Source: a virus. Taken from it: a stretch of DNA of 64,000 nt. The notes below the pieces were generated by a model. That model was not told where the DNA came from, searched no databases, and worked only from the letters and a program-made list of their open reading frames with translations. Positions 1 through 64,000 of the stretch are shown here, piece after piece. Each line of letters opens with the position of its first letter. Positions within the stretch are counted from its first letter, which is position 1. Position numbers and translations under genes: made by a program. Location: IMG/VR virus record IMGVR_UViG_3300035171_000016, positions 1-64,000 of that record. One strand, given 5' to 3'.

Positions 1-86
1 AATGCGATGTTTTATGTTCTAATTGCCATTCCGAATATCATCATCCGCAATGCAAAGCTGAATATATAGAAGATTATTCTATTTAA
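1..86 (+). CDS. C-terminal fragment of an HNH endonuclease (cut by window edge)
   Basis: Frame open from the left edge to TAA at 84-86, giving 27 residues that begin CDVLCSNCHSEYHHPQC. CSNCH plus a following His is the usual C-terminal half of an HNH/zinc nuclease. The start lies outside the window. It is on the plus strand, opposite to its neighbours, and stops 1 nt before a minus-strand tRNA-Met, a common place for homing endonucleases. HNH identity rests on this short motif only. Confidence 0.6.
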   Translation, partial: CDVLCSNCHSEYHHPQCKAEYIEDYSI

Positions 87-87
87 A

Positions 88-165
88 TGGTGGGCCGTGC
101 GGGAATTGAACCCGCGGACAATTTCTTATGAGGAAAACGCTATAACCAACGACAGCTTCCGGCCC
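88..165 (-). tRNA. tRNA-Met(CAT)
   Basis: Acceptor GGGCCG pairs with CGGCCC, CCA is encoded (88-90), T-arm GCGGG/CCCGC with loop TTCAATT, anticodon loop CTCATAA. CAT could also be initiator or lysidine-modified Ile2; I cannot tell which. It lies alone, ~48 kb from the main tRNA array. Confidence 0.92.
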
Positions 166-172
166 ATTGTTA

Positions 173-406
173 TTAATACTTAACAAATTTCTCAATATTG
201 GCGCGAGCCAAGTTATCCAAACGCTCGCCATTATTCCGCTTCAATCCACCGGCCACAAATCCGGCCACCTTTGCGGCGTTCGCCTTTCCGCCAACTACGG
301 ACGCAAGGAAGGTAAAGCGGCCATTAGTAAATTCCCACTTTTTAGAATTAAGTTTATATCCATAAACAATTCCGTGAGTATTATAGGTTTGTTCAAATTT
401 TGCCAT
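173..406 (-). CDS. hypothetical protein, 77 aa
   Basis: ATG start with A/T-rich leader and no Shine-Dalgarno. Ala/Gly-rich middle (VGGKANAAKVAGFVAGG) between polar ends; no domain recognised. The GC-richer codons here also open a frame on the plus strand, which I treat as a shadow. It ends 7 nt from the tRNA-Met. Confidence 0.6.
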   Translation of the reverse strand: MAKFEQTYNTHGIVYGYKLNSKKWEFTNGRFTFLASVVGGKANAAKVAGFVAGGLKRNNGERLDNLARANIEKFVKY

Positions 407-469
407 AATGTTTAATTTTTATTTGTTATTTTGTCAACAGAGATATATTAACGATTTGTTTTATAAAAA

Positions 470-778
470 TCAAGAAATATTTACAGTACTTTCGGCTTTA
501 TTTCCATAATTATAATCATGTCCGATATAAGTCTTTTTAGGAGAAACAAATTCGTAATTATTATACTCCATGCCACTTTCGCCAGTAACATGAGTAATAC
601 CAAGAAAAACTAAAAGACCCCGCTGTTTTTCTGAAATATTAAGATTTTCCGTTGTGATAGTTACTTTGGGCGAAGCATAGCCAGTGTCCAAACCAAACTG
701 TTTAAAAAAACGATTTGAACTACTAATTTTTCCAATTTCAAACAGAATATCAATTGCGCCCTCAATGTTAATTTTCAT
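470..778 (-). CDS. hypothetical protein, 102 aa
   Basis: Starts MKINIEGAIDILFEIGK; soluble, mixed alpha/beta composition, no recognised motif. Second gene of a short leftward run behind 793-999. Coding is supported by the long open frame in AT-rich sequence and tight packing (14 nt to the upstream gene). Confidence 0.65.
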   Translation of the reverse strand: MKINIEGAIDILFEIGKISSSNRFFKQFGLDTGYASPKVTITTENLNISEKQRGLLVFLGITHVTGESGMEYNNYEFVSPKKTYIGHDYNYGNKAESTVNIS

Positions 779-792
779 ATATTTATTATTTA

Positions 793-999
793 TTACGCTT
801 CCGCGTGAAGTTGCTTTACTCGTTGAAATTCACCCTCTGAAACCTCAACTCGTAACGAGCCAATATGAATATAACATTTCAACCCCTCATCATCATAAGC
901 TTTATAATACCGTTGAAAAGCTGAAATATGAGACGAAACAGCTTCAATTGTTTCGTCTTTGGTTTTTGTAAACAGCGGATTGATTTTAATAGTTTTCAT
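793..999 (-). CDS. hypothetical protein, 68 aa
   Basis: ATG at 999 follows a promoter (1032-1061) and an A-rich leader. Soluble and charged, with an amphipathic HISAFQRYYKAYDDEG segment; no family recognised. Confidence 0.65.
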   Translation of the reverse strand: MKTIKINPLFTKTKDETIEAVSSHISAFQRYYKAYDDEGLKCYIHIGSLRVEVSEGEFQRVKQLHAEA

Positions 1000-1031
1000 A
1001 ATATTAGTTTTGTTTTTTATTTATTACGTCT

Positions 1032-1061
1032 TTAATATAACGGTTAAATATGAAATGTCAA
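1032..1061 (-). promoter_or_regulatory. Sigma70-like promoter, leftward
   Basis: TTGACA (1056-1061), 18-nt spacer, TATTAA; drives the gene starting at 999. Confidence 0.65.
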
Positions 1062-1068
1062 GTAATTA

Positions 1069-1296
1069 TTAATTATTCCCGTTAAAATCATGCTCTACAA
1101 TAATAACAATACTAGACAAAGTAACTATAATAGTAAAACCGATAGCCAAAATCGGACATAAAAGCCAGAAAGCTTGTGACCAAATATTAGGGCTGTGAGC
1201 GTAACTATTGCTCGCAAATAAAAATACAGTACATAAATACAAGATAATTAAATCAATAATAGCAATAATAGGTTTAGCAATAAAGTTTTTGTTCAT
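1069..1296 (-). CDS. small membrane protein, 75 aa
   Basis: Two hydrophobic segments (about residues 8-29 and 43-67) separated by a polar loop containing SNSYAHSPN, with a charged C-terminus. No family recognised. It follows 1299-1514 by 2 nt, so the pair is probably co-transcribed. Confidence 0.65.
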   Translation of the reverse strand: MNKNFIAKPIIAIIDLIILYLCTVFLFASNSYAHSPNIWSQAFWLLCPILAIGFTIIVTLSSIVIIVEHDFNGNN

Positions 1297-1298
1297 AA

Positions 1299-1514
1299 TT
1301 AATTTTTCTTATTAGTTAGCTTAATAAACTTAAAAAACTCAATACGTTTAACTTCTTTCCAAGATTTAGAGTTTTTAAAATAATCTAATTTAAAAGCAGA
1401 CTTTTCTATTGGTGGACAATGTTTCCAAAAACCACCGCTAGGAGAAAACATAATCCCCATGTGATTAAAATCGTCAGGGCGGTTTTCGATAAAATAGGTA
1501 TATTTACTTTTCAT
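1299..1514 (-). CDS. hypothetical protein, 71 aa
   Basis: Starts MKSKYTYFIENRPDDFNHMG and is rich in Lys, Phe and aromatics; no domain recognised. Sits 5 nt downstream of 1520-1705 in a leftward operon reaching back to ~2177. Confidence 0.6.
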   Translation of the reverse strand: MKSKYTYFIENRPDDFNHMGIMFSPSGGFWKHCPPIEKSAFKLDYFKNSKSWKEVKRIEFFKFIKLTNKKN

Positions 1515-1519
1515 ATTTT

Positions 1520-1705
1520 TTAATTATCTGCTTTGGCCTCTTGCCACCCAGTTTCTTCGCCGTCTAAATATCTAGAACGAGCATAGATTTCTACGGCCTT
1601 TAATTGGCACGGAGTTAAATTATTTAATACTTTAATTATTTCTTGTAGTTTTTCTTCTCCAAATTCCTGTGAAATACTATAATGAAAATTAAAAGTAGTA
1701 AACAT
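1520..1705 (-). CDS. hypothetical protein, 61 aa
   Basis: Short acidic protein, probably helical (SQEFGEEKLQEIIKVLNNL), ending GWQEAKADN. Such tails occur in many small phage proteins. No function assigned. Confidence 0.55.
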   Translation of the reverse strand: MFTTFNFHYSISQEFGEEKLQEIIKVLNNLTPCQLKAVEIYARSRYLDGEETGWQEAKADN

Positions 1706-1715
1706 AAATATTTAT

Positions 1716-1931
1716 TTAATTAAGATATTCTTTCTTAACTGTAAATCCGCCAGTAATACGGTCTACGATATGATAGGTAACATAATTTCTAGTAAAAGTT
1801 GTAATTACATGGCCGGAATAAGGATGATATTCTTTCCATTGCTCCGAGCCTTGGTTAACCGCAATTTTCTTATAACGGTTAAAGAATCGGTCCCATAGAT
1901 TGAGTTTTTCGGATGGATATGAGTTGGCCAT
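1716..1931 (-). CDS. hypothetical protein, 71 aa
   Basis: Basic N-terminus, then a predicted beta-rich half (HVITTFTRNYVTYHIVD). No family recognised. In the leftward operon downstream of 1938-2177, 6 nt gap. Confidence 0.55.
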   Translation of the reverse strand: MANSYPSEKLNLWDRFFNRYKKIAVNQGSEQWKEYHPYSGHVITTFTRNYVTYHIVDRITGGFTVKKEYLN

Positions 1932-1937
1932 AGTTTT

Positions 1938-2177
1938 TTAATATTTAGATTTGATATACCAGCCATGCTCATTAAATCCACTCATACAAATTGGAATAAT
2001 TACCGCTATCGGAAAAATAAAAGTAAGAAAAGAAATTTTGGACGCAAAACCATAATCTTGTCGTTTACTTTTTTTTGCTATACTTGGATAGCTTTCTTGA
2101 AAATGAGCAAAAACCGTTCCAAAAGTATAGACCGCCGAAATAGTGGCAACAATAAAATAAATAATCAAATAATTCAT
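1938..2177 (-). CDS. membrane protein, 79 aa
   Basis: Two hydrophobic helices (about 2-24 and 48-66) flanking a basic loop with KKSKRQD. First gene behind the promoter at 2184-2211. No family recognised. Confidence 0.6.
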   Translation of the reverse strand: MNYLIIYFIVATISAVYTFGTVFAHFQESYPSIAKKSKRQDYGFASKISFLTFIFPIAVIIPICMSGFNEHGWYIKSKY

Positions 2178-2183
2178 AAACTT

Positions 2184-2211
2184 ATGATAATATATTTCTT
2201 TTATTTGTCAA
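2184..2211 (-). promoter_or_regulatory. Sigma70-like promoter, leftward
   Basis: TTGACA, 16-nt spacer, TATCAT; very short leader to the ATG at 2177. The -35 abuts the stop of the upstream gene. Confidence 0.6.
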
Positions 2212-2571
2212 TTAAAAAGCATCAGGAAATAGACTTTTAGCCTGTTTAAAAGTAATTTTATTCCATCCGATAGACTTGTAAAAAGCAACTCCGCTTATCC
2301 AAGTCTTACTAATATCATCAAAATAACAACCATAATCATTAAGGCTATCCTTACTAAAACGGTAAATATATTTGCAACCAAACGTATCGTGAGTAAAGTA
2401 ATTATATTTATTTTGGCCGGTATTTTTCTTTTGAGTAATAGGTTTTTCTAATTTATTATTAATTTCTTGTAAAAGATTATAAATCTTGTCCTGATTGCGG
2501 AAAAGTCGCGCCTGATTGTTTTGGATTTTATCCAAACCTGTAACTTGTTCTAATTTAGGATATTCTGTCAT
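2212..2571 (-). CDS. hypothetical protein, 119 aa; C-terminal family with 5491-5826
   Basis: N-terminal half is helical (DKIQNNQARLFRNQDKIYNLLQ). The C-terminal half ends with ITFKQAKSLFPDAF, which resembles ITKTEAKSFYPEAFD in 5491-5826 and ITKKTAKSMYPKHIN in 3379-3585. The shared tail suggests one small phage domain used three times. Function unknown. Confidence 0.65.
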   Translation of the reverse strand: MTEYPKLEQVTGLDKIQNNQARLFRNQDKIYNLLQEINNKLEKPITQKKNTGQNKYNYFTHDTFGCKYIYRFSKDSLNDYGCYFDDISKTWISGVAFYKSIGWNKITFKQAKSLFPDAF

Positions 2572-2586
2572 ATTATAAAATTTTAA

Positions 2587-2901
2587 TTAAATATTGACCG
2601 CAAGTTGAGGATAATTAGCTTTAAAATATTCCAAATTATCTTGGACCCAATCTATACAGTCAATCCAATTAGACATTCCTTTTTGAATCTCATAAGGAAC
2701 GGGCGCACCTTTTAAACTAATTGGTTCAAAAGTATATCCGGCTGGCGGCTCGTTAGTTTCGTTTAGCATAGTTTCCAATTCCTTACCATAAACGCCACGG
2801 CCAAGTTTATCCTCATATCTAAAGCCATTAAACCGGAAAAACCCAACAAGCCAGCAAAGTTTGCTTCCGTATTTACCGCATTCAGGATATTGTTTAGCCA
2901 T
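2587..2901 (-). CDS. hypothetical protein, 104 aa
   Basis: Soluble protein with CGKYGSKLCW near the N-terminus and a Trp-rich C-terminus (SNWIDCIDWVQDNL). Only two nearby Cys, so a metal site is unproven. First gene after 2932-3348. Confidence 0.6.
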   Translation of the reverse strand: MAKQYPECGKYGSKLCWLVGFFRFNGFRYEDKLGRGVYGKELETMLNETNEPPAGYTFEPISLKGAPVPYEIQKGMSNWIDCIDWVQDNLEYFKANYPQLAVNI

Positions 2902-2931
2902 GAATAGAAAATAACAAATATTTATTAATTG

Positions 2932-3348
2932 TCAACTAAAACCTAAAGCCTCTTTTTCGGCTTTTGTTAATTTACTTAAAGCGGCCTGACGAATTTTCTT
3001 TCTTTGCGCCGTTCTTTTTTCCATTTCAATTCGTTCCGCGTCCGCTTTTTGGTGTTCTTCCCACCAATCGGCCAAATCTCTAGAATCTTTATTGCGAGCA
3101 TCATAAATGATGGCGTCCTGTTCTTTCTTAGACATTCCAGAACAAATAGAACAAAGCATTACTACTAATTCGTTTAATCTAGCTTTATTACCATAGATTT
3201 CCTTGGCGGCATTGATAATCCAACTTGATACTCCGCGCTCAAAACATTTAAAATCTTTATGGCTATTAATAAAGCATATCAATTGAGCTACCCGCCGACT
3301 CTCAATTTCGTGCCTATCAGGTTCAAGATAATCGCTGTTACATGGCAT
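2932..3348 (-). CDS. hypothetical protein, 138 aa, helical
   Basis: Mostly helical; residues ~95-138 form a long charged helix rich in Lys, Arg and Glu (QKADAERIEMEKRTAQRKK). Several Cys in the middle (VVMLCSICSG). No domain recognised. Promoter at 3355-3382. Confidence 0.65.
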   Translation of the reverse strand: MPCNSDYLEPDRHEIESRRVAQLICFINSHKDFKCFERGVSSWIINAAKEIYGNKARLNELVVMLCSICSGMSKKEQDAIIYDARNKDSRDLADWWEEHQKADAERIEMEKRTAQRKKIRQAALSKLTKAEKEALGFS

Positions 3349-3354
3349 ATAGGT

Positions 3355-3382
3355 AATATAATGGTTAATTATTAATTGTCAA
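3355..3382 (-). promoter_or_regulatory. Sigma70-like promoter, leftward
   Basis: TTGACA, 16-nt spacer, TATATT; drives 2932-3348. Its -35 overlaps the end of 3379-3585. Confidence 0.65.
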
Positions 3383-3585
3383 TTAATATGTTTTGGATAC
3401 ATTGATTTTGCGGTTTTTTTAGTAATTCTTTCTAAATCAGATAAATTATTTATTGCGGGTTGCCATTGATTGTAATGGTTATTAATAAGCTGCATTTTCA
3501 CGCCATTATTATTTAATGTTTGTCTATAAATAGTTTTAGGATTATTAAAACTTCTTATGTATATAAAATATTTAACTTTATTCAT
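3379..3585 (-). CDS. hypothetical protein, 68 aa
   Basis: Basic small protein. The C-terminal ITKKTAKSMYPKHIN matches the tails of 2212-2571 and 5491-5826. It follows 3588-3839 by 2 nt. Confidence 0.6.
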   Translation of the reverse strand: MNKVKYFIYIRSFNNPKTIYRQTLNNNGVKMQLINNHYNQWQPAINNLSDLERITKKTAKSMYPKHIN

Positions 3586-3587
3586 AT

Positions 3588-3839
3588 TTATCCTTTTGCT
3601 ACCAGCATTCTATTTTTAGATAAAACTGGCGGCTTGATATTTTTCTTAATTAATTTAAGTCTTGACACGGGCATTTCAACGGTAACGCCAAGCGGAACAT
3701 ATAAATCACTATGAGATAAAATATGGTCAGGACAAAGAAAAATGTTGCCAGTCTTTGACATATATTGCGCTGTACGCTTACATTGTCCATTATCACCTAG
3801 CAGAATACCAAACTCGCATCTTGGAGTATTAATCGGCAT
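3588..3839 (-). CDS. hypothetical zinc-binding-like protein, 83 aa
   Basis: Starts MPINTPRCEFGILL and contains C8, C18, C36 plus H39 (CKRT, LCPDHI), a spacing compatible with a small zinc site. The C-terminus is basic. Function unknown; zinc binding is inference. Confidence 0.6.
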   Translation of the reverse strand: MPINTPRCEFGILLGDNGQCKRTAQYMSKTGNIFLCPDHILSHSDLYVPLGVTVEMPVSRLKLIKKNIKPPVLSKNRMLVAKG

Positions 3840-3851
3840 AAAATAATTAAA

Positions 3852-4061
3852 TTAAATAATCTTTTGTAAATACTTGACCGGCATTCCTATTCCTCTTTTA
3901 GAGTTAAAGGATTTATCATCATTTTCGTCGCAAATATCTACTCTGTCCACCGATAAACCATTATCAGGATAAACTGCGGACACCTTATAACGATATGGAA
4001 AAATCGGTTCATCAGGAAAAACTAATTGCACAATATCACCACGTTGAAAAGATTCGTTCAT
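3852..4061 (-). CDS. hypothetical protein, 69 aa
   Basis: ATG at 4061 is preferred over a TTG nine bases upstream, because the ATG sits just after the stop of a small gene at 4063. GDIVQLVFPDEPIFPYRYKV looks like a small SH3-type beta barrel. No family assigned. Confidence 0.6.
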   Translation of the reverse strand: MNESFQRGDIVQLVFPDEPIFPYRYKVSAVYPDNGLSVDRVDICDENDDKSFNSKRGIGMPVKYLQKII

Positions 4062-4062
4062 T

Positions 4063-4128
4063 TTAATCAACTACGCATTTAGGATTGGCGCATTTTTTAT
4101 CACCTGAAATGAAATATTTAGTTCTCAT
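4063..4128 (-). CDS. 21-aa peptide
   Basis: MRTKYFISGDKKCANPKCVVD, stop at 4063-4065. ATG follows a good promoter (4135-4162) with a short leader, and the next gene starts 1 nt later. Its CxxxxC pair could be half a zinc knuckle. Confidence 0.45.
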   Translation of the reverse strand: MRTKYFISGDKKCANPKCVVD

Positions 4129-4134
4129 ATCTTT

Positions 4135-4162
4135 ATATTAATGAAATAATAATAATTGTCAA
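4135..4162 (-). promoter_or_regulatory. Sigma70-like promoter, leftward
   Basis: TTGACA, 16-nt spacer, TAATAT; drives the peptide at 4063-4128 and then 3852-4061. Confidence 0.7.
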
Positions 4163-4680
4163 GAATTATTCGATAAAATATTAGGAAATAAATTATTTAG
4201 TTTTTCCTCGGCTTCTTTAATTTTAATTTTTTCTTGAGACTTACGTTTTTGCTTGTTAATTTGTAGAAAAGCAGCGTAAATTAAAAAGGATTGGTTTGAA
4301 GTAAACAAATTAGGATAATCGCATCCATGAACTTTACAATCAATATAAGTACCACCACCAACTCTACTACTATAACTAGTTTCAATAGAAATAGTATATT
4401 TTGGCCGGTTAGGATGAGAAAAACGACAATAAACCAAACCCTTTTTACTCGAATCAGTAACTTGTGCCCAATAATATTCAAAGTTTTTAATATCGGCCAT
4501 GATGTTTTCAAAAATCAAATCACCTTTAGTTTTAGGTTTAGGCTGTGGCGGCACAGGCGGCTTTTGTTGTGGAACTGGAGTGTTAAAGTATTTAATACAA
4601 TACTCCATAAACCATATAAGAGAAAAGCCGCTAACAATCGCCACCAGCATAATAACTATAAATTGAAAAAATGTATTCAT
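4159..4680 (-). CDS. membrane-anchored hypothetical protein, 173 aa
   Basis: One N-terminal membrane segment (about residues 5-25), a Pro-rich linker (35-50, repeated PPVPP/PKPK), then a soluble domain with CRFSHPNRPKY and VHGCDY. Looks like a single-pass protein with an exposed domain. No family recognised. Confidence 0.7.
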   Translation of the reverse strand: MNTFFQFIVIMLVAIVSGFSLIWFMEYCIKYFNTPVPQQKPPVPPQPKPKTKGDLIFENIMADIKNFEYYWAQVTDSSKKGLVYCRFSHPNRPKYTISIETSYSSRVGGGTYIDCKVHGCDYPNLFTSNQSFLIYAAFLQINKQKRKSQEKIKIKEAEEKLNNLFPNILSNNS

Positions 4681-4695
4681 GGTTAAGTATAATAA

Positions 4696-5049
4696 TTATT
4701 TTTTAATTAGTTTGGGATTTTCAAAAATGTTACCAATTATTTTAACACCAGTAGCAAACACATCCCAATTTAAATTCCATCCATAATATTCAAATATAAC
4801 TTCTTGTGAATAATCAACAAAAACATCGTTTGATTTAATTTTTCCTTTAATAATATCTCCCTCAAAAATTTTCTTATTATTTATATCAATAAGTCCAGTG
4901 AATTGTTGGAAAATATAATATTCTTCGCCGTTCTTAAAATTGAATATTCCGTTTTTAAAATCAGTATCACCAAATAGTTCGCCATTTTTAAAACAAAAAG
5001 ATTTACGCTCTTTATCCCAAACCCGAAATTCAATTTCTCTTGTTTTCAT
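4696..5049 (-). CDS. YopX family protein
   Basis: N-terminal REIEFRVWDKE, central FTGLIDINNKKIFEGDII and C-terminal KIIGNIFENPKL are the three signature blocks of the YopX family, small phage proteins of unknown biochemical role. One of four copies in the window (also 12976, 22449, 25964). Length 117 aa is normal for the family. Confidence 0.85.
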   Translation of the reverse strand: MKTREIEFRVWDKERKSFCFKNGELFGDTDFKNGIFNFKNGEEYYIFQQFTGLIDINNKKIFEGDIIKGKIKSNDVFVDYSQEVIFEYYGWNLNWDVFATGVKIIGNIFENPKLIKK

Positions 5050-5056
5050 TGAATAA

Positions 5057-5084
5057 ATAGTAACGATTAATTATTAATTGTCAA
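5057..5084 (-). promoter_or_regulatory. Sigma70-like promoter, leftward
   Basis: TTGACA, 16-nt spacer, TACTAT; drives the YopX gene starting at 5049. Confidence 0.6.
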
Positions 5085-5102
5085 GTAATTATTTAATACT
5101 AA

Positions 5103-5291
5103 TTAAATCTCTCGCCAATGAGTCGGCGCGTAATAAACATACATAGACATATCATCATGCCACCAATGATTCTTTTCAAAACGAAGATTAGCAATATTCC
5201 GTTCGCCTTTACTGTCTGAAATTTTAGTTTCGACAATACGGTTAGTATTAGGTTTAAGCAGATACAAAGGAATCCATTGGTTGTTATTCAT
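5103..5291 (-). CDS. hypothetical protein, 62 aa
   Basis: MNNNQWIPLYLLKPNTNRIV...THWREI: Trp at both ends as in DUF551-like short phage proteins, but the match is weak. Follows the 41-aa basic gene at 5316. Confidence 0.55.
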   Translation of the reverse strand: MNNNQWIPLYLLKPNTNRIVETKISDSKGERNIANLRFEKNHWWHDDMSMYVYYAPTHWREI

Positions 5292-5315
5292 ATTAATTTT
5301 TAGTTTTAAATTGTA

Positions 5316-5441
5316 TTAAATTCCGTCAGAAACCTTAAATTTCTTGCGAGAATAGACCTTTTTTGAGCCTTTAATCTTGGTAACTGGGGACATCGCGCCC
5401 CAATGCCGTCGAACCTTAATTTTTTTAGATTTATTCTTCAT
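5316..5441 (-). CDS. 41-aa basic protein
   Basis: MKNKSKKIKVRRHWGAMSPVT start, stop at 5316-5318. Very rich in Lys/Arg (about a third of residues), so nucleic-acid contact is plausible but unproven. ATG lies just downstream of a promoter (5449-5477). GC is locally higher than in the flanks. Confidence 0.6.
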   Translation of the reverse strand: MKNKSKKIKVRRHWGAMSPVTKIKGSKKVYSRKKFKVSDGI

Positions 5442-5448
5442 ATATCTA

Positions 5449-5477
5449 AGAATAATGAATTACTTAGTATTTGTCAA
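5449..5477 (-). promoter_or_regulatory. Sigma70-like promoter, leftward
   Basis: TTGACA, 17-nt spacer, TATTCT; drives the gene starting at 5441. Confidence 0.65.
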
Positions 5478-5490
5478 TTAATATTTAATA

Positions 5491-5826
5491 TTAATCAAAA
5501 GCTTCTGGATAAAAACTTTTGGCCTCGGTTTTAGTTATATCTTTTTCATAAGACCCTCGCAAACAAGATGCCGCAACCCATTCATTCGTATTAACAAAAC
5601 ATTCACATTTATCATTCTTCCAGCGATAAATAGTTGTTTTACCTGCGCTTACAATTTTAGTATATTGGTATTTATTATTATCGGATATTACTTTGTCAGC
5701 CCTCTTAACCGCGTCAACCAAACGCAAACTAACTCCGTTCGCATGGCCGCAATCTTCAAGATTTACAGTTGATTTAATAGCGTCTCTCAATTCTTTAAGA
5801 GTCTCAAATAATTTTGTAGTATTCAT
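5491..5826 (-). CDS. hypothetical protein, 111 aa; paralogue of 2212-2571 C-terminus
   Basis: N-terminal helix (KLFETLKELRDAIKS), C-terminal beta segment (YTKIVSAGKTTIYRW) and tail ITKTEAKSFYPEAFD, the same tail as in 2212-2571 and 3379-3585. Own promoter at 5848-5876. Confidence 0.65.
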   Translation of the reverse strand: MNTTKLFETLKELRDAIKSTVNLEDCGHANGVSLRLVDAVKRADKVISDNNKYQYTKIVSAGKTTIYRWKNDKCECFVNTNEWVAASCLRGSYEKDITKTEAKSFYPEAFD

Positions 5827-5847
5827 GTATTTAAATTCAATACCTGA

Positions 5848-5876
5848 ATATTAATGAATTAAAAACCAAATGTCAA
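5848..5876 (-). promoter_or_regulatory. Sigma70-like promoter, leftward
   Basis: TTGACA, 17-nt spacer, TAATAT, consensus-grade; drives the gene starting at 5826. Confidence 0.75.
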
Positions 5877-5887
5877 CAAATTTTTTA

Positions 5888-5944
5888 CTATCCTAAAGTC
5901 CCAACCACAACCAACAGAAGAATTACTAATATAACAAATATCAT
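5888..5944 (-). CDS. 18-aa hydrophobic peptide
   Basis: ATG at 5944, MIFVILVILLLVVVGTLG, stop TAG. Almost entirely Ile/Leu/Val, a single membrane helix. Fills an otherwise empty 115-nt gap; similar tiny membrane peptides occur at 28013, 45314 and 62146. Could be chance. Confidence 0.35.
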   Translation of the reverse strand: MIFVILVILLLVVVGTLG

Positions 5945-5995
5945 TCCACTATGATACTACTAAACTCGTCCAGAAACAAGACAAAATAAATACAA

Positions 5996-6220
5996 CTAAT
6001 AGCCGTAAGGATATTCTTTATTAGTTTTAAATCTAATATCAGGAATTTTTCTAAGGACAACAGAAGATAAACTATGTTTTACTTTTCCATAAGACTTTCC
6101 AAGAGAATCATGGACAGGATAAAAAATACCACCATCTAAAAATAAATTTCCTTTTACAAGGATATAATTATCATCTGTTATTTGCTCATATCCATCGGGA
6201 ATTTCTATTTCTTTATTCAT
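5996..6220 (-). CDS. PYPFGY-tail family protein, 74 aa
   Basis: Begins with an IPDGYEQITDDNYILVKGN block and ends RFKTNKEYPYGY. The same design (IPxGY...D.Y.I..GD.F ... RFKT.KPYPFGY) recurs in at least eight neighbours here and at 11828 and 39111. Last gene of a tandem run that starts at 8158. Function unknown. Confidence 0.75.
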   Translation of the reverse strand: MNKEIEIPDGYEQITDDNYILVKGNLFLDGGIFYPVHDSLGKSYGKVKHSLSSVVLRKIPDIRFKTNKEYPYGY

Positions 6221-6225
6221 ATTAA

Positions 6226-6444
6226 TTAATATCCAAAAGGATATTCTTTATCAGTTTTAAATCTTTTAGTAATATGTATTCCTACTTTAACATTATGAGC
6301 ATCACAAATAGAAGAAATTTTACATCCTATAAAGCCTCCCAGTTCATTCCAAATTTTTGAACCAACGCCGCGATAAAAATATTTGCCTAAATCATAATTA
6401 ATAATATGATTTCCGTCCGTTATTTCTGTAATTTCAATATCCAA
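6226..6444 (-). CDS. PYPFGY-tail family protein, 72 aa
   Basis: No ATG fits. A TTG at 6444 gives a 72-residue product, the same length as its tandem neighbours, and overlaps the upstream gene by 11 nt. A longer frame upstream would run antisense-free through the neighbour and is rejected. Ends RFKTDKEYPFGY. Confidence 0.65.
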   Translation of the reverse strand: MDIEITEITDGNHIINYDLGKYFYRGVGSKIWNELGGFIGCKISSICDAHNVKVGIHITKRFKTDKEYPFGY

Positions 6445-6652
6445 AGGGGTATGGTTTTTCTGTTTTAAATTTTGGCGCGATTTTTCTAACAACTACATTA
6501 GAAACATATCTATGCACCCATGCAACTGTATTTCCTAAAGAGTTAGTTTCAAATGAAACAAATCCATCTTTCCAAGCATTATAATACATATCGCCAGCTT
6601 TAATAAGAGTGTTCTCATTTTTTATCTGACTATAACCATTAGGAATATTCAT
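6434..6652 (-). CDS. PYPFGY-tail family protein, 72 aa
   Basis: Starts MNIPNGYSQIKNENTLIKAGD and ends KFKTEKPYPFGY. It keeps the Gly-Asp turn (AGDMYYN) shared by the family and is 2 nt from the next paralogue, as expected of tandem duplication. Confidence 0.75.
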   Translation of the reverse strand: MNIPNGYSQIKNENTLIKAGDMYYNAWKDGFVSFETNSLGNTVAWVHRYVSNVVVRKIAPKFKTEKPYPFGY

Positions 6653-6654
6653 AT

Positions 6655-6873
6655 CTAATAACCATACGGATAAGGATTAGGCGATTTAAATCTTGGTTTA
6701 CTTTTTTTAATTACAAAACCAGTCACATTTCTTCTAGCATAACTAAAGGTCGCGCCTATCAAATCATTAACTGGCAAAAAACCACCATACCAACCTAAAA
6801 ACATATCTCCATCTTTGATGATATATTTATCATCTTTAACTAATTCATATCCATCTGGAATTTCTATAGCCAT
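6655..6873 (-). CDS. PYPFGY-tail family protein, 72 aa
   Basis: IPDGYELVKDDKYIIKDGDMF at the N-terminus and RFKSPNPYPYGY at the C-terminus. Central FLPVNDLIGATFSYAR aligns with the VHDSLGKSYGKV block of 5996-6220. Confidence 0.75.
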   Translation of the reverse strand: MAIEIPDGYELVKDDKYIIKDGDMFLGWYGGFLPVNDLIGATFSYARRNVTGFVIKKSKPRFKSPNPYPYGY

Positions 6874-6878
6874 AATTT

Positions 6879-7157
6879 CTAGTAACCGAATGGATAGGGT
6901 TTTTTGGATTTAAATCGCGGCTTATCATTATAAATAGCTACAATATACTTGCCTTCGTGGATTTGATTTCCAAAAGCCTCTTTGGTATTCCAGCCAGCAT
7001 AACCAGATACCTTTTCCCAAGTTTTATCTTTTTCTAATTTGAAATAGTCGCCAAATTTTAAAGTATATGTTTTAAACTTTTCGTCACTAATAATAGTGTA
7101 ATCTTTAGGCAGTACTTTAGTCGTATTTGGCAAATTTGTTTTTTCTTGCTCGTTCAT
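6879..7157 (-). CDS. PYPFGY-tail family protein, 92 aa
   Basis: Has a ~20-residue polar extension before the usual DYTIISDEKFKTYTLKFGD core, then ends RFKSKKPYPFGY. Longest copy of the tandem run. Confidence 0.72.
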   Translation of the reverse strand: MNEQEKTNLPNTTKVLPKDYTIISDEKFKTYTLKFGDYFKLEKDKTWEKVSGYAGWNTKEAFGNQIHEGKYIVAIYNDKPRFKSKKPYPFGY

Positions 7158-7163
7158 AATTAA

Positions 7164-7367
7164 TTAAATTGTTTCTAAATCAATATTCCAGTTATTTTTT
7201 GAAAAGCGATTTAAAGGAAAGAATGCCTTACCATCATTATTTAGGTGCAGGGAATAGAATGGTTTATTTTTATCTGGCGGGTATAGTTTAATTCTAGAGC
7301 CTTGGCCGGATTTAGTGGTAAATCCTAACTTTTTAAGGTTTTTGATTATCTTATGTATATTTTGCAT
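7164..7367 (-). CDS. HicA-like small protein, 67 aa
   Basis: KIIKNLKKLGFTTKSGQGSRIK followed by a beta segment resembles the HicA/YcfA double-stranded-RNA-binding fold (LxxLGF...GSH), with Arg where the catalytic His usually lies. No HicB-like partner is next door, so toxin function is not supported. Inserted in the PYPFGY run. Confidence 0.5.
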   Translation of the reverse strand: MQNIHKIIKNLKKLGFTTKSGQGSRIKLYPPDKNKPFYSLHLNNDGKAFFPLNRFSKNNWNIDLETI

Positions 7368-7369
7368 AA

Positions 7370-7657
7370 TTATTCCCCAAGATATTCTCCGTCAAGATTA
7401 TAATAATCATTTTTAATCGCTACCGGATTAACTAATTTAGAGGCAAAATTAGGATTTAATGATAGTTTGAGAAATACCAAATCTCGCGCCTTCCTGTTTT
7501 TTGTAAAATTAATTAATTCAAAATGCTCCTTATATTTTACATCTAAAGTAAAATCCCCATTCCAGCGAAATTTCCGAATTGCTATAACCGAGTCATTTAA
7601 AATAAATTCCTCGAAATTAGTCATTCCGTCTTTCTTTTTAGTTAAAACAAAATTCAT
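7370..7657 (-). CDS. hypothetical protein, 95 aa
   Basis: ATG at 7657 chosen (MNFVLTKKKDG); an upstream TTG would overlap the neighbouring paralogue. Beta-rich with KEHFELINFTKNRKARDL; no domain recognised. Confidence 0.6.
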   Translation of the reverse strand: MNFVLTKKKDGMTNFEEFILNDSVIAIRKFRWNGDFTLDVKYKEHFELINFTKNRKARDLVFLKLSLNPNFASKLVNPVAIKNDYYNLDGEYLGE

Positions 7658-7667
7658 GTAATTAGTA

Positions 7668-7943
7668 TTAATATCCAAATGGATAAGGTTTTTTAGTGAC
7701 AAATCTAATTGGCGGTCTCTTAGTACAGATTAAAATAGGTTTAAATTCAGGATATAGCTGTTTTATCTCTCTAATACTGCGGCCAGCTAACTTAGCAAAA
7801 TCTCTATAAACTCTCCCCCAAGTACGAGAAATATCCTCTCCCCAGTTTCCTAGATTATATCTATCCTCTCTATCAACAATATAAGCATTATCGGTTACTA
7901 AATAATGACCAGCGGGCAGTTTTACTTTAATTTCGTCTGGCAT
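7668..7943 (-). CDS. PYPFGY-tail family protein, 91 aa
   Basis: LPAGHYLVTDNAYIVDREDRY at the N-terminus and RFVTKKPYPFGY at the end, with an inserted helical segment in the middle. Second gene of the run behind the promoter at 8170-8198. Confidence 0.72.
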   Translation of the reverse strand: MPDEIKVKLPAGHYLVTDNAYIVDREDRYNLGNWGEDISRTWGRVYRDFAKLAGRSIREIKQLYPEFKPILICTKRPPIRFVTKKPYPFGY

Positions 7944-7945
7944 AA

Positions 7946-8158
7946 TTAATATCCATGAGGAAAAGGTTTATCGTTTTCAAATTTAGGTTTATCTTTTTTA
8001 ATAAAAAATCTTATAGTTGGATAGCTTTTTCTATAATAACTTAGTTTTAATCCAGTTCCACAACCATTAATTTTATGATATGTATTACTTTCGTATAAAT
8101 AATAATAACCATCATAAATCATGCCGTTTGCATTAGTTATTTCTTCATAATAGTCCAT
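7946..8158 (-). CDS. PYPFGY-tail family protein, 70 aa
   Basis: First gene of the tandem run. Diverged N-terminus, but ends KFENDKPFPHGY, a relaxed version of the tail. Directly downstream of promoter 8170-8198. Confidence 0.68.
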   Translation of the reverse strand: MDYYEEITNANGMIYDGYYYLYESNTYHKINGCGTGLKLSYYRKSYPTIRFFIKKDKPKFENDKPFPHGY

Positions 8159-8169
8159 ACAGATACATG

Positions 8170-8198
8170 AATATAATAAATAAAAGCCATAATGTCAA
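8170..8198 (-). promoter_or_regulatory. Sigma70-like promoter, leftward
   Basis: TTGACA, 17-nt spacer, TATATT; drives the PYPFGY run (8158 to 5996). Its -35 touches the U-run of the terminator next to it. Confidence 0.72.
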
Positions 8199-8231
8199 TA
8201 AAAAAAAGGAGCGAACGGTTAAATTCGCTCC
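8199..8231 (-). terminator. Rho-independent terminator
   Basis: Perfect 8-bp hairpin GGAGCGAA/TTCGCTCC followed on the minus strand by a run of nine T. Ends transcription of 8252-8596. Confidence 0.85.
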
Positions 8232-8251
8232 TTGCCGCTATTACACGCTAG

Positions 8252-8596
8252 TTAGGCCGGAATTTCTGGAGAATTGACGGTTTGCTCGCCAATAACATTT
8301 TCGGTAGTCGCTACGGCCTCGGTAACTTGTACGTTGACAGTCGGCGCGTGCTTCTTTTCCTTATTCTTAATTACAACCTCATTAATAGAAGTTACCGGAG
8401 TAATACCGTGCTGATAATCTTTAACAGAGCGGTGGAGGGTGATTTCAAGACACTTGGTTCCCGCCTTTACGCGGCCCTTGCCAAACACCTTATAAGCTCC
8501 GTTGGCGTCAGGAATGCTAATACGGATAGTCTTGGTTGCGGTTGGAACTAGCGGGCGGCCACGGCCACGCTTTACTGGATTTTGGTTTTCGTTCAT
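8252..8596 (-). CDS. AT-hook DNA-binding-like protein, 114 aa
   Basis: Residues 9-16 (KRGRGRPL) form an AT-hook, a minor-groove binding motif suited to this AT-rich genome. The rest is a beta-rich region and a disordered Thr/Val/Glu-rich tail. Codons are GC-richer than the flanks. It is a single-gene unit with its own promoter (8639-8667) and strong terminator, which suggests high, independent expression. Nucleoid or regulatory role is inference. Confidence 0.7.
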   Translation of the reverse strand: MNENQNPVKRGRGRPLVPTATKTIRISIPDANGAYKVFGKGRVKAGTKCLEITLHRSVKDYQHGITPVTSINEVVIKNKEKKHAPTVNVQVTEAVATTENVIGEQTVNSPEIPA

Positions 8597-8638
8597 AATG
8601 TTATTTTTTTGTTTTTTTTATTTTATTGTCGTATTTAG

Positions 8639-8667
8639 ATAATAATACTAAAAAAACGATTTGTCAA
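8639..8667 (-). promoter_or_regulatory. Sigma70-like promoter, leftward
   Basis: TTGACA, 17-nt spacer, TATTAT; drives the AT-hook gene. Confidence 0.75.
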
Positions 8668-8691
8668 ATAAATTTTTAATAAATTTGTAAA

Positions 8692-9240
8692 TCAGAAATC
8701 AGGGTCCATATCCCAATTTTTCCAATCAATTGCTGATATATAGTCTGAATAATCTTTTGGTTTTTTTATTTGTTTATTTATTACTTTTTCTTCTTTTTTC
8801 TTTATCCATGGCTTAATAACGATATTATTTTCAGTATTTTTTGGCTCAAAACCAGCTAAATCCTTAAATTCAGGAATTTTTAATTTTAAATCAGGATTAA
8901 ATCCGGCTAAAACACCTTCGACACTATAAATAAAGGTTTTAAGTAATTTTACGGACAAATCATCGTTCATTCTTAAATCGTGCCTAAATCCTAAATAAAT
9001 AGAAGATTTTCCTTTATCGGTAATATCTAATTTAACGCTAATATTATTCTTAGTTAAAAATTTAATAAAAGGAGCGAATATTTTAGGATTAATATTCTTT
9101 TTATGTTCTATCAAGATGGCCGGATTATCTTCTTGCTTTAGTCCATAAAAACGATAATTCCTTTTAGTTTTAAAACCTTCAAAATGACAGGCTTCAAAAA
9201 TTTCTGGAATATTAAAATCTTTATTATTAATTGTAATCAT
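8692..9240 (-). CDS. hypothetical protein, 182 aa; paralogue of 25509-25925
   Basis: Residues ~30-45 (YRFYGLKQEDNPAILI) and IYLGFRHDLRMND match YRVYGLKQENNPPMLI and FTIGLRKDLREHE of 25509-25925, so the two are paralogues. The C-terminal ~60 residues are Lys-rich and unique. Function unknown. Confidence 0.7.
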   Translation of the reverse strand: MITINNKDFNIPEIFEACHFEGFKTKRNYRFYGLKQEDNPAILIEHKKNINPKIFAPFIKFLTKNNISVKLDITDKGKSSIYLGFRHDLRMNDDLSVKLLKTFIYSVEGVLAGFNPDLKLKIPEFKDLAGFEPKNTENNIVIKPWIKKKEEKVINKQIKKPKDYSDYISAIDWKNWDMDPDF

Positions 9241-9423
9241 TTATTTAAAATTTACAAAATTGTAATTAGTATATTCACCATAGTTTCCTCTTTCCTTCAC
9301 TTCTTTTAATTTGTTTATATTTCTATCATTAACCGGCAAACCGTTTGCGGCCAATGTTGCTTTCATACAGCTTTCGCACATGAGTTTGTTCCAACAAAGG
9401 CCGCATTGAATCGTATTAATCAT
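9241..9423 (-). CDS. Cys-rich small protein, 60 aa
   Basis: CGLCWNKLMCESC at residues 7-19 gives four Cys in two CxxC pairs, a probable zinc site. The stop overlaps the ATG of 8692-9240 (TAAATG) and its own start overlaps the end of 9416-9979, so it is translationally coupled. Confidence 0.65.
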   Translation of the reverse strand: MINTIQCGLCWNKLMCESCMKATLAANGLPVNDRNINKLKEVKERGNYGEYTNYNFVNFK

Positions 9424-9979
9424 TTAAAAGGATATGTTTTGCCAATAGATATTTATCTACGGCCAATTTAGCCTTGCCAGCCTCGCCAGCATTAACATCT
9501 TTTCGAGTACTAATGTTATGAGTAATATCGGCAAGTTTAACTATTTTCGCAAACCTATTGTGTTTTACGCTTAAAATATAATCTAAATAGGAATCATGTT
9601 CAATATGAGTTAAAGCATTTAAAGAAGCTCTAGCTATATTAAGGAACATTATATCGTCATTATATTTTTTTAATTTATCAATAATATAATTAACCGGAAA
9701 ATCTTTATTATCCTCTGCCGCATCATGTAACAAAGAAATAACTTCTAGCATTTCCGTAAATTGTTTATAGTCAAGACCAAAAGCCAACGCTTCCTGTCTA
9801 GCATAATAAATTAAATTAAATAGTTTTTCTCCAATTTCTTTTTCATTGCTTTGAAGCCACTCATTAACTATTTCACTAACAGCAACAGGATGGGAAATAT
9901 AAGGCGTGATTTTATCGCGCCTAAATTGGCCTTCATGCGCCTTTGTCGCAATTTCTAATGCTTTTTCAACTAAATTCAT
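9416..9979 (-). CDS. HD-domain protein, probable (p)ppGpp hydrolase (SpoT/MESH1-like)
   Basis: 187 aa, the size of single-domain small alarmone hydrolases. KAHEGQFRRD with ISHP (H30), LLHDAAED (H85-D86) and KLADITHN are the HD metal and substrate motifs of the RelA/SpoT hydrolase domain; no synthetase domain follows. It would degrade host alarmone in the cytoplasm and keep growth-phase metabolism on during infection (inference). Promoter at 9986-10013. Confidence 0.8.
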   Translation of the reverse strand: MNLVEKALEIATKAHEGQFRRDKITPYISHPVAVSEIVNEWLQSNEKEIGEKLFNLIYYARQEALAFGLDYKQFTEMLEVISLLHDAAEDNKDFPVNYIIDKLKKYNDDIMFLNIARASLNALTHIEHDSYLDYILSVKHNRFAKIVKLADITHNISTRKDVNAGEAGKAKLAVDKYLLAKHILLND

Positions 9980-9985
9980 ACCTTT

Positions 9986-10013
9986 ATATTAATAAAAAAA
10001 TCCACAAAGTCAA
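9986..10013 (-). promoter_or_regulatory. Sigma70-like promoter, leftward
   Basis: TTGACT, 16-nt spacer, TAATAT; drives the HD-domain gene. Confidence 0.65.
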
Positions 10014-10018
10014 GAAAT

Positions 10019-10432
10019 TTATGATTTCAAAATAAACTTAAATGGTTTAACAGGCCTTTCTTGCCTATCCCAATCAAGCATAAATTGAGTTACCTCTGGC
10101 GGCGTGAGATATTTCTTGTCGGCCATAATAACCCCATAATTAACAAAAATATAACTAGTAGGAAACATTTTCTTTAGTTTCCTAGTAATTGGACACGGAT
10201 TATAACTACCAACTCTTTTTTCTAAACAGAAATTAATATCTTCCTGCGTGACTTCAACTAAAACAGTTTTACCGTCTGTTTTTTTTAATTTTATTTCTTC
10301 TTTTTTCTCTGTACTTTTTTCTTCTAGCGGTAAGTCTTTTTTTTTAGTTAGTTTCTCGCGCAAATCTTTAAGCTGCCATTCTGAATCAGATAGCTTTTCT
10401 AGTAAAGTAACGTCTTTTAGGTTTAATGCCAT
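10019..10432 (-). CDS. hypothetical protein, 137 aa
   Basis: N-terminal ~55 residues are highly charged and probably coiled coil (SEWQLKDLREKLTKKKDLP). The C-terminal half is globular with YNPCPITRKLKKMFP. No family recognised. 19 nt after 10452-11243. Confidence 0.65.
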   Translation of the reverse strand: MALNLKDVTLLEKLSDSEWQLKDLREKLTKKKDLPLEEKSTEKKEEIKLKKTDGKTVLVEVTQEDINFCLEKRVGSYNPCPITRKLKKMFPTSYIFVNYGVIMADKKYLTPPEVTQFMLDWDRQERPVKPFKFILKS

Positions 10433-10451
10433 ACTAATAAATTATTTATAA

Positions 10452-11243
10452 TTAAAATGCCATTGGTTGCAGTTTTTGGATTGGCGTAATTTTAATTGAG
10501 CCTTCCTTTTTCTTTCCATCGTCGTATAAATCGGTTGCGGTAAATTTAAATCCGCAAATACCATATTCATGCGGACAATTATGCCCCATTTTTTGCTCTG
10601 GAATAAAACCATTAACCATTTGTAAAAGTTTAGGTTTAATTGCGGGCCAAAACATTCTATCTTCATCGGAATATAGAATTTTATTATCTAGATATTCCAT
10701 AATATCATTATTGCCGTCATAATGAATGCCGACACGAATAAGCCAAGTAAGCAAGCTAATACGATAAGGCTGCGTCCAGAACAAAGGAATTACGGCCAAA
10801 TAACGGTTTGCAACATCCAAATTATAAAATACGGTTTTTTGTTTAATTTTAAACTTTTTCTCGAAATGATTAATTAGATTTTGAATATTAAATAGATTAT
10901 CTTTTAAAAGCTTGGTATGTTCATCCTGTTTACCATATTTTCCACCACCAGAATAAGGCAAAATTCCAAAAACTAAATGAGCAACTTTATTCTTTTCATC
11001 AAATAAGCCTTCAATATATTCACTTTCCAAACCATAAACACTCCAATTTTTATGAGAATGTTGAGAATCTACCTGTTCATGTAAAAAATCCTTGCAAGCA
11101 GTCAGGGGATATTTAGTTGTAATTTTATCTCCGTCTCTGATAGCAAAAGCATAGCCCGCTCCCCAATTGCGGCCTTCTCTTAAAATCTTACGATTTTGTT
11201 TATCAATTAAAATAGGTTTAAATTCTACTGTTTTTTTAGTCAT
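10452..11243 (-). CDS. hypothetical protein, 263 aa
   Basis: Large soluble protein with YPLTACKDFLHEQV, an acidic middle and GHNCPHEYGICGF near the C-terminus (two Cys and His). No family recognised. Promoter 11258-11286 immediately upstream. Size and composition suggest an enzyme or structural partner, but nothing in it decides. Confidence 0.7.
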   Translation of the reverse strand: MTKKTVEFKPILIDKQNRKILREGRNWGAGYAFAIRDGDKITTKYPLTACKDFLHEQVDSQHSHKNWSVYGLESEYIEGLFDEKNKVAHLVFGILPYSGGGKYGKQDEHTKLLKDNLFNIQNLINHFEKKFKIKQKTVFYNLDVANRYLAVIPLFWTQPYRISLLTWLIRVGIHYDGNNDIMEYLDNKILYSDEDRMFWPAIKPKLLQMVNGFIPEQKMGHNCPHEYGICGFKFTATDLYDDGKKKEGSIKITPIQKLQPMAF

Positions 11244-11257
11244 AAATTTATAAAAAG

Positions 11258-11286
11258 ATAATAATGATTAAATATCAAGTTGTCAA
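11258..11286 (-). promoter_or_regulatory. Sigma70-like promoter, leftward
   Basis: TTGACA, 17-nt spacer, TATTAT; -35 overlaps the stop of 11283-11495. Confidence 0.72.
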
Positions 11287-11495
11287 CCTTTTACTACCAT
11301 CGAATTATTAATTTTAGATTGTTTTTTAGTGGGAAAATAATTTTCTTGAGTCTCTTGCTCGGTATTAGCCGTAATTAAAAACTGAATCCAGTGTCTATGA
11401 AGCATAATTGAAAGATGCACGCGGCCATCCAAGAGGGCCTGTAGCATAGCTACTAGCTCGGCATTTCTCTTTTTATAATCAATAGATTCATTCAT
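11283..11495 (-). CDS. hypothetical protein, 70 aa
   Basis: Helical N-terminus (KKRNAELVAMLQALLDGRVHL), polar C-terminus. Follows promoter 11507-11535. No family recognised. Confidence 0.6.
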   Translation of the reverse strand: MNESIDYKKRNAELVAMLQALLDGRVHLSIMLHRHWIQFLITANTEQETQENYFPTKKQSKINNSMVVKG

Positions 11496-11506
11496 ATTAT
11501 TTTGTA

Positions 11507-11535
11507 TATCTAGCCAATATTAAAAACACCGTCAA
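11507..11535 (-). promoter_or_regulatory. Sigma70-like promoter, leftward
   Basis: TTGACG, 17-nt spacer, TAGATA; weaker match. Confidence 0.5.
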
Positions 11536-11574
11536 GAATATTATAATTAACATTAATAAATATTATGGTTTAAA

Positions 11575-11790
11575 TTATTTGTGTTTAATTCCGAAAATTG
11601 AATCATACCATATCATTAAAAGAGCCAACAAATAAAACAAGGTAGCAATAAGCCCGGCGTGACAATTACTTTCTGGCTGGCCGGTTTCCATTATTTTAGT
11701 CTGACAGCAAAGCAAAAGACAAATTTGCAAGCCAAAATAATAAATAATTGAGGCCAAAACGGAAAAAATAATTTTAGTTTTACATTTCAT
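11575..11790 (-). CDS. membrane protein, 71 aa
   Basis: Two hydrophobic helices (about 7-28 and 42-62) with a CCQTK and NCHAG loop between them. No family recognised. Own promoter 11798-11825. Confidence 0.62.
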   Translation of the reverse strand: MKCKTKIIFSVLASIIYYFGLQICLLLCCQTKIMETGQPESNCHAGLIATLFYLLALLMIWYDSIFGIKHK

Positions 11791-11797
11791 ACAAGAA

Positions 11798-11825
11798 ATA
11801 ATAACCTATTAAATAAAAAAGTCAA
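11798..11825 (-). promoter_or_regulatory. Sigma70-like promoter, leftward
   Basis: TTGACT, 16-nt spacer, TATTAT; drives 11575-11790. Confidence 0.65.
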
Positions 11826-11827
11826 GA

Positions 11828-12043
11828 TTAATAACCAAAAGGGTATGGTTTTGCTGTTTTAAATTTAGGTTTAGTGATTTTTTTAAATAATCTAATTCCT
11901 TTATATCTCATTCTCATATCTTTATGAGTTACCGTTTCCCAATTAATTAATAAATCATGGTTTTCCATTTTGCCTAAAAGGTAATAAGTATCTAAACCAA
12001 TTAATTCATTAGGACTATCAACTTCTTTAAAGTAGAAATTCAT
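11828..12043 (-). CDS. PYPFGY-tail family protein, 71 aa
   Basis: Outlying copy of the 6-8 kb family: ends KFKTAKPYPFGY, preceded by IRLFKKITK. Its ATG overlaps the stop of the deaminase-like gene (ATGA). Confidence 0.7.
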   Translation of the reverse strand: MNFYFKEVDSPNELIGLDTYYLLGKMENHDLLINWETVTHKDMRMRYKGIRLFKKITKPKFKTAKPYPFGY

Positions 12044-12429
12044 TTAAATAGGAATTCTTGGATATTACCGTGCGAATCTGAATAATAGATTTTATTGAAA
12101 TTTAATGTCTTAATTAGGTTGGCGCAATGCTGGCACGGGGCAGACAAATTAACATTATAATTGTTATCAATTCTTACCACAATCAAATCATGGCCGGAAT
12201 AATCTTCTAGCCGTCCGCGAATTACTGCTAACATTTCTGCATGAGTAGCATTATCATGCTTAAAGGATGGATAAAATTTAATTGTTTTAGGATGAGTCTT
12301 TCGAGTATTAAAACCAACCGAAACCAATTCCTGTTTCTTAAAAATACCAGCGACGTGAAAAGCGCGCAAACTTTGTTTAAGCGGCTTCATGGCACGGGCC
12401 ATTTCGATAAGTTTATGATACCGTTTCAT
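12040..12429 (-). CDS. Cytidine/deoxycytidylate deaminase-like protein
   Basis: 129 aa with HAE (63-65) and PCQHC (98-102), the zinc-binding and catalytic motifs of the CDA fold. The product would deaminate a cytosine nucleoside or nucleotide; which one cannot be read from the sequence. Shorter than T4-type dCMP deaminases. First of a two-gene unit with 11828-12043. Confidence 0.8.
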   Translation of the reverse strand: MKRYHKLIEMARAMKPLKQSLRAFHVAGIFKKQELVSVGFNTRKTHPKTIKFYPSFKHDNATHAEMLAVIRGRLEDYSGHDLIVVRIDNNYNVNLSAPCQHCANLIKTLNFNKIYYSDSHGNIQEFLFK

Positions 12430-12466
12430 TTCATATAAAATAATGAATAAATACTAAATGTCAAGA

Positions 12467-12979
12467 TTAAATTTTATCAGTTATTAGAATTCCTAAATTA
12501 TGGTCAACTTCATGTTGAACAGTAAACGAGCCATTATATCTATTAATTACTTCGCCTTTTCTTTTTCTGCTTTCGTCAAAATATTCTATATGAACTGACT
12601 CGTATCTTTTAATTTTAATTGGCTTTTCTAACCTAATAGAACCACAATTAGTATCTGTTTCTATTAATTCTCCAAGATATTGCTTTATTTTGGGATTAAT
12701 CATTATCTGGCAATAAGCGTTCTTAGTTCCACGATTTTTAACTATTCCGATTATATTAAATGGAACTCCTACATTGGCCCCGCTCATTCCGTGAGGCAAT
12801 TTATATCCGTCCATCTTATTTAAAGCAGCGAATCTTATTAAATTACAACTGGCCGCAACAACAGCCCTATAAATAGGATTAGAATTAAATAATCTTATAT
12901 TAACATCAAACAATACAGATTTAAGAAAAACAGTATCTTCTTTGTTATCTACATGAGTAAGATAATCAGAAATATTCAT
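12467..12979 (-). CDS. def: Peptide deformylase-like protein
   Basis: HEVDH (156-160) is the metal-binding and catalytic motif III. SGANVGVP (66-73) and NCGS (111-114) stand in for motifs I (GxGLAAxQ) and II (EGCLS), both diverged, so activity needs proof. The family removes the formyl group from new protein N-termini; phage copies are known to act on rapidly made virion or host proteins. Its ATG overlaps the stop of the YopX gene 12976-13362. Confidence 0.8.
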   Translation of the reverse strand: MNISDYLTHVDNKEDTVFLKSVLFDVNIRLFNSNPIYRAVVAASCNLIRFAALNKMDGYKLPHGMSGANVGVPFNIIGIVKNRGTKNAYCQIMINPKIKQYLGELIETDTNCGSIRLEKPIKIKRYESVHIEYFDESRKRKGEVINRYNGSFTVQHEVDHNLGILITDKI

Positions 12980-13362
12980 TTTAACAATTCCTTATTCTCA
13001 AAAATATTTCCAATTATTTTAATATCTGTATATTTTTCAAAATTGTCACCATCACCATACCATCCGCGAGGGTCTAAATTTGTTGACGACAAAACAATAA
13101 CCGGAATAATATGTTTTTCAAAATCTTTTGGCTCTTTAAATGCTTCGTTATAAATAGCTTCTACAATATCACCTTCGTAAATTTCTTTTCCATTTTTATC
13201 TTTAAGGCCAATGAATTGCTGAACTATACTTTTAGAAGTTGTCCCAAAAATATCTCCATGAGACAACCAGTTTAAAGCATCTGTAAGTGTAAAATATCTA
13301 AATCCAAAACGCTTTCCGATGTTATACGCATCCCAAACTCTAAATTTAATTTCTCGGTTCAT
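12976..13362 (-). CDS. YopX family protein
   Basis: NREIKFRVWDAYN, FIGLKDKNGKEIYEGDIV and IKIIGNIFENKELL are the YopX blocks; 128 aa. Translationally coupled to def downstream and to the amidotransferase-like gene upstream (1-nt overlap with its ATG). Confidence 0.88.
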   Translation of the reverse strand: MNREIKFRVWDAYNIGKRFGFRYFTLTDALNWLSHGDIFGTTSKSIVQQFIGLKDKNGKEIYEGDIVEAIYNEAFKEPKDFEKHIIPVIVLSSTNLDPRGWYGDGDNFEKYTDIKIIGNIFENKELLK

Positions 13363-14012
13363 TAAATTAGAGAATTTGACATAAACTTATTTAAAATATC
13401 TTGCGACCATTTTATAGTTTCGTTAAATCTATCATCACCATATAAAGATTCATTATGATTTTGAAAAGCTAGAAAATTAATCTTTTTGTACCAAACTACT
13501 TCTGGTTCTTTTTCGCATTTTACGTTTTGGTTATAACCGTTGTAATGATAAGGAGATAGATTAGCCCACGCTAAAAGTTCATAATCTTCACTCTCTTTTA
13601 AATTAGACACGTCTTGCATATTGTGGTGCGTGGAATTCATTTCAAGAATTTTTCCGTCAAATGTAGTAACTTCGTGAATACCGGGATGTCTAACATCCTG
13701 ATAAACTGCACCTCCAGCCAATGCCGCTCCCCATTGCGAAGATTTGCAAATACCAATTATTTTTTTTCCTAATTTAATTGCTGTTTGAAAATCCGCATAT
13801 TCTAAAGCATCTGTCTTTTCGTCGCAATATAATCTACCGCTATCAGGTTGGTTATAATAATGCGCTCCTACATCACTTCCCCCCAAACCAAGACACAAAT
13901 CAGCTTCTTTAATATTTTTGGTAAATCCTGTACCCTGTAACCAGTTAGCATAGCCACAATCGTTTCCGCCGCCAATTACATAGATTAGTCTATTGTTTTT
14001 ATTTTTACGCAT
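13362..14012 (-). CDS. Class I glutamine amidotransferase-like protein
   Basis: 216 aa. GICKSSQ (with the nucleophile Cys), GGAVYQD, MNSTHHN and a late FQNHNE resemble GATase1/gamma-glutamyl hydrolase proteins (GICRGxQ, NSxHHQ, QFHPE). It begins with a GGGNDCGYANWLQG segment not typical of the family. It could hydrolyse a gamma-glutamyl bond, which would fit the amidoligase cluster 2 kb away; this link is inference. Confidence 0.68.
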   Translation of the reverse strand: MRKNKNNRLIYVIGGGNDCGYANWLQGTGFTKNIKEADLCLGLGGSDVGAHYYNQPDSGRLYCDEKTDALEYADFQTAIKLGKKIIGICKSSQWGAALAGGAVYQDVRHPGIHEVTTFDGKILEMNSTHHNMQDVSNLKESEDYELLAWANLSPYHYNGYNQNVKCEKEPEVVWYKKINFLAFQNHNESLYGDDRFNETIKWSQDILNKFMSNSLI

Positions 14013-14018
14013 ATTTAT

Positions 14019-14046
14019 AATATAATGATTAGTTTGATTTTGTCAA
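14019..14046 (-). promoter_or_regulatory. Sigma70-like promoter, leftward
   Basis: TTGACA, 16-nt spacer, TATATT; drives the operon 14012-12467. Confidence 0.68.
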
Positions 14047-14346
14047 TGTTTTTGTTTGAAATGATTTTAAACGGTTTTCTTTTTGGATTTCTTCAAGTTT
14101 TCTGAAATTTACAGGCCCTAAACCTACTTCTCTTCCGGTAAATCCACAAAAACAGGTAGAGCCTACAAACGCAAGACCAAACATTCCAACGGGCCAATCT
14201 GGATATGTAATAATTTTAGATACAACATAAACCTTATCCTTTACAACATCTGCGCCAGAATCAATAAAATTACCTATTTTGCCAGTAATGCTATCTGTGC
14301 CTTGCGGCGTTCTAATACAAACTACTTTATCAGATACTTTAAACAT
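14029..14346 (-). CDS. hypothetical protein, 105 aa
   Basis: VSDKVVCIRTPQG and DKVYVVSKIITYPDWP look like small beta-barrel strands; residues 60-75 contain STCFCGFTG. C-terminus is basic. No family recognised. Confidence 0.62.
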   Translation of the reverse strand: MFKVSDKVVCIRTPQGTDSITGKIGNFIDSGADVVKDKVYVVSKIITYPDWPVGMFGLAFVGSTCFCGFTGREVGLGPVNFRKLEEIQKENRLKSFQTKTLTKSN

Positions 14347-14376
14347 ATAAAAAATATAATGATTAATTTTAAAAAA

Positions 14377-14592
14377 TCAAGACTTTAATCTTCCAAAATC
14401 GCTTGGCTCAACCTCTAGCCATCTATCATAAGCTCTTTCCGCTCTTTCTCTAAAAGCTTTTTCCGCTGGCCTGCTTTTGATATACTTGTTAAATGCAATA
14501 CGTTCAATCATTTTGGCGGCATCTTTGCGCGGTATTCCAAAATTAAAAAACATTGTCCCTAATTCAACCGCCATTTGAAAATCATATTGCAT
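14377..14592 (-). CDS. hypothetical protein, 71 aa
   Basis: Helical, Arg/Ala-rich (KSRPAEKAFRERAERAYDR). Lies between 14029-14346 and the GTG-started gene at 14596. Confidence 0.58.
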   Translation of the reverse strand: MQYDFQMAVELGTMFFNFGIPRKDAAKMIERIAFNKYIKSRPAEKAFRERAERAYDRWLEVEPSDFGRLKS

Positions 14593-14595
14593 AAA

Positions 14596-14751
14596 TTAAA
14601 TAAACTTAAATAATACTCTCCATTTTTCACCATTAGCCGAAAACGCCACAACCTTATTACCATTCCAAATTATATAAAAATCTTTAAATCCTAGAAAACC
14701 ATTAGTAAGGTGTTCTAGTTTTAAGGATGAATTAAGATAATTAGTAATCAC
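14596..14751 (-). CDS. hypothetical protein, 51 aa (GTG start)
   Basis: GTG at 14751 overlaps the TGA of the upstream gene (GTGA), a coupling signature. Product VITNYLNSSLKLEHLTNGFL then a beta half with FYIIWNGNKVVAF. No other gene occupies this stretch. Confidence 0.5.
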   Translation of the reverse strand: MITNYLNSSLKLEHLTNGFLGFKDFYIIWNGNKVVAFSANGEKWRVLFKFI

Positions 14752-14936
14752 AGATTAATTACTAGTCCGTTCTTTGTGCCGGTAACACGTTCAACCTTAT
14801 AATGCTGGCCGTAAAGCCTCTCAACGGTGTTAAGGTTGCTTTCCTTGTAAACGCTAGACGGCAAATAAACTTCTTTGCGGTTGCGGTTTTTCGCGTCCTG
14901 AATAATACGAGTCAAATCTTCGTTGTTTAAATACAT
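14748..14936 (-). CDS. hypothetical protein, 62 aa
   Basis: NNEDLTRIIQDAKNRNRKEVYL then a basic region (GQHYKVERVTGTKNG). GC-richer than flanks. First gene behind promoter 14986-15013. Confidence 0.58.
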   Translation of the reverse strand: MYLNNEDLTRIIQDAKNRNRKEVYLPSSVYKESNLNTVERLYGQHYKVERVTGTKNGLVINL

Positions 14937-14985
14937 ATTAGTTTAATTTTTATAGTTTTAGTGTATAATATTAATGTGTATAGTT

Positions 14986-15013
14986 ATGTTAATGAATTTT
15001 CCGTCTATGTCAA
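14986..15013 (-). promoter_or_regulatory. Sigma70-like promoter, leftward
   Basis: TTGACA, 16-nt spacer, TAACAT; leader of ~50 nt to 14936. Confidence 0.5.
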
Positions 15014-15078
15014 GTTTAAATACTTGTTTTTGGCTCTTTGCCAGCTATACACAACATGGACGGATTTTGCTTTGATAT

Positions 15079-15951
15079 ATGAATAATAATGAAATAAAAG
15101 TTGAGAGTCAAGAGAAAACTAATATTTTTGAACTAAATGGTTTATTGGTTAAACACTGTAATAAATGTAACGAAACCAAAGAAATCAAATATTTTGGTAA
15201 ACATACTGGAAAAATAGATAATCTAGAAGATAATTGTAAAGTATGTAGAAACGAATATATAAGAAATTATTTTAAAAATAACAAAGAACAAAGAAAACTA
15301 ACTAATAAAAAAGCCAAAGAAAAGCTAAAGAAAAATCCAGACTATATAAAACAAAAACGAGAAAAGGCTAATATATATAACGCAACGCCAAAAGGAATAG
15401 AAAGCCAAAAAAGACGATTAGAAAGAATTAGATTAAAACTAAAAAACAATGAATCATTTAGGTTAAAAGAAAGGGAACGTAAAAGAAAATATAGAAACGA
15501 CCCAATTAATAAAGAAAAAAGAAAAATTAATTCATCTGAAAGATATAAAAAGGATTTAAATTATAAATTCTTAATTGTTTTAAGAAATCGAATGACTCAT
15601 ATTATAGCTAATAGGAAAGCAGCTTCTACTATAAAATTGACTGGCTGTGATATGAATTTTTTATTAAACTATCTAGAAAAACAATTTAAAGATGGAATGA
15701 CTTGGCAAAATTATGGTGGAAAAATAGGATGTTGGTCAATAGAGCATAAGGCTTGCTGCGCTCTTTTTGATTTATCCTTGCTTAACCACCAAAAAGCCTG
15801 TTTTCATTATTCTAATTTAGAACCAATGTGGCATTTAGAGAATATAACTAAACAAGATAAAATAGGAAACGACAAAAGAGCTAGAGACTTAACAGCAGAA
15901 GAAAAGAAAGCCGAACTTATTAGGCTCGGCTTTGATTATTTATTTGATTAA
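15079..15951 (+). CDS. HNH homing-type endonuclease, plus strand
   Basis: 290 aa. Two N-terminal CxxC pairs (CNKC ~28, CKVC ~54) form a zinc finger. Residues ~60-170 are a long Lys/Arg-rich helical DNA-binding arm. The C-terminal nuclease core reads WSIEHKACCALFDLS then HYSNLEPMW, N and K, the pattern of phage HNH proteins (usually WxIDHIxPC...NLQPLW). The general base His is present (EHK). It lies antisense to everything around it, between two minus-strand units, and ends 4 nt from the stop of the amidoligase gene: a likely mobile insertion. Confidence 0.82.
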   Translation: MNNNEIKVESQEKTNIFELNGLLVKHCNKCNETKEIKYFGKHTGKIDNLEDNCKVCRNEYIRNYFKNNKEQRKLTNKKAKEKLKKNPDYIKQKREKANIYNATPKGIESQKRRLERIRLKLKNNESFRLKERERKRKYRNDPINKEKRKINSSERYKKDLNYKFLIVLRNRMTHIIANRKAASTIKLTGCDMNFLLNYLEKQFKDGMTWQNYGGKIGCWSIEHKACCALFDLSLLNHQKACFHYSNLEPMWHLENITKQDKIGNDKRARDLTAEEKKAELIRLGFDYLFD

Positions 15952-15955
15952 TTAT

Positions 15956-16879
15956 TCAAACTTTAATATTCCAATTTTTATAAAACGTATCAGTAGAGTA
16001 CTTCTTTTTAGACTCCTTTTTGACACGGCTAAATAGCTCTTTAGGTAGATTAGCCTGTTTTAATAGCTTTTCTGCTAATGCCTTATCGCAATTATTAATC
16101 GCATTTTGAACCTCTTTAGTATCAATCAAGTCCAAAACCTTTTGATAGGTATTATTAAAAATATGAGATAGAGAATATTCGACTAAATCATAAGTTAGTT
16201 CTACCAAACTAGGGGAATTTAGCATATAGTTACTCATAAAGCGGCTTTCGCAACCCCACGGAGTAATTCTAAAACTGCCAGACGTTCCATATTTCTTGCG
16301 GCGGATAACAGACGTTTCATCATTATCCCACAAAATAGAACTTAAACCTAAATAAATTTCAACCATTTTAAGAGCGTTTTCCTTATTTTCCAAAGATGCC
16401 TTTAGAATGTCCGCGCCAAGATGGATATGAGAAGAGCCGCTACGCATTGTGTCGGTAAACTCGCCAAGCTCGTTAATTTTCTTTTCCCAAAATGAGAATT
16501 CGGGATTGCAACCTACTTGAAGCGGGTCAATACCGTGAGCCGCCTCTAGCTCGTTTTCCTTAAAGAAGTGTGCCGACTTAACAACAATTCGATGATTCTT
16601 GCCTAAATAGTTTTGAGTTTTTTGGAAAGCCGTCTTAAATCTATTTACGAAATCCTTTTTATTATCAGCCGGAGCAAAACTAGCCTCTAACAAAGAATTA
16701 TCAGCATAAATCTTAATTTGCTGGCCTTTGTCTAGGATAATAGGATTATGCTTGTCTCGTTTCAAAACAGGAATGCTTGATTGAATTTCTCCGTTAGGCT
16801 TGGCGATATAAATTTCAGGGTCTCCGCCAATGGTAAACATAGGCTTAACCGACATTTTCTTTACGAGTGTTTTGTTCAT
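15956..16879 (-). CDS. COOH-NH2 ligase (phage amidoligase) 1
   Basis: 307 aa with the ordered motifs of the glutamine-synthetase-like amidoligases: GGDPEIYI (18-25), LLEASFAP, GSSHIHLG (148-155) and CESR (210-213), which supply metal and ATP ligands. The family joins a carboxylate to an amine using ATP. Two more copies (23975, 26447), an ATP-grasp ligase and class II amidotransferases lie in the next 11 kb, so it probably belongs to a multi-enzyme peptide or isopeptide pathway. Substrate unknown. Promoter 16918-16946. Confidence 0.82.
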   Translation of the reverse strand: MNKTLVKKMSVKPMFTIGGDPEIYIAKPNGEIQSSIPVLKRDKHNPIILDKGQQIKIYADNSLLEASFAPADNKKDFVNRFKTAFQKTQNYLGKNHRIVVKSAHFFKENELEAAHGIDPLQVGCNPEFSFWEKKINELGEFTDTMRSGSSHIHLGADILKASLENKENALKMVEIYLGLSSILWDNDETSVIRRKKYGTSGSFRITPWGCESRFMSNYMLNSPSLVELTYDLVEYSLSHIFNNTYQKVLDLIDTKEVQNAINNCDKALAEKLLKQANLPKELFSRVKKESKKKYSTDTFYKNWNIKV

Positions 16880-16917
16880 ATTGTTTTGTATATTCTTTAG
16901 TTTTTTATTACGGATTT

Positions 16918-16946
16918 ATATTAATGAATAGTTTTTGGTTTGTCAA
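16918..16946 (-). promoter_or_regulatory. Sigma70-like promoter, leftward
   Basis: TTGACA, 17-nt spacer, TAATAT, consensus-grade; drives amidoligase 1. Confidence 0.75.
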
Positions 16947-17019
16947 TAGTTTTTCCAAATTTTTCCAGCGGCCAATTGATTTTCTTTTGCAAGCATTTCT
17001 AATCTATTATTATATAAAT

Positions 17020-17373
17020 CTAATTGTTTTTATTCCATTCTTTTACCTTTTTCTCGGTAAGAGTTTTGGCTAATTTAATACATTCTGCGGACGTATCTAA
17101 ATGAGGAAAATCAAATTGTAATAAATCAATATTATCTGATAAATAAGCCTTATCAAGTCTCTGCCATTTAGTAAACCATCCTTTAAATTTATAATAAATA
17201 CAATAATATTCACGATGATATTTCTCTACTTTTACTTTAAAGGTATCATTATAACCAAACAATTTCTTGACCGACAAAACAATATGCGGCCAATTATGCT
17301 CAATAATTTCCTTCGTTTCTTTCAGGTTTTGAAAGAATAGCGAGTCTTTTTGTTTGTTTTTGTTTTTCTTCAT
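17020..17373 (-). CDS. hypothetical protein, 117 aa; possible C-terminal frameshift
   Basis: Basic N-terminus (KKNKNKQKDS) then KVEKYHREYYCIYYKFKGWF. Stops at TAG in NKNN*. One extra A in the A5 run near 17031-17035 would continue into a natural helical tail (QLDLYNNRLEMLAKENQLAA...) ending at 16943. So the gene may be 1-nt frameshifted. No domain recognised. Confidence 0.62.
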   Translation of the reverse strand: MKKNKNKQKDSLFFQNLKETKEIIEHNWPHIVLSVKKLFGYNDTFKVKVEKYHREYYCIYYKFKGWFTKWQRLDKAYLSDNIDLLQFDFPHLDTSAECIKLAKTLTEKKVKEWNKNN

Positions 17374-17374
17374 A

Positions 17375-18016
17375 TTAAAATTTAAATGGCTCGGTTAATA
17401 CTTTTTCGTAAATAGATAGTTTTTTAGGCTTGAAGTTTTTGCCAACTAAATTTTCATTAATAAAGCCAATACTTCTATGTTCAAAATAATCTACTACCCC
17501 CTCTGCATCCTCATAATTAAGTACATTAATATTTCCTTTAAGAAAATGCTCAATAGCCGGTTTAATAGAACTAGCCAAACCGTAAGCATCAAAACACCTA
17601 CTAAAATCCTTACCATTATAATAATTAGAGGCTCTTAAAAATAACGTCAGAAATCCGCGCCGAATAGAGTTTTCTTGCCAAAACTTAGAAATATTACTAA
17701 TTGCAATAAGGTTTTTGTGATTAGTTTTAGAAAAAACAAGTTTATCTTTTAAAGCTAATTTCTTTTCAATTATACTAAAAAATTCATTAATTAGTTCAAT
17801 ATCAATATTAGTCTTTTGCCATCCAAAAATATCTAAACCGTGTCTAAAACTACTATATTCAAATTCTTCTCTACAAGTATCTGAATCGCTAATAAAATAT
17901 TCGTTGTCAAATACGCCACCATTTTTTAAATTAAAAGAAACATATGTACCACCATCACTAGAATAACCTAAATTTCCATATTCATCGTGAATAGTTATTT
18001 CCTTTTTATTAATCAT
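17375..18016 (-). CDS. hypothetical protein, 213 aa, in amidoligase cluster
   Basis: DGGTYVSFNLKNGGVFDNEY and SFRHGLDIFGWQ at the N-terminus; helical C-terminal two-thirds. No family recognised. 1 nt from 17020-17373 and 7 nt after the cyclotransferase-like gene, so one operon with 18024-19133. Might be a substrate or partner of the ligases (inference). Confidence 0.65.
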   Translation of the reverse strand: MINKKEITIHDEYGNLGYSSDGGTYVSFNLKNGGVFDNEYFISDSDTCREEFEYSSFRHGLDIFGWQKTNIDIELINEFFSIIEKKLALKDKLVFSKTNHKNLIAISNISKFWQENSIRRGFLTLFLRASNYYNGKDFSRCFDAYGLASSIKPAIEHFLKGNINVLNYEDAEGVVDYFEHRSIGFINENLVGKNFKPKKLSIYEKVLTEPFKF

Positions 18017-18023
18017 AAATGAA

Positions 18024-18383
18024 TCAATTCCAATCGCCAGATTCTACCTTTTCTCGGCCTTTAAGTTTTTCCTTGTCCATCATATAAAAGGTAGCTTCGA
18101 TATTGTCAACATTAATTTTTACAGGAGTATATCCCGCACCAAGCTCCATTCCGTTTATCATTTCGGCAGCATGATTATCAACCTTATGAAGCTCAAATTT
18201 AACTTTACCATTACCTTTACAAATGGCCGGATAATAGGTAAGAGAATACATTTCGTAGCCAGATAATTCAATATCTTTAATGTATTTTTGACTACCCTTG
18301 CCAAAACGGTCAAAGTTATACCCTCGTTTAGAGTTCTTTCGGAGCGAGCCGAAAAACAACATATATTGAAAGTTTTTATTCAT
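18024..18383 (-). CDS. Gamma-glutamylcyclotransferase-like (AIG2/GGCT fold) protein
   Basis: 119 aa. FFGSLRKNSKRGYNF near residue 10 is the YGxLRxGxxN substrate loop; SGYEMYSLTYYPAI and MINGMELGAGYTP follow the GGCT order with a candidate catalytic Glu. The fold releases pyroglutamate from gamma-glutamyl amines. GGCT-fold proteins typically accompany amidoligase/ATP-grasp systems, where they would trim gamma-glutamyl products; that fits this cluster. Confidence 0.75.
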   Translation of the reverse strand: MNKNFQYMLFFGSLRKNSKRGYNFDRFGKGSQKYIKDIELSGYEMYSLTYYPAICKGNGKVKFELHKVDNHAAEMINGMELGAGYTPVKINVDNIEATFYMMDKEKLKGREKVESGDWN

Positions 18384-18389
18384 TTTAAA

Positions 18390-19133
18390 TTAAGCAAAAA
18401 TATTATCGTTTTTAATTAGTTTATCAACGGGTTTCTTAGGTTTAATCTCTAATGGTGCGACTGGCTTAACAGGATTTATCGGATTAGCAGGCTTAATAAC
18501 CTGTTCTACTTTTGGAGCGGCTACTTTATGCTCGGTAGGAGAAAAATATCCATGTACTTTGTCACTGGACATTTCTTTTAGTCTTTTTTGAAGTGCCTCC
18601 AATTTAATTGGATTAAAGTTTTCACTTCTGCAAGTGCCGCCATAAGGGCCAAAGTGCATTAGTCCGTGACATGACAAAGTATAGTTACCATTCTTTGATA
18701 AGGTAATCTTATCATCGCTAATATCTTTGTGAATTTCTTGAAACTTGTAAAATTGAGTATCAAAATTTTCTGCACGGTTTTTAAATAAACCATTAATAAT
18801 TTCATATCCTTCGTCAACTAAACGAAAGGCAGATAGATATACCAAAACATTATTCTTATTCCAATTATCAGTTTTTAGAATGTATTCAATGTTTTCAATC
18901 TTTTTGCCGTTTTCGATTTTCTTAAAACTCCAATCGCGGCCAGTAAAAGTTTTAGTAATAAAATCTAGATAAAAATCAATTTCTTCGTTGGTTAGCCTTT
19001 TATCAATATTAGCAAGATAACGAATTGAAGTAATACCATTATCAGCCGACGATAAAGAAGAAAAGCAGATGCTATTCTTTTTGTTTTCTTTTCCGTCTAT
19101 GGTTTCCCACCAAGTAACATCGTAATTAGCCAT
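18390..19133 (-). CDS. hypothetical protein, 247 aa, in amidoligase cluster
   Basis: N-terminal globular domain with TWWETIDGKENKKNS and SGITSIRYL-type strands, a CHGLMHFGPYGGTCRS loop near residue 155, and a Pro/Lys-rich flexible C-terminus (NPINPVKPVAPLEIKPKKP). No family recognised. 6 nt upstream of the cyclotransferase-like gene. Confidence 0.65.
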   Translation of the reverse strand: MANYDVTWWETIDGKENKKNSICFSSLSSADNGITSIRYLANIDKRLTNEEIDFYLDFITKTFTGRDWSFKKIENGKKIENIEYILKTDNWNKNNVLVYLSAFRLVDEGYEIINGLFKNRAENFDTQFYKFQEIHKDISDDKITLSKNGNYTLSCHGLMHFGPYGGTCRSENFNPIKLEALQKRLKEMSSDKVHGYFSPTEHKVAAPKVEQVIKPANPINPVKPVAPLEIKPKKPVDKLIKNDNIFA

Positions 19134-19166
19134 AATATATAAAGTTTAATTATACTTGGTTAAATA

Positions 19167-19466
19167 TTAATCAATATTAACACCAGTTTCAGAAGCCTTT
19201 TTAGCAAGTCGGCCAATAGCTACGGAAACGGCCACGCGACGATTGAAATTCTCTTTACTATGGCAAACCGCCTCTGCCGAAAAATCTTGTCCGGCCTTGG
19301 TAGTTAGAGAAAGAATCGTTTTACCTGATGTCGCCAAAATTCGGTTTTGCCAGCCATTTTTACGAATTTCGCAAATAGGAAATAATTCCTTATGTCCGCT
19401 AACAGCGCGAAAATGAGAAACGCGGATTTTGTTGCCAGCCTGCCGAATTGATTTAATAGTTGTCAT
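19167..19466 (-). CDS. hypothetical protein, 99 aa
   Basis: SIRQAGNKIRVSHFRAVSGHKE... then Ala-rich helix; basic and GC-richer than neighbours. No family recognised. Promoter 19489-19516. Confidence 0.6.
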   Translation of the reverse strand: MTTIKSIRQAGNKIRVSHFRAVSGHKELFPICEIRKNGWQNRILATSGKTILSLTTKAGQDFSAEAVCHSKENFNRRVAVSVAIGRLAKKASETGVNID

Positions 19467-19488
19467 ATATAGTTTTATTAACGTGTTT

Positions 19489-19516
19489 ATATTAATGGTT
19501 ATGGTTTAAATGTCAA
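19489..19516 (-). promoter_or_regulatory. Sigma70-like promoter, leftward
   Basis: TTGACA, 16-nt spacer, TAATAT; drives 19167-19466. Confidence 0.72.
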
Positions 19517-19539
19517 GAATTTATAATGGATTTTTTAAT

Positions 19540-20004
19540 TTAAATAGTTTTTTCAGTTTTGGTTTCTTCCGATACTTGAATTTTTTCAGTTTTTACTTCA
19601 AAATCAGAATAATTTACGCCATCTAGCTTACTAGGCATATCGCCAAACGTATAAACCTGCGAGCTAAAATGTTGATTATTAGATATAAACCTTTCTTCTG
19701 GAATTGAATCAAATTCCTGTTTAGCTTTAACTGCGGCCAGCTTTTTTACCATCTTTGTTCTTTTATATCTATCTGTAAATGAACCGTCTGGATTGCTATA
19801 TTTCCAGTTAAATTGCATATTTTTGGCGCGAGCATAAACATAATCTTCCTCGGTTGTTAGAAAATAATAAAAATTAGGAGATATTTCCTGTAAATCCGAA
19901 TTGAATTTGTTATTAAAGTTATATAGAGAAAAATTAATTGGCTCAATTTCCTCTAACCTTCCACCTAGATATACTGAATTACCGATTGTATGTTTAATTA
20001 TCAT
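19540..20004 (-). CDS. hypothetical protein, 154 aa
   Basis: Starts MIIKHTIGNSVYLGGRLEE and has an aromatic-rich middle (NFYYFLTTEEDYVYARAK) and an acidic Glu/Thr tail. No family recognised. Between amidoligase-cluster genes, own promoter. Confidence 0.62.
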   Translation of the reverse strand: MIIKHTIGNSVYLGGRLEEIEPINFSLYNFNNKFNSDLQEISPNFYYFLTTEEDYVYARAKNMQFNWKYSNPDGSFTDRYKRTKMVKKLAAVKAKQEFDSIPEERFISNNQHFSSQVYTFGDMPSKLDGVNYSDFEVKTEKIQVSEETKTEKTI

Positions 20005-20010
20005 GGTGTT

Positions 20011-20039
20011 ATATTAATGGACAGAATCGGTAATGTCAA
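20011..20039 (-). promoter_or_regulatory. Sigma70-like promoter, leftward
   Basis: TTGACA, 17-nt spacer, TAATAT; drives 19540-20004. Confidence 0.75.
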
Positions 20040-20043
20040 ATGT

Positions 20044-20820
20044 TTATTTTTGGACAAACTGTTCTTTTTTAGCCACTAATTTAGGTAATTTAGGAAACTT
20101 TTTATTAATTAGGCTTTTAATTCCGGTTTGATAGAATTTTCTTACCTGTGGGGTTTCAATAGTAACAGAACTATTTCCTTCTAGAAAATAATAGTTACGA
20201 TTTTTAACCAAAATATCAAATCCGCATAGATGAAGATTTAAAGCTTTTGCGGCTTTTAAAGCCATTCTATGCAATCTAATTGGCGTCTTGCGAATCCTTG
20301 CATAACGATAATTACTGCGGCAAATATCGGAATCTGATTTTTTAGCTTTTTCGCGGGAGCAGGTCAAAGTTTTATTTCCACAAACAAAAACTCTTACCTC
20401 TTTATCTGTTTTAATAAATTCCGTTGCATAAAATCCGTTAGGAATTTGAAACGGCCCCTTTTTTAATTGGAAGTCTTTTCCGGCAGCATGAGAAGTCGGG
20501 CGATAAACAACTAATTTATTCTTTGGAACTTTGTCTAAATAGATTTTAGGAGTTTTTACTACTTTGCTTAAAACTTGGATTGCCTCGTTTTTTCTTACGT
20601 TTAATTTAATGCTTTCCAAAGGATTTAAAACATTTTTAAAATCTTTACTATCACAAAAGATTAAATCTTTGGCGGCAACATCGTAACCATAACCCCACCG
20701 AACGATAACATGATTATCATAATTTTCTTTAAAATCAGAAAAGTAAGTTTGGGTCTTAAATCCTAATTTTGAGGCCGATTTTAATTCCGAGTCAATTGTA
20801 AGTAAAATAACATTTTCCAT
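20044..20820 (-). CDS. ATP-grasp ligase
   Basis: 258 aa. KLVVYRPTSHAAGKDF (lysine and Gly-rich loop), YATEFIKTDKEVRVFVCG, then GFDILVKNRNYYFLEGNSS with the D...E.N metal ligands of the ATP-grasp fold. Enzymes of this fold make acyl-phosphate intermediates and join carboxylates to amines. The missing long N-terminal domain is as in phage ATP-grasp proteins. 45 nt behind a class II amidotransferase gene. Confidence 0.8.
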   Translation of the reverse strand: MENVILLTIDSELKSASKLGFKTQTYFSDFKENYDNHVIVRWGYGYDVAAKDLIFCDSKDFKNVLNPLESIKLNVRKNEAIQVLSKVVKTPKIYLDKVPKNKLVVYRPTSHAAGKDFQLKKGPFQIPNGFYATEFIKTDKEVRVFVCGNKTLTCSREKAKKSDSDICRSNYRYARIRKTPIRLHRMALKAAKALNLHLCGFDILVKNRNYYFLEGNSSVTIETPQVRKFYQTGIKSLINKKFPKLPKLVAKKEQFVQK

Positions 20821-20865
20821 AATTAATAATAATTTAAATAAACCGGCTATCTAACTTGTTAAATA

Positions 20866-21645
20866 TCAGTCGTAATCGTAAGGAAATTCCTTAGTTACTA
20901 CTCCAATGCTAGCGGCTTGACCACCTTGATAATGTACCCCGCGCCAATCTTCGTAAGCAATAACCTTTTCCTCTTTTTTATAACCGTTCCATTCAAAAGG
21001 CTTAACCTTGTGAGTAAGATATTTACCATCTTTATCAAATTTAAAATATCCGTGAGTAAGCTCAATATTCTTGTACTTATCATCATTTAATTCAGAGGAA
21101 AGAATAAAGCTTTTATCCTCTCTCATATGAGCGGCTAATTGGCCGGAAATTTTCGATACTTCTAGCGTACCGTCTAGATTTAGATTGCAAAATACGCCGC
21201 CCCAATTAACGCGTTCTGTAAAATCTTTAGAGCCTACGCGACTAATAATCTCTGTAGCAGCAGCAGAATCCGTGTCCGAAACATATCCCGGAATAGTTGA
21301 AAGATACATTCTCAATAAACCTGAATAATTTAATGTACCATTATGAATCAAAGCAATTTTCCCGTTCATTGATACAAAAGGATGGGCATTTTCCTTGCTG
21401 ATAATACCACAACTCGCTCTACGGATATGAATAAGTGTCCATCCGGGATGGGGCAAATGAGAAAGAAATTCTCTGCCTTTCTTAACCACTTTTTCTAGAG
21501 ATTGAGCGTATTTGTTCACTACAAACTTGCCATCCTTTAGATAGACTTCGCCAACACCATCCTTGTTTTCACCATATTGGTTAGCAAGAATTTCTAAAGC
21601 CTCTTTTTTGGTTACACCAGAATTAATCATCAATACTCGGCACAT
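20866..21645 (-). CDS. Class II (Ntn) glutamine amidotransferase 1
   Basis: 259 aa beginning MCR, so Cys2 becomes the N-terminal nucleophile. GWTLIHIRRASCG, NAHPF, ALIHNGTLNY and SDTDSA are the glutaminase motifs of the GlmS/PurF-type Ntn domain; no synthetase domain follows. It could feed ammonia to a ligase or act as an amidase. Followed by the ATP-grasp gene. Confidence 0.85.
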   Translation of the reverse strand: MCRVLMINSGVTKKEALEILANQYGENKDGVGEVYLKDGKFVVNKYAQSLEKVVKKGREFLSHLPHPGWTLIHIRRASCGIISKENAHPFVSMNGKIALIHNGTLNYSGLLRMYLSTIPGYVSDTDSAAATEIISRVGSKDFTERVNWGGVFCNLNLDGTLEVSKISGQLAAHMREDKSFILSSELNDDKYKNIELTHGYFKFDKDGKYLTHKVKPFEWNGYKKEEKVIAYEDWRGVHYQGGQAASIGVVTKEFPYDYD

Positions 21646-21678
21646 AATTATTTTTTTATTTATTGTTTAACTGGACTA

Positions 21679-21707
21679 AATATAATGAACTCAAATTATA
21701 ATGTCAA
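21679..21707 (-). promoter_or_regulatory. Sigma70-like promoter, leftward
   Basis: TTGACA, 17-nt spacer, TATATT; drives amidotransferase 1 and ATP-grasp. Confidence 0.72.
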
Positions 21708-21723
21708 ACTAATTTCGCTTTTT

Positions 21724-21760
21724 TATTAAAAAACCGTCCAAAACTTAATCTGGACGGTTT
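21724..21760 (-). terminator. Rho-independent terminator
   Basis: Perfect hairpin AACCGTCCA/TGGACGGTT with a T-rich tail on the minus strand. Ends transcription of 21784-22359. Confidence 0.85.
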
Positions 21761-21783
21761 TGTTTGATTATTTTATAATTGAA

Positions 21784-22359
21784 TTACTTCTTACCTTTGA
21801 GCAAATCCAGAACCGGGGTATTAATCCCAGCCGGAATAGACTTTAGATAGGCAACCTGTTCCTTCTTAACCTTAGCGGGCTGGCCTTGGACATACTTAAC
21901 AGCATTCTCAACCGTGAAAGGCACATTAATTCTGTCTTTAAATGCTCTGCCAAGTAAATTGACGATAACGCCATCATATCCGGCCTTTTTGGCCCATTGA
22001 GCAATATTGCGGCTAACATTAGCAAACTTGTTGGCACGTTCGCTGGCTACCTTTTGCTTCAAATCCAAAACACCAATCTGCTTTTCGCCAATATTTTCAA
22101 TCTTCATAAAATTGGCAATTGCCTTGTTCAAGTCGGTTTCCTTGGCGGTAGCGAAATAAACAGCGTTATTAACGCCGTTTTCCTCGGAAACGGCCAAAAC
22201 AAGCTTTTCAGTCTTGCTTACCCGACACATTTCGATTGGGACTTGCGGCCCATTCTTGTTAGTCCACTTGGTTTTAACCAGAGCGGCAGTTTTCTTTGTG
22301 TTGGTTACAAGGCCACCAAACGAAAGGATGGCGATTTTATTTGTGTTCTTTTTGTTCAT
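21784..22359 (-). CDS. Possible GGCT-like protein (YGSLIWDP-type), 191 aa
   Basis: IAILSFGGLVTNTK at residue 8, KTKWTNKNGPQVPIEMCRVS and KLVLAVSEENGV follow the order seen in proteins with IAxxGYGSLIWDP...W..DGPxLPxEFARxS, a branch of the gamma-glutamylcyclotransferase fold. The match is by motif order only. Codons are GC-richer than neighbours and it has its own promoter and strong terminator, so it is probably highly expressed. Confidence 0.6.
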   Translation of the reverse strand: MNKKNTNKIAILSFGGLVTNTKKTAALVKTKWTNKNGPQVPIEMCRVSKTEKLVLAVSEENGVNNAVYFATAKETDLNKAIANFMKIENIGEKQIGVLDLKQKVASERANKFANVSRNIAQWAKKAGYDGVIVNLLGRAFKDRINVPFTVENAVKYVQGQPAKVKKEQVAYLKSIPAGINTPVLDLLKGKK

Positions 22360-22412
22360 ATTTATTTTTTGTTTTTTTGTTTTTAGTTTTATTGTTTAAT
22401 TACGATGGATTT

Positions 22413-22441
22413 ATATTAATGGTTAAAAATTGATTTGTCAA
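22413..22441 (-). promoter_or_regulatory. Sigma70-like promoter, leftward
   Basis: TTGACA, 17-nt spacer, TAATAT; drives 21784-22359. Confidence 0.75.
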
Positions 22442-22448
22442 ATGTTTT

Positions 22449-22889
22449 TTAAGAATTTTTTAGTAATTCTGGATTCTCGAAAATATTGCCAATTACTAAA
22501 CATGATTCATAGCTTAATGGATGCCCTAATCCTTGTTCGCAATTATATCCGATTTCCGTAGCATAAAATCCAATACAATTTGTATATGCGTCTCTACCAA
22601 AATCTACTTCACCGAATTTAACCTCTAGTTTCCAGCATTTTTTAATTGTTCTTTCGTCTTTGACTTGTAAAATGTCCCCCTCATAAATTTCCTTACCGTT
22701 TTTATCTTTTAAACCAGTATATTGCTGAATAACCCAATTATCTTTTTTAGGGTAGTGTTTTTCGTTGCCAAAAGGCCAGTCATTCACACCATTTTGAGTT
22801 AATCCGCCGTCCATATCAACAGCAAAAAAATCATTATACCATTGATTATCCTGTTTACTCCAAAGGCGAAATTTAATTTCTCTATTCAT
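22449..22889 (-). CDS. YopX family protein
   Basis: NREIKFRLWSKQDNQW, YTGLKDKNGKEIYEGDIL and VIGNIFENPELL; 146 aa, with an insert before the C-terminal block (GYNCEQGLGHPLSYESC). Function of the family is unknown. Confidence 0.88.
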   Translation of the reverse strand: MNREIKFRLWSKQDNQWYNDFFAVDMDGGLTQNGVNDWPFGNEKHYPKKDNWVIQQYTGLKDKNGKEIYEGDILQVKDERTIKKCWKLEVKFGEVDFGRDAYTNCIGFYATEIGYNCEQGLGHPLSYESCLVIGNIFENPELLKNS

Positions 22890-22911
22890 TTATTAAATAA
22901 TTTTAAATTAA

Positions 22912-23904
22912 TCAAAAAAAGTCTCCGCGATTATATTGGCTAGAACCACTAAAAAATTCTTTTTCTTCCTCGGCTTGTGTTTTGTTTTTTAATACCGGCG
23001 GAATAATCGGCGGTATTAATTTATAATTAACAGTATTATGAGCTAAACTATTCGGCGGCAAAGGCTTAGGATATTTTAAGCTATATTTACTATAATCAAG
23101 CTTCAATCCGTCCGCATTAGATTCTGATTTCCACCATCTTAGGTATTTATACCTCTCTGTTTTAGCAGAAAATGAATAGGGCTGCCGAAGGATTGGATAT
23201 TCAACTTCCGGCGATGTTTTTTCTTCATCTTTTTTTTTACTAGACTGGTGATGCTGGCCGTGTCCAACATCATAGTTTTCAAGATTGTTATAGTTTTTAC
23301 CATCATACCAACCATAAGTCTTGCTCCATTTCCAGATTAAATTAGAATAAAGAATACCATCCTCTTCTGAAAAATCACCATAATATCTAAAGGCTTGTTC
23401 ATCGGTAACGCTATTATGGCCGATAACTACAAACTTGCCAGTAGCAGAGTGTAAAAAGTTATTATTCTTATGTTGGGATAGAATCATCGCAATGGCGCGA
23501 GTATCAGACATATCTTGCGGCTTTCCATCCTTGTCTTTAGGAATACTAAGGCCAGAAGCGGCAAGGCATTTTCTCCAATCTACTTCTGTACCGTTATGAA
23601 TTAATACTCTTTCTGTTTCACCATATAGTTTAAGCGGAGACTCCTTAGAAATTTCAAAAGGATGCGTCAAAAGCGGGTCAGTTTTAAGTCCAGTAGATGT
23701 TTTTCTAAAATGAATAACAAAAGGCAATTCGGTTGCCAAAGATAGATTATAAATTTCCTCTACGCTAGAAATACCTTTGATATATTCGACTTTACGCTTG
23801 TCATTCATCCAAGTAATAGATGCTCCGTCGTCATTTTCAAAAAACGCTCGACGAATGGCCTCTAGGGTCATTTTTTGGTCAACACAGATAGCAATTAGAC
23901 ACAT
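22912..23904 (-). CDS. Class II (Ntn) glutamine amidotransferase 2
   Basis: 330 aa starting MCL (Cys2 nucleophile). FVIHFRKTSTG, HPFEI, VLIHNGTEVDW and MSDTRAIA are the Ntn-glutaminase motifs. The C-terminal ~120 residues (with HHQSSKKKDEEK and a Pro/Tyr-rich tail) are unique. Same cluster as amidotransferase 1, but diverged, so probably a different substrate. Confidence 0.83.
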   Translation of the reverse strand: MCLIAICVDQKMTLEAIRRAFFENDDGASITWMNDKRKVEYIKGISSVEEIYNLSLATELPFVIHFRKTSTGLKTDPLLTHPFEISKESPLKLYGETERVLIHNGTEVDWRKCLAASGLSIPKDKDGKPQDMSDTRAIAMILSQHKNNNFLHSATGKFVVIGHNSVTDEQAFRYYGDFSEEDGILYSNLIWKWSKTYGWYDGKNYNNLENYDVGHGQHHQSSKKKDEEKTSPEVEYPILRQPYSFSAKTERYKYLRWWKSESNADGLKLDYSKYSLKYPKPLPPNSLAHNTVNYKLIPPIIPPVLKNKTQAEEEKEFFSGSSQYNRGDFF

Positions 23905-23928
23905 AATTTTATTTTTTAAGCTGGTTTT

Positions 23929-23956
23929 ATATTAATGGATATATTTTAAATAGCAA
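23929..23956 (-). promoter_or_regulatory. Sigma70-like promoter, leftward
   Basis: TTGCTA, 16-nt spacer, TAATAT; drives amidotransferase 2. Confidence 0.6.
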
Positions 23957-23974
23957 GGATATTTTGAGATTTTA

Positions 23975-24928
23975 TTAAAAATCTACGTCTACATTTTTTA
24001 CAATAGGTTTAGGGTCATTATCGTAAATTACTGCATAATCTTTAAGATTATTAGCGGCAATCTTTTTATTAGGAAAGGCTACTGGTTTAATAACAGCACC
24101 TTTATAGAAAGGTTTAATTAAATCTTCTTTTGCCGCCTCTTTGTCAATAGCGTCTAAACTATAATCTCTACTTTTCACAATTCCTTTAAACATGAAAAGA
24201 TTGAATTTCGATTTTTTATTAATTACAATTTCTTTCTTTTCGCATTCTTCGTCTGTATCTAGCTCCAATCCTTTAGAGAAATTAAAAGGTTTAGGTGGAT
24301 TTGCATCTAAATAAGAATTAATACAATCAATATGAGCCATGAACGCGGATATAGCCGTGTCCATAGATACGAAAGTCGGCATTAGGCGCGATTCAATGGT
24401 GCGGTAAAGAGAATAGGCGTAATGCAACTGGCTATAACGGCCCGGGTCATTAGGAATTTTCTTTTTAAGAAAAATCTGGTCATAAGGCTTAAATTCATCG
24501 CGGCAAAACTTATTTTTGTTTTCCAGACGTTCCCAGAAATAGTTATTATTAATTGGATATTTCTCGCCCCAATTCTTCATAAACTCTACGAAGTATTTTC
24601 TGAAATTAGGAGACATTAGAGCAACATATTCAGAAATAGAATTGAAAGAGAAATGCCAATGGGTCCCGCACATTTCTTGCGTTTCTAGACCGTTATTAGT
24701 CTTAAAATCATAAGGCACGTTTTGGTATTTTTTATAGTTAAATTCAATCCATTTAACAACGTCCTCGACTTCTGCCATTGGCTTAGTAATAACCGCTTCG
24801 CCGCAACAGACAGAGGATTTAAAACCATTCATTTTAATGCCTAAATCTTCGTGCAAATCTTCGCGGCCATAATTCCAGCCGCCTTCAATTTCGCCGCCAA
24901 TAAGGTGAATGTATTTTGATTGTTTCAT
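23975..24928 (-). CDS. COOH-NH2 ligase (phage amidoligase) 2
   Basis: 317 aa. IGGEIEGG (10-17) matches the first Glu-bearing strand of the amidoligase fold, CGTHWHFS (87-94) the HxH motif, and TIESRLMP (177-184) the ESR motif. It binds ATP/Mg and should form an amide bond. Most diverged of the three copies, with a Lys-rich C-terminal domain from ~230 on. Promoter 24941-24968. Confidence 0.78.
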   Translation of the reverse strand: MKQSKYIHLIGGEIEGGWNYGREDLHEDLGIKMNGFKSSVCCGEAVITKPMAEVEDVVKWIEFNYKKYQNVPYDFKTNNGLETQEMCGTHWHFSFNSISEYVALMSPNFRKYFVEFMKNWGEKYPINNNYFWERLENKNKFCRDEFKPYDQIFLKKKIPNDPGRYSQLHYAYSLYRTIESRLMPTFVSMDTAISAFMAHIDCINSYLDANPPKPFNFSKGLELDTDEECEKKEIVINKKSKFNLFMFKGIVKSRDYSLDAIDKEAAKEDLIKPFYKGAVIKPVAFPNKKIAANNLKDYAVIYDNDPKPIVKNVDVDF

Positions 24929-24940
24929 AAATAGGACACT

Positions 24941-24968
24941 ATACTAATACAAAGGTTTTAATTGTCAA
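24941..24968 (-). promoter_or_regulatory. Sigma70-like promoter, leftward
   Basis: TTGACA, 16-nt spacer, TAGTAT; drives amidoligase 2. Confidence 0.65.
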
Positions 24969-24980
24969 TAACTAAACCGT

Positions 24981-25460
24981 TTAAACTTCCTCATTTTCTA
25001 CAATGGTAGCGGAAAATTCCATCGCAATAGAAATATCACGCATATAGGTTGCCCAAATAATTTTAATTTGATTCTTAAAATTCATGGCCAATTCTTCAAT
25101 CTTATCATCCGATACAGGAAAAGTACCGAAATTAAACACAACGCCATCCTTCAAATCTCTGGCTAGCAAAAGAGATAGGTTCAAATATCCATTGATATGA
25201 AACATATCCTTTTCGGTTCTAAATTGTCCGGGAACTCCGGGTAATTCGTAACCATTACCGCCACGCGGTAGGTAGCAATCAACGCCGCCTAGTTTAAAAG
25301 TCTTATCGTTGCCAGAATCGCGGAGAAACTTAAAGTTGCGGCTGCTTTTAAGTTTAATCTGGAAACCATTTTCTGCGCTCGAAAGGATTTCCATGCTACC
25401 AAGGCTAATGCGTGAGCCATTCTTTTTAACAGTAGTAATTTCTTGTGCTTTTTCGTCCAT
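24981..25460 (-). CDS. hypothetical protein, 159 aa
   Basis: Beta-rich N-terminal half (RISLGSMEILSSAENGFQIK), YLPRGGNGYELPG loop, helical end. GC-richer than neighbours. No family recognised; its place among ligase genes makes it a possible substrate protein, without direct support. Confidence 0.6.
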   Translation of the reverse strand: MDEKAQEITTVKKNGSRISLGSMEILSSAENGFQIKLKSSRNFKFLRDSGNDKTFKLGGVDCYLPRGGNGYELPGVPGQFRTEKDMFHINGYLNLSLLLARDLKDGVVFNFGTFPVSDDKIEELAMNFKNQIKIIWATYMRDISIAMEFSATIVENEEV

Positions 25461-25505
25461 AGGTTTTATTTTTTATGTTTTAGTTGTTTAAATTATTTAT
25501 TCGAT

Positions 25506-25534
25506 ATATTAAAGGCCGATATGAGAAAAGTCAA
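25506..25534 (-). promoter_or_regulatory. Sigma70-like promoter, leftward
   Basis: TTGACT, 17-nt spacer, TAATAT; drives 24981-25460 and lies inside the 3' end of 25509-25925. Confidence 0.68.
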
Positions 25535-25925
25535 CAATTTTTTCAAGAAAGTTTTTATTAATTCGTTTAAAGCCTAAATCGCTGGCATTAAAAATTGCAA
25601 CCTTGTTTTCTAGATAACCAACAAGGCAATTAATGGCTGCGGCAGCAAGAAATTCATGTTCGCGCAAATCTTTTCTAAGTCCAATAGTAAAACTATCAAA
25701 CTTCAATTCTTCAAATTCTACCGGAATACCGTAACGCTTTAAAAGATTTCTAATTTCTTTAGTAGTTTTAAACTCTGGCATCTTTTGATAACTAATAAGC
25801 ATTGGCGGATTGTTTTCCTGCTTTAGTCCATAGACTCGGTAATAAGTAGGACAACGAAACCTATCAAGCTTGGACAGCTTTTCAATTTTTGTTAAATGCG
25901 CGTCAACCGAAAAATAAATACTCAT
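25509..25925 (-). CDS. hypothetical protein, 138 aa; paralogue of 8692-9240
   Basis: YRVYGLKQENNPPMLI and FTIGLRKDLREHE are shared with 8692-9240, which has a longer C-terminus. Both sit beside genes with their own promoters. Function unknown. Confidence 0.7.
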   Translation of the reverse strand: MSIYFSVDAHLTKIEKLSKLDRFRCPTYYRVYGLKQENNPPMLISYQKMPEFKTTKEIRNLLKRYGIPVEFEELKFDSFTIGLRKDLREHEFLAAAAINCLVGYLENKVAIFNASDLGFKRINKNFLEKIVDFSHIGL

Positions 25926-25931
25926 ATATGT

Positions 25932-25959
25932 AGATTAATGGATTTTTTTATATTGTCAA
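25932..25959 (-). promoter_or_regulatory. Sigma70-like promoter, leftward
   Basis: TTGACA, 16-nt spacer, TAATCT; drives 25509-25925. Confidence 0.68.
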
Positions 25960-25963
25960 GAAA

Positions 25964-26410
25964 TTATCGTTTAGGATTTTCAAAAATATTACCAATTACT
26001 TTAATTCCTTCTAATTTAAAAGTGGTAATATAATTATGTTTAAATTCAAATTCATCAATAGCAATTACATCATATTTATGGCGTTTATCAATCAATCTAA
26101 CACCAAACAAAGGACAATAAGCTACTTCAAATTTATCAGCATTCGTATGCGAAATAACAATATCGCCCTCATAAATTTCTCTACCATTTTTGTCTAATAG
26201 ACCAGTAAATTGTAATCTTTTTAAACCTGTTTGATATTGCCAAAAACGCGAGCAAATAGTACCGCTTTTAAAATGCTTGTTCAAAGGTTGGCAGCTTTGA
26301 TTATCCGCACTAATAGTAAAACTTTCCCATTGATATTGCCCCATACGTTCGTACCCAATAATTTCCTTAGTATGTTCTCGGATAACTCTAAATTTAATTT
26401 CTCTATTCAT
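25964..26410 (-). CDS. YopX family protein
   Basis: NREIKFRVIREHTKE, FTGLLDKNGREIYEGDIV and IKVIGNIFENPKR; 148 aa, fourth and longest YopX copy here. Confidence 0.87.
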   Translation of the reverse strand: MNREIKFRVIREHTKEIIGYERMGQYQWESFTISADNQSCQPLNKHFKSGTICSRFWQYQTGLKRLQFTGLLDKNGREIYEGDIVISHTNADKFEVAYCPLFGVRLIDKRHKYDVIAIDEFEFKHNYITTFKLEGIKVIGNIFENPKR

Positions 26411-26418
26411 TTGTTAAG

Positions 26419-26446
26419 ATATTAATAGTTAATTCTCAAATGTCAA
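26419..26446 (-). promoter_or_regulatory. Sigma70-like promoter, leftward
   Basis: TTGACA, 16-nt spacer, TAATAT; drives the YopX gene starting at 26410. Confidence 0.72.
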
Positions 26447-27337
26447 TTAAAAAATATCCTTTAAATCCTTAGCCCAGATAGCGTCAAAAGGAATCTTTTT
26501 AGGTTCAATGCGGACGGCGTTATCAGCCAAGCCCCAAGTTTCCTTCATATCTAAAACGCGGCCTTTACCATCCGTAGGAAACCAAGTTAATTTATTTTTA
26601 ATCAAAAACTTAAAAATATCAATATATTCCTTGTATTGAGGATATAGTTCCATTTGAGTAATTTCTGACCAAATATTATCAAAATGATTATAAATCTTAT
26701 CAATTTTGACGCCTAAAAAGTCTTTATCATCAAATCTATCTACCGGAGAAAATGATTTATTATTTAATACTTCATAAGCTACAGTTTTAGCCAAACAAAG
26801 ATGCGCGGCGGCAATTTGCGGACTAACGAGCCAAGATGAAAAACAGCGAGACTCCATGCCCCACTTTTGCGGACGCCAATCGTTTAGCCAACCATAATTA
26901 TGATTTTCATTATTGCGTCTTTTAAACGCTTCTGTTTTGTTTTCTACGGCCAAAGATAGCGAGCCAGCATAATTAGCAATAATTCGATTAATAATCTCTG
27001 GGGCAATAACATCCTTTTTAACTCCAAAATGAATATGTCCGCCAATAGATTTGTTAATTTTAAATGAACCGGCCTGCCAATCATAAGTAAAACACTTAGG
27101 ATGTTTACTAACGTGTCTCTTAAATGCGCTCCGAATAAAGTTAATTATTTCTAGCGGGTCCTCACTTGGACAAGTTCTAACTTCTGAAATATGTTCTACG
27201 GCTTCAATACCGTCATATCCAGTTTCGCCTTTAATGTCACCAATCAAAGGAGCAACTTTGCCGTTATGAATCATTAAATATTCCCCGTCCTGTCCTAATG
27301 AAAATCTAATAGGATTCTCTTTAATGTTTTTATTCAT
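26447..27337 (-). CDS. COOH-NH2 ligase (phage amidoligase) 3
   Basis: 296 aa. RFSLGQDGEYLM (11-22) corresponds to the GxDPE strand, SEVRTCPSED to the second acidic strand, GGHIHFG (99-105) to the HxH motif and MESRCFSS (161-168) to ESR. Closest in layout to amidoligase 1. With two other copies nearby it suggests stepwise ligations on related substrates. Overlaps no neighbour; 17 nt behind an AbrB-like gene. Confidence 0.82.
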   Translation of the reverse strand: MNKNIKENPIRFSLGQDGEYLMIHNGKVAPLIGDIKGETGYDGIEAVEHISEVRTCPSEDPLEIINFIRSAFKRHVSKHPKCFTYDWQAGSFKINKSIGGHIHFGVKKDVIAPEIINRIIANYAGSLSLAVENKTEAFKRRNNENHNYGWLNDWRPQKWGMESRCFSSWLVSPQIAAAHLCLAKTVAYEVLNNKSFSPVDRFDDKDFLGVKIDKIYNHFDNIWSEITQMELYPQYKEYIDIFKFLIKNKLTWFPTDGKGRVLDMKETWGLADNAVRIEPKKIPFDAIWAKDLKDIF

Positions 27338-27354
27338 TTTATCTAGAAATAAAG

Positions 27355-27579
27355 TTATTCTTGGGGTATGAAGTATTGTTTTTCAAAATAGACAGAAGGA
27401 ATAACACAATCTGGAATTTTTTTACTAATTTGAAGTATTCCGTTAGTTATAGTTAAATAGGCATCCTCGTTTTCCTTTCCTTCGTACAACTCTTTAGCTA
27501 ATGCGGCTGGCAGAGTAATAGATGCACCTTTTTTACCAAACTTAATTTTACTTTTAATGAATTTAATATTGTTTGCCAT
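27355..27579 (-). CDS. AbrB/SpoVT-like DNA-binding protein, 74 aa
   Basis: SKIKFGKKGASITLPAALAKEL followed by EDAYLTITNGILQIS matches the swapped-hairpin AbrB fold of MazE and SpoVT proteins. Would bind DNA as a dimer. Lies upstream of amidoligase 3 in the same unit, so it may regulate it (inference). Confidence 0.62.
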   Translation of the reverse strand: MANNIKFIKSKIKFGKKGASITLPAALAKELYEGKENEDAYLTITNGILQISKKIPDCVIPSVYFEKQYFIPQE

Positions 27580-27601
27580 ATATAGTTTTAAATTGGTGGA
27601 T

Positions 27602-27629
27602 AGATTAATAGATTAAAATGAAAAGTCAA
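27602..27629 (-). promoter_or_regulatory. Sigma70-like promoter, leftward
   Basis: TTGACT, 16-nt spacer, TAATCT; drives the AbrB-like gene. Confidence 0.62.
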
Positions 27630-27856
27630 TAGTTTTTTAAATCTATTCCGTAAGTTTTAAGATATTGTTTATCTGGAACTATAATTAAATCTAAATAATC
27701 ATAATCATCATTAAATCCAGAAACTCGTTTATAGTTTATTCTGATATTGCCGCCAGTAGAAAGCGGAATGCCTTTTTTATGTGGCAACCTAATTTGTGGA
27801 CATATTACCGAGTTTGGTAAATTTAAAAGTTTTCTGGCTAAATCGTGAGTATTCAT
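27626..27856 (-). CDS. hypothetical protein, 76 aa
   Basis: THDLARKLLNLPNSVIC N-terminal helix followed by beta strands and YDYLDLIIVPDKQYLK. No family recognised. 7 nt behind 27864-28013. Confidence 0.6.
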   Translation of the reverse strand: MNTHDLARKLLNLPNSVICPQIRLPHKKGIPLSTGGNIRINYKRVSGFNDDYDYLDLIIVPDKQYLKTYGIDLKNY

Positions 27857-27863
27857 AATTAAT

Positions 27864-28013
27864 TTAATCAGCCGAGCTATCTAAATCATCCAAACATTCG
27901 GTTTGGTCAATATAAATAGTTAAAATTTTCCAAGCGCAAAAAGCAACAATGAACCATAAAATAACAGGAATCATCATTAGGCAAGCTAGGCCGGTTTTAA
28001 AAATAGTTTTCAT
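27864..28013 (-). CDS. single-pass membrane protein, 49 aa
   Basis: One long hydrophobic stretch (about residues 8-32, LACLMMIPVILWFIVAFCAW), then an acidic tail LDDLDSSAD. ATG overlaps the TAA of the 18-aa peptide upstream (TAATG). Confidence 0.58.
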   Translation of the reverse strand: MKTIFKTGLACLMMIPVILWFIVAFCAWKILTIYIDQTECLDDLDSSAD

Positions 28014-28069
28014 TAGGCCCGGAAAAGCATTCCAACGAATAAGGCGACTCCAATAAATACGAGAATCAT
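28013..28069 (-). CDS. 18-aa membrane peptide
   Basis: MILVFIGVALFVGMLFRA, stop TAA overlapping the next ATG. Hydrophobic with one terminal Arg. The coupling to the next gene supports translation. Confidence 0.42.
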   Translation of the reverse strand: MILVFIGVALFVGMLFRA

Positions 28070-28117
28070 AGGTTTTTTATATTATTTTTTTTGTTTTTGT
28101 TTACTGTCAACAAATGA

Positions 28118-28146
28118 ATAATAATGATTAAAACCTAAACTGTCAA
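28118..28146 (-). promoter_or_regulatory. Sigma70-like promoter, leftward
   Basis: TTGACA, 17-nt spacer, TATTAT; drives the small membrane genes at 28069 and 28013. A second TTGACA lies at 28105-28110. Confidence 0.65.
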
Positions 28147-28586
28147 GATATTTTCTCTAAAAATTGCCAGCCATACCAGAGGCAAAAGAAATGAAGGCCG
28201 TTATCGGTAACTGTATAGACAATTGTAGTAAATCCGCCGCGAAGAATATGATAATTATCTCTTTTATTATCTCCGTCAATTGCATATTGAGAAATAGGAA
28301 TATTCTTTCTTCCATTCTCGAAAAAATCTCTTAAACTTCTACCATCAATCAGGTCTAACCATTTATCGCCCAAACTAAAACGGTCTATACAAAAATGAGG
28401 AATAAAAACAATTAATATCCAAATCCAATTAAAAGAAGTAAATAAACAAATACAAAAAGTATATAGAAAAACGTGTTGTAAACTCTTCCAATGCGAAGCA
28501 GATTTATTTACCGCCATCCATTTAGGTTGAAGAAAAAAATCACCCAATAGATGCCCAAGGATTAAATTAGCTAATAAATTGGTCAT
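28143..28586 (-). CDS. DUF3307-like membrane protein, 147 aa
   Basis: LILGHLLGDFFLQPKWMA at the N-terminus, a His in LQHVFLYTF and DRFSLGDKW are the signature positions of DUF3307, multi-pass proteins of unknown role found in phages and prophages. Three to four membrane helices. Start overlaps the stop of 28583-28927 (ATGA). Confidence 0.75.
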   Translation of the reverse strand: MTNLLANLILGHLLGDFFLQPKWMAVNKSASHWKSLQHVFLYTFCICLFTSFNWIWILIVFIPHFCIDRFSLGDKWLDLIDGRSLRDFFENGRKNIPISQYAIDGDNKRDNYHILRGGFTTIVYTVTDNGLHFFCLWYGWQFLEKIS

Positions 28587-28927
28587 AAACTTTTAGCACA
28601 GAGTTTTGCAAGTTTCCAGCCGGTAGAATTAGGCTCAAACCTAGCTAAAACTATATGGTTCTCGTTTAAAAAATGAGGGTCTAATTCTGATTTCTTATTC
28701 CAGATTTTTTTAAGTAAAATTAATTTCTCACCATTAAAGGTAGTGCATCCATAATACTTAACTAATAAAATACTTCTACCATTAATTTTAACTTCTCTTA
28801 ATACTTTAAAGGCTTTTGGATTAGGATTAGGCGCAGTTGGCTTTTCTAAATAAACATACTCCGTCCTACCACCTAAACAGGTAGTTTTCTTTGGCTCGCT
28901 GAGTCCAACAGATAATGAAATTCCCAT
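28583..28927 (-). CDS. hypothetical protein, 114 aa
   Basis: GGRTEYVYLEKPTAPNPNPK then beta strands (SILLVKYYGCTTFNGEKL). No family recognised. Confidence 0.6.
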   Translation of the reverse strand: MGISLSVGLSEPKKTTCLGGRTEYVYLEKPTAPNPNPKAFKVLREVKINGRSILLVKYYGCTTFNGEKLILLKKIWNKKSELDPHFLNENHIVLARFEPNSTGWKLAKLCAKSL

Positions 28928-28933
28928 AAAAGA

Positions 28934-28962
28934 ATGCTAATGTTTGAATATTAAAATGTCAA
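28934..28962 (-). promoter_or_regulatory. Sigma70-like promoter, leftward
   Basis: TTGACA, 17-nt spacer, TAGCAT; drives 28583-28927. Confidence 0.62.
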
Positions 28963-28964
28963 TA

Positions 28965-29150
28965 TTATTTTGAAGAAAATAAGAAGTTTTCCGAAATAAA
29001 ACCTTCTCTAAGAAGATATTTATAAATAGAAATACCGCAAGCATCATTCTCGCAGTACACTTTTGCCCCAACCGGCCTATCTTGGCTAAATTTACAAATT
29101 TCTACTTTTACTCCTGAAATATTAATTAATTTTTTAACTGGATAATTCAT
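28965..29150 (-). CDS. hypothetical protein, 61 aa
   Basis: INISGVKVEICKFSQDRPVGAK..., with YCENDACG: two Cys, no clear metal site. Downstream of the tRNA-Leu-like RNA gene. Confidence 0.52.
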   Translation of the reverse strand: MNYPVKKLINISGVKVEICKFSQDRPVGAKVYCENDACGISIYKYLLREGFISENFLFSSK

Positions 29151-29160
29151 AAATCTATTA

Positions 29161-29318
29161 CTGTATTATAGGAGTCGAACCTATAAGAGTATATGAGATA
29201 ACAGCCCCAGTACTCACCACGTTCTCTCGCATAAACGGCTCGCCGTTATCGCGGCTTTTACTCATTAAGTGATTATGCGGTTACTATGCAGCGCGGTTGC
29301 CAATTTCGCCAAATACAG
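29161..29318 (-). tRNA. tRNA-Leu-like RNA with ~70-nt insertion
   Basis: Acceptor CTGTATT pairs perfectly with AATACAG; TGGCGAAATTGG is a Leu-type D-arm; ATAGG/CCTAT with loop TTCGACT is a T-arm. Between them are ~110 nt instead of ~45, including a helix CGCATAA/TTATGCG enclosing hairpin GCCG/CGGC. CCA is not encoded, unlike the other tRNAs. Candidate intron-bearing tRNA, or a tRNA-like RNA; the anticodon is unclear. Confidence 0.6.
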
Positions 29319-29330
29319 CAAATTTTAAAA

Positions 29331-29540
29331 TTACCATCTAATTACTTTAATATTGTTCGCAACCGTATTAAACCATTCTCCGCAATCGGCGTTTTCAACA
29401 TCGCGCTCCAAGTATTTAATCCATTGGCCGAATTTGCCATTGGCCGTAGCGATAACCGTGCCGCGCCCGACTTCTACAAAACCGGAATTTTCTCCGCGCT
29501 TTTGTATTTTTACCTTGTCGTTAATTTTAAATTCAGTCAT
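29331..29540 (-). CDS. hypothetical protein, 69 aa (KOW/SH3-like)
   Basis: FKINDKVKIQKRGENSGFVEVGR then ATANGKFGQWIKYLE, a small beta-barrel pattern. GC-richer than flanks. Stop is 13 nt before the tRNA-Leu-like gene, so the two may share a transcript. Confidence 0.6.
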   Translation of the reverse strand: MTEFKINDKVKIQKRGENSGFVEVGRGTVIATANGKFGQWIKYLERDVENADCGEWFNTVANNIKVIRW

Positions 29541-29546
29541 ATTAAT

Positions 29547-29574
29547 ATAATAACTGTTAATATTTATTTGTCAA
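29547..29574 (-). promoter_or_regulatory. Sigma70-like promoter, leftward
   Basis: TTGACA, 16-nt spacer, TATTAT; drives 29331-29540 and perhaps the RNA gene after it. Confidence 0.68.
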
Positions 29575-29582
29575 TTAAATTA

Positions 29583-31046
29583 TCAGCCTAAAAGATTATT
29601 TCTTACTTCTTTTAGTGTCCAATCTTTTACAAGCTTGCCGTTAAGGAATACGGTTTGAAGCTCGCCCTGTGCCTCTTTAATCCAACTTACGTTATCATTT
29701 AGAACTAAGTTTCCACTTTCTTCCTTAACTACTTGTAATAGACCACAAGCAGATTTTTTTAAACCATTATCGGTAACTGGATTTTTAGAAATACTAATAT
29801 CTTTTTCGTTAATGGTAACGTGAGTAGCTTTTACGGCGGAGCCTAAAGTATCTCTCGTATTATATTGATAGGTAAAACTTCCAATACCAAAAACTACCTG
29901 TGAAGCAAAACCTTTATTCATTAATCTAGAACAAATTTCGTCTGCTCTTTTTAATGTAATACTATCTCCGTAAATAGCTCCAACGTGGCTATCAAGCAAT
30001 CTAAATCCTTTTTCGGTTACGGCTCCACCAAAGGCGTCCCATAGTAACTCTACTACACCTTTGCGTTCTGCTTCTGTTTTTCCATCTGGATTTCCACAAA
30101 TAACTAAAACGGGGTCGCCACTATCAGGGCGAATAACTAGTTTTCCGTTTCGAGCCATAACCTTTTCTTTTAAATTAGGAAGATATTCGGTTAATACTTT
30201 CCATAAATCCCAAGTATCAGAAACTACCGAGACAATGCCATTAGGATAAACTTTTGTAATTAATCTTTCAAAAGTATCTTGTTCGTTATCTTTTTCTCCA
30301 GAACACATTACGCTATGCTCTGTAGCGGGAACACTACCACCAATTAGTTCTTTATCGCTATTGGCATTATAATACTTTTCTAATCCAATGATAGCCGGAA
30401 TAGTATCTGTTCCGGTAAAGGAAAGTAAGTGTCCCATTCCAGAAGTTACCGCGCTTTCAAAGGAACTCATACCACGAAAACTAAAATCATGGCCTTGCCA
30501 TTGTACAAATTCTTTTGGCATTCCTGTTTTTTCGGCATATCCATCTAAAAGTTTACGATATTCGTATGCAATAGTAGCAGAATTACAAGGCAACCACAAA
30601 ATAGACGACATTAAAGTTTCAAGAAAATTAGGTAGCCAATAAAAATCTTCTAAAGTATTTAAGATAGTAAGACAAGGAACTCTCATAGGAACTTTAGAAC
30701 CTTCGGCTAAAGCTTTGATTTTAATAGGTAGATAGCCTAAATCATGTAGTTTTTCAATATGGTCATAAGTCGGTAGGTGACTTCCTAAAGAATTAGAAAT
30801 AATGCGCTTATATTCGTCCATTACCTCGTTTTTAGGACGTTTAAAGAAATTATCATTAAAACATTCAATAAGATACGCTTTAATGAAATATTGTAAACCA
30901 AACATTACCATGTAGTTTACGCCTTCAAGACGTGAACCGCGAGCCGTCCAGTTGATATAAACAAATTCGGTTTTGTCTGGATATTGAAACGGGTGCCCAA
31001 CTTTATAAAAATCGGCAAATAAGAATGGATTAATGTTTAATTTCAT
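29583..31046 (-). CDS. nadV: Nicotinamide phosphoribosyltransferase (NadV/NAMPT)
   Basis: 487 aa, normal for the family. ADFYKVGHPFQYP at the N-terminus, FRGMSSFESA, the GGSVPATEHSV block and VIRPDSGDPV are NAMPT signatures. It makes NMN from nicotinamide and PRPP in the cytoplasm, the committed step of NAD salvage. A PRPP synthetase gene (31558) just upstream supplies the co-substrate. No NMN adenylyltransferase is in the window. Restoring NAD after host NAD-depleting defences is a known role for phage copies of this pathway. Confidence 0.95.
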   Translation of the reverse strand: MKLNINPFLFADFYKVGHPFQYPDKTEFVYINWTARGSRLEGVNYMVMFGLQYFIKAYLIECFNDNFFKRPKNEVMDEYKRIISNSLGSHLPTYDHIEKLHDLGYLPIKIKALAEGSKVPMRVPCLTILNTLEDFYWLPNFLETLMSSILWLPCNSATIAYEYRKLLDGYAEKTGMPKEFVQWQGHDFSFRGMSSFESAVTSGMGHLLSFTGTDTIPAIIGLEKYYNANSDKELIGGSVPATEHSVMCSGEKDNEQDTFERLITKVYPNGIVSVVSDTWDLWKVLTEYLPNLKEKVMARNGKLVIRPDSGDPVLVICGNPDGKTEAERKGVVELLWDAFGGAVTEKGFRLLDSHVGAIYGDSITLKRADEICSRLMNKGFASQVVFGIGSFTYQYNTRDTLGSAVKATHVTINEKDISISKNPVTDNGLKKSACGLLQVVKEESGNLVLNDNVSWIKEAQGELQTVFLNGKLVKDWTLKEVRNNLLG

Positions 31047-31062
31047 AATTTAATGTAGTTAT

Positions 31063-31090
31063 ATGTTAATGGTTAAATTTTAAAAGTCAA
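31063..31090 (-). promoter_or_regulatory. Sigma70-like promoter, leftward
   Basis: TTGACT, 16-nt spacer, TAACAT; drives nadV. Confidence 0.58.
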
Positions 31091-31558
31091 GTTTTTTTCT
31101 ATAATTATATCTGTCATAAGGTCTAAATCATCAAAAATATATTTAGAATACTTATTATTGCGTAATCTGGTTTGAATTATAACGTAGTTTTTTCGTTTAT
31201 ATTCTGGATGGATGCAAATATAGACATTCCTACTAAAAGGCAAGTGTTTAGCGGATTCAAGAATAGCACCTAATTCCAGTAGAGTAATAGGGGCTAGTGT
31301 TTCATGGCTAAAATAAAATAAAATATTTTTACAAACACTTAAATAGTGATGCTCCCAAGTTATCTGAATTTCTTCCTGACGCCTATCTAATGCGTTAAAA
31401 TTTTCACGGCGAGGATTTATTACAGAATAAAAAGGCAATAATTTTTTAGCAACTTTTTCCTGCCAATTCCACGCCCCAGTAATAGAACCAGCTAAAAAAA
31501 TGGAGTTATTAGGAAATTTATTAGCGTAATTAGGGGCTTCTAAATATAAATTATTCAT
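31073..31558 (-). CDS. Nucleoside 2-deoxyribosyltransferase-like protein
   Basis: 161 aa. SIFLAGSITGAWNWQ is the N-terminal nucleotide-binding loop, INPRR the following segment, and ITLLELGA carries the Glu expected as nucleophile. Family members move or hydrolyse N-glycosidic bonds of nucleosides or NAD-like molecules. Between nadV and prs in one operon (start overlaps the prs stop), so a role in nucleotide or NAD-derivative turnover fits. Confidence 0.75.
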   Translation of the reverse strand: MNNLYLEAPNYANKFPNNSIFLAGSITGAWNWQEKVAKKLLPFYSVINPRRENFNALDRRQEEIQITWEHHYLSVCKNILFYFSHETLAPITLLELGAILESAKHLPFSRNVYICIHPEYKRKNYVIIQTRLRNNKYSKYIFDDLDLMTDIIIEKNLTFKI

Positions 31559-32355
31559 TAAAGTCCTAAGTCAACAAGTTTAACAATCTTACTGTCATAA
31601 TTTTTAGCATAACTATTACTGACAATAATTTGATTAAATTTAGTTTCTAACTGGCTAAATCCTCTAGAAAAAATGCCGTGACTAACAATTAAAGTTAAAT
31701 CTTTAGGTTTAATTTGATTAGCAATAAGAATGAATGTTCCGCCGCCATCACATAAATCATCTACGATAACACAATTTTGACCTTCACATTTTTCTGGATT
31801 TTTAACCGTAAGAGTTAATGCACCGTTAGACAAGTCGCGGCTTTTCTCGCAATATACAACATCCTTAATATCAAGAAACTTTTTATACAAATCAAGCCTA
31901 GCTAACGCTCCTTTATCTGGACAAATTAATACTACCTCTTTTTTATCATAAGCCTGTAATAACTTACTGTTATTATGACTGCGAGAATTTTCGATTAAAT
32001 CTGTTGAAACCTTGCTATGAATATCAAACAAGTTCACAGAAATAAAATGACAGGAATTAATTAATTTAGAAATAACTTTTAAATCAAAACTGTCACCGGG
32101 CTGCATAATCCTATCAAATCTAGCACTCATCAAATAAGGAATAACAAGCTCTTTTTTAACTGCGCCGATTTCATCTAATGCGCTAGAAACCTCTAATAAC
32201 TGTAAAATTTCTAAACTATTACGAAGCGGAGCAACAACCCTAACCAAATCATTAGGTTTAATTTCGTCTGTATTAACGATAACGTGCGGCTGATTATCTG
32301 GATAAAGAATAAGTTTTACGTTTTGCTGGCGGTCTAAATTTATTGTTTTAAGCAT
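31558..32355 (-). CDS. prs: Ribose-phosphate pyrophosphokinase (PRPP synthetase)
   Basis: 265 aa. PYLMSARFDRIMQPGDSF corresponds to the PYARQDR flexible loop, ICPDKGALAR to the (S)PDxGG region, and CVIVDDLCDGGGTF is the PRPP-binding loop. Shorter than bacterial Prs (~315), as in phage forms. It provides PRPP to NadV encoded next to it. Confidence 0.9.
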   Translation of the reverse strand: MLKTINLDRQQNVKLILYPDNQPHVIVNTDEIKPNDLVRVVAPLRNSLEILQLLEVSSALDEIGAVKKELVIPYLMSARFDRIMQPGDSFDLKVISKLINSCHFISVNLFDIHSKVSTDLIENSRSHNNSKLLQAYDKKEVVLICPDKGALARLDLYKKFLDIKDVVYCEKSRDLSNGALTLTVKNPEKCEGQNCVIVDDLCDGGGTFILIANQIKPKDLTLIVSHGIFSRGFSQLETKFNQIIVSNSYAKNYDSKIVKLVDLGL

Positions 32356-32361
32356 AAATTA

Positions 32362-32389
32362 AATATAATGGCTAAATTTTAAAAGTCAA
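32362..32389 (-). promoter_or_regulatory. Sigma70-like promoter, leftward
   Basis: TTGACT, 16-nt spacer, TATATT; drives prs and the deoxyribosyltransferase-like gene. Confidence 0.63.
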
Positions 32390-32397
32390 TCATTAAG

Positions 32398-32820
32398 TTA
32401 CATTTTATGTCTGGTGACAAATAACTGACCAACAACAAACTTGTTTGGTCGGCAATCTTTCCAAAAATTTTCTTTTAATTCGTGTCCATAGACTAAATTT
32501 AAATAGAAACAAACAGCCGCGCTCCTACTAACGCCAGCAGCACAATGAACAATAAAATTCTTTTCTTTATTTAAATTAATAAAATCTAATAGTTTCAAAG
32601 TACTTTCTACGGAAATAGGGAAAAATTCTTTTCCATTAGGTAAAACATATTTAGAAGTAACATCAGAGAAAACTAATGTTAAAACTCTATTATCTTTTCT
32701 ATCTATTTGTAAAGGATATAAGTCTCTATCTTCCTCATTAATAGAGATTAAAACTGTATTAATAGGCAATTCTTTAATATTTTCCGCAGCAAAACAGTTA
32801 ATGTTTGTGGCTTTTAGCAT
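32398..32820 (-). CDS. Dual-specificity/tyrosine phosphatase-like protein
   Basis: 140 aa. VHCAAGVSRSA (91-101) is the HCxxGxxR[ST] P-loop with Cys93 as nucleophile; FSDVTSKY may hold the general acid Asp. Small DSP domain without targeting extension. Overlaps the macro-domain gene by 7 nt, so the two are co-expressed. Confidence 0.85.
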   Translation of the reverse strand: MLKATNINCFAAENIKELPINTVLISINEEDRDLYPLQIDRKDNRVLTLVFSDVTSKYVLPNGKEFFPISVESTLKLLDFINLNKEKNFIVHCAAGVSRSAAVCFYLNLVYGHELKENFWKDCRPNKFVVGQLFVTRHKM

Positions 32821-33305
32821 TTACTTTTATCTGGTAATTTACAAATTATAGCATTAGGAAAATAATATTCAATCATTTTACTAACAATATTCCAGTCGGC
32901 CCCGCCTCTATCGCAACCAAAATTATAAGGAAAATAAATATTTTGTCTTTCTGGCGTCCATGCGTATTCAAACTTTAAAATAGTTTCAAAAGCTAATTTT
33001 AAAGCACCGTAATCTGTGTATCTTTGACCATCATAACCATAATTCAATTGTCCAAAAATGTTACATATAACAAGACTTTTACCTAATCTAACTGGTAAAA
33101 TATCTCCAAGCAATCTAATTGAAGCGTTTTCGCGCCCTTCATTTTCTTCTATTTTACTAATATATTTATTATATTCATTATAAACTACCGGCCATTTTTC
33201 TCTAATAGACTTAGCCAAACCACTATTCATTTTACCCTGACAATTTACTTGCTGACAGATAATACCGGACTCTACTGTTAAAATATCTTTTTCAATTATT
33301 TTCAT
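32814..33305 (-). CDS. Macro-domain ADP-ribose-processing protein
   Basis: 163 aa. GIICQQVNCQGKMNSGLAKSI near residue 14, FGQLNYGYDGQRYTDY and PYNFGCDRGGADW are the ADP-ribose-binding loops of Appr-1''-P-processing macro domains. It could remove ADP-ribose from targets or dephosphorylate ADP-ribose 1''-phosphate. Next to NAD salvage genes, which suggests a role against NAD- or ADP-ribose-based host defence (inference). Confidence 0.87.
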   Translation of the reverse strand: MKIIEKDILTVESGIICQQVNCQGKMNSGLAKSIREKWPVVYNEYNKYISKIEENEGRENASIRLLGDILPVRLGKSLVICNIFGQLNYGYDGQRYTDYGALKLAFETILKFEYAWTPERQNIYFPYNFGCDRGGADWNIVSKMIEYYFPNAIICKLPDKSKC

Positions 33306-33538
33306 ACAGAATCATAATCTACAATTGATTGATTTTCCTCATTAACGATACGATTATGTTTAGTTAATTTATTTAATTTAATTAATTCTTTAAGAATAAT
33401 GTTTTTAGCCTTAACTATATTATAAGCAAAAACATAGGTATGAGTGCCTTTTCCTACTTTACTTTTTTGTAATGGCCCGCAATTAGCCATTTCACAGGCT
33501 AGACCGGCAGCAATTTTTTCTAAATCAGTATTTTTCAC
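33302..33538 (-). CDS. hypothetical protein, 78 aa
   Basis: Helical N-terminus (LEKIAAGLACEMANCG) and THTYVFAYNIVKAKNIIL. Stop overlaps the macro-domain ATG (ATGA). No family recognised. Confidence 0.6.
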   Translation of the reverse strand: MKNTDLEKIAAGLACEMANCGPLQKSKVGKGTHTYVFAYNIVKAKNIILKELIKLNKLTKHNRIVNEENQSIVDYDSV

Positions 33539-33544
33539 GCTTAA

Positions 33545-33572
33545 ATTGTATCGGATTAATTTAGTATGTCAA
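33545..33572 (-). promoter_or_regulatory. Sigma70-like promoter, leftward
   Basis: TTGACA, 16-nt spacer, TACAAT; drives the 33538-32398 unit. Confidence 0.62.
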
Positions 33573-33579
33573 GAAATAT

Positions 33580-33798
33580 TTACCATTCCCACCAGCTTCT
33601 ATAAAATAATTCAATTTTACAATTAGGACAAAAACAAGATTCTATTTCTAGACTATCCGTGTTTTCAAAAATGAATTTACATTTTTCGCATTGGATTTTA
33701 CAGTTGCCGTTTGGTAAATCGCCAGCAAAGAATCCTACGGGAGCATTTATATCGTCAGATACTTTCATATTTCTAACCAAAAATTCCATTTCCGCCAT
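33580..33798 (-). CDS. zinc-ribbon protein, 72 aa
   Basis: ATG at 33798 (MAEMEFLVRN) preferred; a longer frame would lie wholly inside the next gene. CEKC and CPNC, 18-20 residues apart, form a zinc ribbon. Ends FYRSWWEW. Overlaps the end of 33773-34336 by 26 nt. Confidence 0.65.
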   Translation of the reverse strand: MAEMEFLVRNMKVSDDINAPVGFFAGDLPNGNCKIQCEKCKFIFENTDSLEIESCFCPNCKIELFYRSWWEW

Positions 33799-34336
33799 TA
33801 TATAACATATCCACAAGCTTAACCTTACCCTTTTTAAACTTAGAAGTAAGAAGTTTGGCATCTGCTTTTCCTACAATATCTCTATCTTCTACATAGAAAA
33901 AGATAGGAGTTTTAGGAATTATTTTTAAATTTTTTCCGTTTTGATATGCTCCAAGCTGGCCTTTGGTAAATGCGGTAAAAATTTTGTTTCCGGCGGGCTT
34001 ATTATAATTAACAGTACAATTATATTGAGGCTCTCCAATGTTTTGTTTTATATCTTTTTTATGTTTTTTTTGTTCTTTAAGCCAAAAAGTAAGAGTTTCG
34101 CTTTTATCACCATGCGAACTATAAAAAGTAATGACTTCTTTAAATTTGTTTTCTTGTAGAATTGTTCTGGCTTCTTTTTGAAATTTATTGGCAGTTGTGG
34201 CAACAATATATCTATATTCAAGTTTATCAAGTTTATTACGAAAACCTTCTATCTGTGTCTTAGCTGGGGCGTAAGTTCCGCCATAAGGCAAGCCGTCAAT
34301 AACTGCAACATTATCGCCTATGTAATGAGTAATCAT
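33773..34336 (-). CDS. hypothetical protein, 187 aa
   Basis: YIGDNVAVIDGLPYGGTYAPAK at the N-terminus, then a TTANKFQKEARTILQENKFK segment and a basic C-terminus ending YNGGNGIFG. No family recognised with confidence; the N-terminus recalls small phage proteins with a GGTY loop. Confidence 0.63.
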   Translation of the reverse strand: MITHYIGDNVAVIDGLPYGGTYAPAKTQIEGFRNKLDKLEYRYIVATTANKFQKEARTILQENKFKEVITFYSSHGDKSETLTFWLKEQKKHKKDIKQNIGEPQYNCTVNYNKPAGNKIFTAFTKGQLGAYQNGKNLKIIPKTPIFFYVEDRDIVGKADAKLLTSKFKKGKVKLVDMLYNGGNGIFG

Positions 34337-34364
34337 AGATTATTTAATTATTTATTGATTATTA

Positions 34365-34775
34365 TTAAAATTCGTCGCCGCTTTCTTCGTCTGGATTTAA
34401 AGCTTCGTTAATATCAACTAAATGCGTATCGGCCCCGATTTTTTTAGTAATCACTAATGGAGACGAGCCGCTTTCTTGTAAATAGACGCCTTTAACCTTT
34501 TGAACGGTTTGCTCCGCGCATTTAAGGCAGGCGAATTCATTCTCATATAAACCTAGAAATTTCAAAGCTTCAACACGTTCGCCTGATATTCTAGTTTGAC
34601 AAAAACAGCAATAATAATCACGGCCATCGCTGGTTACGGGTTCTTCGCCAACAATTTCAGCCTCAATTACTTCGTTTTTCTTTGGCAGAAAATCGCTGGC
34701 ATTATAGTTGTAAATCGGTTTAGGGGAAGGCTTAAATACTTCTTCACCAGTTTCTTTACATTTTAAAATTTGCAT
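34365..34775 (-). CDS. zinc-binding hypothetical protein, 136 aa
   Basis: YYCCFCQTRISGERVEALKFL with a second pair CLKC about 25 residues later, a treble-clef-like four-Cys site. Acidic C-terminus (NPDEESGDEF). Promoter 34786-34813. Confidence 0.66.
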   Translation of the reverse strand: MQILKCKETGEEVFKPSPKPIYNYNASDFLPKKNEVIEAEIVGEEPVTSDGRDYYCCFCQTRISGERVEALKFLGLYENEFACLKCAEQTVQKVKGVYLQESGSSPLVITKKIGADTHLVDINEALNPDEESGDEF

Positions 34776-34785
34776 AGATAAATTT

Positions 34786-34813
34786 AATATAAGGTATAAA
34801 AGTTAAAAGTCAA
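34786..34813 (-). promoter_or_regulatory. Sigma70-like promoter, leftward
   Basis: TTGACT, 16-nt spacer, TATATT; drives 34365-34775. Confidence 0.63.
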
Positions 34814-34828
34814 TAGTTTTTTAAAATT

Positions 34829-35578
34829 TTATAAATCTGAATAATTTTTAATTTCTACTTTACCGTTAAAGATTAGTATATATTGAGACATATTAGTATC
34901 AAGGCAATAATTACCTTGTTTTTCTTGTATTTTATAATCTTGTCTAAAAGTATGGCCCACAATCTGCTTTAAGCCATCAATAGGACTAAATTCTTCATCC
35001 CAGTCAAGCCAACACCAGCCGCCGAATTTCTGGCTACCGCCGCGAGCATAACCTGCGCGATAAGTCCAATAGCTTCCGCCAGACTCTAGGCTTAATTTAG
35101 TTAAAAATATTTCTCTTTCAAGATAATTAATTAAATATTTTTTATTTGTAATATCTGTTTTTGGTAAAATATGATTAGGATGAATGCCTGCGTGCGTCAA
35201 TAGAATATTATCATCTATTAAAACATAATGTAAAAACTTATCTCTAATTAAAGGTAATTTTTTCTCCAAATGAAAAGTAATTAATTTATCTTTCCAGTTA
35301 GTATAGCCAGAACAAATAGCCGGTTTATTATTATATAGATATTGCCAATCATGGTTCCCGCCAATTGTATAAAAGTTATCGTTAAAGATATATTTCTTTA
35401 GTATTTGGCAAGTTTTTTCTACATCCGAGCCGGTATTATAAAAATAAGAATCAAACCAATCCCCTAAACAAACCGCAACATCATAGTTTTCCTTTGTTAA
35501 AATATTATTTAGTTTAACATGGTCTTGATGCGGGTCCGAAAAGACAAGGATTTTTTTATTTTGGCTATTAAGCTGCAT
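34829..35578 (-). CDS. Calcineurin-like metallophosphatase 1
   Basis: 249 aa with the full motif set: SDPHQDH (DxH), CLGDWFDS (GDxxD), GGNHDW (GNHD), LLTHAG (H) and IVGHTF (GHT). Closest in length to small PPP/Ser-Thr or Ap4A-type phosphatases. Substrate cannot be read from the sequence. A second, different metallophosphatase is at 42639. Confidence 0.88.
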   Translation of the reverse strand: MQLNSQNKKILVFSDPHQDHVKLNNILTKENYDVAVCLGDWFDSYFYNTGSDVEKTCQILKKYIFNDNFYTIGGNHDWQYLYNNKPAICSGYTNWKDKLITFHLEKKLPLIRDKFLHYVLIDDNILLTHAGIHPNHILPKTDITNKKYLINYLEREIFLTKLSLESGGSYWTYRAGYARGGSQKFGGWCWLDWDEEFSPIDGLKQIVGHTFRQDYKIQEKQGNYCLDTNMSQYILIFNGKVEIKNYSDL

Positions 35579-35676
35579 TTAATTAAATTTCTCCGTTCCA
35601 AAGTTATAGACCATATAAAAAAACAACGATATTGAGGATAATATAGTCTATCTTTTAAAATAACTCTGACTTTCAT
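35509..35676 (-). CDS. truncated paralogue of 53694-53927 (doubtful)
   Basis: MKVRVILKDRLYYPQYRCFF resembles the N-terminus of 53694-53927 (MKLRIIKDGNYYVPQFRDFF), then the frame runs into the metallophosphatase gene. Likely a remnant or very short product. Confidence 0.35.
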   Translation of the reverse strand: MKVRVILKDRLYYPQYRCFFIWSITLERRNLIKCSLIAKIKKSLSFRTRIKTMLN

Positions 35677-35678
35677 AT

Positions 35679-36353
35679 TTAATATTTAAATTTATGGTTA
35701 ACTATACGAGTTCTAACTGGATTTGTCAACTCATATTTTCCATATTCATTTCTTTCTAAAATCCAATATTCGCAATTTTTAGGATTGCTAATAGTTTCAA
35801 ATTGCTCAACCGTCCAATGCAGCCAACGCATTAGAAAAATTCTATTTAAATATCCATGTCCATAAATTAAACAATTGGTAGGAAAATTATCATTTTTAAA
35901 ATCTCTGTGCATTGTATGGCAATAATCGCTTACCCGGTCATAGCAATCGCCGCCACTCTCGCCGCCATTAAATCGGTAATAAAATGAACTATAAGAATCT
36001 CTTTCTTTTTGTATTTCCCAAATAGATTCTGTTTTTCTAAACGAATTAGACCATTCCTGCTCTCTTAGGCGCGGTTCTTCCTTTAAAAACGATGGTTTAT
36101 TAAAAGCTGGATTATTTCTAAATATATTTAAAGAAACATCCATTGTTTCGCGGGAACGGAAAAACGGAGAATAATAGCATCCATAAGTATCGTTTTTAAT
36201 TATATTTGAAAGTTCATAGCCTAATATTTTAGCCTGTTCTATTCCTTTTCCGGTCAGTCTTAAAGCATAATCTGGAATAGTAGAGTAAATATCTTTATTT
36301 ACTTGCCCCTCTGATTCTCCGTGTCTAATTAATATAATACGTTTAGGCTTCAT
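35679..36353 (-). CDS. Histidine phosphatase (phosphoglycerate-mutase-like)
   Basis: 224 aa. LIRHGESEGQ (8-17) is the RHG catalytic motif, SPFFRSRETM holds the second Arg, and CLIYGHGYLNR the second catalytic His. Family members dephosphorylate sugars, nucleotides or proteins. Start overlaps the stop of 36353-36511 (TAATG). Confidence 0.87.
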   Translation of the reverse strand: MKPKRIILIRHGESEGQVNKDIYSTIPDYALRLTGKGIEQAKILGYELSNIIKNDTYGCYYSPFFRSRETMDVSLNIFRNNPAFNKPSFLKEEPRLREQEWSNSFRKTESIWEIQKERDSYSSFYYRFNGGESGGDCYDRVSDYCHTMHRDFKNDNFPTNCLIYGHGYLNRIFLMRWLHWTVEQFETISNPKNCEYWILERNEYGKYELTNPVRTRIVNHKFKY

Positions 36354-36511
36354 TATTTAGCCATATCATCTATTATTGGAGTTACAATAAAACCAAATAT
36401 ACCAAGCATCAAAAGCGTAGAGCCGGTATAATTAATATTTAAATCTAGTAATACCGTGCCGGAAAGAATGAATACTATTGAAGTAAATAGTATTTTAAAA
36501 AATGTTTTCAT
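36353..36511 (-). CDS. membrane protein, 52 aa
   Basis: ATG 36511, MKTFFKILFTSIVFILSG..., two hydrophobic helices (about 3-22 and 31-47). Coupled to the histidine phosphatase gene and 2 nt from 36514-36774. Confidence 0.6.
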   Translation of the reverse strand: MKTFFKILFTSIVFILSGTVLLDLNINYTGSTLLMLGIFGFIVTPIIDDMAK

Positions 36512-36513
36512 AA

Positions 36514-36774
36514 TTATTTTTTTGATTTATAGTAATAAGCTAAACTAATCCAAACAATATTTGCTGCCGCCAGCAAAACGCCGCCATAAAAAGAATACAT
36601 TTGATTTAAACTAGGATAATAGTATATATTCCAAACTCCCCAGCTTGTAAAAAATATAGAAACTGGAAGATATAACCCCATTACCTTTTTATCTCTAATT
36701 AATTTAAAAACATTAAACCAAACTAAAATGCCGCCAGAACATTCAAATAAACCGTTAACTAAATCATTGTTCAT
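36514..36774 (-). CDS. three-helix phage membrane protein (SemiSWEET-like)
   Basis: 86 aa. LFECSGGILVWFNVFKLIRDK, FFTSWGVWNIYYYP and SFYGGVLLAAANIVW are the conserved blocks of a phage membrane family of unknown role; topology resembles half of a SWEET transporter. Three membrane helices. Confidence 0.68.
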   Translation of the reverse strand: MNNDLVNGLFECSGGILVWFNVFKLIRDKKVMGLYLPVSIFFTSWGVWNIYYYPSLNQMYSFYGGVLLAAANIVWISLAYYYKSKK

Positions 36775-36973
36775 ATTTTAAATTTTGTAACCATTGCCAA
36801 AAACTACCGTTATTTCTTTTTGTTTTGGCGTCTAATCTAAGTTTTTTTCTTTGTTCTGGCGTATATGACTCAAAACGCCTACTTGAAGCCTCTACACTCG
36901 CAAAAACAGCGGCTCGGTCAAATTTCGGCAAATTCTTTAGATTGCTCTTTGTTGTTTTGTTTTTCTTTTTCAT
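36764..36973 (-). CDS. basic hypothetical protein, 69 aa
   Basis: KKKNKTTKSNLKNLPKFDR start, RRFESYTPEQRKKLRLD middle; strongly basic and probably nucleic-acid binding. Overlaps 36774 gene by 11 nt and 36918-37073 by 56 nt. Confidence 0.6.
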   Translation of the reverse strand: MKKKNKTTKSNLKNLPKFDRAAVFASVEASSRRFESYTPEQRKKLRLDAKTKRNNGSFWQWLQNLKYEQ

Positions 36974-37073
36974 ATTCTTCTAGTTCCCAAATAGCAAACT
37001 CAGTATGTTCTGGCGATTTAAATAGATTTTTAATTGCCAGTTTCTTTTCGTCTAATGATAGTTGTGCGAACAT
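36918..37073 (-). CDS. hypothetical protein, 51 aa
   Basis: MFAQLSLDEKKLAIKNLFKS start, acidic/basic helical tail. Directly downstream of a TTGACT / TAGCCT pair (37080-37107). The 56-nt overlap with 36764-36973 is unusual and lowers confidence. Confidence 0.5.
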   Translation of the reverse strand: MFAQLSLDEKKLAIKNLFKSPEHTEFAIWELEEYEKEKQNNKEQSKEFAEI

Positions 37074-37103
37074 AAGAAAAGGCTAATGGATATTTTTAAA
37101 AAG

Positions 37104-37322
37104 TCAATATAATTCTAAAGACATTGAGCCGCAACTTGGACATTTAGCCGGATTTATATTTTGATTTGAATGGTTTCTTATTCCGCCACCAAAATTTCTA
37201 ATTACATCAAAAGCTCGCTCGCATCTTTTACATACTACCGTAAACTGCGCCCCTGTTTCCATAATAGAGCGATTATTTAACATTCTATTTGCGCTACAAT
37301 CTGAAAAATTAATTCTAGCCAT
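37104..37322 (-). CDS. zinc-ribbon protein, 72 aa
   Basis: ATG at 37322 (MARINFSDCS) chosen, 1 nt after the upstream stop. CKRC and CPSC, ~32 residues apart, form a zinc ribbon (VVCKRCERAFDVIRNFGGG). Confidence 0.68.
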   Translation of the reverse strand: MARINFSDCSANRMLNNRSIMETGAQFTVVCKRCERAFDVIRNFGGGIRNHSNQNINPAKCPSCGSMSLELY

Positions 37323-37323
37323 A

Positions 37324-37512
37324 TTAATATAAACTTTCAATTACTCTTTCATACACAAAATCAGGAAAATCATTATTTAGCTTTTCTAATTCTATTTCGG
37401 TCATTGGTCGGCCATCGTAATCAGCACTTTCAATATAAGCATCGCAAAAATCAGGATAATCCCATTTGTGAATGCCAGTAACAGTAACATTTGATATTTT
37501 TGATAAATCCAT
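37324..37512 (-). CDS. hypothetical protein, 62 aa
   Basis: VTVTGIHKWDYPDFCDAYIESADYDG looks like a small beta/alpha fold; acidic. Resembles short DUF-type phage proteins with DYPDFCDAYIxSA, function unknown. Confidence 0.63.
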   Translation of the reverse strand: MDLSKISNVTVTGIHKWDYPDFCDAYIESADYDGRPMTEIELEKLNNDFPDFVYERVIESLY

Positions 37513-37518
37513 AAAATA

Positions 37519-37770
37519 TTATTTTAAATCTTTATGTCTATTTTTACTAATTAGACTTTCTATATCATGTAATACCTCATTGAAAATAATATCAAATACC
37601 ATAGATTCGTTACCCCATTTCTTTCTATATTCTTGATATTCAGGACTAAAAGCATCTTTGAACCTTTTCGGAACAGGAACTAAATCAGAACCGTCTTGGT
37701 GATGAAACCACATCCCATCAAGTCTTTTCCAAATTGCTATCAGTTTTTCGTCTCTTTCACTAGATTTCAT
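37519..37770 (-). CDS. hypothetical protein, 83 aa
   Basis: SSERDEKLIAIWKRLDGMWFHHQD..., helical with aromatic patches. First gene after promoter 37778-37806. Confidence 0.6.
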   Translation of the reverse strand: MKSSERDEKLIAIWKRLDGMWFHHQDGSDLVPVPKRFKDAFSPEYQEYRKKWGNESMVFDIIFNEVLHDIESLISKNRHKDLK

Positions 37771-37777
37771 AAAAATG

Positions 37778-37806
37778 ACTATAACTTATTTATTTGGCTT
37801 TGTCAA
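37778..37806 (-). promoter_or_regulatory. Sigma70-like promoter, leftward
   Basis: TTGACA, 17-nt spacer, TATAGT; drives the unit from 37770. Confidence 0.68.
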
Positions 37807-37829
37807 AGTTATTCGTGTAAATTTTATTA

Positions 37830-37943
37830 ATGAAGATTACATTTAATACATATACAAAATCTAATTCAATTGAAAGAATGAAAGAATTAGCTTTGATTAA
37901 GTATTTGGCTTGGGGCTCTTTGATTTATTATAGTTTATTTTGA
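37830..37943 (+). CDS. 37-aa plus-strand protein (doubtful)
   Basis: MKITFNTYTKSNSIERMKEL then a hydrophobic end WGSLIYYSLF; stops 1 nt before the stop of minus-strand 37944-38129. Fills the only gap here. No plus-strand promoter seen. Confidence 0.4.
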   Translation: MKITFNTYTKSNSIERMKELALIKYLAWGSLIYYSLF

Positions 37944-38129
37944 CTAGATACAAAAGGGTAATATAATAGGCCAAAATAAAACCATTAATATAATTAATAA
38001 AATATTTAAAACCGCCTCGACTAAAATATCCCACCTAAACGGAACCCCTATCCAAAAAAGAACCGTGGCAGATATTAGACCGCCGATTGAGCAGTAAACT
38101 AAAAGAAGGTTGTATATTAATGAAATCAT
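37944..38129 (-). CDS. membrane protein, 61 aa
   Basis: Two hydrophobic helices (about 2-26 and 37-60), IGVPFRWD loop. Start overlaps the stop of the RuvB-like gene (TAATG). Confidence 0.6.
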   Translation of the reverse strand: MISLIYNLLLVYCSIGGLISATVLFWIGVPFRWDILVEAVLNILLIILMVLFWPIILPFCI

Positions 38130-39070
38130 TATTCTTTAATTAGTTCCATATATTTATGGCCGTCAACAGTTAATCTACGTCCTAAAGCCGGTTTTACTTC
38201 AATTAGCCCCATTTTCATAGGATATAATTCGGTATATTTTCTTGTTGCATCTGGCGTTGCATTGAGCATACTAGCTACTCTAGTAAGGCTGGAATTAGGA
38301 TATTTTTTAAGAATTTTAAGTAGTTTAATTTCATTACCACTCAAACCTAGCTCAAAAAGCCCCATTTCTCTATAAAATCCTATCCATTCTTTACTAGAAA
38401 ATGTATTTGTATTACTTCTAGATAGAAATGCCAGAAGGTCATTAGATAGTATTTGGGCTTGTCTAGGATTACTTCTAACTACTTTAACAACTCTATCCAA
38501 TAATCCATCCTCTATGTCATATTTGGACAAATTATTTCTAATTATTTGTTTTAAATTATCAGTAGTATAATCGTCCATATCAATAACGCGAAGCCTGTCT
38601 AATAGCGCATGATGAACGGTTTGTGCCTCGGTAGTACAAAACGCAACAGAAAAGTCTTTAAAATTAAAAATATAATCTTGGCCAGCGTGAGTATATTTAG
38701 TAATGTTATCTTTTTTAGGTTCTAAAATAGTTAGAAACGCAATTGCTATATCTATATTTAAATTTTCAATTTCATCTATAAATAGTAAAACCTTTGAACC
38801 TACTACATATTGATTTACAACTCCAAAAAAATCATCAAGACTTTTTAATTCTGCGGCGTTAGTTTCTACCAATGTTCTATTCATTCCGCCCGCAACCAAC
38901 CTAACTAAACTGGTTTTTCCTGTACCTTTAGAGCCAGTAAGTAAAATATTTGGCATTATTCCAGAAGAATGAAAGTTATTAATATAAAAACTTAATCTTC
39001 TTTTTGTATTATCCAAGCCAACTAAATCACCGAAATATTGATTATCTTCTCTGTTATTGTTTTCTATCAT
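38129..39070 (-). CDS. RuvB-like Holliday-junction AAA+ helicase
   Basis: 313 aa. LLTGSKGTGKTS (Walker A, 46-54), VLLFIDEIENL (Walker B), FCTTEAQ (sensor 1) and ALLDRLRVIDMDDYT, then a winged-helix-like end GLIEVKPALGRRLTVDGHKYM as in RuvB. It would drive branch migration or act as a clamp-loader-like ATPase. No RuvA or resolvase gene is visible nearby. Promoter 39081-39109. Confidence 0.82.
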   Translation of the reverse strand: MIENNNREDNQYFGDLVGLDNTKRRLSFYINNFHSSGIMPNILLTGSKGTGKTSLVRLVAGGMNRTLVETNAAELKSLDDFFGVVNQYVVGSKVLLFIDEIENLNIDIAIAFLTILEPKKDNITKYTHAGQDYIFNFKDFSVAFCTTEAQTVHHALLDRLRVIDMDDYTTDNLKQIIRNNLSKYDIEDGLLDRVVKVVRSNPRQAQILSNDLLAFLSRSNTNTFSSKEWIGFYREMGLFELGLSGNEIKLLKILKKYPNSSLTRVASMLNATPDATRKYTELYPMKMGLIEVKPALGRRLTVDGHKYMELIKE

Positions 39071-39080
39071 ATTTGCTTAT

Positions 39081-39109
39081 AGTTTAGACTAGTATTGTAA
39101 TTTTGTCAA
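39081..39109 (-). promoter_or_regulatory. Sigma70-like promoter, leftward
   Basis: TTGACA, 17-nt spacer, TAAACT; drives the RuvB-like gene. Confidence 0.62.
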
Positions 39110-39110
39110 G

Positions 39111-39371
39111 TTAATAGCCGTAAGGATATTCTTTATCTGTATTGAATCTTTTGGAATTTTTAGAAGCAATAATAATTCTAGCGTCTTGATAAAAACCAAA
39201 TCTTTTATTAATTTCTTTTATAGATTGGCCTATTGCTAGATTATAATATTCCCCGACATTAGAAAAACTAGCGTCGGGCCAGCTTGTAAAAAAATATAAA
39301 TCCTCTTTTCTAATTATATAGTCAGCATCAGTTAACCCTGTTTTAAAAATATAACCTTTAGGAACATTCAT
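39111..39371 (-). CDS. PYPFGY-tail family protein, 86 aa
   Basis: VPKGYIFKTGLTDADYIIRKEDLY matches the family N-terminus and RFNTDKEYPYGY the tail; a distant copy of the 6-8 kb array, next to a broken copy. Confidence 0.72.
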   Translation of the reverse strand: MNVPKGYIFKTGLTDADYIIRKEDLYFFTSWPDASFSNVGEYYNLAIGQSIKEINKRFGFYQDARIIIASKNSKRFNTDKEYPYGY

Positions 39372-39376
39372 TTAGT

Positions 39377-39566
39377 TTAATAGCCATAAGGGTATGGTTT
39401 ATCGGTTGCGAATCTTTTTTCTATTTCTTTTTCTTCTTTAATTATAAATGCATTTTTTTTTGTAGTCCCAAACAACATTAACAGGAATTTTATATAAATC
39501 ACTGTTTATATAATTAGCATAATTATAAATAGGCATATTAATTATAAAATCATCAAAACCTTTCAT
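39377..39566 (-). pseudogene. PYPFGY-tail family gene broken by 1-nt insertion
   Basis: ATG 39566 gives MKGFDDFIINMPIYNYANYI then stops early. Removing one A from the A9 run at 39453-39461 restores a frame ending RFATDKPYPYGY. Length 190 nt is 1 more than a multiple of three. Either true decay, transcriptional slippage or a homopolymer error. Confidence 0.68.
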
Positions 39567-39567
39567 A

Positions 39568-39747
39568 TTATTTTAATAAAAAACCACAACTACAAACAAA
39601 ATCGCCGCCAGAATTAGAATATTTAATAAACAAAAGACCGTTTTTACAATTAGGACATTTAATAGAAGTATTTCTATTTTCTCTATTTACCATAAAAGGA
39701 TTTTCTTTAACAAAATTAGCCTGAACCGGAATATTATTATTCTTCAT
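39568..39747 (-). CDS. zinc-ribbon protein, 59 aa
   Basis: MKNNNIPVQANFVKENPF, then CPNC and CSCG (Cys pairs ~20 apart): KCPNCKNGLLFIKYS ... FVCSCGFLLK. Starts inside the last codons of 39737-39967 and ends 1 nt before the broken paralogue. Confidence 0.65.
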   Translation of the reverse strand: MKNNNIPVQANFVKENPFMVNRENRNTSIKCPNCKNGLLFIKYSNSGGDFVCSCGFLLK

Positions 39748-39967
39748 TTTTCTTTTTGGCTTTATGGCTATAAAAAATACTAATTGTTAAATAATCATCG
39801 GTATACTCGCCCTCGCCAGAAGAACTTTGGCTTTGTAGAATATTTTCGATTTTTACATTATTTTTATAAAGAAAATCATTAATAGCATCTTCCATATAAA
39901 AGACTTGATTACCTATTTTTTCGTAATTTATAACGCCATTTTTAGATTTAAAAATTTTACAGAACAT
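39737..39967 (-). CDS. hypothetical protein, 76 aa
   Basis: FKSKNGVINYEKIGNQVFYM and an acidic segment QSSSGEGEYTDD, Lys-rich end. Promoter 39974-40002. Confidence 0.58.
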   Translation of the reverse strand: MFCKIFKSKNGVINYEKIGNQVFYMEDAINDFLYKNNVKIENILQSQSSSGEGEYTDDYLTISIFYSHKAKKKNEE

Positions 39968-39973
39968 TAGGTT

Positions 39974-40002
39974 AGTTTATTATTGTTTTGTTTTTAAGTC
40001 AA
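39974..40002 (-). promoter_or_regulatory. Sigma70-like promoter, leftward
   Basis: TTGACT, 17-nt spacer, TAAACT; drives 39737-39967. Confidence 0.55.
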
Positions 40003-40003
40003 G

Positions 40004-40390
40004 TTAAATTTCAGTATTTGTATCAGATTCTTTATTTTTATTTCCATTTAGGATTTTTTTTGATAAAGAAGTAACAAATAGGTTTTTTTGTTGAGCCTGC
40101 CAATTTTTAACTTTATTATCAAATTCCGCACACTTTTTAACTTCCCATTTGATTTTCTTATCTAAATTTACTATTTCAGCATGAGTTCTTTCAGCTCTTT
40201 CCTGTAATTCATCTGTAAAATTAGTTTCAAGAGTTTTTAAAATATACTCTAATTCGGCATTTTTTCTTTTAATTAAAGACGTTAGGAATGCGCTAGTTGA
40301 CGACAAAAGAGAATATTCATTACTAATATCTTTTTCAGAAATTTTCTTGATTCTCTTTTTGTTCATGTCAGTATTTACACTTTCAAACAT
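40004..40390 (-). CDS. coiled-coil protein, 128 aa
   Basis: Residues ~40-105 are a long charged coiled coil (LIKRKNAELEYILKTLETNF...). Ends with Asn/Lys-rich disordered tail. No family recognised. Confidence 0.65.
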   Translation of the reverse strand: MFESVNTDMNKKRIKKISEKDISNEYSLLSSTSAFLTSLIKRKNAELEYILKTLETNFTDELQERAERTHAEIVNLDKKIKWEVKKCAEFDNKVKNWQAQQKNLFVTSLSKKILNGNKNKESDTNTEI

Positions 40391-40404
40391 ATAATAGTAA
40401 GATA

Positions 40405-40665
40405 TTATTTATTATTGATATAGTTTATATAATTATTGCAAATTTTATTAAGATTTTTTAATTCTTGGTTTTTTCGATATTGTTTTGTTTTTTCTATCCA
40501 TAATCTATAATTAGATTGCCTGAAAATGTAGCAGGTAGTTCGACAAAGTAGTTTAGTTACTAACGCCGAAATATAGAAATAATGATTAGTAATATTAAAT
40601 CTTTTAATTCTATTATGAATATTTGGGTCTCTAATTTCGATTCTTAATGAGTATTTTTTAATCAT
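40405..40665 (-). CDS. basic hypothetical protein, 86 aa
   Basis: Lys/Arg/Tyr-rich (TTCYIFRQSNYRLWIEKTKQ), N-terminal beta strand. No family recognised. Promoter 40677-40705. Confidence 0.58.
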   Translation of the reverse strand: MIKKYSLRIEIRDPNIHNRIKRFNITNHYFYISALVTKLLCRTTCYIFRQSNYRLWIEKTKQYRKNQELKNLNKICNNYINYINNK

Positions 40666-40676
40666 GTTTATAGTTT

Positions 40677-40705
40677 ATAATAGCATATTTATTGTTTTTT
40701 GTCAA
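40677..40705 (-). promoter_or_regulatory. Sigma70-like promoter, leftward
   Basis: TTGACA, 17-nt spacer, TATTAT; drives 40405-40665. Confidence 0.72.
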
Positions 40706-40714
40706 TTAATACTT

Positions 40715-41425
40715 CTAATGCTTAACTTTTTCTAATGTCTCGACAATATACCTCACAATTCCAGAGCGCATAATATCTTCACTTGAAAGTTTAATATGAA
40801 TAATTCCCTGTTTGCGGCTATCCTCGTTATCAAATATATCAATTATTTGTTTAAATCCAGAATTACCATTAACATCAGATTGCATTGTGTCGCCAACAAG
40901 AATCATTTTAGAAAACTGGCCTATTCTAGTAATTAAGGTAACTAATTCTTTGTATGTAAAATTCTGGGTTTCGTCCGCAATAATAAACTTAGAATTAAAA
41001 GATGAACCACGAAGAAAGTTGACCGGCAAACATTTAATTCTATCTTCTTTAAAAAGCCTGTCTATTTCTAGTTTATTTAATAATTCATGTAGTTTATCTT
41101 CCAAAGGAATGATGAATGGCTTAAACTTATCAGACTCCGCTCCCGGAAGGAACCCTAGGCTTTTAGAGGCACTTTCAATAACGGTTCTGACATATAGAAG
41201 CTCGCTAACTCTTTTTTCCTGTAAATACTTTAGAGCAGCTAATACAGAAAGTAATGTTTTAGAGCTACCGGCGGGTCCAGAAATAAAGATTATTTTATTT
41301 TCTTTATTTAATAATTGCTTAATTATTTCTATTTGTCTTTCTGTCCATTTAAACTCTTTAATTTCAAAATTTTGACTAATCTTTTCACGTTGAACAACTC
41401 GAACGGACTTGTCTATTTTTTTCAT
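40715..41425 (-). CDS. phoH: PhoH-like ATPase
   Basis: 236 aa. FISGPAGSSKTLLS (48-61) is Walker A, IIADETQNFT (148-157) Walker B, and ILVGDTMQSD the third conserved block, with GFLPG in between. Superfamily 1-related RNA/DNA-dependent ATPase common in phages; exact role unproven. Leader has A/T-rich sequence without Shine-Dalgarno. Confidence 0.92.
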   Translation of the reverse strand: MKKIDKSVRVVQREKISQNFEIKEFKWTERQIEIIKQLLNKENKIIFISGPAGSSKTLLSVLAALKYLQEKRVSELLYVRTVIESASKSLGFLPGAESDKFKPFIIPLEDKLHELLNKLEIDRLFKEDRIKCLPVNFLRGSSFNSKFIIADETQNFTYKELVTLITRIGQFSKMILVGDTMQSDVNGNSGFKQIIDIFDNEDSRKQGIIHIKLSSEDIMRSGIVRYIVETLEKVKH

Positions 41426-41470
41426 TATTATTATATATTACACCATATTAACCATTTACCTATTATATCT

Positions 41471-41848
41471 TTATTTTTTATATTTTAACTCTACTTTATT
41501 AAAAAACTTAGTTGAGGTTTTATTATGGCGAGAAACGTATAAAAACTTGTATTTGTGGATGGCAGTAAAATATAGTTGACTTCCAATGCCCATTTTTCTA
41601 TATTCTGGTGATACAAAGACGTAAAATGTTTTACACTTATTTCCATCCTTATCTTTATTATTATTTTGAAAAACAAACGCCCAGCCAATTATTTTATTTT
41701 GAATTTTAGCTATAATAACGAAACCATGATTATTTCTAAATTTAGACCGCAAAAGACCATCTGGATAAGTTAATTCTAAAAGTTTTATTTTTTCTTTTTT
41801 AGTAACTTGACTTTTATTTTTACAAATATAGATGATGCTTGGCGGCAT
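41471..41848 (-). CDS. GNAT-family N-acetyltransferase
   Basis: 125 aa. VFVSPEYRKMGIGSQLYF is the acetyl-CoA pyrophosphate loop (R/Q-x-x-G-x-G/A), preceded by the IIAKIQNKIIGWAFVFQ strands. Substrate unknown. The C-terminus is short, lacking part of the last strand. Confidence 0.78.
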   Translation of the reverse strand: MPPSIIYICKNKSQVTKKEKIKLLELTYPDGLLRSKFRNNHGFVIIAKIQNKIIGWAFVFQNNNKDKDGNKCKTFYVFVSPEYRKMGIGSQLYFTAIHKYKFLYVSRHNKTSTKFFNKVELKYKK

Positions 41849-41869
41849 ACCTATACTTACACAACTTAA

Positions 41870-42088
41870 TTATTTATAATATAAATAATATTCGTCTTTT
41901 AATTGATTTAGTTTACTATAAATTTTTTTACATTCGGCTTGATAAGTAGCGTTTCTTTTGCCTATTTCCTCAAGTTTTTTAATATCTGTAGTCCAATCGC
42001 AAGATTCTACAAATCTTCCTGTATTCTTGGCGGCATTTTCTAGAGCCGATATTTGATTTTCGTACCATTTTTTAGATTTGATAGACAT
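41870..42088 (-). CDS. hypothetical protein, 72 aa, helical
   Basis: IKSKKWYENQISALENAAKN... two predicted helices, ending KLNQLKDEYYLYYK. No family recognised. Confidence 0.58.
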   Translation of the reverse strand: MSIKSKKWYENQISALENAAKNTGRFVESCDWTTDIKKLEEIGKRNATYQAECKKIYSKLNQLKDEYYLYYK

Positions 42089-42091
42089 AAC

Positions 42092-42409
42092 TTATCCTTG
42101 TCCGTGATTGCCAAGAGCATCTTCTAAACAGTTAGCATAAATAATATCACTGTTTTCTTTAATTTTACTATCTTCGTATTCATTTACTCGACGCCTAATA
42201 AATTCAAGTTTAATACATTCTAACGCTCCTACTAAATCATTAGCCGTCCTATATCTTGGATTATTATCAAATAGTTTCCAAACTATACAAGAAACTAAAT
42301 AATTTAAGTCTCCAACATCAAAAGTTTTAGAGTCTTTAGATAGCGTTTCGACGGCCTTATCAATTATTTCTTTATATTGTTCGCGGGCTTCGGGTTTAAT
42401 GTATGGCAT
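42092..42409 (-). CDS. hypothetical protein, 105 aa
   Basis: PEAREQYKEIIDKAVETLSK, VGDLNYLVSCIVWKLF and RYRTANDLVGALECIKLEFIRR match a common phage protein that follows dCMP- or ThyX-type genes in other phages; role unknown. Overlaps 42364-42633 by 46 nt. Confidence 0.68.
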   Translation of the reverse strand: MPYIKPEAREQYKEIIDKAVETLSKDSKTFDVGDLNYLVSCIVWKLFDNNPRYRTANDLVGALECIKLEFIRRRVNEYEDSKIKENSDIIYANCLEDALGNHGQG

Positions 42410-42633
42410 ATAATTTTTTTATTTAAATTTAGGCTTTTATTATTTTTGTATTCTTGCATTAGTTCATCCGCACGAGTTGGACAAATAGGCGGCGAATATG
42501 GATTATCTGTTGCGGGTACAGCATCTACTTCATTATAAATTTTACCGCAAAAACATTTTAATTTTCCATTTCCTTGATACATATCAAAATATGTATTTTC
42601 GACAGAATTTTCTAGGCTTTCTAGGTAATCCAT
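42364..42633 (-). CDS. hypothetical protein, 89 aa
   Basis: Has LKCFCGKIYNEVDAVPATDN and PPICPTRADELM; three Cys near each other suggest a metal site. The unusually long overlap with the next gene may mean its last residues are not used. Confidence 0.58.
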   Translation of the reverse strand: MDYLESLENSVENTYFDMYQGNGKLKCFCGKIYNEVDAVPATDNPYSPPICPTRADELMQEYKNNKSLNLNKKIICHTLNPKPANNIKK

Positions 42634-42638
42634 AGTAT

Positions 42639-43280
42639 TTATAACTTCTTATATTCTATACCTTTTTCTGTCAAAAGTAAATAGTTTCTTCCGTTTTGTT
42701 GTCCGGTATGGTGGTTTCCGTCACAAAGCTGACCTACTACATATCTTCTAGGAGAAAAATTATCTACCTTATTTAAATGTAAATGACCCTGAATAACTCC
42801 AATAGTTTGACTATCAAACGTATAGTTATGTTTAAACTGTTCTTCTGTTATTTTATCTGGAAAGCTCCATAGGTCTTTGGGTAAATTATGAAAGCAGTAA
42901 TAATTTAATCCATTAGGTAATATCAACTTAAATCCGCGAGGAAGGTTTTCTAAAAATTGTAAATGTTCTTTAGATAAATTAAAATCCGGCGGCTTGCCTA
43001 GTACTCTTTGAGTAACAAATTTATCGTTATTAGAAGAGGCAACTAAAAATGATTCGTGGTTTCCCTCTAAAACTGGAATATTATTATCTATAAAATATTG
43101 AATAGAATATTTATTAAATTCGTCGCCATCTTTAGCAAAAAGGAAAGTAAAGTCCCCAAGCGAAATCACAGGAGATTCAGGGTATAGCTCTTTTAATTTG
43201 CGAATATTAGCTAAATTGCAATGACTATCCGAAAACAAAACACATGGGAATCTATTTATATTTATTTCTTTAATAGTCAT
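42639..43280 (-). CDS. Calcineurin-like metallophosphatase 2
   Basis: 213 aa. LFSDSHCN (DxH), SLGDFTFL (GD), LEGNHES (GNHE), CFHNLP (H) and IQGHLHL (GHxH) are all present. Different arrangement from 34829-35578 and not a recent duplicate. Substrate unknown. Confidence 0.88.
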   Translation of the reverse strand: MTIKEININRFPCVLFSDSHCNLANIRKLKELYPESPVISLGDFTFLFAKDGDEFNKYSIQYFIDNNIPVLEGNHESFLVASSNNDKFVTQRVLGKPPDFNLSKEHLQFLENLPRGFKLILPNGLNYYCFHNLPKDLWSFPDKITEEQFKHNYTFDSQTIGVIQGHLHLNKVDNFSPRRYVVGQLCDGNHHTGQQNGRNYLLLTEKGIEYKKL

Positions 43281-43282
43281 TA

Positions 43283-43409
43283 TTTCTTTTTATACTTAAA
43301 TGTTCTAGAATTGTAATTTCAAATAAACTAGATATAATAAAAATATATAATATTATTTTCTCGGAAAGAGAAGTTGATAAAATTGGATTAACTAGAAAAT
43401 ATAAAAAAT
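43283..43409 (-). other. 127-nt gap with open hydrophobic frame, no start
   Basis: One minus-strand frame is open across the gap and would encode LYFLVNPILSTSLSEKIILY and more, but has no ATG/GTG/TTG in place. Nothing else is seen. Confidence 0.3.
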
Positions 43410-43607
43410 TTAAAGACTTTCTATTTCCTGAATTATAGTATCTATATTAACGGTCTTTTTACCGTTTAATTTTGTATTTAAGAAAATAATTTTTAATACT
43501 TCCTCTCTACAGGCATCCCAGCCATCAGAACATAAAAACACCTGTTCTTTATTTAAATCTTGTTCTTGATTATTATTGTATTTATTAAACCATTCTTTAA
43601 AATTCAT
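43410..43607 (-). CDS. hypothetical protein, 65 aa
   Basis: NFKEWFNKYNNNQEQDLNKEQ then CSDGWDACREEVLKIIF. The GWDA[AC] motif followed by a helix is a widespread phage signature of unknown function. Confidence 0.62.
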   Translation of the reverse strand: MNFKEWFNKYNNNQEQDLNKEQVFLCSDGWDACREEVLKIIFLNTKLNGKKTVNIDTIIQEIESL

Positions 43608-43609
43608 AA

Positions 43610-43828
43610 TTATTTCCTTTTTTCAAAAAAAACTTCAAGGCATCTAAATTGCCTAAAAATAGATATTTCGTTAGTATATCCATAAACCTTTCCAGTTTCC
43701 AAATCTATATTTAAATTATTAATATGATTACAATGGCCAATTTCAAAAAAATAAAAATTTGATTTTGAATAAAATCTACAGTCTTTACAAAGTTTTATAT
43801 CTTTAATGTATTGTTTATCAATATCCAT
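43610..43828 (-). CDS. Cys-rich hypothetical protein, 72 aa
   Basis: CKDCRFYSKSNFYFFEIGHCNHI gives CxxC plus CNH, and a late RCLEVFFEKR: a four-Cys site like other short phage proteins with KxCxxCxxF. Promoter 43834-43862. Confidence 0.66.
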   Translation of the reverse strand: MDIDKQYIKDIKLCKDCRFYSKSNFYFFEIGHCNHINNLNIDLETGKVYGYTNEISIFRQFRCLEVFFEKRK

Positions 43829-43833
43829 AAGAA

Positions 43834-43862
43834 AGTATAAGGTTTATACTATCTTTTGTCAA
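43834..43862 (-). promoter_or_regulatory. Sigma70-like promoter, leftward
   Basis: TTGACA, 17-nt spacer, TATACT; overlaps the end of the beta-helix gene. Confidence 0.65.
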
Positions 43863-44646
43863 TTTTTATTTCGTTTCCGGTGCAAGATTTATTATTAACC
43901 TTAAAGCAATCAATTTTATCAGAGAAGATTTGAAATTTATTATTAATACAGCCAGTATTCGTAAACTGATTTACTTGTGCCATAAATATACCAAATTTAT
44001 TATTGTTTAAGTTAATATTTAAAAATTTATTATTGCTACTGTTTCTTATAAAAATTGCAGTATCATTACTATATATAAAACAATTAGAAAATACATTAAA
44101 ATTAAAGTTATTATCAAGAGATATGCCCGCAGCCAAATTCCCTTTTAAAGATATATTATAAAAGAAACTATTAGTAGTTTCGTAAAATGCCGCGCCATCG
44201 TATTCGTTATTTTCTGACGTTAAATTATTTATCTGTAGATTATCAACTCCTAAAGTAGTTACTATGCCGCCAGACTTACAGTTTTTAATATTAATATTGG
44301 ATAATCTTACGTTTTTACAGTTTTGAATAAAGATGCCGTCATTATTAATGATTCCTCGGTTAGTTTTTTTGTACAGTTCTTTAGATTGGTTTAATCTATT
44401 TCCGTCAATAGTAATATTATTTATTAAAATGTTAGTTATCGGTTCTCCATATTCGTTACCAATTATAATTAGGGGACAATCTGATTTACCGTTTAATATT
44501 AAATTTAAGTTGGTTAGTTTAATATTGCTATTAGTTATTAATATCGGAGAGTTTAAATATATTACTTCTTGAAAATTAAATATAGGATATAAACATAAAA
44601 AAACAATAGAAAGAAAAATTATTTCTATTGTAATATTCTTTAGCAC
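43849..44646 (-). CDS. secreted/anchored parallel beta-helix protein, 265 aa
   Basis: N-terminal hydrophobic segment (about 6-25) is a signal peptide or anchor. From ~40 on, ~22-residue repeats rich in Asn/Ile (NLQINNLTSENNEYDG, NISLKGNLAAGISL, NCFIYSNDTAIFIR) are PbH1 right-handed beta-helix coils as in NosD and tail-spike proteins. It could be an exported or virion surface protein; enzyme activity not shown. Confidence 0.75.
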   Translation of the reverse strand: MLKNITIEIIFLSIVFLCLYPIFNFQEVIYLNSPILITNSNIKLTNLNLILNGKSDCPLIIIGNEYGEPITNILINNITIDGNRLNQSKELYKKTNRGIINNDGIFIQNCKNVRLSNINIKNCKSGGIVTTLGVDNLQINNLTSENNEYDGAAFYETTNSFFYNISLKGNLAAGISLDNNFNFNVFSNCFIYSNDTAIFIRNSSNNKFLNINLNNNKFGIFMAQVNQFTNTGCINNKFQIFSDKIDCFKVNNKSCTGNEIKIDKR

Positions 44647-44674
44647 ATGATATTTACACTATTAATCTTAAATA

Positions 44675-44884
44675 TTATGAAGCGCAGCCGGTAGTTGCAT
44701 TTTTCTCTACCCTTTCTATACCATAAAGCTTAATATTTTTAATTGCAGCATTATAACCGTTGGCAAAAGCAAATAATAAAGTTGGTTCGTAGTTGGTAGA
44801 TTTTGTAGAATCTAGGGTTGCTTTCCATTCTTCTTTATACATATCTACTTTTTGTTTTGTATTATTAGGATTTAATTTTTTCAT
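44675..44884 (-). CDS. hypothetical protein, 69 aa
   Basis: KEEWKATLDSTKSTNYEPTL then FANGYNAAIKNIKLYG, a variant of the GYNAAI motif in small phage proteins. Start overlaps the stop of 44881-45117. Confidence 0.58.
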   Translation of the reverse strand: MKKLNPNNTKQKVDMYKEEWKATLDSTKSTNYEPTLLFAFANGYNAAIKNIKLYGIERVEKNATTGCAS

Positions 44885-45117
44885 AATTTATCAGGGTCAT
44901 AACCTTCTGTAATCATGTCATATTTTGGAACTTTAACATTCTTATCTGGTTTGCAACGGTCTGGATATAATACTATTTTAGGATTATTCTCTATAATCTC
45001 GGCTATCAAATTAACAATTTCCTCGGGGCCAAATACCGATTTCCAATCACAAGTTTCGGAAATTTCAGAAACTTTATCCATATAAAGCTGAAATAATTTT
45101 TCTTTATTAATTTTCAT
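44881..45117 (-). CDS. hypothetical protein, 78 aa
   Basis: LFQLYMDKVSEISETCDWKS N-terminal helix, then PEEIVNLIAEIIENNPKIVL. No family recognised. Confidence 0.58.
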   Translation of the reverse strand: MKINKEKLFQLYMDKVSEISETCDWKSVFGPEEIVNLIAEIIENNPKIVLYPDRCKPDKNVKVPKYDMITEGYDPDKL

Positions 45118-45120
45118 ATT

Positions 45121-45309
45121 TTAGGCATCCCATCCATTATCTGAATAATAACTACGTTTTGGTCTTGTATTTTCTTCTATTTTAGATACTTTTTTTATTA
45201 AAATTTCTTCTAATTTTTTAATTCTATTATATAAGCTTTCTATAACTTGTATAGGAATAACAACTATTTCGGACGATTTTATTAATGGCGGCTCATCATT
45301 AATAATCAT
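45121..45309 (-). CDS. hypothetical protein, 62 aa
   Basis: Central coiled coil (VIESLYNRIKKLEEILIKK) and C-terminal YYSDNGWDA, the same GWDA tail as in 43410-43607. Confidence 0.58.
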   Translation of the reverse strand: MIINDEPPLIKSSEIVVIPIQVIESLYNRIKKLEEILIKKVSKIEENTRPKRSYYSDNGWDA

Positions 45310-45313
45310 AAAA

Positions 45314-45397
45314 TTATATTTTAGGATATATATTATTCTTAACTATTAGAATCATAAAACCGGCAATAGCTACAATTAGAATTATATTATGACTCAT
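45314..45397 (-). CDS. 27-aa membrane peptide
   Basis: MSHNIILIVAIAGFMILIVK then NNIYPKI; one hydrophobic helix. ATG overlaps the TAA of 45397-45672 (TAATG) and it ends just before the next gene. Confidence 0.45.
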   Translation of the reverse strand: MSHNIILIVAIAGFMILIVKNNIYPKI

Positions 45398-45672
45398 TAT
45401 TTTATTGCTTCTAAAATTTTACCTAACATTTCAAGTCTCCATTTTTTATCACCCGGATGCTCATTTTGCGCCCATTCATGGTCATAGTCTTTTTTTATTT
45501 CTTTTAAAAGGCTACGATATTCTTCTTTTTCTTTTTTTATTTGGTTAAAATCTTTTTTTAATTCGGTGCATACACCTTCTATAATTTGAATTACCTGTTC
45601 CGAGTTAAGAATTGATAATTTTGCAATTTCATGGTAAAGAACGGCGTCTAAGTTATTTATTGTAGTTTTCAT
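45397..45672 (-). CDS. coiled-coil protein, 91 aa
   Basis: LKKDFNQIKKEKEEYRSLLKE coiled coil, then WAQNEHPGDKKWRLEMLGKI. No family recognised. Confidence 0.6.
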   Translation of the reverse strand: MKTTINNLDAVLYHEIAKLSILNSEQVIQIIEGVCTELKKDFNQIKKEKEEYRSLLKEIKKDYDHEWAQNEHPGDKKWRLEMLGKILEAIK

Positions 45673-45680
45673 ATTTAAAA

Positions 45681-45812
45681 TTAATGTTTTCTATCTTCAT
45701 CTAGCCAGCCTAACCAACCGGCAATAATAAAAATTAATAATCCAATCAAAAATAACGCCCCAACATATTTAACAGTAAAAGTAGCTATTAGTGCGGCATA
45801 ATCAGTATTCAT
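45681..45812 (-). CDS. membrane protein, 43 aa
   Basis: MNTDYAALIATFTVKYVGAL..., long hydrophobic helix (about 17-38) ending WLDEDRKH. Overlaps 45802-46002 by 11 nt. Confidence 0.55.
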   Translation of the reverse strand: MNTDYAALIATFTVKYVGALFLIGLLIFIIAGWLGWLDEDRKH

Positions 45813-46002
45813 ATTTTTTTAAGATATTATAAAGTTTTCTTAATTCTTCTATTCTTTCTTTATAAGAACAATTGCAAAATTCGGTATTATGATAAGAACA
45901 TAAATCCGTATGAAATGCGTAATTTTCAATAAAAGAGCGAGACTTTTCTAAAAACTCTTTTATTTCTAATAAATCTTTAAATTTACAATTGCTATCTGCC
46001 AT
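45802..46002 (-). CDS. Cys/His-rich small protein, 66 aa
   Basis: HTDLCSYHNTEFCNCSYKERI gives C, H, C, C within 15 residues, a possible zinc site between two helices. Confidence 0.57.
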   Translation of the reverse strand: MADSNCKFKDLLEIKEFLEKSRSFIENYAFHTDLCSYHNTEFCNCSYKERIEELRKLYNILKKYEY

Positions 46003-46010
46003 AATAAATA

Positions 46011-46247
46011 TTATCTAGGAATAACTTTTCTTTTTAATCTATTAGCGTCTCTCCTAGATGCCCCCTCTTGCTTTTCAACTTCGCATAAAGAGGCCTTTTC
46101 TAGAAAATCAAGAGCGGTTATATAAACTTTATTAAAAAAATTTTCAGAAGAGAATCCGGGTTCAATATTGGTAAACTTAATACCATATATCTTAGACCAT
46201 GAATAGGCCGTTTTCTTAATTTTATCGTTGTCTACAAACTTTTCCAT
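46011..46247 (-). CDS. hypothetical protein, 78 aa
   Basis: Starts MEKFVDNDKIKKTAYSW; helical ALDFLEKASLCEVEKQEGAS and basic C-terminus RRDANRLKRK. Promoter 46255-46283. Confidence 0.55.
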   Translation of the reverse strand: MEKFVDNDKIKKTAYSWSKIYGIKFTNIEPGFSSENFFNKVYITALDFLEKASLCEVEKQEGASRRDANRLKRKVIPR

Positions 46248-46254
46248 AGAAAAG

Positions 46255-46283
46255 AGTATAGTATAGAACTACTAGGAAGTCAA
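46255..46283 (-). promoter_or_regulatory. Sigma70-like promoter, leftward
   Basis: TTGACT, 17-nt spacer, TATACT; drives the unit from 46247. Confidence 0.63.
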
Positions 46284-46292
46284 ATAAAATAA

Positions 46293-46541
46293 TTACTTCT
46301 TATTTTGACCCATTTGATGGCCAAAATAGAAAGATATTACGCTAACAGTTAAATTTGCTAATACATCCGGTATTACCTTCGTCATAAATGCTAATATACA
46401 AATAGTTAAAACAAGAAAAATTGCAATAAGACCTCTAACAGAGAGACTTCCAATTTTAGAACCATCATTTTGAGATACTTGAGCTACATCTGTAGTGTCG
46501 GCAACTTTAGGCGTACTAGTAGTTTGTGTTTCGTCTGGCAT
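46293..46541 (-). CDS. holin-like membrane protein, 82 aa
   Basis: Polar, Thr/Asp-rich N-terminus, then two helices (about 36-55 and 60-77): SVRGLIAIFLVLTICILAFM and LTVSVISFYFGHQMG, with a QNKK end. Size, topology and the FYFG end resemble small phage holins. Next to a possible spanin pair, but no endolysin is in the window, so the call is tentative. Confidence 0.5.
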   Translation of the reverse strand: MPDETQTTSTPKVADTTDVAQVSQNDGSKIGSLSVRGLIAIFLVLTICILAFMTKVIPDVLANLTVSVISFYFGHQMGQNKK

Positions 46542-46568
46542 AAATATCCTATATATTAAATATTACAC

Positions 46569-46724
46569 CTAATTATTATCTTTTTTATCTTTGTTTTTAT
46601 CTTCTTTATTAATTACTTTATCGTTAATATCAGGTATATATTGAATATTTGCCATTTTTAACCAATTTTGGTGAACTAGACTATAAAAATATTTATCATT
46701 ATCTTCTGGACAATTTTGAATCAT
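46569..46724 (-). CDS. hypothetical protein, 51 aa
   Basis: MIQNCPEDNDKYFYSLVHQN, then a Lys/Asp-rich tail (INKEDKNKDKKDNN). Fills a 240-nt gap next to divergent plus-strand genes. Confidence 0.5.
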   Translation of the reverse strand: MIQNCPEDNDKYFYSLVHQNWLKMANIQYIPDINDKVINKEDKNKDKKDNN

Positions 46725-46784
46725 ATAGGAATATTACATTAAATAAAGTGTAAATAAACAAAAATAATAGATTATTATACATTT

Positions 46785-47081
46785 ATGCCAAGAATTTTAT
46801 TAAATATAACCGTGAATAATACGCCACAACAAATTACTGGCGCACCCACATTCTTTAGAACGGCTTCGTTTTTTGGTATTAGTGGCTTTAATTCCAATGG
46901 AACACCTAAAAATAATATTCAAACCGTTTATGTAGGTACTGTTTCTGGTGAATGCCCTATGGTAGCGGCGGCTGGCAGTAGTTTTGTTTACAATACCCAA
47001 ACAGATAGAGAAAGAGAAAATTTAGGTAATTGGTTTTATCAAGGAACTACTGGAGACGGATTATATATTGTTTATAATTAA
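46785..47081 (+). CDS. hypothetical plus-strand protein, 98 aa
   Basis: MPRILLNITVNNTPQQITG, then Gly/Ser/Thr/Asn-rich beta sequence (FFGISGFNSNGTPK, CPMVAAAGSSFVYN). Composition resembles small virion-surface or fibre-head domains. A TATAC-type -10 lies just before the ATG. 1 nt before the lipoprotein gene. Confidence 0.62.
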   Translation: MPRILLNITVNNTPQQITGAPTFFRTASFFGISGFNSNGTPKNNIQTVYVGTVSGECPMVAAAGSSFVYNTQTDRERENLGNWFYQGTTGDGLYIVYN

Positions 47082-47082
47082 A

Positions 47083-47274
47083 ATGAGATTTAATTTAGCA
47101 GTACTAATAATTCCTGCTATTTTAATGCTTTCTGGTTGTGTTATAGTTTCAAAAAATAGAGTATTTCCTAAAGTTGACTGGTATTGGTCAAAAGACGCAA
47201 TAAACCAAAGACAAGATATAATTGCCGAAAAACAATACGAAAAATCCTATGAAACAAATAAAATAAGTAAATAA
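47083..47274 (+). CDS. lipoprotein, 63 aa (o-spanin-like)
   Basis: ATG 47083 gives MRFNLAVLIIPAILMLSGCV: signal peptide with lipobox LSGC, then a short charged mature part. Its size and place opposite a membrane/coiled-coil gene (47275-47529, converging with zero gap) suggest an outer-membrane spanin partner. Inference from layout. Confidence 0.65.
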   Translation: MRFNLAVLIIPAILMLSGCVIVSKNRVFPKVDWYWSKDAINQRQDIIAEKQYEKSYETNKISK

Positions 47275-47529
47275 TTACTTATCTTTTTTATGTTTTAACT
47301 GGTCTTGAAGAACAGCCATTTGAACTTTTAGATTATTTATTTCGCTATTGGCTTTTTGGATTTCTTGTTCTTTCTCGTTTATATGAGACCAAATTAGAGT
47401 TTGGGTATCTTTTTGCTTGTGGTTTTCATTATATAAATCAGTTAGTCCGCCAATTAAAGCTAATATAGAGCCCCAAGAGATAGCGTGGGACTTATATTTT
47501 CTATATAATCTTTTGGTTTGTTTTACCAT
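47275..47529 (-). CDS. membrane-anchored coiled-coil protein, 84 aa (i-spanin-like)
   Basis: Basic N-terminus, one weak membrane segment (about 15-30, AISWGSILALIGGLTDLY), then a long coiled coil (NEKEQEIQKANSEINNLKVQ). Topology fits an inner-membrane spanin, but it is encoded on the opposite strand from the lipoprotein, which is atypical. Confidence 0.6.
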   Translation of the reverse strand: MVKQTKRLYRKYKSHAISWGSILALIGGLTDLYNENHKQKDTQTLIWSHINEKEQEIQKANSEINNLKVQMAVLQDQLKHKKDK

Positions 47530-47567
47530 CTATAGGAATTACACCTATAAATGGCAAAATTTGATTA

Positions 47568-48200
47568 CTATTGAGCTAAGAACCAGAACCAATCTGGATG
47601 ACCTAAATGCTTAATAGTTAACGCTACAGGCATGGGAAGAGGCTCCTTATGGTTAAATAAAGGCTTTAAGCCTAACTCTTCCAAAGGTTTATTTCCACGC
47701 TTACTATTAATTTCGGCATCTACGAACATAAGATTTTCAAAAGTATCTTTTCCGCCGTGACTTTTGGCCTGCTTATGTTCAAGATTTCCTCTTTTAAAAG
47801 GAATTTTCTTGCCAGAATAGCCACATCTTCCGTCCTGCTTCTCGTAAAAGTACATTTTAGTTGGCCTAAACCTTTTTTTAGGTATTTTGCCATAATTTGT
47901 AACGATTACTGAAGGGCAACGAATTGTTAGTTTTGAAGTTCTAACTACATTATCTATTCCGACTCTTGGCTCAACCATTAACCATTCTTCAAAATCTAAA
48001 GCTTGGTAATAATCTAATTCGTTTAAATTTAATGAGCCGTCCTCATTTTTCTTATAAACGACATCAATAGCCTTTGCGGTAATAGTATAGTCGTTAGACT
48101 GGCTATTAAGCGCGACTAAAGCCTTCTTTGGTGAAAGAGTGCCGATACACTGGTAGCCTTTATTCAAGACTAATACTGATGATTTATTTAAATAGTCCAT
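47568..48200 (-). CDS. HNH endonuclease
   Basis: 210 aa. RCGYSGKKIPFKRGNLEHKQ, then GKDTFENLMFVDAEINSKRGN: an HNH core with LEHxxxxxxGGxxTFxNL and a final N/H...K. N-terminal half (VLNKGYQCIGTLSPKKALVAL) is the segment seen in phage and bacterial HNH proteins that start with xLNxxYxPL. Stop is 38 nt from 47275-47529. It may be a free-standing homing nuclease. Confidence 0.8.
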   Translation of the reverse strand: MDYLNKSSVLVLNKGYQCIGTLSPKKALVALNSQSNDYTITAKAIDVVYKKNEDGSLNLNELDYYQALDFEEWLMVEPRVGIDNVVRTSKLTIRCPSVIVTNYGKIPKKRFRPTKMYFYEKQDGRCGYSGKKIPFKRGNLEHKQAKSHGGKDTFENLMFVDAEINSKRGNKPLEELGLKPLFNHKEPLPMPVALTIKHLGHPDWFWFLAQ

Positions 48201-48391
48201 GTTATACTAGTTTCTATTTTATTTTTATTTAATTTGTCCCATTGTTTTAATGCGTAATATATTCTTTTAGTCGCGCTTCCAATTCTTTCTTTAGAAATAT
48301 CTCCGTGTGCATGAATTGTGCTTCTTAGTGCCCCGACAATAGCTTTTTCTAAACTTCCGCGTTTGTTTGTATTAAAATTAAAATTGTTCAT
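48188..48391 (-). CDS. hypothetical protein, 67 aa
   Basis: KRGSLEKAIVGALRSTIHAHGD... a basic helical protein, overlapping the HNH start by 13 nt. Promoter 48402-48430 lies between it and the RNase P RNA. Confidence 0.58.
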   Translation of the reverse strand: MNNFNFNTNKRGSLEKAIVGALRSTIHAHGDISKERIGSATKRIYYALKQWDKLNKNKIETSITWTI

Positions 48392-48401
48392 TTATTAATA
48401 A

Positions 48402-48430
48402 AAAATAATAGATAAATATTAAAATGTCAA
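48402..48430 (-). promoter_or_regulatory. Sigma70-like promoter, leftward
   Basis: TTGACA, 17-nt spacer, TATTTT; starts just after the 3' end of the RNase P RNA. Confidence 0.5.
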
Positions 48431-48440
48431 GAAATTAATT

Positions 48441-48691
48441 GAAACGCAGCCATAATCGCCGTTCTGTTTTATCTCTACATTTATCTCACTTTTCAGTGGC
48501 TAATCTTTATGATTAGCTGCTCCAACCTTTCCTTTACATCGGCCAGCACTAGCCTTTGGAACTTTAGGATTACTGCTAATTTGTGGTATTAATGAACGGG
48601 TGCAAAAGCAAGTACCGTTCTCCCAACATCTGCTATGCAGAGGCGAATTTCCTCAAATCATTTCTGACTTGCGTAGAGTCGCTTACGTTTC
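48441..48691 (-). ncRNA. rnpB: RNase P RNA (divergent, compact)
   Basis: 251-nt gene whose fold matches bacterial RNase P RNA. P1: GAAACG (48686-48691) with CGTTTC (48441-48446). P2: CTCTA with TAGAG. P3: AAGTCA GAAA TGATTT. Then the universal GAGGAAA, and P4: AAT-T-CGCC pairing with GGCG-ATT after ACAGAAC (48453-48467), keeping the bulged U although paired bases differ from E. coli. CR-like GTAAA...GGAGCAG, P18 CACT-GAAA-AGTG and AGATAAATG follow in the right order. The P15-P17 area is one short hairpin without a clear GGU loop. RNA cleaves 5' leaders from pre-tRNA; here it sits at the head of ~34 tRNA genes. P1 starts inside the last codons of 48683-49126. Confidence 0.87.
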
Positions 48692-49126
48692 AAAATTTAT
48701 TTTTTCTATAGTAGCGTCTGGATAAATAATTATAATTTTTTTCTTCATTTTCACAGCATACCTTTTGGTAGACCATGTTCCTGACCTAAGTTGTTCAATT
48801 TTTTCTTTAGGACAAACAATTAATAATTCAGATTCGTTAACAATATCTTTATTTCTATCTAAATACGGTTTTGACGGCAAAATTGTTTTAGCTTTACAAA
48901 AGGCTCGTTTAACCTCATTAATTGGTGGATGAATAATAATTTTTCCTAAAAATTTATTCTTATTTTGAATAAAATAAAAAACAGATAAATTATGAGCATC
49001 ATAATCAGCCCCTAAACAATCTCCATGATGAAATTCTCTACAGTCTAACGTAAACAAAAAAATAAAAAATATATTCTTTTGTTCCTGAGTCATTCCTGCC
49101 TGTGTTCCAGTAAATCCTATAACCAT
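48683..49126 (-). CDS. SLOG/YspA-like nucleotide-binding protein, 147 aa
   Basis: ATG 49126 (MVIGFTGTQAGMT) chosen over a TTG that would overlap the upstream gene. FTGTQ, FHHGDCLGADYDAH and SGTWSTKRYA are the Rossmann/SLOG motifs of YpsA/YspA-type proteins that bind nucleotide-derived ligands. Its stop lies inside the P1 helix of the RNase P RNA. Confidence 0.77.
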   Translation of the reverse strand: MVIGFTGTQAGMTQEQKNIFFIFLFTLDCREFHHGDCLGADYDAHNLSVFYFIQNKNKFLGKIIIHPPINEVKRAFCKAKTILPSKPYLDRNKDIVNESELLIVCPKEKIEQLRSGTWSTKRYAVKMKKKIIIIYPDATIEKINFET

Positions 49127-49131
49127 ATAAT

Positions 49132-49296
49132 TTATAATTTCCAATTATCTTGATTATCCTCAAGTCTAGAATTAAACCATCCATAAAAACCAGAAGGAAA
49201 AGAGGCAAATATAATAGACATAAAAATACAAAATAATACTCTAATAGGCCACAATGCTACCCATCCAACCCACCAAGTTATAGTTTTTTTAGTCAT
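49132..49296 (-). CDS. membrane protein, 54 aa
   Basis: MTKKTITWWVGWVALWPIRV..., one long hydrophobic stretch (about 7-38) and a polar end. 5 nt before the SLOG gene. Promoter 49303-49331. Confidence 0.58.
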   Translation of the reverse strand: MTKKTITWWVGWVALWPIRVLFCIFMSIIFASFPSGFYGWFNSRLEDNQDNWKL

Positions 49297-49302
49297 ATAA
49301 AT

Positions 49303-49331
49303 ATGATAATATTGTTATTTTAAAAAGTCAA
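49303..49331 (-). promoter_or_regulatory. Sigma70-like promoter, leftward
   Basis: TTGACT, 17-nt spacer, TATCAT; drives 49132, the SLOG gene and probably the RNase P RNA. Confidence 0.65.
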
Positions 49332-49341
49332 GATATATAAA

Positions 49342-49375
49342 AACAAAAAATCCATCAGAAACTAATCTGATGGAT
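49342..49375 (-). terminator. Rho-independent terminator
   Basis: Perfect hairpin AAATCCATCAGA / TCTGATGGATTT with T-run on the minus strand; the stop codon of 49362-49556 lies inside it. Separates the tRNA region from the rnpB unit. Confidence 0.83.
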
Positions 49376-49556
49376 TTGATTTATTAAAAAAATTTATGAC
49401 AATTGTTTTATTACATTTGCCGCAAGATATTGTATCTGGAATAAATCCGGTAGTAGCCCATTTTTGAAAATGGCCGCATTTACATTTTAATTTAAATTGA
49501 GGAACTTGGCCGTATACACCGACCTTGCGACTTCTAATTCTTATTGCGTTTTTCAT
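49362..49556 (-). CDS. zinc-ribbon protein, 64 aa
   Basis: KLKCKCGHFQKWATTG and SCGKCNKTIV give CxC and CxxC pairs 22 residues apart. Basic N-terminus (IRIRSRKVG). Last gene before the terminator, just downstream of two tRNA-Thr genes. Confidence 0.67.
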   Translation of the reverse strand: MKNAIRIRSRKVGVYGQVPQFKLKCKCGHFQKWATTGFIPDTISCGKCNKTIVINFFNKSNPSD

Positions 49557-49560
49557 AAAA

Positions 49561-49635
49561 TGGAGGGAATGGCTGGACTTTAACCAGATTATCTTCTTTA
49601 CGAAAGAAGTGCATCAACATAAATGCTTCAAACCC
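49561..49635 (-). tRNA. tRNA-Thr(CGT)
   Basis: Anticodon stem CTTCT/AGAAG, loop TTCGTAA. D-stem GCAT/ATGC. T-arm CTGG/CCAG. CCA encoded. Acceptor GGGTTTG/CATTCCC has two U-U mismatches. Confidence 0.82.
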
Positions 49636-49639
49636 GTAA

Positions 49640-49714
49640 TGGAGGGAAAGCCGGAACTTGCATCCGGTTGACAATATTACCAATATTGCGTTTTACTATA
49701 TAAACCACAATCCC
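49640..49714 (-). tRNA. tRNA-Thr(GGT)
   Basis: Anticodon stem CAATA/TATTG, loop TTGGTAA. T-stem CCGGA/TCCGG. CCA encoded. Acceptor GGGATTG/CTTTCCC again has two U-U mismatches, like its neighbour. Confidence 0.82.
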
Positions 49715-49721
49715 ATTTAAG

Positions 49722-49946
49722 CTATCCAGACATCAATCTATAATTACATCCGTATTTTTCTTTAAAAACTTCGTTTTCTTTTTTACCATGAACTTTTGGC
49801 CAGCCTTGTTCTTCCCATATAATACAATACTCGCAAATACCATGAATAATAATCAAATCACGCCCGCATTCTGGACACTGATTTTTTAGATAATATTTGC
49901 GTCCAAAAGTAAAATCTTTCATATATTTAATTATGTTAGGTAACAT
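49722..49946 (-). CDS. zinc-ribbon protein, 74 aa
   Basis: NQCPECGRDLIIIHGICEYC: CxxC ... CxxC 15 residues apart, then CNYRLMSG end. Encoded between tRNA genes with gaps of 7 and 0 nt, so surely on the same transcript. Confidence 0.66.
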   Translation of the reverse strand: MLPNIIKYMKDFTFGRKYYLKNQCPECGRDLIIIHGICEYCIIWEEQGWPKVHGKKENEVFKEKYGCNYRLMSG

Positions 49947-50025
49947 GGCGAAGTTGGCGAGAGTCGAACTCGCATAATTTCCAATTATGCACTTACTGTT
50001 TAGGAAACAGAGCCATTACAACTTC
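49946..50025 (-). tRNA. tRNA, probably Arg(CCT), lacking a D-arm
   Basis: Acceptor GAAGTTG/CAACTTC perfect, G73, CCA encoded, T-arm GCGAG/CTCGC. Hairpin CTGT-TTCCTAA-ACAG would be the anticodon arm (CCT), leaving only 7 nt where the D-arm belongs and a long variable hairpin. Alternative reading Ser(GGA) leaves no variable loop. Confidence 0.65.
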
Positions 50026-50054
50026 AAAATTAATAATAATTAAAATAACTTCCT

Positions 50055-50336
50055 TTACCATAAATGAGAAAAATCAATCTCTCTGGTTCCAACTTGAATG
50101 CCTATGCTCCCATTTAGAGTCGAAAGATGCGTGGCCGTTAGAAAAGAAAAGAAAAGAAAAGAAAAGAAAAGAAAAGAAAAGAAAAGAAATGAACTATGAT
50201 TAGGACATTCAAAATAGAATAGGTCATTCCCACTTCTTTCTCCAGTTAAGGGGTCGAACTTGATTTCCACAGAATACTCTTTTATAATAAGAGGGCTTCT
50301 GCATTTCTCACAAAAAACATCAGATTTAGTTTTCAT
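50055..50336 (-). CDS. zinc-ribbon gene with in-frame pentanucleotide repeat, 93 aa
   Basis: FCEKCRSPLIIKEYS and ECPNH give a ribbon. Then nine copies of a 5-bp unit (50141-50185) encode a LFFSF repeat, and the last 30 residues follow. In another frame the end reads NGHASFDSKWEHRH..., more protein-like, so repeat number probably sets the C-terminus. Confidence 0.6.
   Translation of the reverse strand: MKTKSDVFCEKCRSPLIIKEYSVEIKFDPLTGERSGNDLFYFECPNHSSFLFFSFLFFSFLFFSFLTATHLSTLNGSIGIQVGTREIDFSHLW
50141..50185. repeat. (GAAAA)9 microsatellite
   Basis: Nine perfect GAAAA units on the plus strand plus a partial tenth, inside the coding part of 50055-50336. Unit length is not a multiple of three. 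Confidence 0.97.
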
Positions 50337-50352
50337 ATTTTGTTTTATAAAA

Positions 50353-50444
50353 TGGCGGATACAGAAGGGGATGCTCCCTCACTGGCTGTTAAACCAGAAC
50401 ACTTTAGCAAAGTGCCGCGCCAAGCTGATATGCGCCTTGTATCC
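50353..50444 (-). tRNA. tRNA-Ser(GCT)
   Basis: Acceptor GGATACA/TGTATCC, G73, CCA encoded, anticodon stem GCACT/AGTGT with loop TTGCTAA, long variable arm CTGG/CCAG, T-stem GAGGG/CCTTC. Confidence 0.92.
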
Positions 50445-50448
50445 AAAA

Positions 50449-50533
50449 TGGTAGCCACGGGGAGATTCGGACTCCCAAACCCATCCGGTTTAAGCGGATA
50501 TGCTGTTCCAGTTCGCAATGAGGGCACGCGGCC
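50449..50533 (-). tRNA. tRNA-Leu(TAA)
   Basis: Anticodon stem ATCCG/CGGAT, loop CTTAAAC; T-arm GGGAG/CTCCC; A73; CCA encoded. The D region is ~27 nt and the variable loop only 6 nt (GGGTTT), unusual for Leu. Confidence 0.85.
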
Positions 50534-50539
50534 ATTAAA

Positions 50540-50761
50540 TTAACAAAATAAATACCTATAATATACTACCATCAAAACAAAATACAGAACTAATCCGGTA
50601 ACATATAATATTAGTTTAATTAAATCTTTAGAACTTATATTTTGTTCATAAAAATTATTTTCTTTTTCTGGTGGATATTTTGACCAATAATCTCCATCTG
50701 TTTTATACCATCCATCAAGAATGGCGCGATTACGATGTTTTTCTATCCAAGGTTCTTTCAT
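50540..50761 (-). CDS. membrane protein, 73 aa
   Basis: Polar N-terminus (KEPWIEKHRNRAILDGWYKTDG) and a C-terminal membrane helix (about 49-71, LILYVTGLVLYFVLMVVYYR). Between tRNA genes; promoter 50768-50796. Confidence 0.6.
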   Translation of the reverse strand: MKEPWIEKHRNRAILDGWYKTDGDYWSKYPPEKENNFYEQNISSKDLIKLILYVTGLVLYFVLMVVYYRYLFC

Positions 50762-50767
50762 ATAAAA

Positions 50768-50796
50768 AGTATAATACTTTTATGCTTTAAAGTCAA
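50768..50796 (-). promoter_or_regulatory. Sigma70-like promoter, leftward
   Basis: TTGACT, 17-nt spacer, TATACT; drives 50540-50761 and the tRNAs beyond it. Confidence 0.62.
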
Positions 50797-50803
50797 TACA
50801 AAT

Positions 50804-50878
50804 TGGTGCGCCTAGATGGTAACAATCCATCTTCTTTCGGGTAAGGGCCGATTGCTTCATCATTAAAGCTTTAAGCGC
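50804..50878 (-). tRNA. tRNA-Lys(CTT)
   Basis: Acceptor GCGCTTA/TAGGCGC, A73, CCA encoded, D-stem GCTT/AAGC, T-arm GATGG/CCATC. Anticodon loop CCCTTAC has C33 instead of the usual U33, which is odd. Confidence 0.78.
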
Positions 50879-50882
50879 AAAA

Positions 50883-50961
50883 TGGTAGGCGATGCAAGGT
50901 GGGAACTTGCGGCATTTTCTTTGTAATAGAAATAGTCTTAACCCGTCTGACGTAATCGCCC
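50883..50961 (-). tRNA. tRNA-Val(TAC)
   Basis: Acceptor GGGCGAT/ATCGCCT, anticodon stem TTTCT/AGAAA with loop ATTACAA, T-arm GCAAG/CTTGC, A73, CCA encoded. Confidence 0.92.
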
Positions 50962-50968
50962 ATAAAAT

Positions 50969-51046
50969 TGGTACTTCTACTATGTTACCAGCATAGATAA
51001 TTAGATTCAGAGTCTAATATAATTAAGGTATTTATATTATAGAAGT
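50969..51046 (-). tRNA. tRNA-Gln(CTG)
   Basis: Acceptor ACTTCTA/TAGAAGT perfect, anticodon stem TTAGA/TCTAA, loop CTCTGAA, T-arm CTATG/CATAG, CCA encoded. Confidence 0.92.
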
Positions 51047-51052
51047 ATGAAA

Positions 51053-51130
51053 TGGAGGACACGGGGAATTGGCTGCTCCCATAATGCTCATTACAAATAA
51101 GCTACTTTAAGCCATTTAAGCTACGAGTCC
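51053..51130 (-). tRNA. tRNA-Thr(TGT)
   Basis: Acceptor GGACTCG/CGTGTCC (one U-U), anticodon stem GCTTA/TGAGC, loop TTTGTAA, CCA encoded. T-stem GGGAG/TTCCC with an atypical loop CAGCCAA. Confidence 0.82.
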
Positions 51131-51131
51131 A

Positions 51132-51296
51132 TTAAAAATTATATTCTCTTTCGCTAATTAAAATTCCGTCTCTATAAACTTTGAACCAATCATAGGGCTG
51201 GCTTAATACAAAATTTTCACATTCAATAAAAGTATCTCTATACTCTTCTATTAAATCTAATCCTCGAATTTTGAGTTTAATTAAATATCGTTTCAT
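51132..51296 (-). CDS. hypothetical protein, 54 aa
   Basis: MKRYLIKLKIRGLDLIEEYR..., beta/alpha, ends SEREYNF 1 nt before tRNA-Thr. ATG overlaps the TGA of 51293-51469 (ATGA). Confidence 0.6.
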   Translation of the reverse strand: MKRYLIKLKIRGLDLIEEYRDTFIECENFVLSQPYDWFKVYRDGILISEREYNF

Positions 51297-51469
51297 AAAC
51301 ATCCACTATAATATTCTTCCCACATACCCTTCCAATATTTATCATTTTCTTCTTGGCATACTGGACATAAGATTGCAAAATTACTTTTATCTTCAACGTA
51401 ATTAGTATTTTGGCGACGTTTTATCGCACCTAACTTATTACAACAATCGCATCTAAGTTTTCTTTTCAT
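51293..51469 (-). CDS. zinc-ribbon protein, 58 aa
   Basis: MKRKLRCDCCNKLGAIKRRQ and LCPVCQEENDKYW: CxCC and CxxC pairs ~26 apart. Resembles short phage zinc proteins near endonucleases (CPVCQEEND). Overlaps neighbours at both ends. Confidence 0.65.
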   Translation of the reverse strand: MKRKLRCDCCNKLGAIKRRQNTNYVEDKSNFAILCPVCQEENDKYWKGMWEEYYSGCL

Positions 51470-51656
51470 TTAAATTAAATTTTGAATTAGGATTAGTATA
51501 ACACCATTCACATTGGACTTGAATTTGTATTTGTTCTCCATATTCATTATGAGTAGTTAAGTGTCCTACATACCATCCAACATTATCACAGTGAGGACAG
51601 TCTTGCCCCTCCTTATTACAATGCGAGCCATTTACAAATGTTGTTGGCTCAAACAT
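51453..51656 (-). CDS. Cys-rich protein, 67 aa
   Basis: CNKEGQDCPHCDNVGWYVGH and QCEWCYTNP: CxxC ... CxxC, DnaJ-like zinc-knuckle spacing (CPHCxxxGW). 4 nt from tRNA-Met. Confidence 0.65.
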   Translation of the reverse strand: MFEPTTFVNGSHCNKEGQDCPHCDNVGWYVGHLTTHNEYGEQIQIQVQCEWCYTNPNSKFNLNEKKT

Positions 51657-51660
51657 AAAT

Positions 51661-51737
51661 TGGTCGCTAATCTTGGAATTAAACCAAGTAACTTGTCTTT
51701 ATGAGAGACAAAGCTCAATCAGTTGCGTTTATTAGCG
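51661..51737 (-). tRNA. tRNA-Met(CAT)
   Basis: Acceptor CGCTAAT/ATTAGCG, anticodon stem TGTCT/AGACA, loop CTCATAA, T-arm CTTGG/CCAAG, A73, CCA encoded. The acceptor 5' strand is repeated just upstream (see 51724-51747). Confidence 0.9.
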
Positions 51738-51747
51738 TTTATTAGCG
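51724..51747. repeat. 10-bp tandem repeat at tRNA-Met 5' end
   Basis: GCGTTTATTA twice then GCG on the plus strand; the unit is the 5' acceptor strand of tRNA-Met plus 3 nt. The extra copy runs into the 3' end of 51742-51984. Confidence 0.85.
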
Positions 51748-51984
51748 TTTTTTAACTTCGTTTACTTTTACTTTGTAAATTTTAAATTTATTATTAGGTA
51801 ATTTAATCTTAAATGTAAATCCCTTTCCGTATGGTAGATATTTCCCATTAAAATTAATTTCTTTTATTACCCTATATTTTCTATTATAAGAACGATTTAG
51901 CTCTGCTTGTAATCCACAAAGAACTTTATCTCCGAGGGTCAAAGATATTAAATCTGGAATATATTCATTATCAAATTTATTCAT
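51742..51984 (-). CDS. hypothetical protein, 80 aa
   Basis: LTLGDKVLCGLQAELNRSYN and KGFTFKIKLPNNKFKIYKV; beta-rich and basic. Stop lies in the repeat in front of tRNA-Met. Confidence 0.58.
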   Translation of the reverse strand: MNKFDNEYIPDLISLTLGDKVLCGLQAELNRSYNRKYRVIKEINFNGKYLPYGKGFTFKIKLPNNKFKIYKVKVNEVKKR

Positions 51985-52007
51985 AATATAATTCGGTTAT
52001 AAAATAG

Positions 52008-52124
52008 TTAATGATGGCAACAGCTTCCCACCATAGTAAACATAGAGAAAATAGCAATCCATGATAAGTTAATAGATATATCTTTTAAAATCTTTTTGAT
52101 TTCGTTAAATTGTTTATCGTTCAT
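52008..52124 (-). CDS. 38-aa membrane peptide
   Basis: MNDKQFNEIKKILKDISINL, then a hydrophobic end with GSCCHH. Follows a consensus promoter (52131-52159) by 7 nt. Confidence 0.5.
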   Translation of the reverse strand: MNDKQFNEIKKILKDISINLSWIAIFSMFTMVGSCCHH

Positions 52125-52130
52125 GTATTG

Positions 52131-52159
52131 ATATTAATATAAAAAATATAAGAAGTCAA
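52131..52159 (-). promoter_or_regulatory. Sigma70-like promoter, leftward
   Basis: TTGACT, 17-nt spacer, TAATAT; drives 52008, 51742 and tRNAs beyond. Confidence 0.68.
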
Positions 52160-52167
52160 TATTAAAA

Positions 52168-52243
52168 TGGCCCGGTTTATCCGAGTCGAACGGATTTCTC
52201 CTCCTCTTCAGGGAAGATACATGACCCCACATTAGCAAACCGG
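52168..52243 (-). tRNA. tRNA-Phe(GAA)
   Basis: Acceptor CCGGTTT/AAACCGG perfect, anticodon stem CTTCC/GGAGG, loop CTGAAGA, T-arm ATCCG/CGGAT, CCA encoded. G73 instead of the usual A73. Confidence 0.88.
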
Positions 52244-52247
52244 AAAC

Positions 52248-52323
52248 TGGCGCGGGTTTCGCTTGAATTGAAATGTATCAACTCAACCAAGTTCCTTTTG
52301 TCTAACTTGGAATAGGAGCCCGC
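52248..52323 (-). ncRNA. CCA-ended three-way-junction RNA, tRNA-sized but not a tRNA
   Basis: 76 nt in line with flanking tRNAs (4- and 5-nt spacers). Terminal stem GCGGG/CCCGC and a 3' GCCA. Inside are only two hairpins: CCAAGTT/AACTTGG (7 bp, 10-nt loop) and TTGAGTTGA/TCAATTCAA (9 bp, 6-nt loop). No anticodon arm or T-loop. Confidence 0.6.
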
Positions 52324-52328
52324 ATAAA

Positions 52329-52405
52329 TGGTACAGTCGGTAGGAGTTGCACCCACATAATTCTCCTTAGAACGGAGTTCCCTAATCTATTCGAGGCACG
52401 GCTGC
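52329..52405 (-). tRNA. tRNA-Arg(TCT)
   Basis: Acceptor GCAGCCG/CGACTGT (one mismatch), anticodon stem CTCC/GGAG, loop GTTCTAA, T-arm GTGGG/CCTAC, A73, CCA encoded. Confidence 0.88.
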
Positions 52406-52412
52406 ATTAAAA

Positions 52413-52490
52413 TGGACGACCTATCTAGTCGGGAGCTAGAAAATAGACTTTCAAAGAGTCCTGTGTTTAACCCACTTACACTATAGGTCG
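52413..52490 (-). tRNA. tRNA-Gln(TTG)
   Basis: Acceptor CGACCTA/TAGGTCG perfect, D-stem GTGT/ACAC, anticodon stem GGACT/AGTCT, loop CTTTGAA, T-stem TCTAG/CTAGA, CCA encoded. Its 5' end overlaps the stop of the HNH gene by 15 nt. Confidence 0.92.
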
Positions 52491-52889
52491 AGCTTTGTGT
52501 GGACAGGTTCCGCCGTTAATTTGCCTACCACAATTACAATTAAAGCATAAAATTCGATAACCGGATGGAAAATTATTTCTAATGATATTAATTAATATAT
52601 TTCTAGAGCCGTTAAATTTTTTTCTTTCTTTGTTTCCGTTATTATTAATATGGTCAACCGTAAGAAATTGATAAGTATCTTCCCCGCAGCATTCACATTT
52701 ATTGCCATAGTGTTCTATTACAGTTTTTCTTATTTTGTTGCAATATCTTTTTGAATTTTCTTTGTAATTGGGGTCTGATTTTGAGCGACATTTCCAGCAT
52801 ACAGAGCGAAATAATGGCTCTCCATTTTCCTTATAATTTGCTATTTCCGCATCTTTTTCTTTACATATTTTACATTTTGGTCTATTCAT
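52476..52889 (-). CDS. HNH endonuclease overlapping tRNA-Gln
   Basis: 137 aa. CKICKEKDAEI and CWKCRS form an N-terminal zinc finger. HYGNKCECCGEDTYQFLTVDHI is the HNH start with DH; later SGYRILCFNCNCGRQ is the usual end. Final codons (ARPIV*) are made by the first 15 nt of tRNA-Gln, so nuclease and tRNA share sequence. This is typical of homing genes parked at tRNA loci. Confidence 0.85.
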   Translation of the reverse strand: MNRPKCKICKEKDAEIANYKENGEPLFRSVCWKCRSKSDPNYKENSKRYCNKIRKTVIEHYGNKCECCGEDTYQFLTVDHINNNGNKERKKFNGSRNILINIIRNNFPSGYRILCFNCNCGRQINGGTCPHKARPIV

Positions 52890-52956
52890 AATGGTATTTA
52901 CACTAAATCCATACCACTTTATAAAATATTAAAAAATGATTGTATATATCTATTAT

Positions 52957-53286
52957 TTACACCTTTAATAATGGAAATTTCTTAAAAATATCAGGCCAAT
53001 CTACCCTAGGGCAAAAGACTAATGCAATTTCTTGATTATCTAGGCCGGATTCGGTAACAATAATATACTCACTGCCATTATCATTCTCGAAATTCTTTAA
53101 ATATTCAAATTCATCATCTGATACCTCTACCACAACCTTCCTAAATGAATTATTAATCCATTCTTGATAAGATGCTCTGGCCGCGAACTTTAAATGCGCC
53201 ATAAGCACCCCATGAGCCGCCCCAAGGACTTTATGGCTTGGTATTGACTGTTTAATACAGATATACATTTTTGAGTAACTATTCAT
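52957..53286 (-). CDS. Peptidyl-tRNA hydrolase 2 (Pth2)-like protein
   Basis: ATG 53286 (MNSYSKMYICIKQS) chosen; the longer frame would run into tRNA-Glu. MYICIKQSIPSHKVLGAAHG corresponds to the Pth2 start (R/KxDLxxxxGKxxAQxxHA) with the His kept. EYIIVTESGLDNQEIALVF aligns with the TxxxPAGxTxT half, diverged. Pth2 releases amino acids or peptides from tRNA; location inside the tRNA array fits tRNA recycling. Confidence 0.72.
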   Translation of the reverse strand: MNSYSKMYICIKQSIPSHKVLGAAHGVLMAHLKFAARASYQEWINNSFRKVVVEVSDDEFEYLKNFENDNGSEYIIVTESGLDNQEIALVFCPRVDWPDIFKKFPLLKV

Positions 53287-53305
53287 AATTATATTGTTTA
53301 GAAAT

Positions 53306-53384
53306 TGGTATTCGTGTGGAGACTCGCACTCCATAGATATTCTGGGTGAAAACCAGACCGCTCGACGACTTTGCGCTCACGAAC
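53306..53384 (-). tRNA. tRNA-Glu(TTC)
   Basis: Acceptor GTTCGTG/CACGAAT, anticodon stem TCTGG/CCAGA, loop TTTTCAC, T-stem TGGAG/CTCCA, A73, CCA encoded. Confidence 0.9.
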
Positions 53385-53394
53385 ATTAAATTAT

Positions 53395-53682
53395 TTATTG
53401 TAATAAATGCTTATATGAATTTGTCATATCTTTTAAAATACTATTTAATTCATAATTTGTAATACTATTAAAATCTAAATTTTGTGTTTTTATTTCATAT
53501 AACCTTCCACTTGCATATCCTAATTCGGTGGCAGAAATTATTGCCTCAAAATACGTTTTTCTTTCTGCTTTAAGGGCGGCGGATAAATCATAATTATCTT
53601 TATCTCTATCTCTATCTCTATCTTCTCCACAGCCAACGGTTAATATTAAAGTAGTTAAGGCTATTATTAAGTTTAGTTTCAT
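53395..53682 (-). CDS. lipoprotein, 95 aa
   Basis: MKLNLIIALTTLILTVGCGE: signal peptide with lipobox LTVGC (Cys18), then a DRDRDRDKD run and a helical mature part. Would be anchored in a host membrane from the outside. Role unknown (possible superinfection exclusion or lysis). Confidence 0.75.
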   Translation of the reverse strand: MKLNLIIALTTLILTVGCGEDRDRDRDKDNYDLSAALKAERKTYFEAIISATELGYASGRLYEIKTQNLDFNSITNYELNSILKDMTNSYKHLLQ

Positions 53683-53693
53683 AGTTTTTTATT

Positions 53694-53927
53694 TTATTTT
53701 TTAGAAGTTTTAATATTGTATTTTTTAACTACTTGTGTTGTTTTGTAATTTATACTACAATCTTTTATATAGTTTTCAATCCATAATTCGGCCTCTACTA
53801 AAGAAATCTTAGACGCCACGCATTTACCTATATGATTAATAGATGGTTCTGAAAAATTTTTCCATATAAAGAAATCTCTAAATTGAGGAACATAATAATT
53901 ACCATCTTTGATTATTCGTAATTTCAT
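53694..53927 (-). CDS. hypothetical protein, 77 aa
   Basis: MKLRIIKDGNYYVPQFRDFF start, then KISLVEAELWIENYIKD helix. Same design as 56438-56647 (IRVLQDENHFYPQ) and as the fragment at 35509. Start overlaps 53924-54109. Confidence 0.63.
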   Translation of the reverse strand: MKLRIIKDGNYYVPQFRDFFIWKNFSEPSINHIGKCVASKISLVEAELWIENYIKDCSINYKTTQVVKKYNIKTSKK

Positions 53928-54109
53928 AGTTTTTTAATTTCATCTATTACCGTTCCGTATATTTTATATACTTTTTTACCATTTTGAGAAATTGATTCTA
54001 ATTCTCGGTTTTCTTTAAGTAATTTTAATATCTTAAATTTCATTGCATCTTGACCGTCAGAAAAACCATCGCGCCAAGATTCTTCTATGTCTTGTTTATG
54101 AATATCCAT
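53924..54109 (-). CDS. hypothetical protein, 61 aa
   Basis: QDIEESWRDGFSDGQDAMKF: a GWxDGxxDGxDA-like motif of small phage proteins, followed by helix. Overlaps the next ATG by 4 nt. Confidence 0.6.
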   Translation of the reverse strand: MDIHKQDIEESWRDGFSDGQDAMKFKILKLLKENRELESISQNGKKVYKIYGTVIDEIKKL

Positions 54110-54111
54110 AT

Positions 54112-54321
54112 TTAAAGTTTATTGATTTTTTTTATTACCGTTTTTAGTTGTGGATAGTCAAACTTCCATTTTTCACAAAAATATTTTAAAGATTCATAAT
54201 TTTTATTTCTTAAATCATAAAAAGGAGAATTAACGCTATTACCTTTATGCTGTTCATACTGGCTATCCGCCTTCTGATATGCAGACATTAAAGCATTACA
54301 TTCTTTTTTATTTAAATTCAT
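54112..54321 (-). CDS. hypothetical protein, 69 aa
   Basis: NKKECNALMSAYQKADSQYE... helical, basic C-terminus. No family recognised. 2 nt from 53924-54109. Confidence 0.58.
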   Translation of the reverse strand: MNLNKKECNALMSAYQKADSQYEQHKGNSVNSPFYDLRNKNYESLKYFCEKWKFDYPQLKTVIKKINKL

Positions 54322-54339
54322 ATTTATTTAAATTCATAT

Positions 54340-54519
54340 TTATAATTTAATTCCATCAAAATCAACAGAATTCAATTCAAACTCTTCTGGATTAGATTTA
54401 CATTCTTTCGCCTTTTCAAAGGCTAGTTTTTCTAAATCTTCTATAGTTAATTCAACTCTGCAAGTATCGCAGCCAGTCCAGTTTTTTCGCTTCATCCATA
54501 CTGTAGTTTTAATTGTCAT
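54340..54519 (-). CDS. hypothetical protein, 59 aa
   Basis: MTIKTTVWMKRKNWTGCDTC start with two Cys, then LEKLAFEKAKECKSNPEEF. First gene behind promoter 54526-54554. Confidence 0.6.
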   Translation of the reverse strand: MTIKTTVWMKRKNWTGCDTCRVELTIEDLEKLAFEKAKECKSNPEEFELNSVDFDGIKL

Positions 54520-54525
54520 AGTTTT

Positions 54526-54554
54526 ATGATAATATAAAAAATTATAAAAGTCAA
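54526..54554 (-). promoter_or_regulatory. Sigma70-like promoter, leftward
   Basis: TTGACT, 17-nt spacer, TATCAT; drives 54340 to 53395. Confidence 0.63.
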
Positions 54555-54560
54555 TAAAAA

Positions 54561-54636
54561 TGGTAGCCTATGTTGGCTCTGCCCCAACCACCTTTCCCTT
54601 ATCAAGAGATTGCTCTGCTAAATGAGCTAATAGGCC
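54561..54636 (-). tRNA. tRNA-Ile(GAT)
   Basis: Acceptor GGCCTAT/ATAGGCT, D-stem GCTC/GAGC, anticodon loop TTGATAA, T-arm GTTGG/CCAAC, A73, CCA encoded. Confidence 0.92.
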
Positions 54637-54643
54637 ATTAAAT

Positions 54644-54717
54644 TGGTATTCCTAAACGGTTATGCTCCGTTTTCTTGGATTTGAGAAACCCACGAGATAC
54701 TATTACTCCATAGGAAC
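54644..54717 (-). tRNA. tRNA-Glu(CTC)
   Basis: Acceptor GTTCCTA/TAGGAAT, D-stem GAG/CTC, anticodon stem TGGGT/ATCCA, loop TTCTCAA, T-arm AACGG/CCGTT, CCA encoded. Confidence 0.9.
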
Positions 54718-54724
54718 ATTAAAT

Positions 54725-54803
54725 TGGTGCGTTCGGAGGCTTGGGATTCCTCGTTCAGTCGCTTAAAAGGCGATGTTTCTTAACCCATTTGAATTACGAA
54801 CGC
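54725..54803 (-). tRNA. tRNA-Lys(TTT)
   Basis: Acceptor GCGTTCG/CGAACGC perfect, anticodon stem TCGC/GCGA, loop CTTTTAA, T-stem GAGG/CCTC, A73, CCA encoded. Confidence 0.88.
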
Positions 54804-54829
54804 ATAAAATTAATTATCCGATATTTTTA

Positions 54830-54878
54830 TTCGCCTCGGGGACGCCGAAAGGCAATTACGCTTTCTCGGCAGGGCGAA
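54830..54878 (-). ncRNA. 49-nt double hairpin between tRNAs
   Basis: TTCGCC/GGCGAA closes a long hairpin GCCG-A-GAAAG / CTTTC-GGC with 8-nt loop. No tRNA features. Strongly GC-rich for this genome. Could be a processing signal or a small stable RNA. Confidence 0.5.
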
Positions 54879-54881
54879 AAT

Positions 54882-54970
54882 TGGCTGGGGCAACAGGGAT
54901 TAAACCTGTAGGTGAGATTTCTCTCGGAAGTTTAACAAACTTCTGCGTCTATCAATTCCGCCACACCCCA
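54882..54970 (-). tRNA. tRNA-Asn(GTT) on a Leu-type scaffold
   Basis: Acceptor TGGGGTG/TGCCCCA, G73, CCA encoded, anticodon stem GAAGT/ACTTC with loop TTGTTAA (GTT). The D-arm GGCGGAATTGATAGACGC and a long variable arm are Leu hallmarks, while anticodon and G73 are Asn identity elements. Confidence 0.85.
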
Positions 54971-55053
54971 ACAAATCGTTTCTCCGCCATCCTACACAGG
55001 ATACTTTATTTTTTCTAAGCAGAAGCGATATTCTGCGCGGGTACTAAATTAAA
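54971..55053 (-). ncRNA. structured spacer RNA (three-way junction)
   Basis: CCGC/GCGG encloses hairpins GCAGAA/TTCTGC and ATCCT/AGGAT. No tRNA features, no CCA. Lies between tRNA-Asn and another structured element. Confidence 0.42.
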
Positions 55054-55054
55054 T

Positions 55055-55143
55055 TGTTGTAAGTGTTCAATACAGTTCAGACCGGAGCAGCGGGAATAAG
55101 ATGCCGCCGCATTCTCTTCACCCTATGACCTAAGTTACAACAA
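55055..55143 (-). ncRNA. 89-nt RNA with 9-bp terminal helix
   Basis: TTGTTGTAA pairs with TTACAACAA. Inside, GCGGC/GCTGC and ATGC/GCAT hairpins. The acceptor-like helix recalls a tRNA, but there is no T-arm and no CCA. 2 nt from tRNA-Gly. Confidence 0.5.
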
Positions 55144-55145
55144 AA

Positions 55146-55220
55146 TGGAGCACTTGGAGAATTTTGAAATCTCGACGTTCACGTTGGAAGCGTGACACTC
55201 TGCCTCTGAGTTACAAGTGC
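55146..55220 (-). tRNA. tRNA-Gly(TCC)
   Basis: Acceptor GCACTTG/CAAGTGC, D-stem ACTC/GAGT, anticodon stem TCACG/CGTGA, loop CTTCCAA, U73, CCA encoded. Confidence 0.93.
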
Positions 55221-55227
55221 ATTAAAT

Positions 55228-55318
55228 TGGGTGCAGAAAGTGGAGTTAAACCACACATAGCGAAAGTTAATTCGCCTGCCTTATGAGGGCAGTTAGCGTC
55301 TCGCGGCTTGTTTCTGCA
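55228..55318 (-). tRNA. tRNA with CAT anticodon and long variable arm
   Basis: Acceptor TGCAGAA/TTCTGCA, anticodon stem CTGCC/GGCAG, loop CTCATAA, long variable arm GCGAA/TTCGC, T-stem GTGG/CCAC, C73, CCA encoded. Met and Ile2 tRNAs are class I, so a class II CAT tRNA is anomalous; amino acid uncertain. Confidence 0.82.
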
Positions 55319-55330
55319 ATTCTAATGAAA

Positions 55331-55415
55331 TGGTCGGGATTGGGGCGTTCGCATCCCCACGGATTTCTCACCAGTTCCCAAAACTGGCCCGGAACTACTT
55401 ACGGTCTAAATCCCG
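55331..55415 (-). tRNA. tRNA-Pro(TGG)
   Basis: Acceptor CGGGATT/AATCCCG, anticodon stem CCAGT/ACTGG, loop TTTGGGA, T-stem GGGG/CCCC, A73, CCA encoded; variable region ~11 nt, longer than usual. Confidence 0.88.
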
Positions 55416-55423
55416 ATAAAATA

Positions 55424-55648
55424 TTACTTTAAAACTTTTTCAAAATGCGGCCATTCATAATCTCCTTCTGGCCAAGGAGTTCTTTCTATTCCTAGATTTT
55501 CATTTAATTTTATCTTTCCGATAAAACAATTAACGTGTTTTGCGGCCTTTCTAGCTTTTGCGATACTATCAAAAATACCAACAAACTCCCATTCTAATTC
55601 TTTATTGATAATATCAGGAACATATCCTACTAAATATAATTGTTTCAT
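55424..55648 (-). CDS. hypothetical protein, 74 aa
   Basis: KQLYLVGYVPDIINKELEWEF, then IAKARKAAKHVNCFIGKI and WPEGDYEWPHFEKVLK. Resembles short DUF7336-type phage proteins; role unknown. 8 nt from tRNA-Pro. Confidence 0.62.
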   Translation of the reverse strand: MKQLYLVGYVPDIINKELEWEFVGIFDSIAKARKAAKHVNCFIGKIKLNENLGIERTPWPEGDYEWPHFEKVLK

Positions 55649-55654
55649 AGTTTT

Positions 55655-55683
55655 ATGATAATACTAAAATTTTGCTTTGTCAA
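55655..55683 (-). promoter_or_regulatory. Sigma70-like promoter, leftward
   Basis: TTGACA, 17-nt spacer, TATCAT; drives 55424-55648 and the tRNA block 55415-54561. Confidence 0.68.
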
Positions 55684-55690
55684 CTAAAAT

Positions 55691-55768
55691 TGGAAGCCAG
55701 CCGCAGTAACGCTCTGCGTAAACAAGAATTTTGCAGATTCCGGGGTTAATCTTACTCCCTCGCTGGCT
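55691..55768 (-). tRNA. tRNA-Cys(GCA)
   Basis: Acceptor AGCCAGC/GCTGGCT, D-stem GGG/CCC, anticodon stem GGAAT/ATTCT, loop CTGCAAA, T-arm CGCAG/CTGCG, U73, CCA encoded. Confidence 0.93.
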
Positions 55769-55777
55769 ATTTAAAGC

Positions 55778-55899
55778 TTAAATCGTAGAACCAACAAATA
55801 AAGCCAAACCAATTGGAATCCATAATAGATGTCCAACACTGAATGCGGCCAAGACAAAACAAACAATTGCACCGATTTTAAGTAGTATTTTATAATCCA
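55778..55899 (-). pseudogene. small membrane-protein gene with probable 1-nt deletion
   Basis: ATG 55899 gives MDYKILLKIGAIV, and the adjacent frame gives CFVLAAFSVGHLLWIPIGLA and on, a perfect membrane helix. One missing base near 55863 separates them. An in-frame alternative would be a 24-aa peptide from TTG at 55852. Confidence 0.45.
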
Positions 55900-55943
55900 T
55901 ACCTTATTATATACTTTTATCTCAAAAATTACTATTAAGTTTT

Positions 55944-56246
55944 CTACTTACTGTTTTTAAAAAATGCTTTTATAAAACCAAAAATAAAAATAGCCATGAA
56001 CAAAACTATTAACATTTTTAATGGAAAAGCTATAAATATATCAAATATAGAACAGTTACTTCCAAAACCAAAGGTATTCCATAAAAAGCTACCAATATAA
56101 TAAAACGAAACAACAATACCAGAAAATAAACACAATCCAATTATAATTTTTAATGGAGCTATTAATAATTCAGTCCCTCCACTAGATTCATTTATTAGTT
56201 TTATAGCCTTGTCTTGCTGAAACTTATTTTGTGGTACAAATATCAT
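55944..56246 (-). CDS. membrane protein, 100 aa
   Basis: Two long hydrophobic helices (about 28-52 and 70-94) with a polar N-terminus (QNKFQQDKAIKLINESSGG). No family recognised. Confidence 0.62.
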   Translation of the reverse strand: MIFVPQNKFQQDKAIKLINESSGGTELLIAPLKIIIGLCLFSGIVVSFYYIGSFLWNTFGFGSNCSIFDIFIAFPLKMLIVLFMAIFIFGFIKAFFKNSK

Positions 56247-56249
56247 ATA

Positions 56250-56441
56250 TTATTTTTTAATTTTTAAATTCATAGGAAATGCTGGAACTGAACTTGGCCA
56301 ATTATTCATTATAGAATCGCTAAAAATATTTCTCATACTAAAGCTATCCGGCAAACTTCTGTAACACGTTTGCATATTTTTCATCCATTGGTCAATTTTA
56401 CAATCAAAATAAAAATCAAAATATAATTGAGATTCTTTCAT
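56250..56441 (-). CDS. hypothetical protein, 63 aa
   Basis: KESQLYFDFYFDCKIDQWMKN... aromatic N-terminus, ends MNLKIKK. ATG overlaps the TGA of 56438-56647. Confidence 0.55.
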   Translation of the reverse strand: MKESQLYFDFYFDCKIDQWMKNMQTCYRSLPDSFSMRNIFSDSIMNNWPSSVPAFPMNLKIKK

Positions 56442-56647
56442 TTAATCTCTCCGGTATAAACAATTTTTCTTTGCTTTTTGTTCTTAGAAAATAACCTATC
56501 CGACATATAATCAAGACTATTTTGTATAGTATTAAAATAAACTTTATATCCATCTTCTGTAAAGAAAGATTGAAAATAAGAATCAATTTTACACTGTGGA
56601 TAAAAATGATTTTCGTCTTGCAATACTCTAATCTTGTATTTTTTCAT
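56438..56647 (-). CDS. hypothetical protein, 69 aa
   Basis: MKKYKIRVLQDENHFYPQCK start, related in layout to 53694-53927. Basic C-terminus. Overlaps both neighbours by 4 nt. Confidence 0.6.
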   Translation of the reverse strand: MKKYKIRVLQDENHFYPQCKIDSYFQSFFTEDGYKVYFNTIQNSLDYMSDRLFSKNKKQRKIVYTGEIK

Positions 56648-56847
56648 TTTTGGTTACTCTTACTGATTTTTTTAGCTTTAACAACTCTTACTTGATTATT
56701 TACCATTACTCTACCTACATTTTGGCCATCCATAGATACAGTATAATATCTATTGTCCGGCAAGTCAAGAGCCTTCCTTACTTTTTCATCGGCAGCTAAT
56801 GGATTTAAACAGTATTCTTTAAATAGGTCTGGCGGCATTTGTTTCAT
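56644..56847 (-). CDS. hypothetical protein, 67 aa
   Basis: MPPDLFKEYCLNPLAADEKVRKALDL, RYYTVSMDGQNVGRVMV; no family recognised. Coupled to 56438-56647. Confidence 0.57.
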   Translation of the reverse strand: MKQMPPDLFKEYCLNPLAADEKVRKALDLPDNRYYTVSMDGQNVGRVMVNNQVRVVKAKKISKSNQK

Positions 56848-56848
56848 A

Positions 56849-57103
56849 TTATCTAGTATCTTGTAATGGAATTATCTCAGTAATTTTAATAGCAACTTTA
56901 TTTTTAATTAATTTATCTGCTATTTTCTTTGTAAAATAAAATTCTACACCAGCCTTTACAAGTCGCCTTCCACTTTCACCTAATAAGCCGGTAAGAAAAA
57001 TAGCTTCGGGGTCAATGATTTTAATCCTAACTGCATCTGGAACATAAGCTAGTTCTTTTAATAACTCTGGAACCACCATGAATTGTAGTTTAATTTTTTT
57101 CAT
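56849..57103 (-). CDS. hypothetical protein, 84 aa
   Basis: KLQFMVVPELLKELAYVPDAVRIK and ARRLVKAGVEFYFTKKIADK-like helix/strand pattern; 16 nt after tRNA-Ser(TGA), so it is co-transcribed with tRNAs. Confidence 0.58.
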   Translation of the reverse strand: MKKIKLQFMVVPELLKELAYVPDAVRIKIIDPEAIFLTGLLGESGRRLVKAGVEFYFTKKIADKLIKNKVAIKITEIIPLQDTR

Positions 57104-57119
57104 AAGATTTTATTTAAAA

Positions 57120-57214
57120 TGGCGGATAGTGCATCGAATCGAACGCGCACCGGCCTTTCGGCGCGGTCAACTTTTCAAGAGTTGTGGGGCAAACCAATAT
57201 CCCACCTACTATCC
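57120..57214 (-). tRNA. tRNA-Ser(TGA)
   Basis: Acceptor GGATAGT/ACTATCC, anticodon stem CAACT/AGTTG, loop CTTGAAA, long variable arm, G73, CCA encoded. The T-stem has a bulged A. Confidence 0.9.
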
Positions 57215-57218
57215 ATAA

Positions 57219-57313
57219 AATTTATTTAGATTATAATTTCTTAGACAATAGACTAAGTATGTTTTCTTACATCAAAAGACTTTTCAAAGTATTTAGTCTT
57301 TTATAATTTCTAA
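57219..57313 (-). ncRNA. structured spacer RNA flanked by 12-bp direct repeat
   Basis: TTATAATTTCT occurs at 57231 and 57301 (plus strand). Between them, on the minus strand, AGACTAA/TTAGTCT (7 bp) can enclose ACTTT/AAAGT and ATGT/ACAT hairpins. No tRNA features, no CCA. Confidence 0.42.
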
Positions 57314-57316
57314 AAA

Positions 57317-57393
57317 TGGCGGGACTAGCCGGAATCGAACCGAGCTTTCTTACCGTGACAGGGTAAGCGATGAAACCACTCTCTTTTAATCCC
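57317..57393 (-). tRNA. tRNA-Asp(GTC)
   Basis: Acceptor GGGATTA/TAGTCCC, anticodon stem TTACC/GGTAA, loop CTGTCAC, G73, CCA encoded. Confidence 0.92.
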
Positions 57394-57403
57394 ATAAATT
57401 GAA

Positions 57404-57571
57404 TTACCAATAAACTTTATTACCAATCCGAGTCTTGTCGGTATTGGCAAAGCGTTCTATTAGGCGAGCGCATCCTATTCAATTCTATCGGCAGAATAAA
57501 CTGCTTACAATGATATTGAATTAAGTCCTATATAATATATGAGAACTATTTAATTATGGTGTTATTGGTAA
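57404..57571 (-). ncRNA. 168-nt multi-branched RNA of unknown class
   Basis: Perfect 10-bp terminal helix TTACCAATAA/TTATTGGTAA. Inside are four arms: AATTAA..GTTCT/AGGAC..TTAATT; CAATATC/GATAGAATTG carrying hairpin GCAG/CTGC; GCG/CGC; and CCAAT-CCG/CGG-ATTGG. No tRNA parts, no open reading frame. Between tRNA-Asp and tRNA-Leu(TAG). Confidence 0.6.
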
Positions 57572-57573
57572 AA

Positions 57574-57657
57574 TGGTCGCCCTGACAGGACTTCAACCTG
57601 CAAAACCACCCGTTCTAAGCGGGCAAGCTGTGGCGTTCGCTACAAGGTCACAGGGCG
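57574..57657 (-). tRNA. tRNA-Leu(TAG)
   Basis: Acceptor CGCCCTG/CAGGGCG, anticodon stem CCCG/CGGG, loop CTTAGAA, T-stem GCAGG/CCTGT, A73, CCA. Long D region (~26 nt, with GCGAAC..ACAGC) and 6-nt variable loop, like the TAA and CAA isoacceptors. Confidence 0.88.
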
Positions 57658-57661
57658 GAAA

Positions 57662-57746
57662 TGGTCGCATCGCGGAGACTTCAACTCCGAAAACTCTACG
57701 TTTTGAATGTAGTGGCTGTAGCAATTCGCGCTTATGTCACGATGCG
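57662..57746 (-). tRNA. tRNA-Leu(CAA)
   Basis: Acceptor CGCATCG/CGATGCG, anticodon stem CTAC/GTAG, loop TTCAAAA, T-arm CGGAG/CTCCG, A73, CCA. Same unusual long D region and short variable loop. Confidence 0.88.
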
Positions 57747-57750
57747 GAAA

Positions 57751-57829
57751 TGGTATCCCATAGAAGCTGGCGACTTCTGACCAATCCCTTATAAAGAGAA
57801 CGCTCTTGAGCCATGTGAGCTAATGGGAT
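57751..57829 (-). tRNA. tRNA-Ile(TAT)
   Basis: Acceptor ATCCCAT/ATGGGAT, D-stem GCTC/GAGC, anticodon loop TTTATAA, T-arm AGAAG/CTTCT, A73, CCA encoded. Confidence 0.92.
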
Positions 57830-57834
57830 ATAAA

Positions 57835-57911
57835 TGGTGCATCATAAAAGAGTTAAACTTTTATCTAACTGGTTCGTATCCAGTTGCTTTATTCAATTAA
57901 GCTAATGATGC
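57835..57911 (-). tRNA. tRNA-Arg(ACG)
   Basis: Acceptor GCATCAT/ATGATGC, D-stem GCTT/AAGC, anticodon stem ACTGG/CCAGT, loop ATACGAA, T-arm AAAAG/CTTTT, CCA. A34 would need editing to inosine (TadA) to read all CGN codons used. Confidence 0.92.
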
Positions 57912-57923
57912 GTTAAATTTAAT

Positions 57924-58085
57924 TTATAATAAACCTTTTATTTTTTCTATCAAACTACACTTACATTCTTTCTTGCTCTTTCGGCAATATCTACAAAAAA
58001 ATTCTCGTACATATTCACAGTCGGAACACCAACCGTGGCAACATTTACTGTTTCTTTGTCCTATATCTAATTTATATTTTTTCAT
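57924..58085 (-). CDS. Cys-rich protein, 53 aa
   Basis: ATG 58085 (MKKYKLDIGQRNSKCCHGWC) chosen; the longer frame enters tRNA-His. CCHGWCSDC, CRYC and CKC give seven or more Cys, probably two zinc sites. Confidence 0.65.
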   Translation of the reverse strand: MKKYKLDIGQRNSKCCHGWCSDCEYVREFFCRYCRKSKKECKCSLIEKIKGLL

Positions 58086-58089
58086 TAAA

Positions 58090-58165
58090 TGGTCAGGTGG
58101 CCGGGTGTCGAGCCCGGTTAGCAAGTTTCACACACTTGGAGATTAGCCGTTATCCTACGCACCTG
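58090..58165 (-). tRNA. tRNA-His(GTG)
   Basis: Acceptor CAGGTG/CACCTG, D-stem GGAT/ATCT, anticodon stem CAAGT/ACTTG, loop GTGTGAA, T-arm CCGGG/CCCGG, CCA. A73 and no visible extra G-1 opposite C73, unlike bacterial His tRNAs. Confidence 0.9.
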
Positions 58166-58175
58166 TTAAAATAAC

Positions 58176-58240
58176 AATCGGTATGCTTCCATTACACTAA
58201 GGTTTCGCTCCTATTTGGACTTGAACCAATACCTCCGATT
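58176..58240 (-). ncRNA. tRNA-like RNA in circularly permuted order
   Basis: Reading the RNA 5' to 3': AATCGG, TTGG-TTCAAGT-CCAA (a T-arm), TAGG-loop-CCTTA, TA, GTGT-AATGGAA-GCAT (a D-arm with GG), A, CCGATT. AATCGG and CCGATT pair as an anticodon stem. All parts are spaced as in tRNA, but the 3' half precedes the 5' half. The joined acceptor is only 3-4 bp and there is no CCA. Confidence 0.5.
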
Positions 58241-58244
58241 TAGA

Positions 58245-58333
58245 TGGTGGCGCGGTGAAAGTAACGCTCTTTTTGCTTAACTTCTCAACTATTTTAGCAA
58301 AGGTTTTACAGACCCTCGTTGAGGACACCGGCC
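58245..58333 (-). tRNA. tRNA-Tyr(GTA)
   Basis: Anticodon stem AGGGT/ACCTT, loop CTGTAAA; long variable arm; T-loop AGCGTTA; acceptor GGC-CGGTG/CACCG-C-GCC; A73; CCA. The D region is only ~10 nt (CCTC-AAC-GAGG at most), so the D-arm is reduced or missing. Confidence 0.83.
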
Positions 58334-58334
58334 A

Positions 58335-58556
58335 TTAAATTTTACTTATAAATCTTTTATTAAAATATAAATTATCTTTTTTTAATTTAATAAACTCTTC
58401 AATTTTATTTGCAAGATTAACTAGTTTATCATCTTTAAGATATTTGAAACATCCGTTTTTAATTAAGACTCCTATAATATCTTCTCCTTCTTGTGCTGAT
58501 AGGTTATCAAAAATAAGACCTATTGATATTTGTTCGTTTTTTGTTAGTTGTTTCAT
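58335..58556 (-). CDS. hypothetical protein, 73 aa, between tRNAs
   Basis: ATG 58556 (MKQLTKNEQISIGLIFDNLS); a longer frame would be made of tRNA-Ala and ncRNA sequence. Helical, Lys-rich end. 1 nt from tRNA-Tyr and 3 nt from tRNA-Ala. Confidence 0.63.
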   Translation of the reverse strand: MKQLTKNEQISIGLIFDNLSAQEGEDIIGVLIKNGCFKYLKDDKLVNLANKIEEFIKLKKDNLYFNKRFISKI

Positions 58557-58559
58557 AAA

Positions 58560-58637
58560 TGGTGGAGAATTTGGGATTCTAACCCAACTGGATTCGCATT
58601 GCAAGTGCGACGACCACAACAAGCAGTCCCATTCCCC
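58560..58637 (-). tRNA. tRNA-Ala(TGC)
   Basis: Acceptor GGGGAAT/ATTCTCC, anticodon stem TCGCA/TGCGA, loop CTTGCAA, T-arm TTGGG/CCCAA, A73, CCA encoded. Pos. 3 G opposite U70 is the family identity wobble G3-U70. Confidence 0.93.
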
Positions 58638-58647
58638 GTAAATTAAA

Positions 58648-58743
58648 AACCGCAATAGAAAGATTTTAGTTATACTCATAAATGAGTCGCGGTTAAATTT
58701 TGCTCCGAGGGCCGCGTGAATACGTCTATTCAGCCTAGGGAGC
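58648..58743 (-). ncRNA. two-domain structured RNA between tRNA-Ala and tRNA-Trp
   Basis: First domain (58702-58743): GCTCC/GGAGC closing GGC/GCC and TGAATA-GACG-TATTCA. Second (58648-58694): AACCGC/GCGGTT around ACTCAT/ATGAGT, followed by T-rich sequence. No tRNA features. Confidence 0.52.
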
Positions 58744-58750
58744 GGTAAGA

Positions 58751-58827
58751 TGGCACAACGAATGGGAGTCGAACCCATCTATTACCGTTTTGGAGGCGGC
58801 GGCTTCACTCAACTTAGCTATCGTTGT
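58751..58827 (-). tRNA. tRNA-Trp(CCA)
   Basis: Acceptor ACAACGA/TCGTTGT, anticodon stem GCCGC/ACGGT (one C-A), loop CTCCAAA, T-arm ATGGG/CCCAT, G73 as expected for Trp, CCA encoded. Confidence 0.9.
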
Positions 58828-58834
58828 ATTAAAT

Positions 58835-58908
58835 TGGAGCATCATAACGGTATTGAACCATTTTATCTAACTTGGCAAGCTAGGGCATTACATTTATGCT
58901 AATGATGC
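58835..58908 (-). tRNA. tRNA-Gly(GCC)
   Basis: Acceptor GCATCAT/ATGATGC, D-stem GCAT/ATGC, anticodon stem CTAGC/GTTAG, loop TTGCCAA, U73, CCA encoded. First tRNA after the leader RNA. Confidence 0.93.
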
Positions 58909-59066
58909 GATAACTGCTTTCGCAGCCGCCATATTATCTCCGCGATAAGCTCGGAGTCCGGGTTCTGCTTTCGCATAACACCCTATGACCGATTAGTGAT
59001 TTTTTATACCATATCACCGGATTTTACTTACCGGAGGCTCACTGTTTGAGTTCTAAGCCTTAAATT
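58909..59066 (-). ncRNA. structured leader RNA of the tRNA operon (~158 nt)
   Basis: Six hairpins in a row: GGCTTA/TGAGCC; CCGG/CCGG; TGAT/ATCA; GGG..TGC-GAAA-GCA..CCC; CTCCG/CGGAG; GATAA..CTGC-GAAA-GCAG..TTATC. Two carry GAAA (GNRA) tetraloops on the same TGC stem. Starts just after the promoter and runs straight into tRNA-Gly. No reading frame. Confidence 0.58.
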
Positions 59067-59078
59067 CTTACTTTCTAT

Positions 59079-59107
59079 ACTCTAATACCTAAAATCTGTT
59101 TTGTCAA
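59079..59107 (-). promoter_or_regulatory. Sigma70-like promoter of the tRNA operon, leftward
   Basis: TTGACA, 17-nt spacer, TAGAGT. Lies immediately after a terminator, so it opens a new transcript for the leader RNA and tRNA genes. Confidence 0.68.
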
Positions 59108-59138
59108 ATAAAAAACCACCGAATCTTTTTTCGGTGGC
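59107..59138 (-). terminator. Rho-independent terminator
   Basis: CCACCGAA/TTCGGTGG hairpin followed on the minus strand by TTTTTTATTT. Closes the 63.9-59.2 kb unit. Confidence 0.87.
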
Positions 59139-59174
59139 TTCCAAATTTTCTTTTATTTCTCTATTAAGCCACCA

Positions 59175-59282
59175 TTACACTTTTTTATCTCCCGTCCAAT
59201 TGCGTTGAATATAATGCGACGGAGAAGTACCTTTTATGAGGCATTCTCTAAACATCGCTAAACTGGTCATATCAACTGTCAT
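59175..59282 (-). CDS. 35-aa protein
   Basis: MTVDMTSLAMFRECLIKGTS, ends WTGDKKV, stop TAA 37 nt before the terminator. A TATAAAT-type -10 sits just before the ATG. Short, but the position between a promoter-like site and a strong terminator supports it. Confidence 0.5.
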   Translation of the reverse strand: MTVDMTSLAMFRECLIKGTSPSHYIQRNWTGDKKV

Positions 59283-59332
59283 ATTTATACTATAGTACCA
59301 TTTTACACAAAAGTAAAGTAAAATGTGAAATT

Positions 59333-59469
59333 TTATTTTAATTTCTTTTTAATTTCTTTATTTATAGCATCTTTTAGTGCCTCTAATATTATTCCATCTA
59401 TTTTGTCAATATATCTTTTTTCTTAGATAATCCGTCTAAATATTTTAATTGTTCAATATTTAATTTCAT
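59333..59469 (-). pseudogene. 45-aa gene interrupted by 1-nt frameshift
   Basis: ATG 59469 overlaps the upstream TGA (ATGA). MKLNIEQLKYLDGLSKK then a stop; one more A in the A6 run near 59420 gives RYIDKIDGIILEALKDAI and a Lys-rich end at 59333. Both parts read as one natural helical protein. Programmed -1 slippage, decay or sequencing error. Confidence 0.6.
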
Positions 59470-59744
59470 TCTAAATCCTTATTTGATAAGAATATATCAA
59501 TAGCATTAATCGCATTATATAAGTATTTATTGCTTTCTTCTGTAGTAAATCCACCATCGCCATCTGGATGGGCTTCATAAACTATTGTATCGTTAACTTT
59601 AGCAGTAAAATGGCCGTGCCTTAATCTTAAATAAGCTACTTTTTCATCATTTAAATATACATTATATTGTTCTGGACACATAAAACAGGTTTGTTCTAAT
59701 GTATATTTTCCTATTTGTATTAATGGATATTCAGATTCAATCAT
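59466..59744 (-). CDS. hypothetical protein, 92 aa
   Basis: ATG 59744 (MIESEYPLIQIGKYTLEQTC) chosen; the upstream extension lies in the methyltransferase gene. YNVYLNDEKVAYLRLRHGHF and AHPDGDGGFTTEE suggest a small beta-sandwich common in phages; unknown role. Confidence 0.63.
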   Translation of the reverse strand: MIESEYPLIQIGKYTLEQTCFMCPEQYNVYLNDEKVAYLRLRHGHFTAKVNDTIVYEAHPDGDGGFTTEESNKYLYNAINAIDIFLSNKDLE

Positions 59745-59748
59745 AATA

Positions 59749-60441
59749 TTATAATTTTTCAAAAATAGCCATAGAATTGCCACCATTTTCGTCTTTATTA
59801 AGCTTTCTTGTGCCTGAAACCTCTTTAATTAGCTTCCATCCGGCCCTTACCTCATTAATTAGTCCTAATTTATCTAGGGCCCCTCTAACATTAATATATT
59901 CTCCGCAATGACCCTGCCAATCGGTTCCGGTCTCTTCTACGCCAGAATCGTGAAACATCACTATTCCGCCAGATTTAACCTTCTTTTCAATGGCTTTAAA
60001 ATCGTTCATTACGCATTTTGAGCCATGACACGCATCAATTATAACTAAATCTAAGCTATCAGGAGAAATATTATCAACCCACGCTCTAGGGTCTTCTCTT
60101 AAAACTAGGACGGAATTATATTTTTCCGTGGCAAAGGATTCTAGGAATTTTTCATCATTTCCAGAATTATTTATAAGAAGTTCTTCTGGTTTAAATATTT
60201 GATTTATTTTGGCAAAATTAACATCAGCAGAGCCTATTAGGTCTAATCCGATTGTCAGCCAGCTATGTGTTTTAATGTTTTCTGAAATAATATCTCTAAT
60301 AGCTCTGTGTGTTACGGCGGTAGCTACGCCAATTTCTAAAAAGATATATTCTTCCTTATTTCTAACATGATTAGAAATAATATTTTCTAATTCCACCTCA
60401 AGTCCTTCGGTTCTAATTCCCCATGCTCTATTTTTATTCAT
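59749..60441 (-). CDS. Class I SAM-dependent methyltransferase-like protein 1
   Basis: 230 aa. YIFLEIGVATAVTHR is motif I (E.G.G-like), DLVIIDACHGSKCVMNDFKA holds the conserved IDxxH, and KVKSGGIVMFHDSG is motif IV-V of the Methyltransf_24 group. Such enzymes often act on sugars or small molecules. Start overlaps the DUF5662 gene by 8 nt. Confidence 0.75.
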   Translation of the reverse strand: MNKNRAWGIRTEGLEVELENIISNHVRNKEEYIFLEIGVATAVTHRAIRDIISENIKTHSWLTIGLDLIGSADVNFAKINQIFKPEELLINNSGNDEKFLESFATEKYNSVLVLREDPRAWVDNISPDSLDLVIIDACHGSKCVMNDFKAIEKKVKSGGIVMFHDSGVEETGTDWQGHCGEYINVRGALDKLGLINEVRAGWKLIKEVSGTRKLNKDENGGNSMAIFEKL

Positions 60442-60958
60442 ATTTTTTTAGCATTTCTTCGGTCTTTATTCTGGTATTTGGAGATAATTGTATTCTTTTT
60501 TTATTTCTATAATACCATTCGCAAACCTCAATTTTTCCGGTTTTTGCTTTTCCTGCGCCTATCCAGTCAGCAACCATTTCTTTAATATATTTATCTGGAA
60601 TATCTAAACATTTTATTTTGCCGGAATCCTCTAACAATACCCAATATTGCCAATGATGTGGGTTCCTTTTTTGGTGAAAATTCCAAGCTAAATCAAATTT
60701 TCCAGACCAATATTCTTTAGTCCAGCTTTCGGGAAATTCAGTTCCATATATACGATTATATAGTTTAATTGTATCACTTTTTAATGATATTTGGCTTCCA
60801 TAAAAATAATTAGCATAAGGAATAAATTCAGACGGAAGAAATTTTGACCAATCATGTATAATTAAATTGCAAATTGGAGCCTTAATACTTAATCCAGCTA
60901 TAAATACAAACCATTTATGTTTTATAAGATAATTAAAATATTTAATATATTTATTCAT
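60434..60958 (-). CDS. DUF5662 protein
   Basis: 174 aa. NYLIKHKWFVFIAG, LIIHDWSKF, then FHQKRNPHHWQYW and EMVADWIGAG are the conserved His/Asp blocks of DUF5662, a phage and bacterial family with an HD-like metal arrangement and unknown substrate. 3 nt from the next methyltransferase-like gene. Confidence 0.83.
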   Translation of the reverse strand: MNKYIKYFNYLIKHKWFVFIAGLSIKAPICNLIIHDWSKFLPSEFIPYANYFYGSQISLKSDTIKLYNRIYGTEFPESWTKEYWSGKFDLAWNFHQKRNPHHWQYWVLLEDSGKIKCLDIPDKYIKEMVADWIGAGKAKTGKIEVCEWYYRNKKRIQLSPNTRIKTEEMLKKYE

Positions 60959-60961
60959 TAT

Positions 60962-61522
60962 TTATTGTATTTGGTTCAAAACTATTGTACCGCCATTAAT
61001 GTTTTTATGAAAAAGAGCCATTTCATGTTGATTATCAACCCACTTAAACAAAAGATGGTTTTTATATATTTCTTTTACTTTTTGGCCTTTAGTATGAAAA
61101 TCATCACAAAGAACTACCTGTTTAGTTAAATCTATTTTTCCTAATTCATCAACCATTTCATCTAAGGAGTCTCCGCCATCCAGATAAATCAAATCATAGT
61201 CTTTATTTATAAAATTAATACCTTCTCCAAGATTAAAATTAATATCTATATGTTTATCTTGCTTATAATTGTTTAAAATAGAAATATTATCTAAAGCCGC
61301 CTTAGAAATATCACAAATATCTAAGCTTCCATAGTTTTTATTAATATATCTAAGAAAATGGAAAGAACTCCACCCGTCAGAAGCTCTTGCTGGAAGACTT
61401 AAATCTCTAATAGTTCCTATTTCTAAAATTTTTATAGGCTTTTCGTTAAAAAGCGATAAAGTATAATCAAAAACTAAGTCTCTATTTCCGGCGCAACTTC
61501 CAAAGTATTGATAATAATCCAT
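60962..61522 (-). CDS. SAM-dependent methyltransferase-like protein 2
   Basis: 186 aa. IKILEIGTIRDLSLP is motif I, LDICDIS motif II, YDLIYLDGG the motif-III/IV acidic turn and VLCDDFH the later one. Distinct from 59749-60441 in sequence. Confidence 0.68.
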   Translation of the reverse strand: MDYYQYFGSCAGNRDLVFDYTLSLFNEKPIKILEIGTIRDLSLPARASDGWSSFHFLRYINKNYGSLDICDISKAALDNISILNNYKQDKHIDINFNLGEGINFINKDYDLIYLDGGDSLDEMVDELGKIDLTKQVVLCDDFHTKGQKVKEIYKNHLLFKWVDNQHEMALFHKNINGGTIVLNQIQ

Positions 61523-61525
61523 AAA

Positions 61526-62140
61526 TTAATTTACCTGAATAGGAACAAGTTCTAAATATCCGGTGTCCGTTTTGATTTTATTAATAGTATGAGTTTTATT
61601 CCATTTTTCTATAAAAGAAGTATTATAGTTGATAATATGGCCATAACCTTCTTTTTCTAGGTCGCCGCCATGAAAATCCATTTTTTCGTATATTCTCCAG
61701 TCGTCAATAATTATAACGTCTTGATAAAAATTAGGATTTCTATAAGCTCTAATAGTGTCTAATTCTTTTTCTAAAGGAAGTCTAATATCTAAATTTTTTT
61801 CATCATCAAAGCGAGCTTTTCCTAAATCGGCCATAGGAAAATGAGAATCTAGCCAGAATAAGATAGATTTTTCTTTACAAAATCTCTTATTTGCAAAAAT
61901 AGAATTCAAATAATCGTTACTGTTTCCGGCAAAAATACTTACTCTATAATCGTAAGAAAATTCATTTTTTAAATTCTCGGCCTGCTCTAAGTCTATTTCG
62001 CAAGAACAAATATCTAGTAATTCTTTAAATTTTTGAGCCGTTTTAATTCCGGTTCCATAGCCGGAACCAGTTTCTACTAATGTTTTTATATTATATTTTG
62101 AAATATAATCCTGAATAGGAAAATAAGATAAAAGACCCAT
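61526..62140 (-). CDS. Methyltransferase-fold protein 3
   Basis: 204 aa, ATG 62140 (MGLLSYFPIQDYISK) preferred over a TTG inside the upstream peptide gene. KTLVETGSGYGTGI (motif I), CSCEIDLEQAENL (motif II), FWLDSHFPMAD and VIIIDDWRIY. Similar to proteins found with capsule or glycan genes. Substrate unknown. Confidence 0.7.
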   Translation of the reverse strand: MGLLSYFPIQDYISKYNIKTLVETGSGYGTGIKTAQKFKELLDICSCEIDLEQAENLKNEFSYDYRVSIFAGNSNDYLNSIFANKRFCKEKSILFWLDSHFPMADLGKARFDDEKNLDIRLPLEKELDTIRAYRNPNFYQDVIIIDDWRIYEKMDFHGGDLEKEGYGHIINYNTSFIEKWNKTHTINKIKTDTGYLELVPIQVN

Positions 62141-62145
62141 ATTTA

Positions 62146-62229
62146 TTATAAAGTTGAGACAATCCAAGCAAGCCCAATAATAGAACCGCCAAATAAAGCA
62201 CCAATAATTAAACCAAAATTAAAATTCAT
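62146..62229 (-). CDS. 27-aa glycine-zipper membrane peptide
   Basis: MNFNFGLIIGALFGGSIIGL then AWIVSTL: GxxxG/GG repeats as in glycine-zipper helices. Sits between promoter 62237-62265 and the next gene. Confidence 0.5.
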   Translation of the reverse strand: MNFNFGLIIGALFGGSIIGLAWIVSTL

Positions 62230-62236
62230 ATAACAT

Positions 62237-62265
62237 ATATTAAACTAATTTCATAATTTTGTCAA
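62237..62265 (-). promoter_or_regulatory. Sigma70-like promoter, leftward
   Basis: TTGACA, 17-nt spacer, TAATAT; lies across the stop of the GT9-like gene and drives the 62229-59175 unit. Confidence 0.74.
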
Positions 62266-63082
62266 GAATTAACTCATTTGGAATATCGTTTACATTATAG
62301 CTATCTAAATAAATAGCATTCTCATTTATTGGTTGAATAGAAGATATATGGTTAATTCCATTTTTTGTATAATAATTATTAGAATATAAACCAATTGTTT
62401 TGTGTTTATAAGCAGAAGAGTACCATGCCGCCCAAGTATCGGTAGTTACTAATAATTCAGAAGCTAAAATATTTTTAAGCGAATCAACATAAGATGTTTC
62501 GACTTTCCAAGTGTCGTTTAGTTTGGGTTCGTCCTTGCCGCCAATTTGTAAAACGGCAAAGCCTAATTTACTTATATCTGTAGCTAAAGATTGAGCCTTT
62601 TCGATAGTAAGTTTTTTATCATTATTTTTATTATACCATCCCGCGAATGGAGCAAAGGCTATATTCCTACGTTTAAATAAAAACGGAGATAAGTCAAACC
62701 ATTTTTCAAGATAGCAAGAATAATCATTATTTAATAATTTGGTATCCAATAATCCATTCATTAGACAGCATTCTTTTGCCTGATGATTAAACATCCACCA
62801 ATCATTACTAGTATGTTGTGGCATAGTAGGATATATAGTATATTTATCTTGGTTGGCTATAATCCAATCTATATCTTTTTTTGAAAAATCATCATATCCG
62901 TCCCAAATTTTAAATCCGTCTATATGAGGATGATTATAAAATAAAGGAATTAAGTCGGCATATTTTTTATTAACCGACATAATAAGGGTCTCGTCTGGAT
63001 GCTGTAGTTTAAATAATCTAGCGGCTACAGTATTTATACATAAATCTCCGACTTGACCCTGATTGAATTTAATGGTCTTCAT
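62240..63082 (-). CDS. Glycosyltransferase family 9-like protein
   Basis: 280 aa. FNQGQVGDLCINTVAARLFK is the N-terminal GT9 loop (xxGDxxxxTP), IAFAPFAGW and AVLQIGGKDEP the central strand, and LVTTDTWAAWYSSA the donor-binding region (TxDTGxxHLA in heptosyltransferases). Related proteins transfer sugars to glycans. With three methyltransferase-like genes it suggests a glycan- or nucleotide-sugar-modifying module (inference). ATG overlaps the AAA+ stop. Confidence 0.75.
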   Translation of the reverse strand: MKTIKFNQGQVGDLCINTVAARLFKLQHPDETLIMSVNKKYADLIPLFYNHPHIDGFKIWDGYDDFSKKDIDWIIANQDKYTIYPTMPQHTSNDWWMFNHQAKECCLMNGLLDTKLLNNDYSCYLEKWFDLSPFLFKRRNIAFAPFAGWYNKNNDKKLTIEKAQSLATDISKLGFAVLQIGGKDEPKLNDTWKVETSYVDSLKNILASELLVTTDTWAAWYSSAYKHKTIGLYSNNYYTKNGINHISSIQPINENAIYLDSYNVNDIPNELILDKIMKLV

Positions 63083-63993
63083 TATTTTGAAAAGCCTATA
63101 ACTCTTTCTTCTTTAGATTCTTCGATATGACCAATTTTGTCTTCAATATTATAAATTTCACTAACACTCATAGGTTTTTCAACATTATGTTTTTTACCTA
63201 GTTTTTCTACTAAAATCTTAGAATCTTCGATATTTAGCGGTTTAAATTCATGTTCGTAAGCAAGTCTACCATGTCTAGTAGCCGCCGAATCAATTTTATC
63301 AATTTTAGTATTAAAGGTCGCAATTACCTTACAATCTATAATATCCTGTAAAATACCATCTGATAGATTTAATAGCGTTGATACAGAGCTAGAATGATAA
63401 GAGTCGTTTTCTCTTGATACTAGAATTTTTTCGGCATCTTCTAAAATAATAACACTAGATTTTTGTCTCAAAAGAATAGGAATTAAATCGGGTGAGGACA
63501 ATGCCTCGGCAAAATGAGTAGGAATAAAAATAAATCTTTTCTTATTTCCAAAATATTTTGACAAATGTTTAATATAATAGCTTTTACCAGTACCAATAGA
63601 ACCATGTAAAAGAAATAGATTTCCTTTATCGTTCTCTAATTTAGTTTTAATAATCTTATCAGTTTCTAAAAATGCCTTTCCATAATTTAAACCTATATCC
63701 AAATTATCCCAAGGCCCCATCTTTAGGGGGAGCTGTTTAACCTTAATACCATAAGCATCTTTATATAAAAGGCCGAAATAGGTATTTTTATCGTAATTAT
63801 CAACTGTTAAATATTTTTTTAATAAATTTTCTTGTAAAATTGCTATTCTTTTACTATTGTGACAAAGAAGAGATAGAGTCGTTCCATCGTCTGTTGAATA
63901 TACTCTATATAATAGAGGCTCATCTTTAATAGATAAATCTTTATAATAATAAAGCTCACATTGATTACCAGAGCTTCTAAATAAAGTACCCAT
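63082..63993 (-). CDS. AAA+ ATPase (Bcs1/FtsH-like)
   Basis: 303 aa. LLHGSIGTGKSYY (Walker A, 129-141), VIILEDAEKIL (Walker B), LLNLSDGILQ, IATFNTKID (sensor 1) and TRHGRLAYEHEF (arginine-finger region) follow the classic AAA order, with ~120 residues of N-terminal domain. Family members remodel proteins or complexes. Only 7 bases of sequence lie upstream of its ATG. Confidence 0.85.
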   Translation of the reverse strand: MGTLFRSSGNQCELYYYKDLSIKDEPLLYRVYSTDDGTTLSLLCHNSKRIAILQENLLKKYLTVDNYDKNTYFGLLYKDAYGIKVKQLPLKMGPWDNLDIGLNYGKAFLETDKIIKTKLENDKGNLFLLHGSIGTGKSYYIKHLSKYFGNKKRFIFIPTHFAEALSSPDLIPILLRQKSSVIILEDAEKILVSRENDSYHSSSVSTLLNLSDGILQDIIDCKVIATFNTKIDKIDSAATRHGRLAYEHEFKPLNIEDSKILVEKLGKKHNVEKPMSVSEIYNIEDKIGHIEESKEERVIGFSK

Positions 63994-64000
63994 ATCATCA

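What the first reader, a model, noticed from the sequence alone, without database searches (positions are those of the whole stretch)
15956..27337. Twelve-kilobase amidoligase cluster: three COOH-NH2 ligases, ATP-grasp, two Ntn amidotransferases, GGCT-like trimming proteins
Motifs seen: HxH plus ESR in three amidoligases (15956, 23975, 26447), ATP-grasp D..E.N (20044), Cys2 amidotransferases (20866, 22912), GGCT FGSLRK (18024) and a GGCT-like protein (21784). Known: COOH-NH2 ligases, ATP-grasp and GGCT-fold proteins co-occur in predicted peptide/isopeptide systems in phages and bacteria. Three ligases in one locus suggest successive ligations, e.g. a novel peptide tag, poly-amino-acid chain or cell-wall/protein modification, with glutaminases giving ammonia and GGCTs removing gamma-glutamyl caps. 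Genes 17375, 18390, 19540 and 24981 have no known domain and may be substrates.
Basis: partly seen in the sequence, partly recalled or inferred. Interest (0 to 1): 0.87.

Follow-up and report, generated by a model that had tools for sequence, protein, structure and literature searches.

The report
Phage gamma-glutamyl amide ligase cluster
A large uncultured phage carries a divergent version of a known but never biochemically explained phage gene cluster that appears to build and trim glutamate-type amide bonds, and here it includes a previously undescribed protein family whose predicted shape resembles glutamine synthetase.

Summary
In a 147.8-kb uncultured phage genome, the minus strand encodes three COOH-NH2 ligases (15956, 23975, 26447), an ATP-grasp (20044), two class II glutamine amidotransferases (20866, 22912) and a GGCT (18024), with catalytic motifs intact. 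The second 'GGCT-like' gene (21784) belongs to an unnamed bacterial family and could not be tied to GGCT. The cluster extends beyond the finding to 10452 and includes a gamma-glutamyl-hydrolase-type class I amidotransferase (13362). The kind is known: LUZ24/PaP3, phiEco32-like, crAss-like and Leptolyngbya phages carry the same toolkit. Relatives of the 15956 ligase in 85 loci mostly keep these partners within about 5 kb. In other large phages the set splits into two syntenic blocks, both represented here. Gene 17375 is a paralogue of 10452 in an undescribed family beside the ligase, whose predicted fold resembles glutamine synthetase but lacks the HxH and ExR residues. Best reading: a gamma-glutamyl amide build-and-trim pathway (PuuA/PuuD- or butirosin-like logic) acting on an unknown amine. 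No substrate or product is shown. 18390, 19540 and 24981 have no relatives in the loci examined, so 'substrate' is unsupported for them.

The parts
10452..11243 (-). C16-family protein (263 aa), undescribed family; predicted glutamine-synthetase-like fold without HxH/ExR
   Evidence: Iterative HMM family of 30 members, mostly next to LIG-A; AF2 pLDDT 70, pTM 0.71; rows 1-32 of the structural alignment are all GS/GmaS/PafA, Z 5.1-6.0
12467..12979 (-). peptide deformylase, conserved neighbour in one large relative
   Evidence: PF01327 2e-15; relative at the same place in G018, 8e-31
13362..14012 (-). class I GATase / gamma-glutamyl hydrolase (Peptidase_C26), GAT1
   Evidence: PF07722 2.5e-6, 27.9 bits over cut-off 20.5; phrog_7218 1.9e-22; a relative's best NCBIfam match is gamma-glutamyl-CDP-amidate hydrolase 6.7e-9
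15956..16879 (-). COOH-NH2 ligase A (LIG-A), phiEco32/LUZ24 type
   Evidence: phrog_3815 2.6e-48; GGDPE, HIHLG, CESR motifs
17375..18016 (-). second C16-family protein (213 aa), paralogue of 10452
   Evidence: C16 HMM 9.3e-23 (the sequence is itself a member of that family model); relative beside LIG-A in G001 at 1.7e-5
18024..18383 (-). gamma-glutamyl cyclotransferase (GGCT/GGACT)
   Evidence: PF06094 4.9e-11; FGSL and GMELGAGY motifs
20044..20820 (-). RimK-like ATP-grasp ligase
   Evidence: PF08443 2.4e-10; D..E.N motif
20866..21645 (-). class II (Ntn) glutamine amidotransferase, GAT2
   Evidence: PF13522 2e-7; MC start, HIRRASCG, HNGT, SDTD
21784..22359 (-). member of an unnamed bacterial family carrying an [FY]G[SG]L motif; GGCT identity unproven
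   Evidence: 4 of 299 genomes of one phylum at E<=1e-3, full length; no Pfam or NCBIfam name for the relatives
22912..23904 (-). second class II glutamine amidotransferase
   Evidence: GAT2 profile 96.5%; MC, HFRKTSTG, HNGT, SDTR; relative fused to GGCT in phage C75C1
23975..24928 (-). highly diverged Amidoligase_2-type COOH-NH2 ligase
   Evidence: hhalign 74.4% to the Amidoligase_2 family with collinear motifs; shuffles at most 4.6%
26447..27337 (-). COOH-NH2 ligase B (LIG-B), PF14395
   Evidence: PF14395 1.1e-31, 110 bits over cut-off 25; counterparts in G018, G007, L110, L112, L115

Best explanation
The cluster is a divergent member of the phage amidoligase module. Shown by sequence: three COOH-NH2 ligases of the glutamine-synthetase-like superfamily and one ATP-grasp ligase with intact catalytic motifs, two glutaminase (class II) domains, one class I gamma-glutamyl-hydrolase-type GATase and one gamma-glutamyl cyclotransferase, conserved as a unit across phages. 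Inferred mechanism: the ligases use ATP to join glutamate (or another amino acid) through a side-chain carboxylate to an amine, and the ATP-grasp adds a further residue. The class II domains supply ammonia or glutamate from glutamine. The hydrolase (13362) and GGCT (18024) then remove gamma-glutamyl groups, as PuuD does after PuuA, or BtrG after BtrJ in butirosin synthesis. The end product would be an amidated small amine or short peptide used during infection. The two C16 proteins (10452, 17375) would be diverged GS-fold partners of ligase A, not substrates. The substrate and the benefit to the phage are unknown.
For: Family identities. Catalytic motifs. Neighbourhood: in 42 loci with at least 7 kb on both sides of LIG-A, GAT2 is found in 34, ATP-grasp in 33, Amidoligase_2 in 32, GAT1 in 26 and GGCT in 20; in 27 loci with about 10 kb on both sides, ATP-grasp lies within 5 kb in 22 and at 5-10 kb in 0, GAT1 17 versus 0. 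A GAT1 relative scores best against gamma-glutamyl-CDP-amidate hydrolase and gamma-Glu-GABA hydrolase models, and 13362's weak PDB matches are Lin1909 and 'probable glutamine amidotransferase' chains. A natural GATase II-GGCT fusion exists. The C16 fold resembles GS.
Against: No substrate, product or assay is known. Gamma-glutamyl chemistry is inferred from family membership only, and the LIG-A profile finds no relative of solved structure. GGCT and GAT1 are missing from a good share of loci, so trimming is not obligatory in every lineage. The C16 structural similarity is moderate (Z about 6, below the tool's caution level of 8). 23975 could not be modelled (pLDDT 33).
Confidence: 0.5

Rival explanations
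1. Envelope modification: the ligases attach amino acids to peptidoglycan peptides or surface polymers of the infected cell, blocking other phages (superinfection exclusion), as suggested for phiEco32.
For: Two papers (PMC10580990, PMC11318856) report this as the proposal of Iyer et al. 2009 for phiEco32.
Against: No transport, glycosyl or envelope gene was seen among the recurrent neighbours. In small phages the module lies beside primase and DNA polymerase genes. The original paper could not be read here.
Confidence: 0.2
2. Protein tagging: the module adds glutamyl or short peptide tags to host or virion proteins, with GGCT and hydrolase as erasers.
For: RimK-type ATP-grasp enzymes glutamylate proteins (family knowledge; the window's protein matches RimK models). 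PafA is among the structural neighbours of C16.
Against: GGCT and C26 hydrolases act on small gamma-glutamyl compounds as far as known. No conserved small tag protein was identified: 18390, 19540 and 24981 have no relatives in the loci.
Confidence: 0.15
3. Nucleotide or DNA modification: the amide products decorate a base or a nucleotide precursor.
For: In many small phages the module is next to primase/helicase and DNA polymerase. The 13362 family resembles the gamma-glutamyl-CDP-amidate hydrolase that acts on a nucleotide-linked substrate.
Against: No base-hydroxymethylating or known hypermodification enzyme was recognised in the cluster; in the window the nearest nucleotide genes are NAMPT/Prs, not base modifiers.
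Confidence: 0.08
4. Auxiliary nitrogen metabolism: the genes move nitrogen into glutamate, cysteine and glycine pools (glutathione-like cycle) for the host.
For: Proposed for phage ZRK32, which carries GATase, amidoligase, 'glutathione synthase' and GGCT and raised growth on nitrate or ammonium (PMC10945688).
Against: Three diverged ligases and the undescribed C16 family exceed what nitrogen assimilation needs; the growth effect was not tied to these genes by deletion in the passages read.
Confidence: 0.07

Closest known systems
LUZ24-like phage cluster (PaP3 ORF42-50; UFV-P2 ORF20-29)
   Same: COOH-NH2_lig (PF14395), Amidoligase_2, GATase II, ATP-grasp and GGCT side by side (PMC3890496)
   Different: Window ligase A is about 28% identical to PaP3's; an extra LIG-B and a second GATase II; the Amidoligase_2 member is barely recognisable; C16 proteins instead of PaP3 ORF49/50
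crAss-like phage cr108_1 gp028-gp034 and Leptolyngbya phage Lbo-JY46 clusters
   Same: Both have LIG-A, a class I GATase homologous to 13362, GATase II, ATP-grasp and an Amidoligase_2; the cyanophage also has GGCT, a C16 member and neighbouring PncB/PrsA genes
   Different: No LIG-B recognised in the stretches read; no closely similar DNA
Large uncultured phages G018 (141 kb), G007 (298 kb), L110, L112, L115
   Same: Syntenic second block LIG-B1, Amidoligase_2-like, GATase II x2, LIG-B2, ATP-grasp; G018 and G007 also have the first block C16, LIG-A, GAT1, GGCT
   Different: Their Amidoligase_2 proteins are about 560 aa and their LIG-B carry an extra N-terminal region; the window has one LIG-B and phrog_98 genes interspersed
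PuuA/PuuD and butirosin BtrJ/BtrG pathways
   Same: Logic of gamma-glutamyl addition by an amidoligase and removal by hydrolase or cyclotransferase (own knowledge)
   Different: Cellular pathways with known substrates; no such substrate genes here

Membership tests
Phage COOH-NH2 ligase type 2 (PF14395) | profile score over the curated cut-off | tested here: met
   26447: 110.4 bits; 15956: 27.8 bits; cut-off 25
Phage COOH-NH2 ligase type 2 (PF14395) | G-D-E near the N-terminus, HxHxG and ExR active-site motifs | tested here: met
   Alignments and motif positions
Amidoligase_2 (PF12224), protein 23975 | profile score over the curated cut-off | tested here: not met
   No Pfam match
Amidoligase_2 (PF12224), protein 23975 | remote homology with collinear active-site motifs | tested here: met
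   74.4% against the family alignment; shuffles at most 4.6%
Amidoligase_2 (PF12224), protein 23975 | GS-like fold | tested here: inconclusive
   AF2 model pLDDT 33, unusable
Class II glutamine amidotransferase | N-terminal Cys after Met, HxRx[AS/TS]x-G, NG and SDT motifs | tested here: met
   20866 and 22912
Gamma-glutamyl cyclotransferase, protein 18024 | PF06094 score, YGSL-type loop and catalytic Glu motif | tested here: met
   43.7 bits, cut-off 22.8
Gamma-glutamyl cyclotransferase, protein 21784 | homology to the GGCT family | tested here: not met
   0.5% in profile comparison; no Pfam match
Peptidase_C26 gamma-glutamyl hydrolase | PF07722 cut-off and Cys/His motifs | tested here: met
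   13362: 27.9 bits, cut-off 20.5; GIC and QNHNE
Glutamine-synthetase fold, protein 10452 (C16) | structural match to the GS superfamily | tested here: inconclusive
   Rows 1-32 all GS, GmaS or PafA at Z 5.1-6.0, then CphA 4.8, unrelated chains 4.4; below the tool's caution level of 8
Glutamine-synthetase fold, protein 10452 (C16) | HxH and ExR metal and nucleotide residues | tested here: not met
   Conserved residues are instead C50, E128, R170, G228
Known phage amidoligase module | ligase, ATP-grasp, GATase II and GGCT within a few kb | tested here: met
Graspetide (ATP-grasp ribosomal peptide) maturation system | ATP-grasp maturase model over cut-off | tested here: not met
   TIGR04187 19 bits, cut-off 350; precursor peptides were not searched for

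The most novel reading that the evidence does not exclude
The C16 proteins (10452, 17375) are an undescribed branch of the glutamine-synthetase fold that lost the canonical metal/ATP residues and serves, in several paralogous copies per phage, as substrate carrier, regulator or alternative catalyst for the adjacent amidoligase, in a phage-specific pathway that makes a gamma-glutamyl-protected compound not known from cells.
Probability: 0.3. Interest if true: 0.75.

Novelty: new variant of a known kind. Interest (0 to 1): 0.5.

Why it matters
The phage amidoligase module is widespread (277 phage records match ligase A alone) yet, as far as the papers I could read show, no substrate has been reported. 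This locus shows that the module has a conserved gamma-glutamyl-hydrolase-type partner and, in some phages, an undescribed GS-like protein family beside the ligase, and that large phages carry two ligase blocks. That turns an old open question into concrete tests: gamma-glutamyl amide ligation and cleavage assays with defined proteins, and ligase deletions in cultured LUZ24-like phages.

Tried and rejected
Single-sequence scans of viral contigs with 23975, 20044 and the NAMPT found nothing, because exact octapeptides are too strict. Alignment-based scans worked for LIG-A and found six loci for LIG-B. Searching 30 records for 23975 by sequence gave nothing. The idea that the 74-aa ORF 27355-27579 is a split-off AbrB/MazE-like N-terminal domain of LIG-B was tested and dropped (0.3%, shuffles up to 3.6%). 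Another idea dropped: that 18390 is a third C16 copy (0.1%). A first shuffle control read stale files and was discarded, then rerun. C16 has no sequence-level match to GS or ligases in the PDB or in profile comparison, so its fold assignment rests on the model alone. PADLOC gave no defence-system match. Iyer et al. 2009 is not held in the library.
Full report
WHAT IS THERE. The window is part of a 147,760-base uncultured phage record. Its terminase and DnaE-type polymerase are only distantly related to those of isolates, and no similar DNA exists in 50,697 phage records. All ORFs named in the finding are present on the minus strand.

ENZYME IDENTITIES. 26447 and 15956 pass the PF14395 cut-off, and 15956 also matches phrog_3815 at 2.6e-48. 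18024 is a GGACT/GGCT, 20044 a RimK-like ATP-grasp and 20866 a GATase_6 protein. 22912 joins the class II GATase family in iterative profiles and at 96.5% in profile comparison. 23975 has no family-library hit, but aligns only with the Amidoligase_2 family (74.4%), with its active-site motifs in register. One hundred shuffles reach at most 4.6%, and 107 other ORFs of this phage at most 2.4%. Motif positions in all enzymes were located. A structure model of 23975 failed (pLDDT 33), so its fold is not independently shown.

BEYOND THE GIVEN COORDINATES. 13362-14012 is a class I GATase of the Peptidase_C26 type, homologous to genes inside the amidoligase clusters of crAss-like phage cr108_1 and Leptolyngbya phage Lbo-JY46. 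A relative's best NCBIfam matches are gamma-glutamyl-CDP-amidate hydrolase and gamma-Glu-GABA hydrolase. 10452-11243 and 17375-18016 belong to one undescribed family, called C16 here: 30 members by iterative HMM, several copies beside LIG-A in one phage, also directly beside LIG-A in three contigs binned with bacteria. No Pfam or PHROG match was found for it. An AlphaFold2 model of 10452 (pLDDT 70, pTM 0.71) has no confident Foldseek match in the PDB, but the VIA second look places glutamine synthetases, GmaS and PafA in rows 1-32 (Z 5.1-6.0), with unrelated folds at 4.4 and below. The family lacks HxH and ExR and conserves C50, E128, R170 and G228 instead. The fold similarity is therefore suggestive, not proven.

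CONSERVATION. A scan with a LIG-A alignment found 372 relatives; 80 loci were kept. With the five named-phage loci this gives 85 LIG-A loci in 29 clusters at 50% identity. Of 42 loci with at least 7 kb on both sides, GATase II is present in 34, ATP-grasp in 33, Amidoligase_2 in 32, GAT1 in 26 and GGCT in 20. In 27 loci with about 10 kb on both sides the partners lie within 5 kb and hardly ever at 5-10 kb (ATP-grasp 22 versus 0, GAT1 17 versus 0, GATase II 19 versus 3), which is a real cluster, not background. In large phages a second block is syntenic: LIG-B1, Amidoligase_2-like, GATase II twice, LIG-B2, ATP-grasp. The window has members of both blocks.

FUNCTIONAL LINKS. Phage C75C1 encodes a natural fusion of a 22912-like GATase II with a GGCT carrying both signature motifs. 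Together with the GAT1 hydrolase this points to gamma-glutamyl groups being handled by several enzymes of the module. By family knowledge this resembles PuuA/PuuD (gamma-glutamylation of putrescine, later hydrolysis) and BtrJ/BtrG (gamma-glutamyl protection in butirosin synthesis). The chemistry in this phage is inferred, and the substrate is unknown.

UNKNOWN GENES. 17375 is explained above. 18390, 19540 and 24981 have no relatives in the loci examined, so nothing supports them as substrates. 21784 belongs to a bacterial family of unnamed proteins; its link to GGCT is only the [FY]G[SG]L motif and was not supported by profile comparison.

LITERATURE. The same gene set is tabulated for UFV-P2, a LUZ24-like phage (PMC3890496). 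Superinfection exclusion through cell-wall modification is attributed to Iyer et al. 2009 by PMC10580990 and PMC11318856; the original could not be read. PMC10945688 proposes nitrogen metabolism for phage ZRK32. I found no paper that identifies a substrate.

VERDICT. A real, conserved cluster of a known kind in a strongly diverged form, with one undescribed companion family as the most interesting part.

Noticed in passing
29583-32355: NAMPT-type gene and a Prs-like gene with a nucleoside deoxyribosyltransferase-like ORF between them; possible NAD salvage or NAD-reconstitution counter-defence pair. PncB and PrsA also neighbour the cluster in Leptolyngbya phage Lbo-JY46.
   Followed up: partly
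12976-13362, 22449-22889, 25964-26410: Three paralogous phrog_98 proteins (YopX-like by memory) are interspersed among the ligase genes.
   Followed up: partly
15079-15951: A plus-strand endonuclease VII/HNH-like ORF sits between GAT1 and LIG-A against the direction of the cluster; may be a homing-type insertion.
   Followed up: no
12467-12979: A peptide deformylase lies in the cluster and at the same place in G018; it could speed exposure of the N-terminal Cys of the two class II GATases (inference).
   Followed up: no
L101 7003-8298 and 13673-14890; L107 13585-14697: LIG-B proteins of other large phages carry an extra N-terminal region; one has a sub-threshold MazE/AbrB match.
   Followed up: partly
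49640-58908: Twelve tRNA genes cluster in this part of the phage genome.
   Followed up: no
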